Source: Porphyra umbilicalis (lineage: Eukaryota; Rhodophyta; Bangiophyceae; Bangiales; Bangiaceae). From it: DNA of 64,000 nt. The position numbers and the translations under genes are program-made. A model generated the notes under the pieces. That model made no database searches and was not told the DNA's origin. It saw nothing but the letters and a program-made list of their open reading frames with translations. The stretch lies in contig KV918769.1 of assembly GCA_002049455.2 (NCBI GenBank), forward strand, positions 434,001 through 498,000, read 5' to 3'. This document shows, in pieces, positions 1 to 64,000 of the stretch; the stretch's first letter is position 1, and each line of letters opens with the position of its first letter.

Positions 1-1103
1 GAGTGGATGCCAAGTCGTGGGTACGTTGGAAACTTGAGGTGCCTGAGAAGGTGGTGAGGGAGGGAGCGCGGCGAGGGGGAGAGCGGGGCAAGGCGGGGGG
101 GGGGGCAAGGGGGAGGCCATGCCGAGAGAGGCTGCCGTAGCTGCCGTGCATTTCTGCCGCGCCAGTCGCTTTCTGCATTCAGCGGCACCCTGCTCACACT
201 CAACCATCGCACTACCATTTTCCCTTCGCCTACTTTGTCTTGTGAGCAGTTGGAGGTGACCCCCTGCAGCTTGGCCCCGTGCATACCAGGACAACCAGGC
301 ACGACGCGCCCGTTTTTATGTGCCGCATCTGTAGGGACTCTTTCCTGTCGTGCTACGGCATGCTGGCGCTTCTGATGGGCTCCCACCGCCAGTCGAGCGA
401 CAGCTGGTTCGTCGCTTCCTTGGACCGCGTGCGTAAGGGGGAGGTGACCGACGTCGACCTGATGGTCCTCAACGCCACCTCTGACGGCGTCACCGCGGAC
501 GAGTGGGACCGACGCACTCAGTTGCGGGCGCTCAATGTGCACGTGAACGCTTTCAACAAGGACAAGCTGTCGCGGCTGGCCGGCGCCGAGTACGTCTTCA
601 AATGTCGCGACGAGATCGCGCCGGGTCTCACTCACCCAGCCCGGCGCGCGTACGCGCAAAGGTGCATGCAGCAGGTGGCCCCGCCCTCCGTTGCCCTCAA
701 GCCTGGAGCCGTGGTGCTAACCACAAGGGAGGTCGATGGTGTGCCTACCGCCACGCAGGGGGAGGTCAAGGAATGCCGCGGGTTGTCCGTTGTGTGTGAG
801 TTTTCAGGCCGGCTGGTGAAGGTCGCGGTTGCGGCGTTTGATGTCATTGACAACTGCGGAACGCGGCTGGCTACCCGCCACGCCATGCCTTTGATCCTTG
901 CTTGGGCCATGACGATCCACCGTGCGCAGGGGGCGACTCTGAACACGTTGGCCATTGACTTTGGTCAGCTCAACTGGCGCCTCGAGGGGCTCGTGTATTC
1001 TGGTCTGTTTCGCTGCCGCACACTCGAAGGGCTTTTTGTACGTGTCCTGCGCGGTGAGCATATTGTTGTGGACAGGCATGCGACGGCCTTTTATGATAGA
1101 TAA
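1..1103 (+). CDS. PIF1-family helicase, C-terminal part (copy A, continues left of window)
   Basis: Two exons are visible: 1-20 (end of an exon) and 250-1103. Spliced, the reading frame gives QVV-V-GGDPLQLGPV, the PIF1 motif with GD..QL followed by PV. It is followed by the FR/SD..F region, NVHVNAFNKDKLSRLAG near 540, the LKPGAVV box near 700, the PLILAWAMTIHRAQG motif near 890 and the arginine-finger-like motif GLVYSGLFRCRTLEGLF near 990. These are the landmarks of PIF1/RRM3 5'-3' DNA helicases. The Walker A and B part would lie left of the window. No stop or frameshift interrupts the visible part, so this copy may be functional. No Rep/HUH domain is visible, so a Helitron RepHel protein is not supported. 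It converges on gene X copy A, 67 bp away, exactly as in the second copy at 37.6-44.9 kb. Confidence 0.85.
21..249 (+). other. Intron in PIF1 copy A
   Basis: Donor GTACGT at 21-26 and acceptor GAGCAG ending at 249, preceded by a T/C-rich stretch. Removing these 229 bp leaves one exon nucleotide plus two and joins QVV to GGDPLQL in frame. The second PIF1 copy has an intron at the same place and phase (38026-38174). Confidence 0.8.
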
Positions 1104-1170
1104 ACGACGTCCGCCGCCCACCGCTCATCATCAAAAGCACAAGCACCAGCAGCTATCGGGTGCCACACGC

Positions 1171-3050
1171 TCACCCCTCCACAAAGTGAGCATCCCACAG
1201 CACGACCGACCGCCGCCTGATCCCCAGCGAGTCGAAAGCCGATGCATCTACCATTGCGCTTGGCAAAATATAGTCGGCGAAGTGCCTCTTGCGGAAACGG
1301 CTGTAGGCGGCGCTCTCGTAAAAGCAAGACGTGAACGGGTAGTCGGCATCCGCCATGCCCTCAGTGTACACCAACCCAAAAACTTCCACCGCGGGCATCT
1401 CGCTCACAACGACCGCGCGTTGCCCCGACTCGGCGTTTCCTGACTCGGCCTCCCTTGCTGCCAGCGCCGCCACGTTTGGTGGCGCGACGCGCCACACGCA
1501 GGCGGTTGCAAGGAAAATAGACCCCTCCTCCATTGGTGGCCGATCAAACAAACGCACACGAGGGCTGCGAGTGGGAAGAGAAAAGGACAAACGTGGAGCC
1601 AGTCGGTCAGTCAGGCCAGATACACGATGAGTGCCAATAGCAAAAGGGGTCTTCTAGGTCAAGCACGAGCCCAAGCACACCAAGTAGAGTAAAGAAAAAA
1701 GCAACGACACGCTTGCCACGTACCCAATGGAGCCAACCGGCCACGCCACACGATTCCCTGCTTGGATGGCGCTCAGCGGTACGGGTGTCGGAGATGGGTA
1801 GCCCTTCTCAATGCACAACCGCTGGTCCTGCCCGAAAGGGTAGATGGCATTCTCGTTGCCTGGCAAGATGCATGTCATGAACGCCGTGACCACTGTGGTG
1901 GGCGCCCCGGTCGAGTGGAACAAGGCGAACTCCGGGTGCAGCTGGGCACTGGCCCCCCGCTGGCCGTCGATCAGCAGCGTGCCGGCGCCCACACGCTCGA
2001 CGAGTGCCTTGGCCTCGTCACCAGTGCACGGTGTCGACTCTGCTGCAGTGTCGGCCCCGCCACCACTCGCACCACCGCCCACAACGCGAGAAGCGCCAAG
2101 ACCAGCACCTCCAATTCCGGCGCCCCCCAAGCCGTCACTGCCCGGGCCTTCCCCTCCCATACCGCTTCCCGGCGTGCCGCCTCCGGCCGAGTTGCCCCCC
2201 CCCGTGCCGGTTCCCTGCGAGTCGCCGCCGCCCATGGACGGACGGCCCCCATCCGACCCCCCCCGTCCCGTGGTTCCTCCCTCGGACGCAGCTCCCGATC
2301 CATCCCCGCTGTTTCTGCCGCTCCTGGCAGCGGCAGGCAGCCCACTCCGCCCTCCACGCCCCGCCGGGCCCCTGTCCGTACCGTCGTCACGGGCCCGCGG
2401 TAGCGAGGCTGGTGACCCGCGATGCCACTTTTTGCCGTTTTCGTTTTTGGAGAACGGTGTGGCAGAGGCTTGAGGAGCCTCCGGGTCGTCGGCGGCCTTG
2501 GGCGCCAGAGCGCCGCGTGCAAAGAGTCGCAGCAGCCACAAGAAGAACGGGTTGCGCTTAAAGTTCATGAGCAGGATCACGGCTAGGTACTCGTTGTTGA
2601 TCATGATGCTAGTGTTCTTGAATGCGGGGGACATGAAGGTCTCGGCCTTCCCGCGGACATTGAAAAGGACCTTCGCGCCGCGCGCAACCTCTGGGGTGAG
2701 CTGCATGTACGAGTGGTTGACCTTGCAGCGCGCCATGGCGTGCACCGCCTTCTGCTTTACCAGCGAGTCTACCACAAACTTGTACAGGCCGACGAACTCC
2801 AACAAGCGGTTGCGGAAGGAATCGTCCCGGTGGTCGTGGCACAGCTCCGCCCGGGTCTCCTTGACCATGTCATCGGGGATGGTCACGGAGAGGTTGATGG
2901 GGGGGGGGGGGTTGATGCGGCCGCGGCCTCGACCAGTCGCCAGCACATTGCGCGGCGGGGCGACGGTCAACCCAGGCAGCACGAAGTCGGGGGAGAGGAA
3001 GAAATTACGCGTGCCCTTGTCGCCAGCGGACGTCCCGGCACACCGTTGGA
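1171..3050 (-). CDS. Gene X copy A: spliced gene of unknown function, convergent with PIF1
   Basis: I do not recognise this protein. The last exon is 1564-1171 (TGA at 1171-1173). The preceding exon runs from about 3050 to 1724 and contains KGTRNFFLSPDFVLPG, a basic/hydrophobic stretch (SFRNRLLEFVGLYKFVVDSL, then FKRNPFFLWLLRLF) and a Gly/Ser-rich linker near 2050-2400. Joining across intron 1723-1565 gives PVGSIG-PRVRLFDRPP in frame. The carboxyl end carries AVEVFGLVYTEG, DYPFTSCFYES and SVVLWD. The same landmarks (SCIG-PRLKLCDRP, VVEVVAVCVEG, RYPFSALLYQS, VVLWD) recur in copy B at 44.0-44.9 kb, also tail-to-tail with a PIF1 gene. Conservation of splice sites and C-terminal residues shows it is a real coding gene. 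The amino-terminal exon structure is not resolved and the start is unknown. Confidence 0.65.
1565..1723 (-). other. Intron in gene X copy A
   Basis: On the minus strand the donor is ATTGG/GTACGTGG (intron begins at 1723) and the acceptor is CCCACTCGCAG (intron ends at 1565), with a strong pyrimidine tract. The exon leaves two codon bases that are completed by one base of the next exon (GG+C). Copy B uses the same phase and nearly the same donor context (ATTGG/GTAAGTGG). Confidence 0.75.
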
Positions 3051-4253
3051 GCCACCCCTACTCGACGCCGCGCCCGTACCCGTTGCTGAGGCTGCCGCTG
3101 CTGACACCGTTGACTGCGAGCCAATCTCCTCGGTCTGGCCACCTTGACACGAAGCCGCCGAGCGGTCGTCGTCGAGGGGCGTCAGCTGCACGAGGGTGTG
3201 TTCCACAGCATCACCATCGTCGACGGCTTCGTCCAGCCGCCCCGTCCCCGCAGCGCCGCTCTGAGATAAGGTCGCCCCGGGCGCCACACCAGGGGGTGCC
3301 ACAAAGCTCGGCACCTTCTCCCCCACCGCGTCACCAGCCATCGCAGTAGCACGCACAGCAGCGCCACTCGGCGTGGCTCCGAAAACGGCTCCGGCTCCAA
3401 AAGAGGTTACAACCCCATCGTTGGCTGCGGCGTCGTCCGTAGCAGCGCCACCGTCGTGGCGTTCGGCACCACCGCCACCCAAGCTGCCACGGGTGGCCCC
3501 GTTGACACCTAAACCGCCTCGTCCCGCCTCAGCGCGGTGAGCACGACGCTCAACGTGCAACAGTCGCAAAGCGGAGGATATGCTGTCCACTCCAACGGAG
3601 ATAGCCGTCTCAGTCTCTGCGAAGGCCGAAGCCTGTTGGATACTATCGATATAGCCAGACCCAAACAGCAGCATCCCCCCCGGCATATCGACACGGCAAA
3701 TCGTCACCGCAATGAGGACCTCACCGTCAGTGGCCGACTGCAGCTTGGTACACGTCTCCTGCAAAATGTGAGCCAAAGGGACAAAAGCATGGCCAGCCGA
3801 GTATCCAAAGAGGCTGGCAGCAACAGACACCGAAGGAATCACATCCATGTGTCCCATCGTGGCAGCAGCTCGTACCGCACCGCCGGACAACCTCACAACA
3901 GACCGCCAGGCCACAGTTACTTGACGCCCCGCCCCCCACGCACCTCCCCCCTCCACGCTGCAACAGCGCCAGCGCTCAGGGATTGAAAGCATGCACCCAG
4001 CACCACCAGCGCCACAGCTGCGGGAGCCGGAAAAAAGAGCGGCCTGCCGGCCGCCTGAGAAGCTCACCGACCCGCTCAAAAAAAAAAAACAGCCAACACG
4101 AAGAGAGGCCACGGAGATGCCCCCTCGGTGGTCGTCATACACGGTGGGGGACGGCGACGGCGACGGCGACGGCGACGGTCGTTGGGGGACAATGGGCGCG
4201 GGGGACGGGAGGGCGCAGCGCCGTGTCGCGCCTGCCACGTGAGACGGGGACAC
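2967..4253 (-). CDS. Open frame upstream of gene X, possible 5' exon(s); function unknown
   Basis: A 428-codon open frame precedes the 442-codon frame of gene X and overlaps it by 16 bases in another phase, so the two may be exons of one gene joined by an unrecognised intron. No ATG begins the frame, and the first codons read through a GGCGAC hexanucleotide repeat at about 4150-4178 (Ser-Pro repeat), so the outer end is probably not coding. The stretch near 3630-3830 (MDVIPSVSVAASLFGYSAGHAFVPL, then DGEVLIAVTICRVDMPGGMLLFGSGY; each only partly shown here) looks like folded protein rather than a GC-rich shadow frame. The rest is Gly/Ala-rich. I recognise no family. A continuous A-run at 4079-4089 (T-run on this strand) may mark an untranslated or intronic segment. 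Confidence 0.3.
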   Translation of the reverse strand: MSPSHVAGATRRCALPSPAPIVPQRPSPSPSPSPSPTVYDDHRGGISVASLRVGCFFFLSGSVSFSGGRQAALFSGSRSCGAGGAGCMLSIPERWRCCSVEGGGAWGAGRQVTVAWRSVVRLSGGAVRAAATMGHMDVIPSVSVAASLFGYSAGHAFVPLAHILQETCTKLQSATDGEVLIAVTICRVDMPGGMLLFGSGYIDSIQQASAFAETETAISVGVDSISSALRLLHVERRAHRAEAGRGGLGVNGATRGSLGGGGAERHDGGAATDDAAANDGVVTSFGAGAVFGATPSGAAVRATAMAGDAVGEKVPSFVAPPGVAPGATLSQSGAAGTGRLDEAVDDGDAVEHTLVQLTPLDDDRSAASCQGGQTEEIGSQSTVSAAAASATGTGAASSRGGSNGVPGRPLATRARVISSSPPTSCCLG

Positions 4254-4804
4254 ATCAGCGTGCCACGTTGGGTGGGAAGTTGTCCAGGAGAGAGGTTCTG
4301 ACAGTGCAGTGTCAGGTTATCTATTGCCTAATAGAAATCGTGCCTGAAGGGTTGGATTGCGTCGGCGAGTGCCGAAGGGTTGGATCCAACCCTGCCTTTC
4401 CCTCTGTTGTGTGAAGCGTCCTATCTCCGTATGATACCATTCAACAACCACAAAACTCGCCATGGGCGCTGCTGCTGTCCGTTCTTGCTTTCGAGCATAC
4501 CGATGTGCTCGTGAGAGCCTCCTGAGGTCGTGTCCAATTTTTTTTTTTTCTCGACGAGCACTCTCATACTGTTTTTGATTTACGGAGCAAACGACAGGGT
4601 CACCATTCAACAACCATTCCCTCCATCCCGTCTAAAGCAGTCGCCTCGCAGTGTCGAACGATAATTGGAAGACTCATTTGATGTTTGACCATCCCTTACC
4701 GAACGCCGCGAACCAATCAAACGACACTTCATTCTTCGCTTTGACGCTCGCACACAAACAAACACACACACACAAAAGCAGAACACGGACACCACATCTC
4801 CAGC
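4254..4804. other. Non-coding stretch, nothing recognised
   Basis: No plausible gene on either strand. It holds a short duplication of a GGTTGGAT(C/T) motif near 4350-4390, a T-run near 4538-4549 and an ACAC-rich patch near 4750-4775. Confidence 0.5.
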
Positions 4805-5818
4805 TCAATCCGATGCAACGCCGAGGCGTGCGCGCTGCCTTGCGGCAGCCATCTGGAGCTTACGCTTGCGTGGAGACGGGTTTGCCCGGCTCAATCTGTG
4901 GCGCGCCTCCTCCACGGCGTCGGCGCAAACAACGCGCCACGCCTTCTTAAACCTGGCCGCCTCGAGAGCAGCGTCCCGCTTGGCCTTGGTGGCCTTGTTC
5001 GCCGCCACCCGTGCAGCTTTCTCCCGCCGCCCCTGCTCCTGCGCAGCGGCCTTGACTCGCTTGTCCTCCTCCATTTTCTCAAGGGCGGAAATCACATCCG
5101 GCGCCGTCAGGTTGACGGGCCGCCCAGCAGTCGACAGGGTGCCCTGGATGATGGTGGGCTGCTTGAGTTTCTTGCGCATTGCAGGGACTGCACGGTCGGC
5201 CAACAGCTGTCAGTCGACGTCCTTTGCCGTGCGGTCGGCGCCCTTGTTGACCTCCTCCAAACAGACCTTTTTCGGGTCCAATGGCCACATTCCGACGTTA
5301 GCAAACGCGGCGGCTAGGTAGGAGGGGAAGAAAGCGTGGTCGGCGGCTTTCTTGATGCAGTCCATCAAGTCCAGCACTGTGAAGCTGCACCCGAGACCGA
5401 CACACTCTCCCGACCGGCTGCAAACTTGACGTCGAATGGCTGGCTGGAAGCTGCCGTACGCCGACTTGTTATCTAAAGCTTAAATGAGGTGCGAAAGTTT
5501 GGAGGGTTCTGCAATAACATGCACCTTAGCCCGCACAAGCGCCAGGAAGCCGAAAGCCGATAGGAGGACTCTTGCTGCGTCTAAAGCCAGCAGCTTATTC
5601 TCCTCTGGGTAGTAGCTCTTGGCGAAGGCGGCAAACTGCTGCGCCCACACGTCAAAGACGCCACGGTCGAACCCCGGCGGGTCCCGCCGCACCACCACCG
5701 CCGAGTCGTTGAGACGCGACGCCAAAGCCACCTTTCTCTCCTTGCCGTCCTCCGTCACCTGCACGTAGGCGTGGCCGCTTGCGCTGCCGGCCACCACCAG
5801 AAAACGAGGCGCGACCAT
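4805..5818 (-). pseudogene. Remnant of a pogo/Tigger-like DDE transposase (C-terminal part)
   Basis: Read on the minus strand in one frame: PEENKLLALDAARVLLS resembles the LLDGHxSH region holding the second catalytic Asp of the DDE_1 (pogo, Tigger, jerky) family. It is followed by SHLI-stop-ALDNKSAYGSFQPAIR, where families read SH.LQPLDV..F..lK..., then FTVLDLMDCIKKAADHAFFP, then AFANVGMWPLDPKKV, the signature 'aFr..Gi.Pfnp' segment, and a Lys/Arg/Ala-rich tail (near 4830-5090). In-frame nonsense codons are TAA at 5480-5482, exactly where Gln is expected, and TGA at 5210-5212. The frame begins directly at the gypsy LTR boundary (5819), so the N-terminal half was removed by or lost after that insertion. 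It cannot encode a working protein. Confidence 0.65.
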
Positions 5819-6184
5819 TGTGGCAACAAAGAAGGCGCGAACAAATACCCTAGAACCACACTGACAGTACAAAAGAGAAGGACCTAAAGGGTCAACCTAC
5901 CGAGAGGACCTAGACGGCGCAAAGGCGCTCAAAGGCTAGGACTCTAGAGGGACGCCAAGATTTAGATGGCGAGCAAGACGGGGCGGCGCGGGGCAAGGCC
6001 GGCGCCGTAATAACAAGACGAAAACAGACGAAAAGAAGAGACGTAAGAGTAACCCCTGGCCCAAAGAGGGGGGCTACTTAGGGAGGGACAGCCGTCCCAC
6101 AGGCCGCAATCCGAAGTACGGAGAGACGGGCGCAAGTCCCGGCAGGGGCATAAGTACTGGACTTAGCCCCTGCCGAATGCAACA
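5819..6184 (-). repeat. 3' LTR of gypsy element G1 (366 bp)
   Basis: Plus-strand ends are TGTGGCAACA and GCAACA, so on the coding strand it runs TGTTGC...TGCCACA with TG/CA termini. Immediately inside it is CCCCCCTCGG (6185-6194), a polypurine tract GAGGGGGG on the coding strand. The first 175 bp (5819-5993) match 15463-15636 closely; the remainder has no counterpart at the right end. Confidence 0.8.
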
Positions 6185-6267
6185 CCCCCCTCGGGCCAAG
6201 ACCTGGCGGTCACCCGCCAGCAAGGACGGATGCGGGGCCTCCCGGGCCGAGCAGCCGCGCGGGGGTC

Positions 6268-6439
6268 GCCAGCGCGAGGGCGCAGGGCGGGGCCACCAGG
6301 CGACGTGGGCCGCGTTGGGGCGCGCGCGCGGGCAGCACGCGGCGGCAAGCGGCGCCAGCGCGAGGGCGCAGGGCGGGGCCACCAGGCGACGCGGGCCGCG
6401 TGGGGGCGCGCGCGCGGGCAGCACGCGGCGGCGAGCGGC
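6268..6439. repeat. 86-bp tandem duplication inside G1
   Basis: GCCAGCGCGAGGGCGCAGGG starts at 6268 and again at 6354, and the two units are nearly identical to the end of the second. It lies between the 3' LTR and the start of the antisense ORF, where a leader for that ORF would be. Confidence 0.7.
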
Positions 6440-6562
6440 GCCGAGGCGGACATACCGCCGTGCGGGGACCGGCGGGGGCAGCGTTGAAGAACGCGGGGTG
6501 CCGGCGGCGGGGGGCGGCACGCGCGGACGCCATCGGCGTGGGCGTGCTGCCGACTCGGGCGG

Positions 6563-8848
6563 ATGGCGGCGCCCGGGGAAGCGGCGGCGATGGCCTACAT
6601 CGCGCCTTCTTTGCGGGACGCGTTGAGGGCGGGGCTGCGGCGGTACGCCGAATGCGTATTGGCGGACCACGACGAGGTGCCGGAGCAGGCGCAGGTGCCG
6701 GGGCCTGACCCGCGGAACCAGCCGGCGGTCGAGCGCATGCAGGCCGGCGTACGCATGGCGCACTGGCACGGCGGCATCCACGAGGTGCACTCGCAGCGGT
6801 GCGATGGCGAGTTGGCCGTCCGCTTCAGCCGCGAGGTGGCGCGCTTCGGGACGGCGTTGCCGTCGTGGTTCGTCCGGACGGCGTACGCCTTCGTGAGGGT
6901 GAACGAGAACGAGGCTGTCTTCCGCGAGTGGGTGCCGTGGGTGGCGCACTGCTGGGGCCGCCTCATGAGCCTCATGCCGGACGCGGTGACCCCACCGGCG
7001 GAGTACCTGACGGAGTTGTCGCTTCCGTATCTACGGACGTCGGCGGACCTCGGGGACGTGCAGGCCTCCGAGGCGCAGCACCGGGAGGCGATGGACGCGG
7101 CGGCGTACTACTACGAAGAGGCGGCGGACAAGAACGCCCGTCGTGTGGACGCGGGGGCGGCGCCACGGGCGGTCCTGCCGTACGAGTGCCCGGCTATCAG
7201 CTCCTGGCCGAGACCCGAGCGGGTTGGGCGGGATCTGACGCTCCTTTTGGCGAAGGGCGACCGCGTGGCGGTAAACCAAGCGCGGAAGGAGGTGGACGTT
7301 CGGGCGCGCAAGGGCGACGACGTCCCGTACCTGATGACTGCCAGCCACCATGCCAAGGGCTTGAACCGAGCCGGCTGGCGGCGCGTGCCGGAGGCGCTGG
7401 GCGAGTTGGAGCTGCCGCAGGGGCTGCACGTGGCGTACCCCACCGTGCTGTCGTAATATTATGACAGCATGATTGGGGACGACCGCAGCTGCCTGTTGGA
7501 CATGTACGTGGTGGAGCGCGTGCAGCTCACCGCCATCGCGCTGCTGGCGGACCTCGCCGGCGGGCGGGTCCACCGCATCTCCCCAGCCCTTCTCCACCGG
7601 CTGGAGCGTCTCCGGCTGGACGACATGGCGGAGGGGAGTGCGGACGAGCACGCCCGGCTGCAGCGGCTGCTCCAAGGCATGGCGGTGCTGCTCCCCGAAT
7701 GGGGAGACGTGGTGGCGGCTGCGGGTTTGCCGCTCGGGCAGACGCCGTTGCCGACGGAGGCGGACGACGCGGCGAACCCATACGGGTTTCGACTAGCGTT
7801 GGACGCTAGGGGCGTCGACTTCCCAAGTCGGGCCGAGCGCGCGACGTCGCGGAGCTCCACGGCGCGGGGGCCGCCGGGGGCGTCCGGGAACGTGGGGACG
7901 GGGCCCACTCGGGGCGGGGACAGCGACGCGGCCCTGGAGGACGCGGCGGCGGCAGGCTCGGGATCGCCGTCATGGCGGGCCGTGTCACCGTCGCGGTCGT
8001 CGCCGAGGGGGCGTGCCCGGGACGACGCCCAGTGGGTGCCTTCGCGGTCTCCGTCGCGGTCGTTGCCGAGGGGGCGTGCTCGCGGGACGCCTCGCCCTCG
8101 GCGCGGGCCGACGCCGGGACGGGCGACGCCGCCGCCGGCGGCGTCGCAACGGAGTGGCGCGGCGGCGATGGGGGAATCCGCGGGAGGTAGCCAGCGGTCG
8201 TGGTCACCGCCAACGGCGTCGACGCGCCGGCGGAAGCCGCCGGCGTCCGCTGGAGCGTCAGGGCTAGCGGACGGCGGCGCGGCGGCGCCCCGACCGGGCG
8301 ACGCGCGGCGTGTCCGGTCGCCGGTCGGTGCCGATGGGGCGGCCCGGTCGACGGCGGGGGCAACCGGGTCGCGGCGGAGCGGGGGGACCACGCAAAGGAA
8401 ACGCCCGAGGTCGTCCGAGGGGCAGGAGGTGGAGCCTCCCTACGCGGCGCACCACAAGTGGTACCGCGTGGGGTCCATTGCGCCTGAGGGCGACGCGCTC
8501 CGGGCGCACCTTTCGGCGGCGGCCGTGAAGCGCTTGGCCGCGGCGGGCGGCGCGCCGGCTGGCGCCGTGGCGCTGGCGATCAGCCGGGTGCTGCGTAGTG
8601 GCGTGGACCGGCTGCACGCGTCCCTGCGGACGTCCAGCGAACGCACGATGGGGGAGGCGATGGACGGCGTCGTCAAGGTCGTCAAAGAGCTCCGCCGCGC
8701 GACGCACCTGGAGGACGACATTGGTCGTATCCTGGACGAAGTGCGGGCGGCGGACCGCGTGGCCTCTGCCGACGAGCGGTTTGTCTATGACGACAGCGAC
8801 GAGTCGGGGGGCAAGCGGCCCACGGGTCCTCGGCAGCGGCACCGCTAA
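6563..8848 (+). CDS. Antisense ORF of gypsy element G1; function unknown
   Basis: From ATG 6563 one frame stays open to TAA at 8846, apart from a single in-frame TAA at 7454-7456 (about 762 codons in all). It lies on the strand opposite gag-pol, between pol (38-bp gap, convergent) and the 3' LTR. The first half looks globular (WFVRTAYAFVRVNENEAVF near 6866, PWVAHCWGRLMSLMPDA near 6932). After the stop comes a helical stretch (ISPALLHRLERLRLDDMAEG near 7580), then a Ser/Arg/Gly-rich low-complexity region (7850-8440), then a basic/acidic helical tail ending near 8840. The element at 49-61 kb has a plus-strand ORF at the same position with a similar segment (LPAAIVGRLVGLRLANVAEG). I recognise no domain. 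Antisense ORFs between pol and the 3' LTR are known in some plant Tat-lineage gypsy elements; homology to those is not shown here. Confidence 0.6.
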
Positions 8849-8886
8849 GCGGTGGCGCAGGCGTTGACCCGTGTAGTGTGGGCCTT

Positions 8887-11800
8887 CTAAAAGCGGAAGA
8901 TCACGACGCGCCCCACGGGCGGCGGGGAGGAGGCGGTGCGGCCTGCCACCGTGAACGTGGGATAGGGGGGGTTGAGTTGCACCCGAGCGGCGCAGTAGCG
9001 CGTCGCGAGCGTCCACCAGGACTGGTGTTGCCAGCGCGGGGCGACGAGGGTGATGTCACATGGATAGGAGGTGATGCGGGCGAGGACCTGCGGTAGGAAA
9101 GAAACGAGGGGGTTGGCCCACCCGTTTTCGACCGCCCAGTCGACCAAGAACGCCGCGGCGCAGCCGCGCGCGGCGTCCGTGGGTGAAAGGGGCAGGAACC
9201 GGGGTAGATGGGTGGCCGCGGCAGTGGTAAACAGGTCGACCGTATGGGGGCCCCAGACCGCGTCGAGTTTCTCGAAGGCGGGGCGGCCCAATGCCCAGTG
9301 GGCAGCCGGCGGGTCGTCGGGAAACGCCGCGAGGAGGAAGGATGCCCAAAGGGCAGGGACGGTCTCCTCGTGGCTTTTCGCTGGGGACGCCCAGCGTACA
9401 TCGACGAGCATGGCACCCGTCTCGTCGGTGTGCTGCTGGACCGCGACGCAGACCCAATTGGGTTGCCGCGGGGGCGGGGCGAGGACGACCGGCGTCGTCG
9501 GGGAGGCGTCGTCGGGGAGCGTAAACTTCTTCTGCTTCGCTAAGCGGATGACGAGATGTTTCGGTAAACCCGAAATGGGTTCCCACGAGTCATCGCCCCG
9601 GCCATAAGTGGCCCACCGAACTTTCGCCACGATGCCGTTATCGGTGTCACGGCGAATAGCCAACAGCCGGTCGATTGCCCAGGTCGGACCCTCATCGGAG
9701 GAATTCACGTCGGGGAGCGGGGCCTGTGTAAGCCGATGCGGCTGGGCATCCCGTCCCGGCACCGGGCGCGGTGCTGGTGTGACGTCGTTCCTGTTGACCC
9801 GTTCTTCGCCATCGCCTTGGTCGATTACGAAGTAGGTGCCGTCCGTATCGAGAATCGCGAACGAACCAAGGGCCTTGGGCAGCAGCTTGTGCCCCCCGCG
9901 GTGAGAGCGGAGGAAGACGAAGTCACCGACCACCAGGTCCTTGTTCTTCGGCCGTACCCGGCTGTCCCAGTCTCGCTTATAGCGCGCTTGGTACTTGTTA
10001 AGGGAAGCGCGCACCGTCGGGATGAGCTTTTTCAAGCCCTGGATGATGGCGCGCTTCACCATGAGCGGGGAGCCATCGGCGGATGCAAGCGGGGACGAGC
10101 CAGCGAGGCCCTCAACCGTGAGGTTGGGCATACGGCGGGGGATCAGGAGGTCGAACGGCGCCATACCGGTGGCCCTATGAGGGCAGGTGTTGTACGCCAG
10201 GCTCAGGGCGGGGAGGAGGCGATCCCACTGTCGAGGGTGCTCCTCACAGAAGGCCCGGATCTGGTTCAGCAGCGTACGGTTATACCGTTCCACCTGACCG
10301 TTGGTCTGCGGATGGTAGGGCGTCGTGTACTTGCACCTCGAGCCCAACATCTCCATGACGGCGCGGAAGAACGAGTTGTCCATCTGCCGACCCTGGTCCG
10401 ATAGGACGCAGTCGGGGGGCCCGTAGGCTGCGACCCATGCGGTCAGGAACGCCGACGCGACCGTGACGGCGGTGATACGTCGGAGCGCAACCGTACGGGT
10501 TAGCTTCGAGAAGCGGTCGGACATGACGAACACATACCGGTTGCCTTCAACCGTGTTGAGCAGCGGGCCGAGGATGTCAATGCCAACCTCGGTCAGCGGT
10601 TCCTTTGGCGGGAGCAAGGTCATGGGGGACGTATGCCGTCGCTCCTGCAGCCGGTTCTTCGCGCACGGCGGGCACTGCCGGACGAAGTCGCACAGGTCGA
10701 CGATCACCGACTCCCAATAGAAGCAACGCTTCATGGCGGCGTACATCCGCTGCACCCCAGGGTGACCTTTGGTCGACGGGTAGTGCTCGAGATCCATCAC
10801 GCGGGAGCGTAGGGCCTCGGGGATGTATACTTGCATAACGTCCGTCGTTGGCTGACGGCGCACGAGGCGGCCTTCCTCATCGAGGACGAACCACGTCGGT
10901 TTTCCCGAGTCGATCACGGCGCGTAGCTGCTGGCAACGGCCATCCGTGCCTTGTGCGCGAAGGAGCTCCTCCGCTGTGATAGGGGGAGGCGGTACCGGCC
11001 CCGAGCAGTTGTTGGCGTCCGTGCCCCTTGCGGCCTGGGCCAGCAGGAAGCATGGGATGTCGTCGTCCAGCTCCTTCTGGTCCAGACCCGTCGTGCGTAC
11101 GCGGGACAGGGCATCGGGGAGGTGGTGGTTCGCTCCCTTCTTGTACTTCACCTCGAAGTCGAACTCCGCTAGACGGAGGCGCCAACGGAGCAGACGACCG
11201 GTGGCTGTCGTCAACCGGTAGATCCAGCTGAGGCATTCGTGGTCGGTACGCACCGTGAACCGCGAGCCCTTCACATAGTGTCGGAGGTGGAGCACGGCCC
11301 AGACGAGGCCCAGGCACTCCTTCTCGGTGGCCGAATAGTTGCTTTGCTCGGGCTGCAGGGCGCGGCTGTAGAACCCCACGGGTTTCAGCTGGCCGTCCTG
11401 CTGCTCTTGGAGCAGCGCGCAACCCAGTTGGGTGTCGCACGCATCGACGACGATGGTGAAGGGCGCTCCGAGGCGGGGGAGCGCCAGGACCGGCGGATGA
11501 AGCAGCGCGTCGCGTAGGCGCGTGAACGCTGCGGCCTGCGTCTCGGTGAACGTCGGGAGCGTGTCGCCGTACGCCTTGTTCGTCAGCTGGTTCAGGGGCG
11601 CTGAGATCCGTGGGTAGTTCGCGACGAAGCGGCGGTACACGTTAAACATGCCGAGGAAGCTGCGCAATTGCGTCTTCGTCCGCGGGTGACCCACCTTCGC
11701 GAGCGCCTCCAGGTTCTTGTTATGCACCCGCATCTCCCCGGGGGATATGATGTGCCCGAGGTACTCGACGGACGTCTGGAAGAACTGGCCCTTCTTGGCC

Positions 11801-13323
11801 TTCAACGTGACGCCGGCCCGACCCAAGCGGGTCAGGGCTTCGTCGAGCGCTTTCACGTGGTTCTCCGGGGTGTCGGAGAAGACGATGACATCGTCGAGGT
11901 AGACAAGGCACGTTTGCCAAGTCATCCCGGACAGGATGATGTCGAGGGCACGTTGGAAGGTCGCGGGAGCGTTGGTGAGGCCGAAGGCCATCTTCAGGTA
12001 CTCATACGTGCCCATGTGACAGGTGAAAGCGGTCTTTTCGATGTCGTCCAGGGCCATGGGTATCTGCCGGTACCCGGCATTGCAGTCGAGCGTTGAGAAG
12101 ACGCGGGCGTCTCCCAGCGAGTCGATGCAATCCTCCATCCGCGGGATGGCATAAGAGTCCTTCTTGGTCACCGCACTGAGACGACGGTACTCAACGCAAA
12201 AGCGTGGCGACCTGTCTTTCTTGGGGACGACAACGACAGGGCTTGCCCATTCACTGGTACTTGGTCGGACGACCTTGGCTTCCAGCATCTGATTTACCTC
12301 GTCACGGATCATGTCACGGGCATGGTGACCCGCGCGGTACGGTTGCTGCCGTATCGGCTTCGTCCCGGGTTGGACCTCCACGCGGTGGACGGTGGCGTCG
12401 ATGGAGCCGAGCGTCCCGTCTAGCATATACGCATGGCGGCGGATGAGTGCCTGGACATCCGGGAGTAGCCGGTCGGGTACTCCGGAGAGATCAACTTGGT
12501 CTAGCACCGCTTTTGCGGCCGCGGCGGGCGATGCCGCGTCGTCAGTGACGAGCAGGCAGTCGACGTCGTCGACCGGGCTGACGGTAGCGATGATGGTTCC
12601 CTTGCGGAGGCAGACCGGTTTGTCGCTGAGGTTAGCGACTTCAACGCTGAAGCGTTGCCCCGGGACAACGACGGCCAGGCCGCGCGCCGTTTGACAGCGG
12701 TGGTGCTTGTGAAGACGGTTGTACGGCGCGACTAGGACCTGACCAGCGAGGTCGGCGGTGACCAGCATGGCCGTACGGGTCCGCGGGGGCAGCATCCGCC
12801 GCTGCGCGAGGCGCACCGTCGCATCCCTCGGGGATCGGCGGCGTTCTCTCTTGCCGCGTGCCGTGCACGACACCGAAGCATCGGTGCACCATCTGACGCG
12901 TTGACGGCGCGGGTAGAGCGCCTCGACATGGCGGTTGATGAAACTGGTGCCGAGCAGCACGGGTACGGCGAGGCGCTGGACGACGACAAAGTCGACGTCC
13001 GCGGCGAAGCCACCGGAGCGCACGCAAAGGGTGATCATGCCTCAGGCGGAGATAGGGTTTTGTTTTGCGTCCACAATGTGGGGCAAATGAGGGCGTCGAT
13101 GCAACCGCCGCTCCCAACCCTTGGGCAGAGAGTCCACCCGAATGATCGAGGGCCCGGCGCCTGTATCCAGGGTCGGTGTCATCAGCCGCATCCGCGCCTC
13201 GTCAAAGCCGAGGGCCGCGGGCATGGTATACTGCCGGTATACCGGAGCCAAGACACGGTGTACCCGTATCTTCGGACCCTGCGGACTGGGGGCGGCACGG
13301 GGCGGCCGAGCCGCTAGCGGCAC
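8887..13323 (-). CDS. pol: pol polyprotein of gypsy element G1 (PR-RT-RH-INT-chromodomain-Dam-like)
   Basis: One frame on the minus strand. Protease: LDTGAGPSII near 13155. An in-frame TGA at 13042-13044 precedes the 1383-codon remainder. RT: VVVPKKDRSPRFCVEYR, TLDCNAGYRQIP, GLTNAPATFQR and catalytic YLDD near 11895. RNase H: VVDACDTQLGCALL, FTVRTDHECL, PDALSRV. Integrase: zinc finger H-x-H...C-x-x-C near 10660-10800, DILGPL, DQGRQM and YHPQTNGQVERYN for the D,D-35-E core. A chromodomain follows near 9540-9700 (KVRWATYGRGDDSWEP), marking a chromovirus. About 170 further residues (8890-9400) include WGPHTVDLF, GWANPLVSFLPQVL and LVAPRWQHQSWW, resembling the Dam-like module of DIRS-type polyproteins. 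The first codon of the frame is not ATG; pol begins about 8 nt after the gag stop in a different frame, so frameshifting or reinitiation is implied. Confidence 0.9.
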
Positions 13324-13331
13324 GCCCCGTG

Positions 13332-14683
13332 TTAGCTTCCCGGCCCGGCCGAGGCAGGCGGGTCCACCGTCGGACTCGGCTCCGGTTGCAGATCCCCGGG
13401 CGCGGCGCCGACAGGCTCGTCTCCGCTGAGGGAGCCGGTGTCGTCCGGCACCAGCGGGTCACCCCAGGGGTCCCCGGCGATGGCAGCCATCGCGTATTGC
13501 ATACGACTTGGGCGTAAGGCAGGACGGGCCGCGACAGGGGGTCCCGGGGCGACCGCAGGCGGCGCACCTGTCCCCATAGCCCGGTCGGGCGAGGGACATG
13601 CGCGGGCGTAGTGACCGAAACCGCGGCAGCGGTGGCACTGCACCTGGCTTAGGCGGACCATGGACGGCCGTCCCACCGGACCGCCCGGCCGAAGAGGCCA
13701 TGGGGTTGCCGTTCCGGCAGACGGCGTCCGGGCCGCTGGCGGCGTAGGGGTACATGCCTGGAACGGCTGCTGCGGTGGAGGCCGACCCATGGGGTTCCGG
13801 CTCTGTGGCGGCGTGGCCTCCGACATCGTCGCTGGCGGCGCCGCCCAAAGGACCGGTTCGGCTTTCGCTCCGCTCCCAGAGCCCAGCTGCAGGACGCTCT
13901 TGGCCTTGGTGTACCGGTCGGCTTTGCCGATGGTGACCTTGACCGAGCGGAGCCCATCGCCGATCTTCTGCGAGAGCGCCACGAGTTCGTCGAAGGTGGC
14001 GCATGTGCGGTCGGCCAGCTCGGCTTGGGCACGTACCGAGCGGTGGAGCCCCTTCAGGAACATGTACCGTAGCTGCCCCGGGTCGTACATACCCATGAGC
14101 TGTCGGCCGAGCCGCATCAACCGCTGATAGAAAGCGCGTTCGCCTTCGTCTTGGCGTTTCTCCGCGGTACGGAGGGCCATTTCGGCGGTGTGCAGGGCGT
14201 CCTCGGGCGCATAACGAGTCAACAGATAGTTGGTCGTGTGCGGGAAACTGGTACGGACGGCGCTGCCGAGTGGGCCATTTGTTTCCTGGACGAAGTCGTC
14301 CTTGGCCTCACCGCCAATGCGGTAGGCGAGGAGGTACGGGGCCTCGCCCAGAGTGACATCCATTTCGTCCGCGGCTGTGCGGAAGCGAGTGAGGAGCGCC
14401 AGGACGACCAACGGATCCGAGCCATCGAAGAGCGCGACGCCGTGGAACGGACCGTCCAGCAGGCGATGGCGCCTGCGAAGCTGGCTTGCTTTCGACCGGC
14501 CGTACGTCGGATCCGCATTGCGGACGAGGTAGCAGCGAAAGTCGAGCAGCGACGAGAACCGGCTATGATCGGACGTCAAGGGGAGCGGCGAGGGGATGAC
14601 CGCCATTGGCGTCGAAGCTGTCCGACAGGTGACCCGCGTGCGGGTGCGGCGCCGCGAGCGAACGCGGCGGCGCAAGGGGTCGG

Positions 14684-14715
<32 letters not shown>

Positions 14716-15221
14716 GGGTCTCGTGGCGGCTCTTCGTCATTGGCAGACCGCGAGGAGCGGGCGTCGGGATCCAATCGCACCCCCGCACTCCGCGAGGCCA
14801 ACGGCGACGTTGAGGCGGCGGACCTGCGCGACCGGGAGCGGTCGCGCGGGGCCGGGGTGTTTGCCGGTGTTGGGTCAGTGAGCCGGGGCCCACTGGCCGT
14901 CGACAACGGCAACGTCCCAGTTGGGTCGCGCAACGTTGTCACGTCGGCGCGTAGCTCCCGGACCGACGCAGCCAACGTACGCACAAGCGTCGTTAGCTCG
15001 GCGACCGCCGATTGTTCTGCGCGACGACTAGCATTGCCACGGAAAGCGCCCGAGCCGCCCGCGGCGGTGGCCGCTGCGGTTGGCTCGGGGATACCCGAAG
15101 CATCTTGGGGAAGGGGGGGAGTCGTATCAGCCGGGACTGACCCGTCGGCAGTACGCCGAGCCTCAGTGCCCGTATCATGAGGAGGGGCAAAGCGCGGGGG
15201 ATCGGCACCCCCGCTCGCCAT
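13332..15221 (-). CDS. gag: gag of gypsy element G1
   Basis: Starts at ATG 15221-15219 (MASGGADPPRF). The N-terminal third is disordered and Ser/Arg/Thr-rich, with a serine run encoded by an AGC repeat (plus-strand GCT run at about 14688-14717). The central part resembles retrotransposon gag: DEMDVTLGEAPYLLAYRIGG, then ERAFYQRLMRLGRQLMGMYDPGQLRYMFLKGL (only partly shown), with typical alternating helical pattern. A CCHC zinc knuckle, CHRCRGFGHYARAC, sits near 13600, as expected for nucleic-acid packaging. A short acidic/proline-rich tail follows. The frame is open to its stop, which lies 8 nt before the pol frame. Function: structural protein of the virus-like particle. Confidence 0.85.
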
Positions 15222-15443
15222 CGGAGAGGGGTTGGCTTCTTGTCTCGAGATAGCACGAACCCGGACACGACGGCGCCACGGCCCGTCGGGCACCGTCGAG
15301 CGACTCCCCCGGCCTGCAACAACAGCCGACGGGTGACCGGGACCACAGAGTGGTCACGTCACGTGCACCGTCAGTGGCGTCCGCACCGTTGTCACCGGGG
15401 CTCGCGAGAGGAGAGGCGTCCCTCAGCAGGGACGACGCCCTCT

Positions 15444-15460
15444 CCCCTGGTGCTCCACCA
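15444..15460 (-). promoter_or_regulatory. Primer-binding site of gypsy element G1
   Basis: Plus-strand CCCTGGTGCTCCACCA ends at 15460, two bases from the LTR; on the coding strand this is TGGTGGAGCACCAGGG. It starts with TGG, complementary to a tRNA CCA end. The tRNA species is not identified. The same TGGTGGAGCA core is next to the 5' LTR of the second gypsy element. Confidence 0.7.
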
Positions 15461-15462
15461 AG

Positions 15463-15636
15463 TGTGGCAACAGAGAAGGCGCGAACAAATACCCTGTAGC
15501 GACACTGACAGTACAAAAGAGAAGGACCCAAAGGGTCTACCTACCGAGAGGACCTGAACGGCGCAAGGCGGGCAAAGGCTAGGACTCGAGAGGGACGCCA
15601 AGATTTAGATGGCGAGCAAGACGGGGCGGCGTGGGG
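15463..15636 (-). repeat. Truncated 5' LTR of gypsy element G1
   Basis: Begins TGTGGCAACA like the left LTR and matches 5819-5993 with scattered substitutions and small indels. Similarity stops after GGCGGCGTGGGG. The outer roughly 190 bp found at 5994-6184 are absent, replaced by unrelated sequence. Confidence 0.75.
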
Positions 15637-16080
15637 TGTGAAGTCGATGATGGCGAGTGGGTGCGTTGTTTTACTAGGCACGGCGTTCCCAGGCTTGCGA
15701 AGGCGCGCCTGATATCCCCCAGGCCACCTCAGCCGCAGCGCCTTCCCAGGCACCCCAATGGCGTGGCCGACAAGGCCCGCACTACACCTCCCAGCGCAGC
15801 TCCCGCACCTCCGGAGGGCGCCCACAGCCTCACACTCAAGGCGCCGCTCCCCACACAAATCTCCCCCGGAGCTCAACCCCTAATGGGTTCTCCGCTGAAA
15901 GATCGACAAATAAGTACATGCAGTGTCACCAGACAAATACGAAGACTTACGACTTACGCAAGGGCCAATTGTCCCTGGGGGACTGCGAAAGTACACTTCA
16001 CACTCCCCCCAGTACCCCAGGGATAATTGCAGCCACCCGGTCGAATTTCCGTCATCGAAAGTCCATGCAAGGTTCTCCGG
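15637..16080. other. Intergenic, no gene recognised
   Basis: Contains short proline-rich open frames in several phases but no recognisable domain, repeat or RNA gene. Confidence 0.4.
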
Positions 16081-16470
16081 GGACGATCCGACTGAGGGGT
16101 CTAAAGCCCTTTAGACCCCCTTCATGCAGAAGGGTCTAAAGCCCTTTAGCCCCTTGTCCAAAAGTCGGGTTTTCAACCGACCACCGATGGGGCCAAAACA
16201 GGCCCGCGAGGAGGCCAGAGGCACCTCCGGGCCTCCCTGGTGCCCGTAGGACCCCATCCGGTCCATCGGGCACCACCCCCAAAATGACCGTTCTGGCCGG
16301 GGGTTTAAAGCCCTTTAGACCCCTTCCGAAAGTCGGTTTTTCAACCGACCTCGGATAGGGCCCAGAGAGGTCCGGGCAGGTGCCTGAAGCACGCCCGACC
16401 CGTCCGGGTGCCCGTACGACCACATCCGGTCCGTCGGGCACCACCGCAAGAGGGCCTAAAGCCCTTTTGC
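16081..16470. repeat. Diverged tandem repeat (about 150-170 bp) with hairpin motifs
   Basis: The palindrome GGTCTAAAGCCCTTTAGACC (9-bp arms, 2-base centre) is at about 16098. Variants recur near 16132, 16303 and 16453. Between them a second hairpin, GTCGGTTTTTCAACCGAC, recurs (near 16162 and 16333), as does a block reading GGTGCCCGTA and CATCCGGTCC. Two to three diverged units are present. No coding potential is apparent. Confidence 0.6.
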
Positions 16471-16476
16471 CCCACC

Positions 16477-16537
16477 GCCACGTGTTGCAACGACGCCACG
16501 TGTTGCAACAGCGCCACGTGTTGCAACGGCGCCACAT
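16477..16537. repeat. 18-bp tandem repeat with CACGTG core
   Basis: Three units of CGCCACGTGTTGCAACGA-type sequence, plus a partial fourth. Each contains the palindromes CACGTG and TGTTGCAACA. Confidence 0.8.
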
Positions 16538-16539
16538 GT

Positions 16540-17345
16540 CTGCCGCCACGTCGTCGCCACGTCTACGCCACGTGTCGGGCCCGGAACGATCTTCCAGGCC
16601 GCGACATTCGGGCCCGAAATCTTGAAATCGGCGCCCGGGCCCGCCCAGCCGGATGCGCTAAGAGCACACCCAACAACGTCTTCCCAAAGTCCGAATGTGT
16701 ATACGTGTCAGAAACGTGTCTCCCGAATGCTCCACGTGGCTCAGTTTAGGCTCTTGGGGTTGGGGACGGCTCCACAGCTACGTCGGGCACCCCAAATCGA
16801 AGAGAGAAAACGCGAATCTAGTTGATCGGAATCACATAAGTACACACAGATTCAGCGGGCAGAAAATGAGGGGTGAGGCCCTTGTCCCCCATTCTCTGCA
16901 CGATTTGGGGAGTCGGAGCTCTCCTCCCCATCTTGTTCAGCTCTCTCATTGGCTGGCGCTGCTTTGGCCGCCGTTCGAAATGCTTGTGTCGTGGCATCCG
17001 GCTTTTTAGAAAACTGCAGTGACAAACCATGCACTTTCTGTCGCGGGAGAGCGTTCGAGCGCTCACCGTTTGCAACGGTATCGCGACTGCTACGGACCGT
17101 CGCATCGAGCACGCGACCACAGGCGACCGTGCCTCCACCCCGGGATGCGACCGTTTCGGGGGTCCAGCGGGGGGCATTGAAACGGTCTGCCGGGGGGGCG
17201 GGCGAAAGGAAATCTGCTCTGTCTGTGCGGTGTGTTCACTGTGGGGTGCTGGGGAGATCCGAGTGCAGGTGGCACTGTCAGCGCGGCGCCGTCGTCGTCG
17301 ACGGCCGTCCGCCGCCACCGTCGTGGCGACCGTCTTCTTCGCGCG
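16540..17345. other. Region upstream of the Harbinger transposase, no gene recognised
   Basis: No convincing ORF or terminal inverted repeat was found. The left end of the transposon probably lies here but could not be placed. Confidence 0.35.
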
Positions 17346-20084
17346 ATGGACGACCCTTTTGATTTGTCCGCAGACGCGATGCTGGAGGATACGGAGGACC
17401 TACAAATTGCTTCGGCGGTTGCGGCGCACCTACACGCGTTGCGTCATTGGCGGAAGCGTGCCCGTGGGTCTCGGGTGCACCGGCGGCCGCGTTATGTTGG
17501 ATCTGTGCCGGGCCGCCGGCCGAATAAGCGGCGTAACTTCCGCTCAGGTTTGCGTGCTATTCTGAGAGATTATTTTGGTCTCAATGGGGAGCCGCCTGTC
17601 TACAACGAGGGTGACTTTGAGCGTCGGTTCCGCGTGCCGCGCAGCGTGTTTCTTCGTATATACAATGCCGTGAAGGACCGACCGTTTTTTGCGCAGCGCA
17701 TCAAAGCGACTGGCCGGCTCCAGGCTCACCCCTTGCAAAAGGTGGTTGCGGCTTTTCGAGTCATTGCGTATGGGGAGGCGCCGGACAGGACTGATGAATA
17801 TGTGCGACTGTCCGCTTCAACTATTGCTACGTCGGTGCGAGAGTTGATGCGCTTTATTGTGAATGAGTTTGGACCCTCATATTTGCGTCCCCCCACCCCT
17901 GAAGAACTGCAGCGCATTCTGACGCGCAATGCTGAGCGCGGGATGCCCGGTTGCATGGGCTCCCTTGACTGCAGCCACTGGGAGTGGCGCAACTGCCCTA
18001 AGGCGTTCGCTGGCATGTACCAGACTCGCCACGGGAAGCGTTCCGTGGTGATGGAGACCGTTTGTGATGAGGACCTCTGGATTTGGCATTTATTTGTGGG
18101 GTGTCCTGGATCTCACAACGACCTGAACGTTATGCATGTTTCCCCCCTCTATTTATCCGTTACGAACGGAGAATGGCCGCCCCGTACATTTTCTTACACT
18201 GCTAACGGCACGACCCGCACGCTCCTGTATTATCTTGTGGATGGTATTTATCCTCGGTTCGCGTTTTTCGTCTCTCCGTTTCCTAACCCCACGACAGAAG
18301 TAGAGGTTACATTTAACCGACTTCAAGAAGCCCTGCGGAAAGATGTCGAACGACTGTATGCCGTGCTTACGGCACGTTTTCATGTGGCTTTGCACCCTGC
18401 AAAGTACTCCACCGTTGAGCAGATGGTCACCGTCACTAAGGCGGTGGCCATCCTGCACAACATGGTCACCGAGAAGCGACGCGACGGGTATGTGTCCCGC
18501 ACCCGTATGGCCGCCGGCGGTCAGGCGGCCGGCGGCGGCGGGGCGGCGGGGCCTGCGGGTGGGCACGGCGGCGCCGCCGGCAACGCCGGCGGCGGCAATG
18601 GAGGAGCGGCCGCCGCCGGCGGTGACGGATCCACCGGCGGTGGTCTGGTTATGGGCGGGGGGGCTGGGGGAGTTGTGGCGGCGGGCGCCGCCGGCGGTCA
18701 GGCGGCCGCCGGCGGCGGCGGGGCGGCGGTACTTGGTGGGTTGCGCGGTGCTGCCGCCGGTGACGCCGGCGGCGGCAATGGAGGAGCGGCCGCCGCCGGC
18801 GGTGATGGATCCGCCGGCGGCGATTTGGTTGCGGGTGGGGGGGCTGGGGGAGTTGCGGCGGCGGCCGCCGCCGCCGGCGGTCAGGCGGCCGGCGGCGGCG
18901 GCGGGGCGGCGGTACTTGGTGGTGTGCGCGGTGCTGCCGCCTGTGACGCCGGCGGCGGCAATGGAGGAGCGGCCGCCGCCGGCGGTGATGGATCCGCCGG
19001 CGGCGATTTGGTTGCGGGTGGGGGGGCTGGGGGAGTTGCGGCGGCGGCCTCCGCCGCCGGCGGTCAGGCGGCCGGCGGCGGCGGCGGGGCGGCGGTACTT
19101 GGTGGTGTGCGCGGTGCTGCCGCCGGCAACGCCGGCGGCGGCAATGGAGGAGCGGCCGCCGCCGGCGGTGATGGATCCGCCGGCGGCGATTTGATTGCGG
19201 GTGGGGGGGCTGGGGGAGTTGCGGCGGCGGCCGCCGCCGCCGGCGGTCAGGCGGCCGGCGGCGGCGGCGGGGCGGCGGTACTTGGTGGTCTGCACGGTGC
19301 TGCCGCCGGCGACGCCGGCGGCGGCAATGGAGGAGCGGCCGCCGCCGGCGGTGATGGATCCGCCGGCGGCGATTTGGTTGCTGGTTGGGGGCCTGCGGGA
19401 GTTGCGGCGGCGGCCGCTGTCGCCGGCGGTCAGGCGGCCGGCGGCGGCGGGGGGGCGGCGGGCGATGTGGGTGCGCACGGCGGCGCCGCTGGCAACGCCG
19501 GCGGCGGCAATGGAGGAGCGGCCGCAGCCGGCGGTGATGGATCCGCCGGCGGCGATTTGGTTGCGGGTGGGGGGGCTGGGGGAGTTGCGGCGGCGGCCGC
19601 CGCCGCCGGCGGTCAGGCGGCCGGCGGCGGCGGCGGGGCGGCGGTACTTGGAGGTGGGCACGGTGCTGCCGCCGGCAACGCCGGCGGCGGCAATGGAGGA
19701 GCGGCCGCCGCCGGCGGTGATGGATCCGCCGGCGGCGATTTGGTTGCGGGTGGGGGGGCTGGGGGAGTTGCGGCGGCGGCCGCCGCCGCCGGCGGTCAGG
19801 CGGCCGGCGGCGGCGGCGGGGCGGCGGTACATGGAGGTATGCACGGCGCTGCCGCCGGCAACGCCGGCGGCGGCAATGGAGGAGCGGCCGCCGCGGGCGG
19901 TGATGGATCCGCCGGCGGCGATTTGGTTGCGGGTGGGGGGGCTGGGGGAGTTGCGGCGGCGGCCGCTGCCGCCGGCGGCGGTCAGGCGGCCGGCGGTGGT
20001 GCTGAGGGAATGCAGGACGATGGAGACGGCCTTGTGGGGGGCGGTGATCCCCCCCCGCCATTGCGCCCGCCATTGCACACGTAG
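17346..20084 (+). CDS. PIF/Harbinger-type transposase with Gly/Ala-rich repeat tail
   Basis: The in-frame ATG at 17346 (MDDPFDLSADAML) is the most plausible start. Residues 1-75 are basic. The segment RRFRVPRSVFLRIYNAV near 17610 is the usual HTH-like N-terminal region. The DDE core is clear: first Asp in GSLDCSHWEW near 17960, second in GCPGSHNDLNV near 18105, Glu in LRKDVERLYAVL near 18335, with YYLVDGIYP near 18230 and HNMV near 18460. These match PIF/Harbinger (HARBI1-like) transposases, which cut DNA together with a Myb/SANT partner; a candidate partner lies convergent at 20644. After residue about 385 the protein becomes eight tandem Gly/Ala units of about 60 residues. The frame is fully open, so the transposase core may be intact, but a roughly 520-residue low-complexity tail is abnormal for the family. 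Confidence 0.9.
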   Translation: MDDPFDLSADAMLEDTEDLQIASAVAAHLHALRHWRKRARGSRVHRRPRYVGSVPGRRPNKRRNFRSGLRAILRDYFGLNGEPPVYNEGDFERRFRVPRSVFLRIYNAVKDRPFFAQRIKATGRLQAHPLQKVVAAFRVIAYGEAPDRTDEYVRLSASTIATSVRELMRFIVNEFGPSYLRPPTPEELQRILTRNAERGMPGCMGSLDCSHWEWRNCPKAFAGMYQTRHGKRSVVMETVCDEDLWIWHLFVGCPGSHNDLNVMHVSPLYLSVTNGEWPPRTFSYTANGTTRTLLYYLVDGIYPRFAFFVSPFPNPTTEVEVTFNRLQEALRKDVERLYAVLTARFHVALHPAKYSTVEQMVTVTKAVAILHNMVTEKRRDGYVSRTRMAAGGQAAGGGGAAGPAGGHGGAAGNAGGGNGGAAAAGGDGSTGGGLVMGGGAGGVVAAGAAGGQAAAGGGGAAVLGGLRGAAAGDAGGGNGGAAAAGGDGSAGGDLVAGGGAGGVAAAAAAAGGQAAGGGGGAAVLGGVRGAAACDAGGGNGGAAAAGGDGSAGGDLVAGGGAGGVAAAASAAGGQAAGGGGGAAVLGGVRGAAAGNAGGGNGGAAAAGGDGSAGGDLIAGGGAGGVAAAAAAAGGQAAGGGGGAAVLGGLHGAAAGDAGGGNGGAAAAGGDGSAGGDLVAGWGPAGVAAAAAVAGGQAAGGGGGAAGDVGAHGGAAGNAGGGNGGAAAAGGDGSAGGDLVAGGGAGGVAAAAAAAGGQAAGGGGGAAVLGGGHGAAAGNAGGGNGGAAAAGGDGSAGGDLVAGGGAGGVAAAAAAAGGQAAGGGGGAAVHGGMHGAAAGNAGGGNGGAAAAGGDGSAGGDLVAGGGAGGVAAAAAAAGGGQAAGGGAEGMQDDGDGLVGGGDPPPPLRPPLHT
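18500..20030 (+). repeat. Eight tandem units of 180-183 bp in the transposase 3' end
   Basis: Units start with GGCGGCAATGGAGGAGCGGC at about 18590, 18771, 18954, 19137 and onward. The period is a multiple of three, so the frame is kept. GCCGGCGGC is the dominant core. Units 1 and 5 are the most divergent. Confidence 0.9.
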
Positions 20085-20643
20085 CCTGGCTACCTGTAGG
20101 CACTTTTGGGCAAGCGTTAGGCGCTTGGGCAGAGACGCGGAGCGAGGAGGAGCACCTCAAGCTGAGGCATGACCTGGCGGAGGACGTATGGGCGGACAGA
20201 GCAACGCTTTTGGAGCCGTACCTTTAACTAGAGACGAACAAAGGTTTTTTTTTCCCGCCTCGCGGTTTTTTTTTCCTTACATCCGTGTGTCTTCGTGAGC
20301 GTGCTTCGTGGAGCCTGCCTTGGCTGCCTTTTGAGAGGTACTGTAGACCTGCGCAAAGGCCGCCGCCGCCACGCACGCACAGTTGTTACTGACGCGCCGA
20401 CGGCGGCGGCGTGCGAAAGGCACAGCACGGCAGCTCAGCATCGGCGCAAAGTCGGCGTGACGGCGAGCAGCGCTGCGGCTATCGCGCAGATCTCTGCCGC
20501 TGCTGGAGTGGTGAGCTACCCGGGACCGACGCGAGAGGGATACTCTCTGTCGGACGCAAAGACGAAGTAAGTAGGAAAAAAAAACCCTGCCCAACGGGAA
20601 AAAATCCCCGTTGAAGTCGCTGTCCAATACGCACTCTTACACA
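20085..20643. other. Spacer between convergent Harbinger genes
   Basis: Contains T-runs near 20244-20275 and A-runs near 20577-20605 that could serve as polyadenylation-associated sequence. No gene seen. Confidence 0.4.
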
Positions 20644-22014
20644 CTACTGGTACTCCGCGTTGCTATCGTCATCACTCGAGTCGTCCCCCTCAGCGTCTTG
20701 CCGGTCCTCCGAACAATCCGCGCCATCGTCGCGCACAGGAAAAACAGGCACCACAAAAATGCCATCGTTCTCATCGTCGAGTGTCTTGGACCCAGCGGCA
20801 AGAGCCGCCGCTGCCTTGGCCTGCTTTGTCGACAGCGACCGCCGGCCACGGCTTGCTGCACCAGAGCCGGCGGCCGAGGCCGCCGGTGAGGACACAGTCG
20901 CAGTCGTCGTCTTGACCGCAGACGCCGGCGGCGCACCCCCAGGGGCGCTCGCCGCCGGCGTAGATGCCGGCACCACCGCCGTGCCAGCCGGCGGCTCCTG
21001 CGCCGGCGGCATACGCGGCGTCGACGATGATGTCAGCGCGGGTGTGGAGGGTGTAGACTCCCCTGCCGCCGGCGCATCTCCTGTAGACGCCGGCGGCGGA
21101 GACGCCTCCGACAAAGTATCCGGCGGGGACAGCGCCAAGCCGGCCGCCGCCATCAGCTTTCGAGCATGCGCGCGTCGAAACGCGACAGCTTCCGGCGTGT
21201 CGCGCATCTCGGCCGAGTTAAAAAAAGCCACGGTCGTGCGCTCCGCCGTTGCTTGCGCCAGCGCGGACAGCGCGTCGGTGCTCGCCTTGAACATACGCGA
21301 CTCCTGGATGCCCGCCGCCTGGTCACGCTTGGCGGCCTTCGCACCACGCGGGCGCGACTGGTAGCCGCCAGCACCCGCGTCCTCTCCGTCCTCGTCAGAG
21401 TCGCTTGTCGAGCGGCCGCTGGGAGAGCCGCCGGATGATCCGGCACCGGCGGCGCCGCCGTCGGCTGCGGCGGCCCCGGCGGCCCCGCTGAACTTGTCGA
21501 CGTGCCGCAGCACCCGCCAGCACGGGACCCACGGGCAGTGCACTTGCTTGGCCTTGCGCTTGGTCGCCTTGCCCTTGGCCTTGTCCGCCGTGCGGTCCTT
21601 GCGTATCGCCTCGTACACATTGGCGCCACAGAAGCGCGCCATCGCAGCGCTGATCATGTCCTCGTCACTTGGGTTGCCCGTCAGCTCCATGCGCTTGACC
21701 GCCATGTAGTGGGAGCCAAACTCGTTCACGCCCTTGCGGATCTTGTCCCACTGCTTCTGCACCCCCCCCACGCCGCGCTCAGTGCGCCGGCGGACGCCAG
21801 GGCGCCCCGCCAGCAGCCCCTTCCATGCCGCCACGACCGAGGCCCAAAACGTCGGCCCACTCTGGTCCGCTCCCTTGACGGGGTCCAGGGACGTGCTTAA
21901 GTACGCCTTACACAGCGCCACACGTTCCTCATCCGTCCACCCCAGCCCAGTCCCCATCGGTGGGGGTGCGTACGTCGGCGCAGCAACGCCACAGCCGACG
22001 GCGACAACGTCCAC
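20644..22014 (-). CDS. SANT/Myb-like protein, probable PIF/Harbinger accessory protein
   Basis: On the minus strand GWTDEERVALCKAYLSTSLDP begins near 21944, followed by QSGPTFWASVVAAW and VQKQWDKIRKGVNEF. This is the tryptophan-spaced SANT/Myb-like domain found in the second ORF of PIF/Harbinger elements, which binds the termini and helps import the transposase. After it come a Lys/Arg-rich segment (near 21560), a Ser/Asp-rich linker (near 21400), a helical stretch with ALSALAQATAERTTVAFF near 21250, a proline/alanine-rich part and an acidic end (near 20650). The stop is 560 bp from the transposase stop, tail to tail. No ATG begins this frame, so the amino end probably comes from an upstream exon, possibly the repeat-rich frame starting at ATG 24014. 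Confidence 0.7.
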   Translation of the reverse strand: MDVVAVGCGVAAPTYAPPPMGTGLGWTDEERVALCKAYLSTSLDPVKGADQSGPTFWASVVAAWKGLLAGRPGVRRRTERGVGGVQKQWDKIRKGVNEFGSHYMAVKRMELTGNPSDEDMISAAMARFCGANVYEAIRKDRTADKAKGKATKRKAKQVHCPWVPCWRVLRHVDKFSGAAGAAAADGGAAGAGSSGGSPSGRSTSDSDEDGEDAGAGGYQSRPRGAKAAKRDQAAGIQESRMFKASTDALSALAQATAERTTVAFFNSAEMRDTPEAVAFRRAHARKLMAAAGLALSPPDTLSEASPPPASTGDAPAAGESTPSTPALTSSSTPRMPPAQEPPAGTAVVPASTPAASAPGGAPPASAVKTTTATVSSPAASAAGSGAASRGRRSLSTKQAKAAAALAAGSKTLDDENDGIFVVPVFPVRDDGADCSEDRQDAEGDDSSDDDSNAEYQ

Positions 22015-22054
22015 TACTTGTGCACCGGCGGCGGCGTGCCCGTCGCTGCCGCCG

Positions 22055-22275
22055 GCTTGTCCTGGCCCGCCGGCTTCTCCTGGCCCGCCGGCTTGTCCTG
22101 GCCCGCCGGCTTGTCTGTCCCGCCGGCTTGTCCTGGCCCGCCGGCTTGTCCTGGCCCGCCGGCTTGTCCTGGCCCGCCGGCTGGTCCTGGTCCGCCGGCT
22201 GGTCGTGGCCCGCCGGCTGGTCGTGGCCCGCCGACTTGTCGTGGCCCGCCGGCTTGTCGTGGCCCGCCGCCGGCG
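22055..22275 (-). repeat. 18-bp minisatellite upstream of the SANT domain
   Basis: About twelve units of CTTGTCCTGGCCCGCCGG-type sequence. On the minus strand they read as PAGQDK or GGPGQA hexapeptide repeats depending on frame. Confidence 0.85.
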
Positions 22276-22849
22276 TGTCCGCCGACGCCTCCCCCGGAGC
22301 CCCTGGACTCAACGTCGGGACGGGCGGGGGGTGCACGGCGGCTGCCGGCGGCCGGCATTCGGCGGGTGAGGGCTGCGCGTCGCCGGCTTGCGGTTGATCT
22401 GCAGCCGGCGGTGCCGACTCCCCGCCGGCTGCAGACGGCCCGTTGGCTGGCGGCGGCGCCTGCGAGCCACCGCCTTCGCGCCGGGAGGCCCCGGAAGGTG
22501 TGGGGTCGCCGCCGGCTTGTGGCAAAACACGATTAGCCGGCGGCGGCAACGCCGCCCGTGCCTCGCCCCCACGCGATTGGCCGCCGCCTTGAGGCGGCAC
22601 ACCGTCTGGCGGCGGCGCGCACCAGCCGCCGGCGAGCGGCAGACAGCCGCGAGCCGGCGGCGCGCTCACGTCTTGCGGCAGGAGTTGACCTTGGTCTCGC
22701 GGCCCGCCGCCGTTCACGCCTCCAGGCGGCGGTCCCCCGCCTGTCGGATGCCGTCCGTCGCCGCCGCCGGCTTGACGAGGGATCCGCCCAGCCGGCGGCA
22801 CCCAGTCGCTGCGCGGCGGCAACGACGCCCGTCCTTGCCCGCCGCCCCA

Positions 22850-24014
22850 ATGGCCGTCCCCATGTGGTGATGGACCTCCAGGCGGCGGCCCCGAGTTGCC
22901 GCCGGCTTGGCGTGGGTGCGGATCAGCCGGCGGCGCCCAGTCGTTACGCTGCGGCGACGGCGCCCGTCCTTGCCCCCACCCCAGTTGCCGCCGGCTTGAT
23001 GTGGGTGTCGATCAGCCGGCTGCGCCCAGTTGTTGCGCGGCGGTGACGGCGCCCGTCCTTGCCCCCCGCCCCAGTTGCCGCCGGCTTGATTTTGGTGCAA
23101 ATCAGCCGGCGGCGCCCAGTTGTTGCACGCCGGCGACGGCGCCCGACCTTGCCCCCCGCCCCAGTGGCCGCCGTCTTGATGTTGGTGCGAATCAGCCGGC
23201 GGCGCCCAGTTGTTGCGCGGCGGCGACGGCGCCCGTCCTTGCCCCCCGCCCCAGTTGCCGCCGGCTTGTGAGGGTGCCGACCAGCCGGCGGCGCCCAGCT
23301 GTTGCGCGGCGGCGACAGCGCCCGTCCTTGCCCCCCGCCCCAGTTGCCGCCGGCTTGATTTTGGTACAAATCAGCCGGCGGCGCCCAGTTGTTGCGCGCC
23401 GGCGACGGCGCCCGACCTTGCCCCCGCCCCAGTGGCCGCCGCTTGATTTGGTGCGAATCAGCCGGCGGCGCCCAGTTGTTGCGCGGCGGCGACGGCGCCC
23501 GTCCTTGCCCCCCGCCCCAGTTGCCGCCGGCTTGTTGAGGGTGCCGACCAGCCGGCGGCGCCCAGCTGTGCGGCGGCGACGGCGCCCGTCCTTGCCCCCC
23601 ACCCCAGTTGCCGCCGGCTTGTTGAGGGTGCCGACCAGCCGGCGGCGCCCAGTTGTTGCGCGGTGGCGACGGCGCCCGCCCTTGCCCGCCGCCCCAGTTG
23701 CCGCCGGCTTGTTGTGGATGGCTACCAGCCGGCGGCGCCCAGTTGTTGCGCGGTGGCGACGGCGCACGCCCTTGTCCCCCGCCCCAGTTGCCGCCGGCTT
23801 GTTGAGGGTGCCGACCAGCCGGCGGCGCCCAGTTGTTGCGCGGCGGTGATCGCGCCCGTCCGCCGCACGTCGGTGACGATGTGGAGCACGGCGGGCACCC
23901 CCCGAGGTGGCACGAACAGGTGCACCGCGCGAGCACGGCGAGACGCTCTTGGTGCCGCCGACGCTGGTCCCTCCTCCGCTCCGTGTCGCGCTCCGGGTCG
24001 GGCTTGCGGGTCAT
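22850..24014 (-). CDS. Repeat-rich ORF, possible N-terminal part of the SANT protein
   Basis: ATG at 24014-24012 begins MTRKPDPERDTERRRDQR, followed by a Cys-rich segment CTCSCHLGGCPPC. Then come about ten units of roughly 30 residues (90 bp) containing NNWAPPAG..PQQAGGNWGGG. Small indels between units (for example near 23435-23450 and below 22944) shift the frame, so the connection to the SANT domain is broken or spliced; I could not settle which. Strand, position and shared GCCGGC-based repeats suggest it belongs to the same transposon gene. Function of the repeat is unknown. It could also be a non-coding minisatellite that happens to be open. Confidence 0.4.
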
Positions 24015-24199
24015 GGTGGGAGAGGGGGGAGAGCGGCGGCTCTTGAACAGATTGGCCGAGGGTCAGGGAGGGGGGGGGGGCGGAGGGGACGAGGCACCGT
24101 TGCGCACACGGCTGCCCGCCGGCGCCCACGCAGCACCGGCGGCGCACGCGGGCAAAGAGCCACACGCGGGTGGCCGGCGGCAAAAAAAAAACAAGCGGG

Positions 24200-24680
24200 G
24201 GGGAGGGGGGGGAACCGCCGCCAGCGTGCCACGCCGGCGGCAAGGGCGGGAAGAGCTCACGGTAGCAGGGGGGTGGGGGGGACGGCCGCCGGCGTGCCAC
24301 GCCGGCGGCAAGGGTGGGAAGAGCTCAACGGTAGCAGGGGGGGGGGGGGGCAGCCGCCGGCGTCCCACGCCGGCGGCAAGGGCGGGAAGAGCTCAACGGT
24401 AGCAGGGGGGGGGGGGGGGCAGCCGCCGGCGTCCCACGCCGGCGGCAAGGGGGGAAGAGCTCAACGGTAGCAGGGGGGGGGGGGGGCAGCCGCCGGCGTC
24501 TTACGCCGGCGGCAAGGGCGGGAAGAGCTCAACGGTAGCAGGGGGGGGGGGGGGCAGCCGCCGGCGTCCCACGCCGGCGGCAAGGGCGGGAAGAGCTCAA
24601 CGGTAGCAGGGGGGGGGGGGGGCAGCCGCCGGCGTCCCACGCCGGCGGCAAGGGCGGGAAGAACTCAACGGTAGGGGGAT
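24200..24680. repeat. 68-bp tandem array with perfect hairpin and G-tracts
   Basis: Seven units at about 68-bp spacing (ACGCCGGCGG at 24231, 24299, 24367, 24437, 24503, 24571, 24639). Each has CCGCCGGCG-TCCCA-CGCCGGCGG, a 9-bp-arm hairpin, then AAGAGCTCAACGGTAGCA and a run of up to 14 G. It is non-coding and shares the GCCGGCGG core with the neighbouring genes. Confidence 0.9.
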
Positions 24681-26135
24681 GCGCGCAGGAGCTCGTTGGG
24701 ATGAAAGAGCGGGGGAGCACGGGCCGCCGGCGGACGGCGTGTTCATATGCCGTCGCCGGCAGCCGACAGCACGCGTCACGAGAAGCACGCGCGCGCGGAG
24801 CACGAGCGCGCGACAGCAGCCCAGGGGGCGCCCCCCCGTGCGGCGGATGGCGGCCCAGGGGGCGCCCCAACGAGCCGCGGATGGCAGCCCACGCGGCGGC
24901 CCCTCGTGCGCGTGCGTAGATCGGGGGGCGCAGGGTGCTGCGGGCCCGCCCGAGCGGGAGGTGTGCCCGAGACCGCCCGGGGAGTGCATTTGAGGCTCCC
25001 CGAACGGCCTCCCCTGCAACACAGCCCCACGCAGCGCCGTCCACGAGGCGGGCCACACCGACACTGGCACGGGGCCTCGTGCGTGCCCCTGTGTCGGCGA
25101 GATCCCCGCCTCGTGGAAGCGGCTGAGGCACCAGCCGCGCCACGCTTGACGTGAGGCTGCCATATGACCGATTTGAGGGGGGGTGCGGGCCTGGCGCCAA
25201 CAGGGACCAAAGCAATCTGATCACGGGCCGGCTGACCCCTGGCGATGATGGATCCGCCTCCCTTCCAACATATCTTTGAACATTTCCAGCAGCCAATGAT
25301 ATGGCTTCGATCAGATTGGAAACTTTCAAAGATTCCTGATTGCATGCAAACGGATCACGTGATTGACTGCGCGACCGCGCCGATATTCCCGCGCGGGCCC
25401 ACCGACACTGTCCGTTTCGACGATTGCGGCAGTGCTCGCTCAGAGCACGCCAACGCCGCCACCAGCAAAGGCGCCGTCCGCCTTTCGTTCTGGAAGCATT
25501 CGAATCGAAGCATCTGTTGGACCGCGCGGTGCCTGCCGTGGCCGCGTCTTGACAGCGCATCGCGCAGCGCATCGTTCCCAGGGTCCTCGACCGAGAGCCG
25601 CGGCTCTGCGCTGTCGCGTGAGGCTCGCCATCTGTGACTAGTTCGCCAGTGTTTTCCCGAAGTGAGAGTTTTCTGCATCGTGCCAGCAGGGCGACCAGTT
25701 CCTGTCAGTTCGTGGCGCTTTCTTTTAGACGTGTGAGCCTGACTTTGGTATATTTACTCAGATGACAAAAGTCTGCACAGACGATTGGAAAGTTGCGAGC
25801 CGTTCTTGTCCGGATCGCAGCCTTTTCGCCGCTCCCTCCCTGACCTCGTGATTGCTTGGATATTTGTCCGATTTCTGAACACTTGGGGGTCGACGTTGCT
25901 AGGTACGCTTCCCCCATCTTATTGCACCCATCTCTGGACCATGTAGCCCCTGTTTTCGATAACTCCAGGACCGCGGAGGGCCCTCTTGGATGAGAAAAAT
26001 GGGGGGCCGCTCAGCGTCCTCCACGTAAGCAAACGTGGCATATTCCGTTTGGGGTTTCAGAACTTGGGGGAGACGTTGTTGGGTGTGCTCTAAAGCCCTT
26101 AAGCGCCCCAAAGCCGGGCAGTGTGATGACGTGCC
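24681..26135. other. Intergenic, no gene recognised
   Basis: 24830-24870 has a duplicated GGGGGCGCCCC-type block. 25870-25915 and 26055-26095 share a diverged block (CTTGGGGG..GACGTTG). The 3' LTR of the copia element to the right should lie here but was not identified. Confidence 0.4.
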
Positions 26136-28145
26136 TTAGCACGCCGGGTCCGGCTCAAGCGCTCCCGCCGCCATGCCCCGGTCGGGCCCGACACCAGCTG
26201 CGTCACGGAAGGCCTTGAACGCCGGCCCCGGCAGCGCCTTGGTGAGCCCGTCGGCGGGCATCTCAGCGCTTGAGAGGAAGTAGAAGGCCACGTCGCCGCG
26301 CGCCACATAATCGCGCACCATGTGGTACGCAACGTCCACGTGCTTGGTGCGCCCCGTTGCCTCGGGGTTGTTGACGAGAGCTAGGCACCCCTGGTTGTCT
26401 TCCCCCATGGGAACGGCGCCGCCGTCGACGCCAAGCGCCGATAAAAGCTTGCGGAGCCAAAGGGCCTCCTTGGTCGCCATCGCGGCGGCCACGTACTCGG
26501 CCTCAGCCGTCGACGTCGCCACCGTCGACTGGCGCTTGCTTCCCCACGAGACCGGCCCGCCGTTGACGGTGAAGATGAGACCAGTCGTCGACCGACGAGC
26601 GTCAACGTCGCCCGCCCAGTCGGCGTCGACGTAGCCTTGGAGAGGCTTGTCGGCGCCGTACGCGACCCCGAGGCGCGTAGCCCCGCGAAGGTACCGAAGC
26701 ACCCCCTTGGCCGCGCGCATGTGGTCCTCCTAGGGGCAGGCCATGTAGCGCGACAGAACGCCCACGGAAAAGGCAATGTCCGGCCTCGTCGTTGTAGACA
26801 GATAGAGCAGGGAGCCGACAAGTTCGGCATATCGGTTGCCGTCGGGCAAGAGGTTCTCCCCCGTCTTCGCCAGCTTGGCCCCCAACACCATCGGCGTCTT
26901 GTTGGGCGTGGATTTGGACATCCCAAACGCCTCAAGGAGTGCGGTTACATGCCCCGGGTTGCTCAGGGTGAGCATCTTGGCCGCCCGGTCTCGCATTACC
27001 TTCATGCCAATGAAGTCCTTGACCTGCCCCATGTCGCGCACGTCGAACGTCGCCGACACCGAGTTCTTGACCGCCTGAACCCCGTCGCGGCTTTTTCCCG
27101 CAACTATGAGATCGTCCACGTAGACGAGGATGTAAACCAGCCCGTGCACCGGGTGGATCCACGTGTAGAGGCACGGGTCCACCTTGGACCGGACCGCCCC
27201 CATAGCCTTGAGCTCTTTTTCGAGCTTGATGCCCCACAGGCGCCCCGCCTGCTTTGTCCCGTACAGAGCTAGGTTGAGACGGAAGACCTCATCTGCCTCC
27301 CCCGGCTCGGTGCCGTCTGGAAGCTTGATGAACATCTCCTTGTCCATCTTGGCGTTGAGGAAAGCCGTCTTGACGTCCACGTGGTGAACCTCCCAGTCCT
27401 TGGCCGCGGCCACCGCGAAGAGTGCACGTGTTGTTGCCGAGCTGGGCCCTGGCGCCCACGTCTCTTCAAAAGCACGCCCCGGCACTTGGTTAAAGCCTTA
27501 CGCGACCAGGCGCGCCTTGTACCTCGTCACGTTGCCCTCCGAATCGCGCTTGATGTCGTACACGTACCGAGTCTTGACAGCCTTGCGCTTGTTGTTGCTC
27601 TTGGCTTGGACCAGGTACCAAGCTTCTTGTGCGCCAGGTATTTCCTTCTCTGCTGCCTTCCATAGCGGCCAGTCCGAGCGTGCACGCGCCTCTTTTGCGT
27701 TGGTCGGCGGCTCGCTCAGGTCCCAGGCAGACTCAGCGCCACCAAAGGGCCCCGCTGCCACGTACGCCTTCGGGTTGCTCTCCCACCAGGTAACCTTTGG
27801 TGCTGGCTTGCGCTTGGACCGCCGGGGTGCTTGCGCCCCGTCGTCATCACTCTCCGTCGTGGAGTCAGGGAGCACTTGGTGCCCCTCTTGAGGCGTCGCG
27901 TCCTCGCCGGCGTCATCTCCATCTCCGTCTTCCGCGTCATGGACGGCCTCCTCGTCCGGCGCACCGTCGCTCTCTGGCGACTGCTGTGGAGCATACTCGT
28001 CCCCGCTGGGGACTTCCGCGTCCAGCATGTCCATCGCACCGTCCTCCTTGTTACCATCCGTCCACGCCGTCAGGCGAGGACTGGCGCTTGACCCAGGAGA
28101 AGACATCTTGTTGATGGTCTTGCTTGGGATCTCGTCCATGAGCAC
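26136..28145 (-). pseudogene. Copia C1: reverse transcriptase and RNase H, split by two stops
   Basis: After an acidic linker (28145-27750) the RT reads YKARLVA-stop-GFNQVPG, with TAA at 27498-27500 where families have Lys. Then VDVKTAFLNAKMDKEMFIKLP (near 27380; partly shown) and LVYILVYVDDLIVAG near 27110 with the YVDD site. TAG at 26730-26732 interrupts ACP-stop-EDHMRAAKGVLRYL. RNase H follows: GYVDADWAGD, STAEAEYVAAA and DNQGCLAL, with TKHVDVAYHMVRD, ending at 26136. Apart from these lesions the copia RT-RH is complete. Confidence 0.9.
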
Positions 28146-28760
28146 GTCTCGGCGCTCGAAGATCTTGTTTGAATCATCCTCGAGGATGCGGTAGGCTTTT
28201 CCACCAACTGTGTAGCCAACAAAGCGGCCAACACGGTCCTTGGTTCCAGCTTGCGCTGCTGCTGCTTGGGCTTGAGAGCCCAGGCCCGGCTCCCCCAGAC
28301 GCGAAATCCCTTCACGTCGGGGCGTCGCCCCGTGAGCGCCTCGAGGGGCGTCACATCTTGCCCCGCTTTGGGGGACCGGTTGAGCACATGGATGACCGAG
28401 GAGAGCGCCTCAGCCCACAGCTCCTCTTCCGCACCGGCGTCCAGCAGTGCCGCGCGAACCCGCTCTATAATGTAGCGGTTGGCGCGCTCCGCCTTGGCGT
28501 TCTGCTGCGATGAGTACGGCGCCGTCTTCTCCGACGTGATGCCCTTGTTGTCATACCACGCCTTCAGGTCGTGGCTGACGTACTCCTTTGCGCAATCGTG
28601 GCGCACCCGCTTCACTTTGAGCCCGGTGAGGGTCTCAAGCTGCGCAATGCGGGCCTTGATGACGTCCGGTACCATCCCCTTGGTCTTGATGGGCGTCGCC
28701 GTGATGAAGCCAGAAGAGTCCTCCACAAGAGTCATGAAGTATACTGAACCGCCTAGCACT
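28146..28760 (-). pseudogene. Copia C1: integrase core
   Basis: GGSVYFMTLVEDSSGF near 28745, RHDCAKEYVS near 28600 (expected RSDNGGE, so the second catalytic Asp is kept) and SQQNAKAERANRYIIERVRAALL (partly shown) near 28505 with the catalytic Glu. It ends with the conserved VWGSRAWALKPKQQQRKL near 28270, after which the frame shifts near 28200. Confidence 0.8.
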
Positions 28761-29730
28761 CCGTCAAGGGCCCATCGACGTCGGGTTGAACCAACTCGCA
28801 CTTGGTGGTCGTTGTAGTCGAGCGATGGTGCGGAGCACGCGCCATCTTGCCGTCGACACACGGGACGCACACCGTGCCAAGAACGCGCTTGGCGTCCGCC
28901 ACCGAAGCTGGAATCCCGTCGACCATCCCGACCACTCGCTTGAGGTTCTCGAAGCCCAAGTGGTTGAACCTGCGGTGCCACAGCTCCGCCTCGCCGTCCA
29001 TGCGTGTTGATGCAGCGCTTGCCGACGCCTTGACCGGAGTCACCTTGAGCACGTAGTTCTCGGACTCGTTCACCGAACCGATGACAGACGCGTTGCTCAA
29101 CACCCCGCTCGCGAGTACCGCCTCTCCATCGCTAAGGATGTAGCAGGCGTCTCCGACAAACACCACCGCTCCGCCGCGGCGGTCGACCGCACGGACAGAC
29201 AAAAGGATGTCTGTCAGGTCTGGCACAAGCATGGCCTCGCCGAGGACCATGCGAGCCTTGGTTTTGCCCGTCCCCACGTCCATGGAGACGTATCCGTGCC
29301 CCTTGATGGACACCTTGCGACCGTCAGCCAGAGTGACCTCGGCCCCGCTCCCCGACGTCTTGACGGTGAAGCCCTTGTCCCCGGCGGCCGTATTGTTGGT
29401 CACGCCGGAGTCCAACACCCAGGTTGACAACCCGCTGGTGCTCCCGGAAGCCTTCTGCTTCCCGGCCTGGCCCGCTGACGCAGCGTGGGCCAATGCGGCA
29501 CGGGGAGGTGCACCACCGCCCCCGCCACCATCCCGACGCCCGCCGTTTGGCTTCTTGTTGCCCTTGGCGTCGTCGGCCTTCTTCTTGAGGCAGTCGCGCT
29601 GCATATGCCCCTTCTTGTCGCAGTAGTAGCACACGACCGCCTTCTTGTCCCTCGGCTTCTTGGCAGCCGATGCCGCAAACGCTTGCGACTTGACGCCAGT
29701 CGTCGACGACGACCGCCCTCGGCTTCCTCG
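28753..29730 (-). pseudogene. Copia C1: zinc knuckle, protease and gag-pre-integrase
   Basis: CYYCDKKGHMQRDC near 29630 is the CCHC knuckle. WVLDSGVTNN near 29415 holds the aspartic protease triad as DSG. LWHRRFNHLGFENL near 28970 and CVPCVDGKM near 28860 form the HHCC zinc-binding region preceding integrase. The frame runs out at 28753 where the integrase core should follow; the continuation is in another phase, so there is an indel near 28760. Upstream, stop codons close the frame at about 29732 and the gag amino part is absent. Confidence 0.8.
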
Positions 29731-29739
29731 CTACTAAAG

Positions 29740-30230
29740 CCCATTGGGATCGGCTTTCCACCTGCCGCGGGGCTCCTCCAGTCTTCAGGCGCCCCTACCC
29801 GTGTGCCGCGGGGCTCCCCCCGCACGCCCCGGGTTCCCGCCGCCGTTGGGGTCGGCTTTCCGCCCGCCGCAGGGCTCTCCCCGCCTGCCGCGGGGCTCCC
29901 CCAGTCTTTGGGCGCCCCTACCCGTGTGCCGCGGGGCTCCCTTCGCACGCCACGGGTTCCCGCCGCCGTTGGGGTCGGCTTCCCGCCCGCCGCGGGGCTC
30001 TCCCCGCCTGCCGCGGGGCTCCCCCGGCCGTCAAGCGCCTTTCGCCGTCTGCCGCGGGCTCCCCCCGCACGCCACGGGTTCCCGCCGCCGTTGGAGTCGG
30101 CTTTCCGCCCGCCGCGGGGCTCTCTCCGCCTGCCGCAGGGCTCCCCCGGCCTTCGGACGCCGCTTCTCTCCCGCCACGGGGCTCTCACCGCCGTGGGGCA
30201 CCACTTTCCGCCCGCCGCGGGGCGCCGCTG
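29740..30230. repeat. 122-123 bp tandem array at the broken end of copia C1
   Basis: CGCACGCC starts units at 29821, 29944 and 30066, with a partial unit before them and a degenerate one after. The sequence is rich in CCGCGGGGCTC. It replaces the expected gag and 5' LTR of C1. Confidence 0.85.
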
Positions 30231-31695
30231 GCGTTCCACGGCGGGGTGCCTCCCATTGTCTGCCGCCCCGCTGCCCAGCCTGTACGTTCTCAATTTTCTG
30301 TTATCTTTTCTGTCGCATCGTACACTGTACCGTCCGCGCGCCGCCTGTCGTCACTCGTGCTGCTCTGGTCACCACTGCTTGGTGGTGCATCACGTAATCA
30401 CGTCTAACAGCAACTCTTCGCATTCCTGCACCGCCGCTGCGGAGTGATGACTGCCACAATTGCCTGCAACCGTACCTCCCACGCCGCGTTCCCCGTCGCA
30501 CGCGGCGCCGGCTGCTCTGCCCCGCCGTTGTACGTGGCTTGGATCTGCCCGCCTGTTTTGCATCGTGCATCCCCCGGTCGCTACCCCCCCTTCCCCCGCC
30601 CCGACCCGCGTGCCGGCGTCCACCCTTTTCCCATTCTTTTCGCCTTCGTACTCTGATTTCATTAGCTGCATTGCATCCACCGGTCACCACCCCCCCCCCC
30701 GCCCCGCCCCGGCCTGCGTCCCGGCATCTGCCCTTTCCCCCTTTGATTTTTTTTGTTTACGAAGCGACTCGTCGGCGCCATGTTGTTGGTGCTTCACGAG
30801 CTGTGCGGCGCCGTACGGGGCGGCATCGCCTCCCTGACGCACAAGTGCCGACCTCCCGCGACGGCGGCCACTCGTCAAGACCCCAAGCATGGCACGGCGC
30901 CTCCGCTTCTTGGCCTTGTCTGTCGCCGTCGTTGCCCTCGCATTATGGCCGCAAGCCCCCCACGCGGCGATGCCGTATTGCTGCCGCTGATTCGGGACCG
31001 GCATCAGATGTACGTGTGCGGCACCGAGGAGCGCGCCTCGACATCCACCCCCGTCCTGCGCGTGTCCATGCACCGCTCGGCTCGTGGGACACTGAGCAGC
31101 CTCGCGCCTATGCAGCCGACGGGGGAAGACATGCGTTGCTTTGTAGCAACCGCATCTGCCCCCGTCTTGCACCACCCGGTTCTGTCCCTCACGAGTGTGG
31201 CGGGGCATGAGGTGCGCGCCCATGCCACTCGCAAGGTCATGGAGATGGGGGAGGGCGTCGACATCGAAGAGACGGCGATGGACGGCGACGCCGGCGTGAG
31301 CGAGTACCGCTTCCCAAACCTCGGCCAGTCGCGGCCGGGTACCCGGCACACCCTCGGCGGAAGGAAGGTGGGCACTGGACGCGGCACACGCGCCAACCTG
31401 CTGCAGGGGTACCTCCTGGCGATCGCCATGCCATCACCAAGATCGGAGACAGGGAGTGGCTCGAGGAGTTTGGCGTCGCGGACGAGAACCGCGGCTGTCA
31501 TCCCCACGCGCCAGCACTGCGGCGCAGAATATGTAAGCCGGATCAGGCAAGGTGGAAATTCGATTCAGATTATATTATATCCGGCCTTTGGAGAGTCATT
31601 CAGGTTCAATATATCCGGCGGTAAATGAACAGAGTACGATATGGATACGCGGCTCCGGCATGGATTGTGGATTATTACGAGTATAATGTGCGGAT
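30231..31695. other. Mostly unassigned region
   Basis: Pyrimidine-rich sequence to about 30745, then open frames in several phases. In one plus-strand phase 31437-31520 reads HAITKIGDREWLEEFGV, which looks like protein but is too short to assign. 31540-31720 is markedly AT-richer than its surroundings and contains ATATCCGG repeats (near 31588 and 31611). Confidence 0.35.
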
Positions 31696-33565
31696 ATGTC
31701 TGGCTCTACTTTATCCACCTCAGGCCCTGGTCACAATGCCGGGTCGGCAGCGCGGCGTGGTCGGCGTGGGCGGGCGTCGACTCGGTCGACCAACGGCATC
31801 GCGGTAAAACAGACTGCCGGCGACGTGGAGGATGCGGAGGTGGAGGTGTTTGCCACCGGCGGATTCCCTGTCGCTGTGGTCGTGGCGGGCGAGGGGCGTC
31901 GTCGGGTGCCGGCGCCGGTCAAGTGCGCTCGGAAGACGACATCGTGCTGTTACTGCGCAACCAGCCGCAAGAAGACCTGTGTGCACGTCTTGCACACACG
32001 CCACCTGGGCCAGAGCGACGCCATGGCCGCCACCCCCGCAGTTGGCGCCGCCATGCCGCCGATCACCAAGTCAATCTCCCGGTTCAAGCTGTCCGCCTTC
32101 AATGGCGATAAGAGCGGCAGGTGGACACGGCCCTCATGGATGCCGCGCGCAACGGCAGGGTTTATGTGGTGCCCGCACCCGCCAAGTGCCCCAAGTGCGG
32201 CACTTCCCGCGGAGAGGCCCCGCCCGACCCGTCCAAAGGCACCGTACTGTCGGCGGTGTGCATCGGGCAGATGGAGCTCGACGCCTACAACTGCAGCAAC
32301 AAGGACTGCGGCATGTGGGTGTGCGCTGAGGGGCGCAAGGAGGGGCTCGTGATCCTGTCACCCGGCACGGCGGCATCTGATATGCTGGTGCGACACTTCA
32401 CGTCGCAGGTCGCTGTGGAGGACGACCCCTTTGCCCAAATATGTCGCACGTGGTGGATTGCAGCGCAGCAGCGGCGGCGCGCGAGCGTGTGGTCGTCAAC
32501 CACCCCCGGTCGCGGTTGCCGCACGGTGGCTCGCCTGCTCTCGGCCGGTCTTCGTCTGATGGGGATGGACGTACCCGACTGGCCCTTTTCTGTGGCGTGT
32601 GCTGTGATGGAGACAACATTGACGTGATTACTGCTGACGGGATCTGGTTGGGCTACCTACGGCGGATGCTCGCCGCCCACTTTATCACTTATTCCGAGAA
32701 GTGCAACCCCGACGCCGGCCTGCTCACGTCTTCCAGCATTATCGGTAGCAAGTGGATACGGCGGTACCTGCGGCTCGTCCTTACCGAGCCGGGCGCCACC
32801 ATTGCAGTCACTGTGGAGCAGCGGACTTCGGCTGTGCTCGCGCTAGCTGTGCTCCTTCCGGGGGCCCTACCGCAATCCTACATGAACACGTTCCCGTCGG
32901 ACCAACGAGCGGGCGCTGACGCCCTTCGCTCGCTCCACTCTGCTGTCTGGGAGCTGGAAGCGGCGTGCACGCAGCTCTTCAAGGCGATTGTAGGAGCCAT
33001 GAACAAGTTCATCGCCGCCACGCATGCAAAAAGCCGCCCGCTGCCCAACAACGCGGTGAAGAGGGACGTGGTCACGTCTTTGTCCGCGTGGCTGGTCGCG
33101 CGGCCGGCCCATGCGGGGCCAGCGGCGGCGGGGGGACCGCCCGTAGCTGCGGTGGCCGCAGCAGCGGCAGGTGCTGCAGCGGCAGGTGCCGTCGCGGCCG
33201 CGGTGGAGGCAGCTGCTGTGGCTGCGGCTGCTGGTGCTGCGGCCGCAGCTGTGAACGGCGTCTCTGCAGGGGTCGGCGGGGAACCCGCGCCCAACTTAGC
33301 GGCGGCGGCGGCCGCGGCAGCAGCCGCTGAAGGTGGGCGCCGCCCAGCACCCACGTCTGCTTTTGACGTGCTTTTTCCGGGCGTCCGGGCGTTGGGAAGG
33401 ACTGCCGCGCACGACGTTGTCTCGTTTTGCATCGCAGTGGCCACCGACCCGGTCATGTCCGCGTTCCATCTAGACCACGTGGCGGGGCTCCGAGGGCTTG
33501 CGGACCTTCTCCGCTCCGCGAGAATGGAGGCTGACATGCCCGTCGTGCTGACCGGAGCCGTCAAG
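31696..33565 (+). pseudogene. KDZ-type transposase, N-terminal cysteine-cluster region
   Basis: Successive plus-strand segments in shifting frames carry cysteine clusters like those associated with Kyakuja-Dileera-Zisupton transposases. CCYCATSRKKTCVHVLHTRH near 31948 is a SWIM-like C-x-C..C-x-H. CPKCGTSRG near 32190 is followed by YNCSNKDCGMWVCAEGRKEG near 32287, then ILSPGTAASDMLVRHF and FAQICRTWW. FCGVCCDGDNIDVITADG is near 32590. Frame changes occur near 32118 and 32600. A long Ala-rich insertion occupies 33110-33340. The final visible part (AHDVVSFCIAVATDPVM near 33409) runs to a possible splice donor AAG/GTCAGG at about 33566. Assignment to KDZ rests on these clusters plus the downstream catalytic part; individual cluster names are inferred. 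Confidence 0.55.
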
Positions 33566-34125
33566 GTCAGGCCGATCATTTGGGAACGTCATGCTCAACG
33601 CCGCTGTAAGCCCTGCTGCTGTAAAAAGCAAAAATTCAAGAAACGAGGTATTGACTGTGGTTGGAACCCCCGACTCCCGGACGCGACCCGAAGGTCACGC
33701 CTAATGAGAGTGGGGGACTTCTTCCCACTAGGCTACCCATGCGACTTCCTCGCGGTTAGGTGACCGCTGGTGCATTCGACATTTGTACCCGTGCGATTTT
33801 GAGTGAAATTTTTGCGATTTCACATTTTCTGTTCTTGCGCTTCTGATGCTTTGATTTGCGTGGGCTTTGCTTTGGTCCCTGATGTTTTGATTTGGTGAGC
33901 GTTTTGATTTAGAGTGTGGGAGGGCGCGTGCGCGGGCGAGCCGCTTGGGCTGCGTGGTGGGCTTGAGTGCTCCGACTTGGAATACTTGAGGAGTGCCCTT
34001 GATGGGAAGAGGGGCGCTTTCGAGAGACAACCAACAAAGCGCGTTCGCACACATACACACAAGCTCAAGCCACTCAACCACTTCACCGTGGTCTCCCATC
34101 CCCTATCCCCACTGCGTTTCAACAG
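33566..34125 (+). other. Candidate intron in the KDZ gene, containing a tRNA-like insertion
   Basis: Acceptor TGCGTTTCAACAG ends at 34125 after a pyrimidine-rich stretch. The next exon opens in frame with ISDSFPEHLSTELVHLL. A donor that keeps phase is AAG/GTCAGG near 33566. The middle (33780-33910) is T-rich with repeated GATTTTG/TGATTTG. The donor choice is uncertain. Confidence 0.4.
33655..33760 (-). repeat. tRNA-derived SINE-like element
   Basis: On the minus strand TAGCCTAGTGGG (near 33740) fits the RNA polymerase III A box TRGCNNAGYNGG exactly. GGTTCCAACC (near 33660) differs from the B box GGTTCRANNCC by one base. A GACC-TTCG-GGTC hairpin sits between them like a variable arm. The T-arm and acceptor stem do not pair, so it is not a functional tRNA gene. 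Confidence 0.45.
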
Positions 34126-35030
34126 ATCAGCGACTCGTTCCCTGAGCACCTGTCTACGGAGCTGGTGCACCTGCTGAGAATGCTGCGCATGGGTGTCGCC
34201 TTTCTCACGACACTGAGGAGAATGAAAATCCTGCGGGCCACCATTGCGGTCTCCACGGCCGCATGCGTGGACAAGATGGTCGATTGCTTGATCGCCTGTG
34301 ACGCAGAGCGCCCTCTCGAGCCGAATTCGGCGGCGGTTTTTGGGTCGCGGTGGAGCCCTGCGGGGGCGACGAGGGAGGGGTTGCGGGCACGGCTTTTGTC
34401 AGTCTTTCCCGACGCGAGCGATGACCCCCTCCTGACGGGGAATGTGGTTTCTGGGCGGCCGCTGTGTCGCGCGTCGGCCTTCGAGCGGACGGAAAAGGCC
34501 CAGCTGGGAGTGTGCTCCAAGAATTACCAGGATGCGCGCAAGTCGCACTCGCCGGCGCCTTCATTATCTGCTTCGCGTGCAGCCACCCAAAGGTGCTTGG
34601 CTTTGTCGTGCTGGACAAGCGTGAGGGTCCCCCGGCGTTGCTTGACGCCGTCATCACGCGCCTTGCCAAGCTGCCGCGGTTCATCGTGTACGACTTCGGG
34701 TGTGGGGCCGTGCGGTCGGCGCTGGGAAAGCTGCCGTGGCTACTCGCGGGGTCGACGGTGGTGAGCGATGCATTCCACGTCATCAACCACGTGTGCAGCA
34801 AGTTCCTCGCTCCCGCGTTGTTTTCCGTGCTCAAGCACATCAACACTGATGCACACGAGCAGCGCAATCGTGCAATCAAGGCGCTGAAGCGTGTGCTGGC
34901 GGCGAGCGGCCAGGTGAGTACACGAGCATTCTCACCTACCTCATGTTGGTGCACAACATCCGGGCAGCCGCACGGGATGCGAGCACCGCACCTCTCCCCG
35001 AGGCGTTTGACTTCTCCACCATTTATTTTT
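34126..35030 (+). pseudogene. KDZ-type transposase, catalytic region
   Basis: After VCSKNYQDAR (near 34512) a one-base shift leads to AGAFIICFACSHPKVLGFVVLD, then REGPPALL. FIVYDFGCGAVRSALG near 34681 gives the first catalytic Asp (families: YD.aC). VVSDAFHVINHVCSKFLAP near 34760 gives the second Asp with D.fH..nH.C. NTDAHEQRNRAIKALKRVL near 34843 gives the Glu. A further shift near 34917 is needed to reach EYTSILTYLMLVHNIRAA. This D, D, E spacing with Cys/His context matches KDZ superfamily transposases. Two frameshifts mean this copy is dead. An open frame continues to 35414 without recognisable features. Confidence 0.65.
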
Positions 35031-35819
35031 CCAGAGTTTCGTGTGCGTGTGGTTGTGGCCAAGGGGAGGGCGATGCAGAGTAAAGCAACGGTCATACTTC
35101 TTGTCGCACGCGAGAAGAAGATCGTGCTACTAACAGACGATTCTCCATTGACTCAGGTGCCGCTAGTGCCATCTGTACCGTGGCGGCACGACCGCCGTCC
35201 TCGTGCGCGCTCTGACACCCGACGACGCGTACGTGACGTGGGCGGGGACCCTCTAGTGGTGCTTGACACCCCTTTTTTTGTGATGGGGCCGTCTGCGGCG
35301 GTTCTGGCAGTGGTGGCCGCCCGGGGGGGGGACGCTCTCTTCTATGGAAGGGACGGAGGCGCAGGTCGCCGACGTGGAAAAGCGTTAGAAGGCCACGAAG
35401 CGCGTTTCCAATGAATGCGAAGCGGTCGTGATGTGCCTGGTGCCATCCGGGGGGCGAGCGAACGGCCGCAACATACCACCACTCCTGAAGACCACCCCAC
35501 TGGAATTCGCGCCAGTAGCGGGATGGCGGGGTCCGTGGGACCCCTCCAACTTATTTAACAACTCACTTCAGCTACCGATAAAGCAGAGCGAACGGTACTC
35601 CGCGGGAGTAGCAACGAGCACAGCGGCCGACAAGAAGACGCCCTCCACTCCCCTGCCTCCACACCCGACACCACCACCGCTTGCAAAAACTCCCAGTCGT
35701 GGCTGTCCCTCGCGACAACCGCTTGTTGTCCACGCAGACCAGCGCGGCCGCGAGCGCCGACCCCTACGCCACTACTGCTGGCACAAACACCCAACCGTGG
35801 CTGTCCCTCCACACCATCG

Positions 35820-36857
35820 CCGTTGGTGCACGCCCACGAACGTGGCCAGAACCGCCCCCCCCTACGCTACTTTCGCCGTGCTCCCCCACCACCACCAGTC
35901 GTCCACGCCCACCAGCGTGGACACGGCCGCCCCACCCCACGCCACTATCCCCGTCCCCCCCAACCGGCACCAGTGGTCCACGCCCACCAACATGGCCACA
36001 ACCGCCCCCCCCTACGCCACGTTCACCGTGCTCCCCCACCACCACCAGTTGTCCACGCCCACCAGCGTGGACACCGCCGCCCCACCTTACGCCACTATCG
36101 CCGTCCCCCCCCGCCACCACGAGTCGTCCACGACCACCAACATCGCGAAATCCGCCCACCCCTACGCCACTGTCGCCGTACTCCCACATTACCACCAGTT
36201 GTTGTCCACGCCCACCAGCGTGGACACGGCCGCCCCACCCTTCGACACTATCGCCGTCCCCCCCCACCACCACGAGTCGTCCACGCCCACCAACATGGCC
36301 ACAACTACCGACCCCTACGCCACTGTCGCCGTACCCCCACACCACCACCAGTTGTTGTCCACGCCCACCAGCGTGGACACGGCCGCCCCACCCTACGCCA
36401 CTATCGCCGTCCGCCCCCACCACCACGAGTCGTCCACGCCCACAAGCGCGGCCACGACCGCCCCCCCCTACGCGACAGTTGCCGTCCTGCCCCACCACCA
36501 CCAGTTGTCCACGCCCACCAGCGTGGCCACGACCGCCCCCGCCTACGCCACTGTCGCCGTCCCCCACCACTACCACCGGTGGTCGGCGCCCACAAGCGTG
36601 GCCACGACCACCCCTCCCTACGCGACTGTCGCCGTCCTGCCCCACCACCACCAGTTGTCCGCGCCCACCAGCGTGGACACGGCCGCCCCACCCTGCGGCA
36701 TGTTCGCCGTGCTCCCCCATCACCACCAGTCGTCCACGCCCACTAGCGTGGCCACGACCACCCCCCTCGACGCCAGTGCCGCCATCCCCCCACATCACCA
36801 CCAGTGGTCGGCGGCCACCAGCGTGGCCACGACCGCCGCCCCCGATGCCAATACGTA
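35820..36857 (+). repeat. 75-bp minisatellite, about 14 units, open in one frame
   Basis: Each unit reads as about 25 residues (P/L)PHHHQ.S.PTSV.T..PPYAT.AV. The frame is open from 35428 to TAA 36856-36858 (476 codons) and unit length stays near a multiple of three. An A-rich tract (36857-36890) follows. It may be a low-complexity protein gene or a non-coding minisatellite; the minus strand is also largely open. Confidence 0.7.
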
Positions 36858-36890
36858 AAAAAAAAAAAAAAAAGAAAAAAAACTCCCAAC

Positions 36891-37583
36891 TGAGGCTGTC
36901 ACCCCCCTCCACCGCCCCCGTAAGCGCGTAGCAGCAGGCATCTCGCACTTACGGCATCTATCGAAGTCGCCGCCGAAATCTCAGAAGCCTGCCCGCCCGG
37001 GGGGGCCGGGGGGGGGCAGGGGTGGCGTCGCCGGCAGGGCGGTAGGTGGATTCACCATCTGCGAGCAGGGGCAGGGCGGGGAGCAGGCATCAACTACAGC
37101 TACGCTGAGCACGCCCACATTCGTAGGGCACGTAGACTCGGTACGGCCGTTGAAAGCCACTGCAGTGGACCACATGAGTTGCGTTTTATTGAGGCTGGGG
37201 GGCAACTGGGGTTGAGGGTGGACTCAGGAAACGAGAGCAGACGCTCAGAGCACGGAGAGACCCCTCGTGGATGCCTCCGAAAGGGTGCCCTGATGACCCC
37301 CTGGGCATCGAAGACAGCGACCGCATGATCCACCCTTGTAAAGGAGAGGGGTGGCCAGAGTATAAAAAAACGGCCGTACTTAGGCATCTCAAAATCTCCA
37401 ACCGTGAGCGTTGCGGAAGCATACGTTTCTCGAGGGAGAGGCGAGTTGCGACCGCCTTCTTGCCTCCGTTCCGCCCACGATGCGCCGTCCCAGCAGTGAC
37501 GCTTGGCCGGTTCGTTTTCGTTGGGACTAGCGGTCCAAGCGGTCATCAAGGCCTTCCCCCTCCCCTGTCGCTGACGCGCAACA
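36891..37583. other. Upstream region of PIF1 copy B
   Basis: No ORF of note. A TATAAAAAAA box lies at 37361-37370, about 215 bp before the PIF1 ATG, and is the only promoter-like element seen. Confidence 0.35.
37361..37370 (+). promoter_or_regulatory. TATA-like box upstream of PIF1 copy B
   Basis: TATAAAAAAA in otherwise GC-rich sequence, correctly oriented for the helicase gene. Position relative to a start site is unknown. Confidence 0.35.
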
Positions 37584-38025
37584 ATGAACTCCGCTCCCCG
37601 TCTGGATGAGTTGCAGCTGCAGCTCGCTAGATACGTGCTCGGGGGCCGCAATGTTGCTGCTGTGGGGGCTGCTGGATGCGAAAAGAGCACTCTGCTGTCA
37701 CTCATCGTGAGCGTGGCGCGCCAGAAGCTGGGGGATGACGCTGTTGTGGTTCTTGCTTGGGCAGGCTCTGCCGCTCAGCTCGTTGGTGGCCAAACCGTGT
37801 CGTCCCTTTTGCGCGTGTCGGTCGGAGATGTGTGCAAGGTGCCCATACTTTCGAGTATCCTTGCCAATCCCGAGGCGAAGAAGGACATTACCGCCGCCCG
37901 GCTCGTCGTCATCGACGAAGCCCTCACCATCCCTGGGCGGTGGTTTGACCGCCTCGAGTACGTGTTTCGACGCACGGCTCTTCCTACAATGTAATGCCGA
38001 CCTTTCGGCGGTCGCACCGTTTTTG

Positions 38026-38174
38026 GTACGTGCTCCCTGCTGTTTTTATCCCAAGCTGGCGACGCGATTCTGTGTGGATGCAAATGGTATCGTCATTATT
38101 GACGATGGATGTATGCCAGTGGACTAACCATACGTTTCTCTCTACTTTATGTTTGGTCCTTTTCATTCTGGCAG
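38026..38174 (+). other. Intron in PIF1 copy B
   Basis: Donor GTACGT at 38026, acceptor TTCATTCTGGCAG ending at 38174. Splicing joins PFGGRTVF to AAGDPLQLPV in frame, the same position and phase as the intron at 21-249 in copy A. Confidence 0.8.
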
Positions 38175-38502
38175 CTGCGGGTGATCCTCTGCAACTGCCC
38201 GTTTTCAGGGTGACCGACACGTCAGCACGGAAGGGGGCGTACTCGAAGCGGGCAAGGGACGACAGCTTCTTCTCCACGTACGGAGATGTGGTAGAGCTCG
38301 TCATACAGCACCGCCAGGCGTGGGGGGACCCCTTACTCTCCATCCTTTCCCTCCTGCGAGTTGGCGATTGCCGGGAAGAGGATCTGGCCCTGCTAAACTC
38401 GGTGTGGGCGGACGAGGCAGACGAGTGGCCGGACTTCCAGCGCCTTCGCGCAAATAGCAGTGAAGCACAAGCGTGCAACAACAAGCGGCTCGCGGAGTTG
38501 GT

Positions 38503-38579
38503 TGTTGAACTGGTGATGTTCAGCTTCCGAGACCAGTCACACCGGTCATGTGGCGTAGTTGCTTTTTGACCTCTCAAAA
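38503..38579 (+). repeat. 5' LTR of copia C2 (77 bp)
   Basis: Starts TGTTGAAC and ends CTCTCAAAA, where the 3' LTR has CTCAACA. The rest matches the 3' copy with about ten differences, including the shared core CCAGTCACACCGGTCATGTG. Confidence 0.85.
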
Positions 38580-38598
38580 GGTTATGGGCCCAGCTCGC
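38580..38598 (+). promoter_or_regulatory. Primer-binding site of copia C2, half-tRNA type
   Basis: GGTTATGGGCCCAGC directly follows the LTR. It is complementary to the anticodon stem-loop (GCTGGGCCCATAACC) of eukaryotic initiator tRNA-Met rather than to a tRNA 3' end. Internal priming from a cleaved tRNA-iMet is established for Drosophila copia. Confidence 0.8.
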
Positions 38599-38700
38599 GC
38601 GTAAACCCCACGCTCGCGGTGCTACTCTCCCACACAACGCCCCCCATCCGACGCTGCCCCACGTGTCGGACGCGCCCTTCCGCGGCCTGCCCTTGCCAAG

Positions 38701-39579
38701 ATGGAGGGGCTGATGGCCGACGCGGCGGACCGTTCGTTCTGCCGGGTGCCCAAGCTGGACGAGGACTTCAATACATGGGCTCTGCGTTTTCAGGCCCACC
38801 TTGTGACCAAGGAGCTGGGACAGCCTATAGAGGAGCCGCCCCCGCCGGAGCGAGAGGCGGCCGCGCTGGAGAGGTACAACTGCAAGGATTGCAAGGCGCT
38901 GGCAGAGATCATCCTTGGCGTCAAGGCCCAGCACCTCCCCACCCTGGTGGAGGCGCGCACGGCCCGCCAGGCCTGGGAGGCTCTGGCGGAGGCGTTCCAA
39001 AGCATAACCAGCGCGCGAAAGGTCCAGCTGACGCGTGAGCTCGCCACCCTCCGCATCGGCGACAACGAGGCGCTGATGACCTACGTTGGACGGGCCAAGA
39101 CTCTACGAGCGGAGCTCGGCGGCGCTGGTCACCCGGTCGAGGAGGACACGGCGGTGATGCACGTGTGAGCCGGCCTGCCCCCGGCCTATAAGACGGTAAC
39201 GACTGTTCTGCTGGCGGCGGGAGTGTCCCTGCAGTGGGAACAGCTCCTCCCCGCACTGCTACCCGTGGAGGTGGAGCAGAAGGAGGCGGCCCACAAGGGC
39301 GGCGGGGAGCCCTCTGTGGCGTACGGCGCCTATCGGCCCGTTAGCAGTGGCGGCCGCAGCGGCTCACGAGCGTCAGCCACGCCTGGCGCCAAGCAGGTTC
39401 TTTGCTGGTACTGCAACAAGCCGGGCCACCGCCGCCACGAGTGCCGCAAACTGGCGGCAGACAAGAAGCGGCGGGATGGCGGCGGCGGCGCTCGCGGTCG
39501 GGGTCCCGACGATGGCCCTTATGGGGCGGTGGCGTTCACGACTGCTGTAATGAAGGAGCGCTCTCCTAAGGCAGCTTAA
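38701..39579 (+). pseudogene. gag: Copia C2 gag
   Basis: ATG at 38701 (MEGLMADAADRSF). Typical copia gag (UBN2-like) pattern: FNTWALRFQAHLV, ARQAWEALAEAFQS and LTRELATLRIGDNEALMTYV (20 shown). TGA at 39166-39168 interrupts VMHV-stop-AGLPPAYKT. CCHC knuckle CWYCNKPGHRRHEC is near 39405. TAA at 39577 ends this part, but the frame continues into the protease. Confidence 0.8.
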
Positions 39580-40407
39580 GCCGAAGCGGCCAGCCAATCG
39601 GAGTCGCGTAGCCATGGGCAACACACGTGGATAGTTGACTCCGGAGCAAGTCACCACATGACCAACAAGTCGTCCAATTTGGCAAACTACATCCCGACCG
39701 ACGGGGTCTTTGTGACGCTGGCAAACGGCGAGACGGCCGAGGCTGTGGGCGAGGGGTCTCTGCCCGTGACCACCCGGACGGGCGTCCCGTTCGCCGTGCA
39801 GGAAGTGCTGTACGTGCCCCGCTTGGCGGATAACCTGCTGTCGGTGAGGGCAGTCACCCGGCACGGAGGCGCGGTCAACTTTACTGCCGACACCTGCGCG
39901 GTGCTCTCATAGTCCACAGTGGTGGTGACGGGGACCCCCAATCGCCGTAACCAGTACGGAGTGGTGGTAGAGGATACGTCGACGGCCGCCGCGGCCTATG
40001 GCAAGGCGTCCAGCGAGGTGGCGCGCCTCTGGCACAGGCGCAACTGCCACCTCAGCGCCGCCAACCTCCGCACCGTCAGTACCCTGATCGAGGGCATGGC
40101 GTTGTTGCGGACGACCGACATCGCGTCCACAGAGGGGGCGCTGTGCCACCCGTGCGTTGTGGGGCGTAAGCACGCCGAGCCGTTCCACACCGAGGACGCG
40201 GCCACCAGGAAATTGGAGCTGATCCACATGGACCTCGGTGGGCCCCTCTCAGCCTCGCTGGGCAACGCCCGGCACTATGTCGCCGTGCTGGACGACGCGA
40301 CGAGGTTGGTTGTGGCCTCCGCCCTCAAGGCCACAAGCGAGGCTGGAAAGGCGGTCCAGGCCTGGATCAACCAGCTGGAGCTCCAGGCCGGCGCACGTAT
40401 CTAGCTC
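39580..40407 (+). pseudogene. Copia C2 protease and start of integrase
   Basis: WIVDSGASHHMTN near 39628 is the DSG protease site. VLYVPRLADNLLSVRAV follows, then TAG at 39910. LWHRRNCHLS and CHPCVVGRKH form the HHCC zinc finger (40030-40170). MDLGGPLSAS near 40229 has the first integrase Asp. TAG at 40402-40404 precedes LVRCDGAGE. Confidence 0.85.
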
Positions 40408-42790
40408 GTGCGGTGTGACGGTGCTGGGGAGCTCGTCTCTGCTGATATGCAGGAACTTTACTCCCGGCGGGGGATCCGCCTCGAGCCGACGGCGGCCTTC
40501 ACCCCGCAGCAGAACGGGAAAGCCGAGCGCCTCAACCGGACACTGATGGAGCGCGTCCGCTCCATATTGGCGGAGGCCGAGCTTCGCGAGGAGCTCTGGG
40601 CCGAGGCGCTGATGGCCGTCGTGTACACGCGCAACCGCGGGCCGACGAGCGACGGCAGGGCTACCCCTTTTGAGCTCTTCCATGGCAAATGGCCGGACGT
40701 AGCCTGCCACCGCGTGTGGAGGAGCGTCGCGTACGCGCTCAAGCCCAAGAGACAGCAGCGGAAGCTGCAGCCGAAAACCATGGTTGGTCGCGTCGTCGGG
40801 TACGTAGCCGAGGGTAGCGCGTACCGCGTCTACAACCCCGCGTCGCGCAAAGTCGTGGTGCGGCGTGACATCGTTGCGGACGAGACCTCGGTGCGCGCAC
40901 CGGGGAAAACGAGTGCCCCACCGGCGGGCATGGCTCCTGACAGCGGCGCAGATTTGACTGCCGAAACCGACGACCAATCAAACACCACCACTGGGACTCC
41001 GGACAGCACGCCGAGCCAACCCGACAGCCCGCCACCAACTCCAAGTCCATCCGAGCCGGTCGACCAAGTCCCGAAACCTTCATCGGATCCGAAACGTGGC
41101 GGGCCTCATACCTCAACGCTTGGGCGCGGGCGCTACCCGGAGTGGTTGCGGCGACCCAAGCCCTACTTTGACGACGAGCCCGGGGCAGCCAGCCAGGCCG
41201 TCATGACGGCCTTTACGAGCGAGGCCCTGCGCACCGTGCCGGCCACGGTGACGGAGGCCATCACACGGCCCGACGCCCACCTGTGTCGCGAGGCCATGCA
41301 GGATGAACTGCGGTCGCTGGCGGAAAACAACGCGTGGGAGATGACGGACCTCCCGCCAGGCGCTAAGCTGACCGGCAGCCGCTGGGTCTTCGACCTAAAG
41401 CGCGACGCGGCCTGCAACGTGGTGTGGTACAAGGCGCGGTTTGTGGTCCGGGGCTTCACCCAGAAGCCCGGCGTCGACTACGACGAGGTGGGGGCGCCCA
41501 CACCGGCAAAGGCAACGGTGCGCGCGGGCCTCGCCCTCGCCGCCGCAAGGGGCATGGAGATCCACTGCCTAGACATCAAGGCCGCCTATCTCAATGCCAT
41601 GCTGGACAAGGACGTGTACGTGGCGCAGCCAGAGGGCTACGAGGTCGGCGGCAACAAGCTGGTCTGCTACATCCTCCGCGCCGTGTACGGCTGCAATCAG
41701 GCCAGCCGCTTGTGGGGCAGCCACTTTGCCACCACATTGGTGAACGCGGGCGCAGCACGAGCAGCCGCGGACCCCTGCCTCTTTGTCTGGACCCACGTGG
41801 TCCACGGCGTAATTTTCACCCTGGTACACGTGGACGATGTACTTCTGTCAGCCAAGGATCGGGCGGGAATCAAGGCAGTTGAGGACATCATTTCATCGGT
41901 TTACACCACCCGCGACATGGGGGAGGTGGGGGACTTCCTCGGAATGCGCGACACCCGTGATCGGGCGGCCGGCGCCCTCACGCTGACGAGCCCAGGCTAC
42001 ACCCGCGCCCTCGTCGGGGCGCACGGGCTGGGAAGCGCCAACCTGGCGACGACGCCCATGGCCCCCGGCACGGTGCTGACGCGCACAGGGACTGACCTGC
42101 TGGACGCGGGGGGGCCTGCGTTCGCGGAGCTTGTGGGCGGCCTGTTATACCTGGCGACCACAATGCGCCCAGACATCGCCTTTGCTGCTGGCGTGCTGTC
42201 GCGCTGTATGCACGCGCCAGAGGAGGGCCATTGGCGCGCCGCCAAGCAGGTCCTGCGGTACCTCGCGGGCACGCTCGAACTGGGCCTCTGCTTTGGCGGC
42301 GGCACGGGCTGGAGGCCTGCTGCGACGCGGATTTGCGTCGGACAGAGAGACACGCAGGTCCACGACGGGCTGGCTGTTCTGCTGGAACGGCGCCGCGGTG
42401 TCCTGGTCCAGCCGGCGGCAACCGACGGTGTCGACATCCACGGCCGAGGCGGAGTATATTGCCGCCGCGGCGGCCACGAAGGAGGCCTTGTGGCTCCGCA
42501 AGCTCCTGGCGGACCTGGGGGAGCCGATCACGACGATCCAGATCGGGGAGGACAACAACGCCTGCCTGGCTATGGTGGCTAACCCGGAGGGTACCGGGCG
42601 GGCCAAGCACATCGATATCGCACATCATATGGTGCGGGACCGCGTTGCACGCGGGAAGGTGGCATTCTACCACACGCCGACGACGGAGATGGCGGCCGAC
42701 GGATTTACCAAGCCGCTGCCTGTGGCCGCCTTCGCCGCTTTACGGTCTCGCCTGGGCGTACGAGCCCAAGAGCACGCGACGCGAGCGTGA
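40408..42790 (+). pseudogene. pol: Copia C2 integrase core, RT and RNase H
   Basis: VRCDGAGELVS and QQNGKAERLNRTLMERV give the second Asp and the Glu of integrase. After a Ser/Pro-rich linker the RT reads GSRWVFDLKRDAACNVVWYKARFV (partly shown), CLDIKAAYLNAMLDKDVYVAQ (partly shown) and FTLVHVDDVLLSAKD, with HVDD in place of the usual YVDD. RNase H begins in frame, shifts near 42310, and continues TSTAEAEYIAAAAATKEALW (20 shown), GEDNNACLAMV and AKHIDIAHHMVRD to a stop at 42788-42790. The 2.2-kb stretch before the shift is uninterrupted. Confidence 0.9.
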
Positions 42791-43281
42791 CGGGCTGGGT
42801 TGCGGCCGTGGGGGAGTGTTGGCGCCGGTGGCGGCCGCAAGCCCAAGACGTGTCAGCCGCATTGCTGAGGTAGGTCGGGCTTTCTGTGGCACGGCCTGAT
42901 AATTGTGGCATGGCCCGATGGTGTAAGGAGTGAGTTTTATTGCGTTGTATTGCGTTGTTCCGCCTGCGTGTGCGGCGGCGCCCGCGGGAGCATACCTGAG
43001 CGCGCACCGCAGGTAGGCGCGACCGGCACGGCGGGGTGGGACCGCGGGGGCACCACGAGAGTACAAGAGCGCGGGGAGCGAGGGCCGAGTGGAACCCGAG
43101 GTCTAAAGTGCGCGTGTTTTTTGACAGGTTACGCTCCCAGCTCGCGCTGGATTTAGTTCTGAGAGGTCGCAAGTTCGAGTTTCGCCGGGGCTGCGCCCCA
43201 GGAGGGGGACGGAGGAATTTGCAGGAGAGGCAATTCCGAGTCGTGTGTCAGACGAGCCTGGCCCTGAGGAGCTGGGGGGAG
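42791..43281 (+). other. Copia C2 3' untranslated region with polypurine tract and tRNA-like blocks
   Basis: The tract GAGGAGCTGGGGGGAG directly precedes the 3' LTR. Blocks resembling tRNA-Leu(UAG) occur in order: GGCCGAGTGG (43083), GGTCTAAAG (43100), CGCGCTGGATTTAG (43143) and AAGTTCGAG (43171). They are interrupted by extra sequence and the stems do not pair. Confidence 0.5.
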
Positions 43282-43357
43282 TGTTGAAATGTGATGTTCA
43301 GCTCCCCAGGCCAGTCACACCGGTCATGTGGCGCAGTTCGTTTTTGACCTCTCAACA
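43282..43357 (+). repeat. 3' LTR of copia C2 (76 bp)
   Basis: TGTTGA...TCAACA, perfect 6-bp inverted termini with TG/CA ends, preceded by a polypurine tract and followed by target-site CTGGT. Confidence 0.9.
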
Positions 43358-44025
43358 CTGGTCGGCGCGAGGGGCACGTTCACCTGTCGCGACGGGGTGA
43401 TGCAGTCTGAGGTGGGGCAACGCCGCGAGGGGGAAGCGCTGCGCTTGGACGCGTTGACCGGCGCGGAGGGGTCGCGCGGCGCTGGGGACTCGCAGGACTT
43501 AACCAGGTGGCGGCGGACACGGTGACTGTCAAGGTCGGTGCTCGGGTGGTGTGCACGATGTCGTTCGTTGGGGTGAAGACTGGAGCGCACGGGATTGTAA
43601 CCTCGTTTTTGTCGGGGGTGTCTGTCTGCTGCAAGTTTGAGGGTGTGGAAGAACCGCTTTGCATGCCGTTTGTGAAGTTTTCTGTGATGGACGGGAGGAG
43701 AGGGAGCTGGCGTGTCGATGGAAAGTACCCATTCTGCTATCGTGGGCGGTGACGGGGTCCCGCTCGCAGGGGATGACGATCCTCGAGGTGGCTGTTGATT
43801 TTTCCTGCACGCAGTGGACTTTGGATGGGTTGGTCTACGCAGCTTTGTCGAGGGCCGTTTCGCTTGCCTCTTTGGGTGTCCGTGGGCTTACCAAGGAGCA
43901 CTTCAAGACGAGCGCCAATGCACTGGCTTGGTACGAGCGGGTCCGCTCTGAGCGGCGTTTCCGTGCGGGATAGATTGCCGTACAGGCGTAGACAATCATG
44001 GAGAATAGAAAAGAAACCACAGAGC

Positions 44026-44940
44026 CTACTCGGAGAGATATCGATAGTCCCACAGCACCACCTGACGCGTCACGGCCCCGTCACTCCCATCGCCCCTCTC
44101 ACCCCCATCCCATCCATGTGTGTTGGAGCTGGCCGAGTACCAAAATGCGCGGCCTTGTATCGCTCAAACATCATCGACTGGTATAGCAATGCCGAGAAAG
44201 GGTACCTCTCCCTTCCACACCCGCCTTCAACGCAGACGGCCACCACCTCGACCACAGATACCTCTTGCTGCAATTGAGCAGCATGCTCCATGACCACGGC
44301 GGGTACGGCCCACCGCCAGATGATGGCAGTGCCCAGTAGACGGCCTTTCTGGAAGCTGTCCGCGGGCCTGTCGCACAATTTCAAACGCGGACTGCAGCGC
44401 ACATGAGACACAGAAAAGGGAGAAAGAGGCGCACGGAGTGGCATGATCAGAAAGGTCATGCACTGCTCGCACAACACAAAAAAGTATGCCCCGCACTCCT
44501 TCCAGTTTATGCACCCACTTACCCAATACAGGACGCTTGCCAAAGAAACTCTTTGCCACTCTGGGCAGCAGTACCAAACGTCAGAGGCACCGTCGCCGTC
44601 CCGTGCCCGGGAGCAACCAAGAACCCATTCTCATCGCCCGTCTGGTTATCGAGCACTGTCACTTGACAAGTGAAGATGAGATGGCGTGCCACAGGATCCC
44701 GCCCACAGTGCGAGCGCATGGGCAGCAGGACACCCGAGCCCACCAGCACATTGTCGACAAAAAGAGACGACCGCTGGGGGTGCGGTGAAAGCGACGGCAG
44801 CGGATCTCCCCGCTGCTGGCCTGTCTGACCCACGAGCTGCGTCGCATCAACAGCAAGCGCAACCGACACGCCCCCACTTGGCGTCCCACCAGCGCCGATA
44901 GCTGCCACTCGGGTGTTGCCGCCCACCCCCGCCGCGACGG
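44026..44940 (-). pseudogene. Gene X copy B: decayed paralogue of the gene at 1171-3050
   Basis: Exon 44940-44523 includes NVLVGSGVLLPMRS and ends WQASCIG. Intron 44522-44392 is removed. The last exon starts PRLKLCDRPADSF and contains GTAIIWRWAVP, SVVEVVAVCVEG, RYPFSALLYQS and, after a frame change near 44080, RQVVLWDYRYLSE before TAG at 44026-44028. These align with copy A (SIG-PRVRLFDRPP, TACVWRVAP, AVEVFGLVYTEG, DYPFTSCFYES, SVVLWDAHFVEG). It faces PIF1 copy B tail to tail, 52 bp away. The upstream part seen in copy A is missing and replaced by a 39-bp minisatellite from about 44930. Function unknown. Confidence 0.65.
44392..44522 (-). other. Intron in gene X copy B
   Basis: Minus-strand donor ATTGG/GTAAGTGG and acceptor GCGCTGCAG; 131 bp; same codon phase as the intron at 1723-1565 in copy A. 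Confidence 0.75.
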
Positions 44941-45110
44941 CCGTCAGGCTGTTGCCGCCCGTCCCCGCCGCGCCGGCCGCTGGCGTGTTGTCGCACGACC
45001 CCGCCGCGCCCGATGCTGTGGTGTTGTCGCCCGTCCCCGCCGCGCCGGCCGCCGGGATGTTACCGCCGGTCCCCGCTGCACTGTCCGCAGGCTTGCTGCT
45101 GCCCCTCCCC
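44925..45110. repeat. 39-bp minisatellite
   Basis: Four to five units containing GCCCGTCCCCGCCGCGCC, truncating gene X copy B. Confidence 0.75.
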
Positions 45111-45185
45111 GACTTTTATTGTACACTTACAGTCGTTCCACTAAAAACCTAGCACTCCGGCGGGATCAGTTGTGCCCTCGACATC

Positions 45186-45830
45186 TCACATGTTCCTCTT
45201 TTGCGATGCAACGCTCTCGAATTTGGACAGGAGCCCTCGTAAGTCCCTGAAACGTGACCAATCCACGATTCTAGGAGACGCCCAGCAGTCCCGGCGGACC
45301 TTCTCGTGAGGGACTTGAGATTTCTGAAACAACCTTTCGGGGACAGCCGACGCCGCGCCCGACTTCGGCGTTCGTGGCACCGTTAATGGAGCGGCCCCCA
45401 GCTTTGGCACGCGACTGGGGCGGGCGTCCCCGGCGTCGGCGTGGTTGTTGTCGAACAGGATTCTAGGTCGTCGTCTTCGCCGGGTTTTTGCGGGCCGAGA
45501 TGGAGCGCTGTTCATGTCCTCCCCGTTGCCGTCGACGGCGACCGCGTTCTCCTACTGCTAGTTATCGGTAACTTGTCCGTCGTTGGCCGCCGTCTCGTCG
45601 GGGTCCTGCTCCCAGTCACGCTCGTCCATGACGCCCTCCGCTGCAGCATCCATCCACGCATCACGCGCCGAGTTGAACAGTTGCGCCAGCGACGCGCTTC
45701 CGGGCTCTGTGATATCGGCCGCACGGTCTAGGAAGACAGGTGCGTCCTCGATGAAGCCGCAGTGTAGCGCCGTTGAGCGGGATGACACCGAATCATTGTA
45801 TGACATGCCGAGACACCGAGAGGGGCGAGG
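45186..45830 (-). CDS. Hypothetical protein fragment
   Basis: The minus strand reads FLDRAADITEPGSASLAQLF, then an acidic stretch (DERDWEQDPDETAANDGQVTDN; partly shown), two stops (TAG at 45558-45560 and 45552-45554), then in the same frame ENAVAVDGNGED, KTRRRRRPRILFDNN and a basic end finishing at 45186. The amino-acid pattern looks like a real acidic/basic nuclear-type protein, but I recognise no family. Either the two stops are lesions or an intron removes them. Upstream it runs into a minisatellite. Confidence 0.3.
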
Positions 45831-45834
45831 AAGC

Positions 45835-46310
45835 GAGCCGTGCCGGCGCCGGGGGCGGGGCGGCCGACCGTGCCGGGGAGCGGGGCGGGGCGGCCGACCG
45901 TGCCGGGGAGCGGGGCGGGGTGGCCGACCGTGCCGGGGAGCGGGGCGGGGTGGCCGACCATGACGGGGAGCGGGGCGAAGTGACCGACCGTGCCCGCAGC
46001 GGAGCGGGCTGGCCAACTGTACCGGGGAGCGGGGGGGGCGGCCTACCGAGCCCGTAGCAGGGCGGGGCGGCCGACCGTGACCGCAGCGGGGCGGGGCGGC
46101 CGACCGTGCACGCAACGGGGCAAGGCGGTCGACCGTGCGGGAAAGCGGGGCGGGGCGCCCGACCGTGCCGGGGAGCGGGGCGGGGTGGTCGACCGTGCCG
46201 GTATCCGGGGCGGAGCGGCCGAGCGTGACGTGGCGGCCAAACGTGCCGGGGAGCGGGGCGAGGCGGCGGACCGTGCCGGCGAGCGGGGTGGTGCGGCGGA
46301 CCAGGCCCGC
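45835..46310. repeat. 30-bp minisatellite
   Basis: About fifteen units of TGCCGGGGAGCGGGGCGGGG followed by CGGCCGACCG, diverging toward the right end. Long open frames here are a by-product of the 30-bp period. Confidence 0.9.
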
Positions 46311-46919
46311 GACCACAGCTGCAGCGCTGTATTGGGGCCCCTGCTGGCCACGCGATGGGGGTGAAACGGGACAACCCAGGGCTGCTAACGTCAGGTGATC
46401 TCGGCAGTGGCCTGCATGGTGGTGGAGTCGAGGGGCACCTGGCAATCAAGAGGACCTATCATGATATTGCTTGCATGGACATTTTGGTGGCGCCCAAAGC
46501 TGTGGTCACGAAGACGCAGGATGTGTGGCGTACAATGGACAAGGATATTTGGTGGCGCCCAGACCTGCGGTCAGGAAGTCGACTGATTCGTGGAGGACGA
46601 CGACGCGAAAATCTGGGTCTGATTTGGTGGGCCAATCAGAGGTAGGGTGGCTGTATGGTGATAGGACCCTGAAATGTGACGAGGACGGCTGACAAAGGCG
46701 AGCGTCACCGCAAGAATCGTGAGCCAGGACTCGGCGGTAAACCCCCCCCAGATGAGCCGTATTGAGGACACTTTAGGCTTCTGATTGGCTGATTGATTGG
46801 CACCAAAGAAACGGCACGAGAGTGCCCGCGCCAATGTGCGCCTCCAGGCCGTACAGGCTTCTGTTGGAGCGCCTCAAGCCCTGTGCACCGCGCTTGCCAC
46901 TGGATTCGATAGGTTCCTT
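46311..46919. other. Intergenic, no gene recognised
   Basis: Contains a short duplication of ATTTGGTGGCGCCCA-type sequence (near 46483 and 46547). Nothing else assigned. Confidence 0.4.
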
Positions 46920-49086
46920 TGTGGCGTCCACGACGCGAGCAGCACGTGAGGTGGGCGCAAACCAATGTCGGGGGTCCCCCAAACATTTCTGCATCCCAAC
47001 CGGGCCGCGCGCACTGGCCATTCGTGCGCGTCCTTGGGTGGCCATGGAAGTATGTGGCCATAGAAGTCCACACACGGGAAGTGCGTGCGTCCACGACGCG
47101 ACCAGCGGGTGTGGTGGGTGCAAACCAATGTCGGGGGTCCTCCCAACGTTTCTGCATCCCAATCGGGACGCGTGCACTGGCCATTCGTGCGCGTACTTGG
47201 GTAGCCATAGCAGTATGTGGCCATAGAAGTCCACACACCGAGTAGTGAGTGCGTCCACGACGCGACCAGCGGGTGTGGTGGGTGCAAACCAATGTCAGGG
47301 GTCCCTGAAACGTTTCTGCATCCCAACCGAGCGGCGTGCACTGAACATTCGTGCGCGTTCTTGGGTGGCCATAGCAGTATGTGGCCATAGAAGTCCACAC
47401 ACCGGGAAGAGCGTGCGTCCACGACGCGACCAGCGGGTGTGGTGGGTGCAAACCAATGTCGGGGGTCCACCCCACATTTCTGCATCCCAACCGGGCCGCG
47501 TGCACTGACTATTCGCGCGCGTTCCTGGGTGGCCATAGAAGTATGTGGCCATAGAAGTCCACACAATGGGTAGTGCGTGCGTCCACGACGCGACCAGCTG
47601 GTGTTGAGCGTAAAACCCAAGCCTGGGGGTCCGCCAAACATTCCTGCAACCCAACCAGGCCGCGTGCACTGGCCATTCCTGCGCGTACTTGGGTGGCCAT
47701 AGCAGTATGTGGCCATACAAGTCCACACACCGGGTAGTGCGTGCGTCCACGACGCGACCAGCGGGTGTGGTGGGTGCAAACCAATGTCGGGGGTCCTCCG
47801 AGCGGTTCTGCGTCCCAATCGGGACGCTTGCACTGGCCATTCGTGCGCGTTCTTGGGTGGCCATAGCAGTATGTGGCCATAGAAGTCCACACACCGAGTA
47901 GTGCGTGCGTCCACGACGCGACCAGCGGGTGTGGCGGGTGCAAACCAATGTCGGGGGTCCACCCCACACTTCTGCATCCCAACCGGGCCGCGTGCACTGG
48001 ATACGTGCGCGTCTTGAGTGGCCACAGCAGTATGTGGCCATAGAAGTCCACACCAGGAGGGCGGCGTCCACGACGCGACCAGCGGGTGTGGCGGGTACAA
48101 ACCAATGTCGGGGGTCCTCCGAAGATTTCTGCATCCCGACCGGGCCGCGTGCACTGACTATTCGCGCGCGTTCCTGGGTGGCCATAGAAGTATGTGGCCA
48201 TACAAGTCCACACACCGGGTAGTGCGTGCGTCCACAACGCGACCAGCCGGAGTGGTGGGTGAAAATCAAAGCCGGGGGTCCTCCAAACACTTCTGCAACC
48301 CAACAAGAACGCTTGCACTGGCCATTTGTGCGCGTACTTGGGTGGCCATAGCAGTATGTGGCCATAGAAGTCCACACTCCGGAAAGGGCGTGCGTCCACG
48401 ACGCGACCAGCGGGTGTGGTGGGTGCAAACCAATGTCGGGGGTCCTCCCAAGATTTCTGCATCCCGACCGGGCCGCGTGCACTGGCCGTTCGTGCGCGTC
48501 TTTGGGTAGCCATAGCAGTATGTGGCCATAGAAGTCCACACACCGGGAAGGGCGCGCGTCCACGACGCGACCAGCGGGTGTGGTGGGTGCAAACCAATGT
48601 CGGCGGTCCCCCCAACGTTTCTGCATCCCAATCGGGACGCGTGCACTGGCCATTCGTGCGCGTACTTGGGTGGCCATAGCAGTATGTGGCCATAGAAGTC
48701 CACACACCGAGTAGTGAGTGCGTCCACGACGCGACCAGCGGGTGTGGTGGGTGCAAACCAATGTCGGGGGTCCTCCGAAGATTTCTGCATCCCAACTGGG
48801 CCGCGTGCACTGACCATTCGTGCGCGTTCTTGGGTGGCCATAGAAGTATGTGGCCATAGAAGTCCACACAACGGGTAGTGGGTGCGTCCACGACGCGACC
48901 ATCGGGTGTTATGGGTGAAAACCAATGTCGGGTGTCCACCCCATATTTCTGCAACCTAATCGGGACGCGTGCACTGGCCATTTGTGCGCGTACTTTGGTG
49001 GCCATAAAAGTAAGTGGCCATAGAAGTCCACACACCGGGTAGTCCGTGCGTCCACGACGCGACCAGCGGGTGTTGTGCGTAAAAAC
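46920..49086. repeat. About 164-bp satellite array, left block
   Basis: About thirteen monomers; AAGTCCACAC recurs at roughly 164-bp spacing (for example 47228, 47391, 47555). Typical pieces are GCGTCCACGACGCGACCAGC, GTGGTGGGTGCAAACCAATG, TTCTGCATCCCAA and TTGGGTGGCCATAG. Interrupted at 49087 by gypsy element G2; it resumes at 61343. Confidence 0.95.
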
Positions 49087-49816
49087 TGTGACAACACGCT
49101 CAGCTTACCCCGCCCGGTTGGGGGGGAGGGCGAGCCAAACCGTGTCGCTTGGTAGTCTTGTCGGGGAATACCTGCCCCGGAAGGAAACCCCGAAGAGCAC
49201 ACACGCACGGCGTCGACCGGGGGAAGGCGCCCCGAGCGACAAACACGAGTTGTGTGACCGGAAGTTTACTTGCCCGCGTCGAAGGCCTCGAGGCGACACT
49301 CACGCCTCACCCTCTTATCCCATCCGTTCCCCTCGGACCCTCGGAAAACCCTCCTCAGACACCCTCAAAGGACCCTCGGAAAGCCCTCCCCCGACTCCCT
49401 CAAAGGACCCTCGGGAAACCCTCCTCAGACACCCTGAAAGGACCCACGGAAAGCCCTCTCCTCAGGGCCTACTGGGCCCATAACCCGGAGGACGGCCGAA
49501 GCTTCGAATACCGCCTTGAGTAGAGGCGGGGGAAAGGGTGCTACGTGACGCCCTCGCGGCGCCCCGGAGTCAGGGGCACAAAGTAACATAAGTCGATAAT
49601 CCAAGTTGGGTTGACACAAATTTAGGCCCTTAAGTAGGGGCCCGCTCGAGGGGGTTACGAATCCCAGGGAAGTATTGGGATTGCGGTTGTGGTTGGTGAG
49701 CCACGAGATGATCACAAGTGGGTCGCCAACGGAACAATTTGAAATATGCGTTAGTGGGGCATATTTCCGGGGATTCTGGATCCCGGTGTGTGGTGCCCAT
49801 GTGACGGACCGTCACA
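49087..49816 (-). repeat. 3' LTR of gypsy element G2 (730 bp)
   Basis: TGTGAC...GTCACA termini. The right end is a perfect hairpin GTGACGG-A-CCGTCAC (49801-49815). 49335-49460 holds about four 33-bp direct repeats containing GGACCCTCGG and CCCTCCTCAGACACC. The internal flank ATTCCCCCTTCT (49817-49828) is the polypurine tract on the coding strand. Confidence 0.9.
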
Positions 49817-50416
49817 ATTCCCCCTTCTAAAGGGGTCGCCGTCCCGGCGGCCCAGAGCCAGGGGGGGCGGGCCCGCCCGAGTGTGGCGGGCGGGCCAGGA
49901 CAGCTAGCCGCCGGGCTCCCCAGTGTGGGGCCCGGGTGCTGCCCCGGTCCTCGCCAGCGATGGCGGCCCCGGATCGTGGGGGCTCCCCCTGCCGGGGCAA
50001 GGGGGTACGCGCCGTCGCCGTATGGTGGACACGGCCGCGGGAGCCAGGGGTGCTGCCGCGTGTCCGGGGCGGGCCAGCTAACCGTGCCCGGCGGGCCAAC
50101 AGGGGGGCGGGTGCCCAGTATGGCATCCGCCCGCCCCCGCACCTGTGGGGCTGTCGCGCGGCCCCCCCTCGTGGGGAGTCGTCCAGGGGGAATGGCCCGC
50201 GGGGTGGGGCTGAGGGGGCCCGGGGTGCGGGCCCCTGTCCCCACACAGGGGCTCATAAAAAGGGGGTAGGCGGGGGATAGACGGGGACGCCGTCCACTGC
50301 CGACCGTCACTGTCGCCCCCTCCACCGCTACTCGAGTTGAGAGCCTCGCCCGCGTCCCTCACCGCGCGGGGCACCCCCCTCCCCCTCGCCGTCCCCCTTA
50401 CCCGGGCGCGGCGGCT
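49817..50416. other. Region between 3' LTR of G2 and its antisense ORF
   Basis: GC-rich, no gene. A TATA-like CATAAAAAG at 50254-50262 is oriented toward the antisense ORF, about 160 bp before its ATG. Confidence 0.4.
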
Positions 50417-52761
50417 ATGGCCTCCTCGCGGTCGACTGCAGTGGCGCCGACCGAGGAGATGGCTTGCCCAAGTGCGGGGCGCGCCACGCCGGCGCCGGGT
50501 GGGACGCCGGCTTCGGCTACGGCCAAGTCGGGCAGCCCTGCGGCGGGGTCCCCGCGGGTGGGCAGGGCGCCGGGGAGTATGGGCGCCCCCAAGGCCAAGG
50601 CCTCGACGGCGGCCACCCCGCGGGTTGGCGGGGCGGCGGCGTCGGCAACTGCCACGCCGGCCGGCGCCACCAAGTCAAGTGGCGCGGCCGTGGCGGCGTC
50701 CCGGGGCAAGGCAGCCCGCCGGGCACGCCAGCTCAACGCCGCGCCCCCGAGCCGGGAGTCGTCGGCGGCGGAGAGTCAAGCAACCCAACCGCCGCCTCCC
50801 CCCCGCCGGTCCAAGTCGTCGGCAGGGGTCGGCGTCGGCCTCCCGCGCGTCAAGTGCGCCGATGCGTTCGGCTGGGGAGGACGCGGTCGGGTCCCGCGCG
50901 GAGGCGGCGCGCGTGCCGCTGCCGCCCAGCCGGCCGGCCACTCCCCCGGCGGCGGCAGCGGAGCCGGGCGAGGCGGGGGATGATCCCATGGAGCAGGAGT
51001 CCCCCACGCCGGTGCCGCGCCGGGAACGCTTACCGGCAGTGGGGGAGGCGGGGCTTGCGGGGCTGGGGGCGTTGGTTCAGTGGACGCCCCCGGCTGCCCC
51101 CAGTCAGATGGGGGAGTGCCGCTTGCGGGCGCTTTACTCGGCGATCCCGCTACCCAAGCAGGTCCTGCTTGGCAACGCTGGCTGGCGCGCCACCCCGTGC
51201 AGTACGAACTGCCTGCCGGGGTGGCCACGGACCTTTCCGCCGTACAGGAGGCGGGGGACGCGCCGTGGGTGGAGCGCGTGGCCGCGCGCCTGTCCAATGT
51301 TATGGACGGGGCCACCGCCGACGACGTGCCGCCCGTCGTGGCGTGGGAGTGGGCATGTTGCTCCCCCACGTACTTGGGGGAAGACGGACCCCCACTTCCA
51401 CCACCAGGACGCCCGCACCGAACGCCGGGTGCGGGAAGCGTCGGGCATCCTGGTGCGGGCCTCTCAATTGGAGAGCTTCCAGGTCCACACCTCGACGCGG
51501 CGGGCATACTACGTCCCGACGCCGTCCTGGTGGTCGGCCATGGAGGTGCCCTTCGGGTTCCCGGCCCGGATGCCGCGCAAAGTGGCCTACTTTGGCACTG
51601 CGCTCCGCCGGGGGGAGTCTACCCCGGCGGCGGCCATCCTCGCTACCCAGTGGGTGCTGGAGGTAGTGGGGGTTTAGTATGCCTCCGCCCGGACTAAGGG
51701 GTACCTCTGGCATCTGCCAGCCGCCATAGTGGGGCGTCTGGTGGGGCTCCGCCTCGCCAACGTGGCGGAGGGGGCCGGCCCGGACGCGCACGCCTACCTC
51801 AGCGAGTTGCCGCACCTTTACCAGTCTTTGGACTGGGAGGCGGCCGGGCCCTACCTGGCCCGCCGAGTGCGCGGGGAGGAGGGCGAGGCGCATTGGGCGT
51901 TTGTCCACTGTGACACACGCCTGGTGGCCGGGCGCATAGGCCTCCGTGAGGGCCTGGGTGACCTGGCCTACCCCTACTCGGCGGGGGTAACGGCGACGTC
52001 CTTCCCGCCCAACTTGGGTTGGGGTGCGCCGGGGGCCAGTGTCCCCCAGCAGCGCAAGCGTGCCCGAGGTACTGCCGAGCGCCCCCCTGCTCGTGGGGGC
52101 GCTGTCCGGCGGACCACCCGGGCGGGGGCATCCCCCGCTGGGCGGTCGGGCCGTCCGACGTTTGCCCCGCCGGGGGTGCCGAACTACCCGCCCCTTGGGG
52201 CGGGGCAGAGCCTCAGCTGGGGGTACGTCACCCCGCGGTGCGCCCACGCCTTGGCAATCACCTACCCAAGTGCGGCGGGGGCGCTGAGGGTGGCCCATGG
52301 GAGGCGATAGTTGCCTCCCTGGTGGACACCCTGGCGTGGGTCACCCGGGCGGCGGGGTCCGTACTGCGGGACTCCTCGTCCCCCCGGCTGCCGCAGCCGC
52401 GCAGTTCCTGGTGGACACCACCCCAGAGGCCATCGGGTACCAGATGGCCTCCCGCTTGGAGGGGCACGGCCAGCGGGTGGCGGCTGGGCCCGCGGGGACG
52501 TCGGCGGGCGGGGGCCCCAGTCGGGTCCCGTACGCCGGGGAGCCTGCGGGCTCGGCCGCGCCCTACCATGGGGGCGGCTACCCCTCCACTGGTGGGGGGT
52601 ACGCCGCGGCGGGGGCGGCACTGAGTAGGGTGCCGCGCTCGTCGTGGGGGCCGGGCCCCTCGGACCGGGGGTCGGCCCAGGAGTACCCGGACCACTCGGG
52701 TTACGACCAGTTTGGGGGGTACGTTCGCGACGACCGCCCGCACTCGCCGGGTAGGGAGTAG
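50417..52761 (+). pseudogene. Antisense ORF of gypsy element G2, decayed
   Basis: From ATG 50417 (MASSRSTAVAPTEEM) coding-like sequence continues in shifting frames to a stop at 52759. An Ala/Ser/Pro-rich basic N-terminal region runs to about 50980. Then come GECRLRALYSAIPLPKQVLL, APWVERVAARLSNVMDGA, RRAYYVPTPSWWSAMEVPF, a TAG at 51675-51677, LPAAIVGRLVGLRLANVAEG near 51717, a Pro/Arg-rich part and the tail YDQFGGYVRDDRPHSPGRE. The position (opposite strand, between pol and 3' LTR), length (2.35 kb versus 2.29 kb) and the LRL..(V/M)AEG segment match the ORF at 6563-8848 in element G1. Function unknown. Confidence 0.5.
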
Positions 52762-52904
52762 GTACCCAGGTTTGAGTGGGGCGCCGGGGCGCTCAGTGAG
52801 GCGCGACCCGGCCCCCTGTGGGCTTGTCCCTAGTAGGGTTGGATCTATTGTCGGGGGTGTGTGCGAGGGGTACCCCGTACTGAGGGTTGTTAGTTGTCTT
52901 ATAC

Positions 52905-55900
52905 CCTTCTTTTCATCGTGAGCCGGTGCCGCAAACAGTTCTGGCGGACCTTTTCAGCCGGGAGGTCCTCCACATAGTGCCAGGAGTCCTCCCGGGGTCC
53001 ATACCCGAACCACCTGACCTTGAGCATGAGTCGCTCTTGGTCATCGTACCCCTGTTTGACAAAGCGGTCGAAGACAGCCTCAATCTGTTAACTGGCCGAT
53101 GAGGGGCGGGACGGGACCCGCCACGCGGCCAGTGCCCGCGCCCACGCCGGGTCCCCCTGGGGTGGTTCCGGGGCCCGGGTGGCGTGGTTCCCATTGATGG
53201 TCCGGATACCATCGTCACTTTCGATGGTAAGCCGACGCCCGTCTGTCTTCAAGATCTGGTAGGTTCCCAGTGTCTTGAAGACGAGCTTACCCCTCTGGTT
53301 CTCGTGGGAGTTCACGAATACCCAGTCTCCGACTTGGAGGGCTTCGCGGCGAGTCTGCACGCGCTTGTCGAATGCTCGTTTGTACCGGGCCTGTGCCTTC
53401 TCCATGGTCTACCGTACTAGGGGGATAAGGGAGTCAAGGCGCTGGAGGAAATTCTCCTTGGCTCGCCCGGGGGTTACTATCTCCCCGGTGTCGGTACCCG
53501 CTGTAAGTCGCTCGAAGGCCACGGGAGTAAGCCGTCGGGGGCTTACGAACGCAAAGGGGATCTGCCCGGTGCTACTATGCACTTGCGAATTGTAAGCCGT
53601 TACTACCAGGCTTAAGTATCGGGACCACGTAACTACGTGGTCACTTACGTAGTGCCGTAGTTGCTTAACTAAGGTCTTATTAAACCGTTCGACCTGCCCA
53701 TTAGTTTGTGGGTGGTAAGGGGTGGCACAGTTAGTGTCAATACCCAGGGTCTTGAGTACCCCTTGTCAGAGTACGGCAGCAAATTGGGGTCCGTTATCCG
53801 ATAGAACTGAATCGGGGATCCCATAGCTAGCAACCCACGTGTCGAGGAATGCGCTGAGAACATTCAGAGCCGTGATGTCTCGAAGCGGGACCGCCCGAGT
53901 GTCCTTAGTAAATCGGTCACAAATAACTAGGATATACTCATATCCTTAGGTGGTCCTGGGCAGGGGGCCAAGTAAGTCAATGGCCAGCGCTGCGAAGGGT
54001 TCCGTGGCGGGGAACAACCTCATGAACGCTTTACTCTGCGTACCCATGAGCCGGTTTTTAGCACAGGTGGGGCAAGCTACCACCCACCCGAACACACCCA
54101 TCGCCAGCGAGGGCCAGTAGTATTGGTCCCGCAGGGTCTGGTACACGCGCGTCCCACCTGGATGCGCAGCCAAGGGGGAGGAGTGCTCCGCCCGTAACAC
54201 GTCCTTGACTAGGGACTGGGGGACCAGTACCTGCTGGGTCCCCTCGCGGTGTCCGCGGCTGCACAACAACCCGTCTGCGTTCTCGTAGAAGCGCGTGGGG
54301 GTGAGGGTGTCAAGTAACTTCTTGACCACCTGACAGAACTCGTCTGTCGCCTGCTTCTGGACTAGTTCGCCCAGGGGTATGCGGGCAGTCTCCCTGTTCT
54401 CGGGGAGTCGGGGGTCGAGTAACGCCCCCGATCGAGTGGTCACCCCGACTGTGGGGATCTCCTGGAAGATGGGTCCCGTGTCCAGCCCCTCAGTCGGGAT
54501 GCGGGACAGAGCGTCGGCCACCGCATGTTGGGGGCCGGGCTTGTACTCCACATCAAAGTCGAGCTCCGAGAGGAGCATGCGCGAACGATTGAGTCGATTG
54601 TTGGTGCAGGCCGTCGTGGTTAGTATCCACTTCAGTGCCTTGTGGTCACACCGGATGAGGAGCTTGGTGCCTTCGATGTACGGTCGTAGTAAACCGACCG
54701 CCCCCACCACACCTAGTCCCTCAATCTCGGTGACGGTGTAGTTCTTCTCCGCCGGTAGTAGGCACTTACTGAAGTTGCCTACGGGTAGGTACTTGCCATT
54801 GGGTTGCTGCTGTAGTAGGCAGCACCCTAGCTGGTCGTTGCTAGCGTCCACATCGATGATGTACTTCCCCTCCTTGCGCGGTATCGCAAGGATGGGCGGG
54901 TGGCATAGCTGTTCGCGTAGTTTGTCGAACGCGTTCTGTTCCTCCGGAGTAGGGGGACTCAACCGCTTCGGAAGCTTTACGCTGTTCAAGTTGTTCAGCG
55001 GCTTCGCGGTCTTAGCAAAGTCTACCGTGAACCGACGGTCGACATTGCACATCCCCAGAAAACTCCTAAGTTGGGTTTGGGTCTGGGGAATGCTGGCCTT
55101 CTTGATGGCCTTGAGGTTCTTCTCGTTCACACTCAAGCGTCCTGGCCGTACTACATGGCCAAGGTCCTCCACCTCGTTAGTCAAGAGGTGGCACTTCTGT
55201 GCCTTGAGGGTGACCCCGTGCTTCCCGAGTAAGGTGAGCAAAGTGTCCAAGCGGGACAGGTGCGAATTGGCATCGGCGGAGAAGATGATGAGGTCGTCTA
55301 AGTAGACGAGCACATTCTGCCACTTGACTCCGGATAGGATCATGTCAATAGCCCGCTGAAAAGTGGCAGGGGCATTGCACAGGCCAAACGGAAGACGCGT
55401 ACACTGGTACGTCCCAAAGTGGGAAGGGAATGCCGTCTTCGGCTTATCCTCCTCGGCCAGGGGGATCTGCCAGGACCACGCGTTGCAGTCCAACGTGGGG
55501 AAGAACTCCGCATCCCCTAAGGAGTCGAGGCAGTCGTCCACCCGGGGTAGTGGATACGAGTCGCGTACTGTGCGCTCGTTCAACTGCCGATAGTCGATGC
55601 AGAACCGGGGACTCCCGTCGGGCTTCGGGATGAGTACCACCGGGCTAGCCCATTCACTCTGGCTGGGCTCTATAACTTCGAGCTTGAGCATTCGGTCGAC
55701 TTGGGCCTTGATGAGTTTCCTAGTTCGGGGACCCCTCCGGTAGGGGTTGAGCCGGACGGGCTTGGAGCCCGGCTTTAACTCGATCCGGTGCTCCGTGGCC
55801 TTGATGGAGCCCAAGTGCCCACTCCAGAGGGCTCGGTGCTTCACCAGTAGGGCGAGCACTTGAGGCCGCAGCCCCTCGGGCACGTTCGAAGTATGAACGT

Positions 55901-56819
55901 GGGGCTCCTCCAGGGGGTCCGTTGCGTCGGGCGCGGTGGTCGGACTAGGGCTGAGTGCAGCCCAGTCCTCTCGGGATATGGCGGCTACCGTACCGGAGTA
56001 GGCCGACATATGCCCCATGACCATGCCCTTGGGGAGTCGCTTACTCGTGTTCCCCGTATGGGTTACCTCCACCCACGACGTCTGGTTGGCGGTGCAGTCC
56101 ATGGTGCCAGTTGCAACATGCACGCGGTGGCGCCCATACACTTGATGGCGCTGGGTGATGACCCCATTCCCTTGGAATGACGTCTGTACTGGGACGTATC
56201 CCCGGGACCTCGGGGGTATAACCACCTCGTGTGCTAGGTGCACCTTGGTGTTTGCCTCACTAGCGGCCCCCGACTGGGGTTGGTCCGCCCGGGCATACGA
56301 CACCGTCTTACCCCGACGGAGGATGGGGACCCTACATCCGTTTAGTAACCGGATGTACCAATTGGGCCCGCAAATATTGGGGACAATGACGTCAGTGTAG
56401 TCGGTCCCTAGGAGTAGGGGGAACGACATGCCCGGCACTACCCCACACGTGACTGGGGTGGAGTAAATGCCGACTCGCACCGTAAGAGTCACGGTGCCCG
56501 TGATGGGAAGGAGTCCCCCATTCACGTCAAACAACTGGGCGGTCGCCGCGTCTAAGGGCGCCACCTCCATCTCCGGGGGGAGTAGCGCTTCCCGCACTAG
56601 GGAGACACACGACCCCGTGTCGACTATGACGCGGAGGGCTAGCGCACGCCCCGCGTCCAGCCAGACGCGACTGGCCACCTGGTAGTTGGACCCCGTCAGG
56701 ATGGCCACCACATTCTGGCCGCTTACCCCCTTCGGGAGGGGTGCGTCCCGGGGGTGGATCCCCTTGGGTCGGGATAGGATGCGTACTGGCATCTTATTCA
56801 CGTCCCGGGTTGGGTCCAC
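52905..56819 (-). pseudogene. pol: pol polyprotein of gypsy element G2
   Basis: Protease IVDTGSCVSLV near 56620. RT: VVLIPKPDGSPRFCIDYRQL (20 shown), TLDCNAWSWQIP, GLCNAPATFQRAID and YLDDLIIF near 55290. RNase H: IIDVDASNDQLGCCLL, LIRCDHKALKWIL, DALSRIP. Integrase zinc finger H-x-H...C-x-x-C near 54060-54180, then AIDLLGPLPRTT and TAA at 53946-53948. The core continues in the same frame (YILVICDRFTK, PYHPQTNGQVERFN) through TGA at 53766-53768 and TAG at 53409-53411. GDWVFVNSHENQ is near 53330. A chromodomain, LKVRWFGYGPREDSW near 52990, lies in another frame. There is no C-terminal Dam-like tail, unlike element G1. Four lesions mean no functional product. Confidence 0.9.
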
Positions 56820-56941
56820 CGGTTGCCGCGGGGAGGGCCCAACACCGGTGGTTACTCGTTTCCCTCCTCGGACTCAGAGGTGGTGGTGGGTCCGCAATTG
56901 GGCTCGGTATGCGGTTCCCGCTTCTCAAGCGGCGTCGCCTC

Positions 56942-59107
56942 CTAGCCGCTTGAGCTGGAGTCCTCGTGGGGAGTGGCAACGGCTACTCGCCGGCCCGCTG
57001 GCGGGGTATCGCGGGAGCCCGAGGACGTCCCGAGAGGGGACCACCGACTGGCTATGGCCAATCGGTCGCGTAGGCGTGCGTCCAAGTCGGGGCACACCTC
57101 GGCCCAATGGCCCACCTTGCCACACTGCCAGCAAGGGTACTCTTCCGACCGGGATTTGGGTCGGGAAGGCTCATCCCTCGGTCGAGAGCGGTAGCGCGGG
57201 TTGTCGTTGCCCCCGGGAGTCGAGCCGCCCGAAGTCTTGGGTCGGGACCCATCGTACCGGGGGCCCGGAGTGGGGGCACCCACGGACCCGACGGTCCGGA
57301 CAGGGGCGTCCCGCAGTTGATAACCCCGCGTCCCCCCGGTGATCCGGGGAAGGGCGGCCGCACGAGCTTGCCGCCGGAGACGGGCCTCCTCCGCGAGCGC
57401 TTCTCGCTCCTTGGTCCGCTCCTTGTGCTGCTCAAGTCGTAGCCAGCGGTGTTCGTCGCCCTTAGTCTGGGCGACGCGAGCCAGCTCCTCCATAGTCATG
57501 CCGGGGGTGTTGCGCTCGCGCACAGTGGCGCGCGTCGCGCGGTGGACACCTTCCACAAAGCGCCCCTTGAGGGCGCCCTCCCCGTACATGAACCCGCACT
57601 CGGTGTTGAGGCGGTGGAGGCGCTCGGCAAAGGATAACTTGTCCTCGTCGTCCCGTTGGACCGCGACGTTCAGGGTCTCGACTAGAGTAGCCACCGAGGC
57701 CTCGTCGACGTGACGCCGAATCATCCAGTTGATGAGCTCCAAGTATGACGTGACCTCGCCGGGGTTACCCGCCCGGCGAGTGGGCATAACCATCATCACC
57801 TCTGACTTGAGAGGTTCCTTCGTAAAGTCTTGAAGGATGTAAAAGGCTTCGCCTTCGGAGATGTTGTTGTCGTCACAGGCCTTGGCAAACTTGCGCAAGA
57901 ACTGGAAGACCTTGGCCGGGGGGGAACCATCCCACTCGTCGTTCACCCCGAAGGACTGAGCCACCTCTTTCTTGCGCCGGCCAAGAGTACGGGCCTGGCG
58001 CCGCGTGTAGGCAACCGACTTGTTGTCTAGCGCGTAGGTCTCGCAATCGAAAATCACCCGGTAGTACGCGTGGTTCATCACAATCTTGGGCGCCACCACC
58101 CGAGTTGGGGGTGTTGGGGTGGTTTGAGTAGGCCACCCCCCAGCCTCTGGACCGGTCGCGCAGGAGAGCTGCGTCGGGAACCCCGGGTCAATACCCCGGG
58201 GTAACTCTCGCGCCGCTCCCCCGCCTTGCACACCCTCCGCCGAGTCAGGAATCGGTTGGGCCCTCGAGTCAATACCCCGAGTGCCCTCCCTCACCGTCGA
58301 CGGTGGGGGGGTAGCACGGAACGCACCAAGTAGGGCCGCAACTGCTGACTCGTCCCCCGAGCGGGAGACGTCAGTGGTCGACGACGAAGACGAGTTGTCG
58401 CGTCGGCGCCGACGAGCAGAGCGTCGGGCTCGGCCCCGCCGCTCAGCGGGCCTGGGCGTAGAGCCCCTCAACATCGTAACTAGCGATCGCGTAACTTCGG
58501 ACCGAACGACCTCGGCCACGGCGTCTCGCCACTCGAGACCAGAACCATCCCTGGCACACCGTGAGCCTGGGGGAGCACGACTAGAGCTCCCGCCTGCAGG
58601 CTCCCGTGCCGATCCTGGAATCGCCCCCCCCTCCCAAGCACCGAGAGGGGATCTCCCACCGGGCCCGAGGGCCGGGGGACCGATACCGTGGCTCCCGGCG
58701 CCGTGCTCAAGCGCCGGGGCACCCTTGGCACTCCGTGAACCTGGGGGAGCACGACTAGAGCTCCCACCCACAGGTTCCCGTGCCGGTGGTGGCACAGACC
58801 CACCGCCCCACGTGGTAACGTCGGGCAGCTGTCCTACGCCGAAATGAGTGCCAGCACCCGACAGGACCGCCTCAAGGTGAGTACTACCCGAGGGGGCGCC
58901 TGCCGGGGGGCGAGTCTCAGTCGGATCGAGGCCCGGGGGCAAGGGATGGAACAAAGTCCGCGCCCCGCGGGCACCCGCATCCGTGGTGCCGGCACTGAGA
59001 TGGCGATCGTCAACCGACGATCCGCCTCCGGGGGGGGTACTCTCATCCGCCCCGGCACCAGGGACCTCGACACCAGGGGGGTCTCCATTCCCCCCCCCAT
59101 CGGCCAT
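56942..59107 (-). CDS. gag: gag of gypsy element G2
   Basis: ATG at 59107-59105 (MADGGGNGDPPG) in a frame open to 56942. The N-terminal 300 residues are Gly/Pro/Ser-rich and contain a duplicated block (EPVGGSSSRAPPGSR and EPAGGSSSRAPPGSR near 58760 and 58590). A retrotransposon-gag-like helical region (58080-57450) includes VFQFLRKFAKACDDNNISEG, SYLELINWMIRRHVDEASVA (20 shown) and DKLSFAERLHRLNTECGFMYG (partly shown). A CCHC knuckle CWQCGKVGHWAEVC is near 57125. The frame is intact although pol is not. It is not obviously the same gag family as element G1. Confidence 0.85.
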   Translation of the reverse strand: MADGGGNGDPPGVEVPGAGADESTPPGGGSSVDDRHLSAGTTDAGARGARTLFHPLPPGLDPTETRPPAGAPSGSTHLEAVLSGAGTHFGVGQLPDVTTWGGGSVPPPAREPVGGSSSRAPPGSRSAKGAPALEHGAGSHGIGPPALGPGGRSPLGAWEGGAIPGSAREPAGGSSSRAPPGSRCARDGSGLEWRDAVAEVVRSEVTRSLVTMLRGSTPRPAERRGRARRSARRRRRDNSSSSSTTDVSRSGDESAVAALLGAFRATPPPSTVREGTRGIDSRAQPIPDSAEGVQGGGAARELPRGIDPGFPTQLSCATGPEAGGWPTQTTPTPPTRVVAPKIVMNHAYYRVIFDCETYALDNKSVAYTRRQARTLGRRKKEVAQSFGVNDEWDGSPPAKVFQFLRKFAKACDDNNISEGEAFYILQDFTKEPLKSEVMMVMPTRRAGNPGEVTSYLELINWMIRRHVDEASVATLVETLNVAVQRDDEDKLSFAERLHRLNTECGFMYGEGALKGRFVEGVHRATRATVRERNTPGMTMEELARVAQTKGDEHRWLRLEQHKERTKEREALAEEARLRRQARAAALPRITGGTRGYQLRDAPVRTVGSVGAPTPGPRYDGSRPKTSGGSTPGGNDNPRYRSRPRDEPSRPKSRSEEYPCWQCGKVGHWAEVCPDLDARLRDRLAIASRWSPLGTSSGSRDTPPAGRRVAVATPHEDSSSSG

Positions 59108-60596
59108 CGACCCGGCCGGACTCAGCCGAACCTGGCGTTGCGGGGCACCGCCCGCAGCGCTAGGCACCAAGGGGAGGAGGACCAACTAGGTTCCCCCCGA
59201 GGCGGGTTGGCGCACCGCCACCACCCCGAGGAAGGTTGAGTTGCCTTCCTCCCCTGCACTGCGGGTCGGTATTTCATCGCCGGGATAGTTCTTAATTTGC
59301 CGGCTTGTAAATCTATAACGAGTAGACGCGAAAGAATGTTTTGAGATAGCCATGCAAAGCTCCTGTGAGATGGCCTCAGCATGATTCGGAGGATCATGTG
59401 CACAAAAGTTCCGCGGATCAGCGAAAATCCTACATTTCAGATTGCCTGATTCTCGAGTGACCTCTGTGATTCGGCAGTTCATCACTACAGTTCTGGACTC
59501 GTTCAACGGATCATCTTCGGGACTGACTCTGGCATCGTTCCAGAAGCAGTGTCATCCTGACCCACGGATCATCTCGGGGACTGTCATTCGAACAAAATGT
59601 GAGGACTTGTTCAACTGATAGTCTGACTGCCTCTTCGGCAAACAAAATGCCTGCCTATTTCGTCAACAGTGTGAACACAAACCTGTGGACATTTTCTTCG
59701 TTCAGAGCAATGCCCAACTTGCAATCTGACACATCACTCATGCGCTTGAGAAACTGGTGCGAGTGCTTCTGAACCGTATAGAACCGGGGGATTGCGAGTT
59801 CGGGACGTGCTGCGTTAGGACGAAAGGGGACGAGATTGCCACTGAGCTGAGAACGAATTTACTGCGCGTGAAGGAGACCCAATCATTGATAAATCGGGAC
59901 TGGGTGCGTCCGGGACTTCACGGTATTCTCCATGTGCGAGCCGACGCATGTTTACGCAGTTCCCATCCCCTCTGCGCCGGGAAACAGCGTGTCGGTCGCA
60001 CGACTACCAAGTAACATTGAGGTTCCCGCTGCACACGCTTTGTGGCCCAGGAGCGACGCCCCATGGGCAGGTCTTGCTCTCTGATCGGTTTCGGCAGACC
60101 CTCCTCACGACGTCACTCGAAGTAGTCTAGGCTATCATCTACGATCGAGTCCTTGAGGCAGGAATCTAGATCAATCTTGCGCACTCGTTCACTCAATCTA
60201 TGACGACAATCCCCAGGATGATTATACTCCGACGCCAGGATAGTCCTGAGCACGATCCTCAGGATGATCTTACTCCCAATTCAGGACAGTTCTCAGCACG
60301 ATACGCCGAACGATTAGAACCAGCGAATCGGAAAGATCCTTCATGAGCATGGGGCAGCAACTTCGCTGGACAATTGCCAAATCTGCAGGTGCTGGTGTGA
60401 GGATAATTCCCACTGAACATCGGTGCAGATGGTATTCGAGCACTTCTGAACTCCACTGCGGGCTCTGTATCCGAGATCAACAAAAAGTGGGCATCATTGG
60501 ATCGCATGATCGATGTGCGACTGTTCTGCGAACCATCGGTGGGCGTGTTCGAATCTCGCAGTTCCCAGTTTTAAGGAATCGGGGACAAAACGCTGT
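59108..60596 (-). other. 5' leader of gypsy element G2
   Basis: About 1.5 kb between PBS and gag without an ORF, less GC-rich than the rest of the element. Contains repeated GGATCATC/AGGATGAT motifs (for example near 59508, 59565, 60217 and 60260), possibly RNA structural or packaging elements; this is inference. Confidence 0.5.
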
Positions 60597-60610
60597 GTGC
60601 TGCTCCACCA
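60597..60610 (-). promoter_or_regulatory. Primer-binding site of gypsy element G2
   Basis: Plus-strand GTGCTGCTCCACCA ends two bases before the LTR; coding strand TGGTGGAGCAGCAC. Shares TGGTGGAGCA with element G1, so the same tRNA type is probably used. Confidence 0.7.
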
Positions 60611-60612
60611 AA

Positions 60613-61342
60613 TGTGACAGCACGCTCAGCCCACCCCGCCCGGTTGGGGGGGAGGGCGAGCCAAACCGTGTCGCCGGGTAGTCCTGTCGGGGAATACCCG
60701 CCCCGGAAAGAAACCCCGAAGAGCACACACGCTCGGCGTCGACCGGGGGAAGGCGCCCCGAGCGACAAACACGAGTTGTGTGACCGGAAGTTTACTTGCC
60801 CGCGTCGAAGGCCTCGAGGCGACACTCACGCCTCACCCTCTTATCCCATCCGTTCCCCTTGGACCCTCGGAAAACCCTCCTCAGACACCCTCAAAGGACC
60901 CTCGGAAAGCCCTCCCCCGACTCCCTCAAAGGACCCTCGGGAAACCCTCCTCAGACACCATGAAAGGACCCACGGAAAGCCCTCTCCTTAGGGCCCAATG
61001 GGCCCATAACCCGGAGGACGGCCGAAGCCTCAAATACCGCCTTGAGTAGAAGCGGGGGGAAGGGTGCTACGTGACACTCTCGCGGCGCCCCGGAGTCAGG
61101 GGCACAAAGTAACATAAGTCGATAATCCAAGTTGGGTTGACACAAATTTAGGCCCTTAAGTAGGGGCCCGCTCGAGGGGGTTACGAATCCCAGAAAAGTA
61201 TTGGGATTGCGGTTGTGGTTGGTGAGCCACGAGATGATCACAAGTGAGTCGCCAACGGAACAATTTGAAATAGGCGTTAGTGGGGCATATTTCCGAGGAA
61301 TCTGGATCCCGGTGTGTGGGGGCCATGGTACGGACCGTCACG
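60613..61342 (-). repeat. 5' LTR of gypsy element G2 (730 bp)
   Basis: Starts TGTGACAGCACG and ends CCGTCACG (the other LTR has CCGTCACA). Same length and internal 33-bp repeats (60860-60985) as the left LTR. The terminal hairpin is damaged here. Confidence 0.9.
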
Positions 61343-64000
61343 AAAACCAAAGCTGGGGGTCCTCCAACTTTCTTCTGCAACCCAAACAGGCCGCGTGCAC
61401 TGGCCATTCGTGCACTTACTTGGGTGGCCATAGAAGTTTGTGGCCATACAAGTCCACACACCGGGTAGTGCGTGCGTCCACGACGCGACCACCGGGTGTG
61501 GTGGGTGAAAACCAAATCTGGGGGCCCCCCCAACATTTTTGCATCCCAATCGGGCCGCGTGGACTGGCCAATCGTGCGCGTACTTGGGTGGCCATAGCAG
61601 TATGTGGCCATAGAAGTCCACACACCGGGTAGTGCGTGCGTCCACGACGCGCTCAGCGGGTGTGGTAGGTGCAAAACAATGTCGGAGGTCCCCGCAATGT
61701 TTCTGCATCCCAATCGGGACGCGTGCACTGCCCATTCGTGCGCGTACTTGGGTGGCCATAGCAGTGTGTGGCCATACAAGTCCACACACCGGGTAGTGCG
61801 TGCGTCCACGACGCGACCAGCGGGTGTGGTGGGTGCAAAACAATGTCGGGGGTCCTCCCAAGATTTCTGCATCCCAACCGAGCCGCGTGCACTGAACATT
61901 CGTGCGCGTTATTGGGTGGCCATAGAAGTTTGTGGCCATACAAGTCCACACACCGGGTAGTGCGTGCGACCACGACGCGACCAGCGGGTGTGGTGGGTGC
62001 AAACCAATGTCTGGGGTACTTCCAAGATTTCTGCATCCCAATCGGGACGCGTGCACTGGCCATTCGTGCGCGTACTTGGGTGGCCATAGAAGTTTGTGGC
62101 CATAGAAGTCCACACACCAGGTAGTGCGTGCGTCCACGACGCGACCAGCGGGTGTCGTGGGTGCAAACCAATGTCGGGGGTCCCTGAAACGTTCCTGCAC
62201 CCCAATCGGGACGCGTGCACTGGCCATACGTGCGCGTACTTGGGTGGCCATAGCAGTATGTGGCCATACAAGTCCACACACCGGGGAGTGCGTGCGTCCA
62301 CGACGCGGCCAGCCGGAGCGGTGGGTGAAAATCAAAGCCGGGGGTCCTCCAAACACTTCTGCAACCCAAACAGGCCGCGTGCACTGGCCATTCGTGCGCT
62401 TACTTGGTTGGCCATAGAAGTTTGTGGCCAAACAAGTCCACACACCGGGTAGTGCGTGCGTCCACGACGCGACCAGCGGGTGTGGTGGGTGCAAACCAAT
62501 GTCGGAGGTGCTCCTACGAGTTCTGCATCATAAATGGGCCGCGTGCTCTGACCATTCGTGCGCGTACTTGGGTGGCCATAGGAGTATGTGGCCATAGAAG
62601 TCCACACACCGGGAAGTGCGTGCGTCCACGACGCGACCAGCGGGCGTGGTGGGTGAAAACCAAAGCTGCGGGCCCCCCCAACATTTTTGCATCCCAATCG
62701 GGCCGCGTGCACTGGCCATTCGTGCGCGTACTTGGGTGGCCATTGAAGTATGTGGCCATGGAAGTCCACACTCCGGAAAGGTCGTGCGTCCACGACGCGA
62801 CCAGCGGGTGTGAGGAGTGCAAACCAATGTCGGGGGTACTTCCAAGATTTCTGCATCATAAATGGGCCGCGTGCACTGACCACTCGTGCGCGTACTTGGG
62901 TGGCCATAGAAGTTTGTGGCCATAGAAGTCCACACACCGGGTAGTGCGTGCGTCCACGCCGCGACCAGCGTGTGTGGTGGGTGCAAACCAATGTCGGGGG
63001 TCCCTGAAATGTTTCTGCATCCCAACCGAGCCGCGTGCACTGAACATTCGTGCGCGTTCTTGGGTGGCCATAGAAGTTTGTGGCCATACAAGTCCAAACA
63101 CCGGGTAGTGCGTGCGTCCACGACGCGACCAGCCGGAGTGGTGGGTGAAAATCAAAGCCGGGGGTCCTCCTAACATTTCTGCATCCCAACGGGCCGCGTG
63201 CACTGACCATTCTTGCGCGTACTTGGGTGGCCATAGAAGTTTGTGGCCATTGAAGTCCACACACCGGGTAGTGCGTGCGTCCACGACGCGACCAGCGGGT
63301 GTGGTGGGTGCAAACCAATGTCGGGGGTCCCTAAAACGTTTCTGCATCCCAATCGGGACGCGTGCACTGGCCATTCGTGCGCGTACTTGGGTGGCCATAG
63401 AAGTTTGTGGCCATACAAGTCCACACACCGGGTAGTGCGTGCGTCCACGACGCGACCAGCCGGAGTGGTGGGTGAAAATCACAGCCGGGGGTCCTCCTCA
63501 CACTTCTGCATCCCAACCGGGCCGCGTGCACTGACCATTCGTGCGCGTGCTTGGGTGGCCATAGAAGTTTGTGGCCATAGAAGTCCACACACCGGGTAGT
63601 GCGTGCGTCCACGACGCGCCCAGCGGGTGTGGTAGGTGCAAAACAATGTCGGAGGTCCCTGCAATGTTTCTGCATCCCAATCGGGACGCGTGCACTGGCC
63701 ATTCGTGCGCGTACTTGGGTGGCCATAGCAGTGTGTGGCCATAGAAGTCCACACACTGGGTAGTGCGTGCGTCCACGACGCGACCAGCGGGTTTGGTGGG
63801 TGCAAACCAATGTCGGGGGTCCTTCAAAGATTTCTGCATCCCAACCGAGCCGCGTGCACTAAACATTCGTGCGCGTTCTCGGGTGGCCATAGAAGTTTGT
63901 GGCCATACAAGTCCACACACCGGGTAGTGCGTGCGTCCACGACGCGACCAGCGGGTGTGGTGGGTGCAAACCAATGTCGGGGGTACTTCCAAGATTTCTG
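61343..64000. repeat. About 164-bp satellite array, right block, runs past the window
   Basis: About sixteen monomers of the same satellite as 46920-49086. The first monomer resumes at AAAACCAAAGC, the target duplication of element G2. Variant monomers (GGAGTGGTGGGTGAAAATCA versus GTGTGGTGGGTGCAAACCAA) alternate irregularly. Confidence 0.95.

Follow-up and report, generated by a model that had tools for sequence, protein, structure and literature searches.

In eukaryotic transposons, a PIF1-family helicase is usually taken as the mark of a Helitron. Among transposons, Helitrons are the best-known carriers of such a helicase, which is joined there to an HUH Rep domain and serves the element's own movement. 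To our knowledge, Helitrons have neither terminal inverted repeats (TIRs) nor target duplications. EnSpm/CACTA transposons have CACTA-like ends and target duplications of 2-3 bp. Transposons of the KDZ (Kyakuja-Dileera-Zisupton) superfamily encode a large transposase with cysteine clusters (CxC) upstream of the catalytic core and possess TIRs. In the available text of PMC12730594, the target duplications are 8 bp in Zisupton and a Dileera example and 7 bp in Kyakuja. Giant KDZ and EnSpm elements of algae (Ectocarpus KDZ-1_Ec32, a 31.7-kb Chlamydomonas KDZ element and red algal EnSpm) exceed 10 kb and contain accessory genes mostly of unknown function and nested insertions, according to the available text of PMC12477816.

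We analyzed a stretch of 64,000 nucleotides of the red alga Porphyra umbilicalis (contig KV918769.1, hereafter C9), which we call the window. The element described here resembles the KDZ superfamily in its large transposase with putative cysteine clusters and a homologous core, its TIRs and its 8-bp target duplications, as in Zisupton and the Dileera example. It differs in the addition of a PIF1 gene and an orphan gene X, and its transposase is too distant for the Pfam KDZ model. With the giant algal elements it has in common the size, the accessory genes and the nested insertions; this likeness is drawn from their description, and PIF1 is absent from the available text of PMC12477816. Like a Helitron, the element encodes a PIF1-family helicase, whereas it has no Rep nuclease, possesses TIRs and 8-bp duplications, and carries PIF1 as a separate gene. 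In fungal KDZ elements, too, the transposase is repeatedly accompanied by an accessory enzyme, a TET/JBP dioxygenase. However, the enzyme is a demethylating one in fungi and a helicase in this red alga. In the literature searched, we found no description of KDZ together with PIF1, nor of the combination of transposase, helicase and orphan X. We read the element as a putative new variant within the known KDZ superfamily, set apart by its helicase and by the orphan X as an accessory protein.

Architecture of the PIF1 and X gene pair

The window contains two copies of the gene pair, with the following features.

1..1103, + strand: PIF1 helicase gene copy 1, 3' part; upstream exon end, intron, last exon (GDPLQL from 255), stop 1101-1103
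1171..3857, - strand: gene X copy 1; start codon near 3857, stop 1171-1173
4349..4409, no strand: transposon right terminus; outermost 33 bases (4377-4409) are CAACAGAGGGAAAGGCAGGGTTGGATCCAACCC in reverse
4410..4417, no strand: right target-site duplication TGTGAAGC; 7/8 bases against the left partner
34668..34913, + strand: copy 2 KDZ-like transposase gene remnant, YDFGCGAVRSALGK...DAFHVINHVCS...AHEQRN
37644..38502, + strand: copy 2 PIF1 5' exons, up to the Copia insertion point
38503..43357, + strand: Copia retrotransposon inside copy 2 PIF1; LTRs 38503-38579 and 43282-43357
43701..43973, + strand: copy 2 PIF1 3' end, past the Copia insertion; stop 43971-43973
44026..44393, - strand: copy 2 gene X, C-terminal part; stop 44026-44028

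In both copies, PIF1 and X are convergent, with 67 bp (copy 1) and 52 bp (copy 2) between the stop codons. These stop coordinates agree with the preliminary description, which had reported a convergent pair present twice with gaps of these lengths. It had also placed a PIF1 intron just before GDPLQL in identical phase in both copies, and this holds since CAG, five bases and the GGT of GDPLQL are found at both acceptors. The X intron that it had placed before PR(V/L)(R/K)L was likewise confirmed in copy 1, where it precedes PRVRLFD. In contrast, copy 1 is not intact as had been supposed, because the frame of X shifts between ORFs 2967-4316 and 1654-3057. Copy 2 is indeed broken: a Copia element, whose LTRs are 76-77 bp long, is nested in it.

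For copy 1, the window holds only the 3' part of PIF1; the exon with Walker A is located at C9:433636-434019, left of the window. This exon matches PF05970 (E 1.2e-7, 32 bits against a cut-off of 25.9). The element's transposase gene likewise lies beyond the left edge of the window. Gene X of copy 1 consists of an N-terminal domain, a variable linker, a central domain (within about 2521-3024), a Gly-rich linker and a C-terminal domain, which is split by the intron between about 1723 and 1566.

Termini and target duplications

The transposon ends are AGTGTGGGTAATGCCAGGGTTGGATCC on the left and, in reverse, CAACAGAGGTAATGCCAGGGTTGGATCC on the right. As for the TIR of KDZ elements, GGTAATGCCAGGGTTGGATCCA or its variant GGGAAAGGC was found at both ends. 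Terminal repeats, which had previously been reported as not found, therefore exist; the right end of the window's element is at 4377-4409, and the left end is outside the window. A subterminal GGGTTGGAT repeat is present at window position 4349. The left partner of the target duplication, TGTGAAGG, is located at C9:418689-418696. Between the outer ends on C9 lie two copies that overlap each other around a gap of 120 N. The 8-bp duplications are exact in all three short non-autonomous copies (C1, C41 and C298) and agree in 7/8 bases on C9 and at C167 (13.3 kb). One element end was seen at each of C28, C463 and C70. Copies at different sites have common ends. The ends AGTGT...TGTTG and the 8-bp duplications differ from those of EnSpm/CACTA elements.

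Copies in the genome

The genome searched comprised 83.8 Mb, and all genome counts given here are lower bounds, because the search scores just the top candidates. By clustering, at least 29 X loci were found, in place of the two copies known at the outset; two of the 29, both on C9, may represent a single locus that was duplicated in the assembly. A convergent PIF1 lies within 6 kb of X at 26 of the 29 X loci found; the outcome that would have spoken against the pair, X mostly without PIF1, was not seen. A transposase on the strand opposite X lies within 30 kb at 18/29, and both neighbors are present at 17/29, among those found. By chance, about 0.003 (convergent PIF1) and 0.011 (transposase) would be expected per locus. 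This count was based on 81 of 102 matches to the window's PIF1 (the 21 weakest being left out) and 64 of 65 transposase matches.

At C167 (126918-140254), transposase, PIF1 and X are all located between one TIR pair. C9:428464-438409 and C463:28254-38177 are 96.1% identical over 9951 b, and their right flanks differ. C28 and C9 are 96.8% identical over 7479 b.

Transposase

A profile of 34 of the 36 aligned transposases matched the KDZ catalytic core with 40.7 bits in HMMER, whereas the best of 999 decoys reached 7.0. The hhalign probability for the transposase core profile against the KDZ core was 92-95%. The KDZ core used for comparison was that of a single locus (C172), which scores over the Pfam KDZ cut-off. 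The Pfam KDZ model itself, run with filters on, matched 0/36 of these relatives at any E of 10 or less; above 0.1, most matches are removed by the filters. A CxC4 cysteine cluster was matched in 12/34 and 15/36 members in two scans (best E 2.1e-5), with all scores under the curated cut-off (24.8 against 26.9 bits). P0021 carries PF18717 in a precomputed table. Judged by these profile comparisons, the core of the transposase shares homology with KDZ enzymes, among which it may resemble Dileera. A SWIM-like cysteine cluster was noticed in the transposase by eye.

Gene X and selection

Searches left X without assignment: no match in Pfam or NCBIfam and no convincing match in PDB were obtained. 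X has three separate domains and carries a basic KGRKR-like stretch.

Between C9 and C167, dN/dS was 0.17 for PIF1 and 0.19, 0.25 and 0.18 for the N-terminal, central and C-terminal pieces of X. At the level of sequence divergence, these values show purifying selection on PIF1 and X between element lineages. Against C150, dN/dS of the X central piece was just 0.37-0.56, with some dS values saturated. Recent copies gave 0.6-2.9, a pattern of decay after insertion. Four or five copies were used per piece; C70 and C382, with a stop in each, were omitted from the central piece, and C463 from the N-terminal piece.

PIF1 near KDZ transposases

PIF1 was found within 12 kb at 29 of the 34 Pfam-KDZ loci found in the genome (16/19 of those over the Pfam cut-off). 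Thus, the copy number of PIF1 cannot be used as a number of Helitrons. In 24 of the 34 loci found, PIF1 is on the same strand, 4.5-7.7 kb downstream; these cases are not independent events, because some KDZ loci are duplicates of others. PIF1 is not universal, since among the loci found it lies within 12 kb of only 24/63 of this transposase family and 1/23 of CxC4. Conversely, 61 of the 136 PIF1 loci found have no neighbor among the transposases and Rep sought. The count was based on 88 of 102 matches to the window's PIF1, 125 PIF1-domain matches and 63 of 65 transposase matches; the PIF1-query matches left out were extra pieces of listed loci and weak matches (e.g. C110, C147, C131, C4, C205, C13:214894). 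In a hand tally of the places looked up, the window's PIF1 matched 20 KDZ-linked PIF1 places and 0/15 strong Helitron-type places.

Proposed element and alternative explanations

Based on the common termini, the 8-bp duplications, the three-gene order in related copies, the homology of the transposase core and the purifying selection, window 1-4409 is likely to form the right-hand third of a DNA transposon of the KDZ superfamily, about 12-13 kb long, that carries transposase, PIF1 and X. The order would be left TIR, KDZ-like transposase (+), PIF1-family helicase (+), orphan X (-) and right TIR. The earlier suspicion of a mobile two-gene unit is now supported by the terminal repeats, the 8-bp target duplications and the transposase gene. 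However, the element is not of a wholly new type, as had also been suggested, because its transposase belongs to the KDZ superfamily.

Like other DDE enzymes, the transposase would bind the element's short TIR together with the subterminal GGGTTGGAT repeats, and would cut and join with an 8-bp stagger. PIF1 could unwind ends, gaps or stalled forks in transposition, or in repair replication of the donor and target. We consider that PIF1 probably serves the element's own DNA handling and is not mere cargo. More tentatively, X might bind DNA or chromatin in the nucleus as a partner of the transposase or PIF1; our next guess would be anti-silencing. It is conceivable, though rather doubtful, that in this algal lineage the three form one machine, in which the DDE transposase passes DNA to a dedicated PIF1 loaded by X. 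If so, movement would be coupled to unwinding and replication (copying or peel-off) rather than being plain cut and paste.

PIF1 and X could instead be cargo that helps the KDZ element to persist, for example by anti-silencing or repair, with no use in transposition itself. We regard this as a serious but less probable explanation. In the available texts, accessory genes, most without a known function, are described in algal KDZ elements (PMC12477816), and TET/JBP genes in fungal ones (PMC12730594). The latter genes are likewise viewed as aids to persistence with no use in transposition. Of the transposase loci found, 39/63 have no PIF1 within 12 kb. However, PIF1 is found repeatedly with two groups of KDZ elements, at regular spacing and strand in the second (24/34 loci found), to which C162, C200 and C541 belong. 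Such recurrence exceeds what sporadic capture would yield, although copies within one family do not count as independent. A Helitron, a rolling-circle RepHel element with PIF1 as its helicase half and X as a captured gene, is very improbable: PIF1 does lie within 8 kb of 23/26 Rep loci among those found, but none of the 28 Rep matches in the genome is on C9, the TIRs and 8-bp duplications are unlike a Helitron, and a KDZ-like transposase is within the same element as PIF1 and X.

Segmental duplication of two host genes, with a KDZ element lying close by only incidentally, would agree with the two near-identical copies 7.7 kb apart on C9. Since the copies are spread across many contigs and have common ends with target duplications at different sites, and since the three genes are together in C167 at about 75% identity, this explanation is highly unlikely, and one recent duplication without common ends was not seen. 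Large DNA viruses also have PIF1-like helicases, and PIF1 and X might belong to an integrated virus-like fragment. This is scarcely credible, because no X relative was confirmed in IMG/VR, no capsid or polymerase was found among the element ORFs run through Pfam, and the transposase is of DDE type with short TIRs. The KDZ transposon proposed here, whose ends are known and which has small non-autonomous derivatives, one of them 2.39 kb long, would be a well-defined test bed for whether a DDE transposase can recruit a helicase. In X, a conserved orphan protein family that travels with a transposon is now named.

Copy 2 and the nested Copia element

The LTRs of the Copia element in copy 2 PIF1 are 89% identical over 75 b, and its flanks are TTGGT and CTGGT (4/5 bases). 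In copy 2 X, the match proper extends over 44058-44393 with one internal stop, and the sequence is degenerate further right.

Convergent PIF1-X Pairs in the Window and the Genome

The genome searched comprises 83.8 Mb in 665 contigs, and the window (contig C9:434001-498000) has a GC content of 65%. The preliminary description had placed a PIF1 helicase gene (+) and an orphan gene, X (-), tail to tail at two sites. Both pairs were confirmed, with gaps of 67 bp (copy 1) and 52 bp (copy 2). The PIF1 introns just before GDPLQL are present in both copies, and the X intron was checked in copy 1 and agreed with that description. In copy 1, the window includes only the 3′ part of PIF1, with the Walker A exon lying just beyond its left edge, and X shows a frame change near window 2967-3057. 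Copy 2 looks older. It is broken, as had been reported: a Copia element, whose LTRs lie at window 38503-38579 and 43282-43357, interrupts PIF1 and is flanked by a target duplication matching at 4 of 5 positions. A third gene, the transposase, has left a remnant there:
Window 34668-34913, transposase remnant of copy 2

The LTRs of the Copia element (window 38503-43357) are unusually short (76-77 bp).

For the genome-wide survey, three pieces of X and one piece of PIF1 were used as queries, and matches up to 2.5 kb apart were merged. At least 29 X loci were obtained; as only the best candidates were scored, the genome-wide locus counts are lower bounds. At 26 of the 29, a convergent PIF1 lies on the opposite strand no more than 6 kb away, so that the proposed convergent co-occurrence was found at many loci; in 25 of these the distance is 600 b or less. 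The chance expectation is about 0.003 per locus. Convergent PIF1 was absent at C70, C264 and C559. C70 retains the right terminus and the transposase though it has no convergent PIF1, and the X matches at C264 and C559 are weaker and comprise the N-terminal piece only.

Position and Identity of the Transposase

On C9, C463, C28 and C167, a long gene lies 5′ of PIF1 on the same strand, with the motif series TADGIWLGYLKR ... FTICCACAHPK..GFVVLDKREGPPALL ... VYDFGCGALRSALGKL ... SDLFHIVNHLCSD ... AHEQRN. The transposase query gave 41 relatives and 65 rows in the genome; a relative annotated in Pyropia yezoensis (P0024) shows 48% identity. The host is probably a bangialean red alga. The transposase was found within 30 kb on the strand opposite to X at 18 of the 29 X loci. 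In all three of C56, C77 and C168, it lies about 10.5 kb from X on the strand of X, opposite to PIF1; this arrangement is a second gene order.

The Pfam model of the KDZ (Kyakuja-Dileera-Zisupton) superfamily matched none of 36 transposase relatives at E up to 10 with filters on. The cysteine-cluster model CxC4, named after KDZ transposases, matched 15 of the 36, with a best E of 2.1e-5, below its cut-off. Therefore, the catalytic stretch was compared with the core of a single locus, C172, an unambiguous KDZ gene from this genome (Pfam KDZ E 8.7e-9). The comparison scored 40.7 bits; the highest score among 999 shuffled or reversed decoys was 7.0. The hhalign probability was 94.8% (92.0% with the full alignment). 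Both sequences share the pattern G.F...C.H, YD..C, D..H...H.CS, together with the E in the final motif. On these similarities, we take the transposase to be a divergent KDZ-superfamily enzyme.

Element Ends and Target Duplications

C9:428464-438409 and C463:28254-38177 are 96.1% identical over 9951 b, and their right ends diverge within a few bases. Terminal repeats, none of which had been found earlier, are present: the termini are AGTGTGGGTAATGCCAGGGTTGGATCC (left) and CAACAGAGGTAATGCCAGGGTTGGATCCAACCC (right, reverse), with GGGAAAGGC instead of GGTAATGCC in the C9 group. A pattern search for the terminal motif, allowing up to 3 mismatches, detected 18 places, versus 6 for the reversed control. 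The suggested comparison of flanks yielded common termini and 8-bp target duplications:
C1, element 869732-872122, TGCAGCCG, exact 8 bp
C41, element 252206-254595, CGAAACAG, exact 8 bp
C298, element 86050-88443, inverted, CCTATGTG, exact 8 bp
C167, element 126918-140254 (13,337 b), TGGCTGTG/TGGCTGTA
C9, element 418697-438409, TGTGAAGG/TGTGAAGC

The first three elements, of about 2.39 kb each, have the same termini as the large element and are absent from the genome match lists for X, PIF1 and the transposase; they look like non-autonomous derivatives. On C28, a terminal motif occurs at 428824 and the stretch has no gap; thus, the transposase gene and the element extend further left. Between the outer duplications on C9, a 120-N gap separates two partial copies, which were 98.9% identical in a comparison of 4345 b. 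The simplest reading is two overlapping contigs placed side by side, the alternative being a true internal duplication. With the two copies merged as overlapping contigs, the PIF1 positions suggest an element of about 12 kb.

The pair therefore belongs to a real, mobile unit, as had been suspected, and the window holds the right third of a variant KDZ transposon. Its ends, target duplications, gene set, homology and selection were established at the sequence level. By analogy with DDE enzymes, the transposase would bind the TIR, cut, and join with an 8-bp stagger. PIF1 may act on the DNA of the element during movement or repair, and X may be a nuclear partner of DNA or chromatin.

According to PMC12730594, target duplications are 8 bp for Zisupton and for a Dileera element and 7 bp for Kyakuja, and TET/JBP genes are present in KDZ elements of fungi. 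Algal KDZ elements are generally >10 kb, up to 30 kb, and most of their accessory genes have no known function (PMC12477816).

PIF1 beside Other KDZ Loci

Pfam KDZ was detected at 34 places (e.g., C172, C24 and C162) at E up to 1, 19 of them over the cut-off. PIF1 lies within 12 kb of 29 of the 34 (16 of the 19), with 0.039 expected by chance per locus, about 1.3 over all 34; the loci are partly copies of one another. For comparison, PIF1 occurs within 8 kb at 23 of the 26 loci with a Helitron Rep. At 24 KDZ loci PIF1 is 4.5-7.7 kb downstream on the same strand; C172, C24 and one C342 locus have it on the opposite strand, and two loci have it upstream on the same strand, where it could be part of a neighbour. 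From spacing and strand, PIF1 appears to lie inside Pfam-KDZ elements, and we regard it as a wider partner of KDZ elements. Against this, just 24 of the 63 loci in the transposase group of the window, and 1 of 23 CxC4 loci (by position C150, itself under the cut-off), have PIF1 within 12 kb, and 61 of 136 PIF1 loci have no KDZ, window-type transposase, CxC4 or Rep neighbour. The CxC4 loci may represent a related group of transposases that lack the helicase. CxC4 exceeds the Pfam cut-off at 12 loci (e.g., C117, C187, C419 and C58).

The literature search found no paper joining PIF1 helicase with KDZ; founding papers or closed journals may note the pairing. The term PIF1 is absent from the accessible text of PMC12730594, PMC12477816, PMC9297572, PMC8226300, PMC12062965 and PMC7473861. 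Searches gave only unrelated mentions, in the text available, for PIF1-like helicase with Zisupton and nothing for Porphyra with Zisupton. Both the recurring helicase and the orphan protein X merit follow-up by specialists.

Gene X

X has three domains: the N-terminal one spans about 110 residues, the central one contains ..LYKFVVDTLV..FFLWLLGLFS, and the C-terminal one is split by an intron. A KGRKR-type basic stretch is also present. The protein search gave 12 relatives, one being the query's own gene, and none of the 12 carried a Pfam domain or name. For both the X relative P0002 and the transposase relative P0021, the longest contig measures 11,490 b and is most likely the same one.

Between lineages, where the largest dS values are saturated, dN/dS was 0.15-0.27 (N-terminal), 0.23-0.56 (central) and 0.16-0.33 (C-terminal) for X, and 0.16-0.28 for PIF1. 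Between recent copies (C9/C463 and C167/C70), it was 0.6-2.9, with few changes. These values indicate that selection on the moving element maintains X, which then decays once a copy has inserted. Either a functional component or a beneficial passenger would fit this pattern.

Other Elements in the Window

4800-5830 (-), broken ORF, presumably resembling the end of a pogo/DDE_1-type transposase
8887-13041 and 53946-56873 (-), two polyproteins of retrotransposons, which we take to be Gypsy-like; both contain RT, RNase H and integrase zinc-binding domains
45838-46227, tandem array, period 30
46924-49077, tandem array, period 164, 13.2 copies

The polyprotein at 8887-13041 also matched a chromodomain weakly (E 0.005, below the cut-off).
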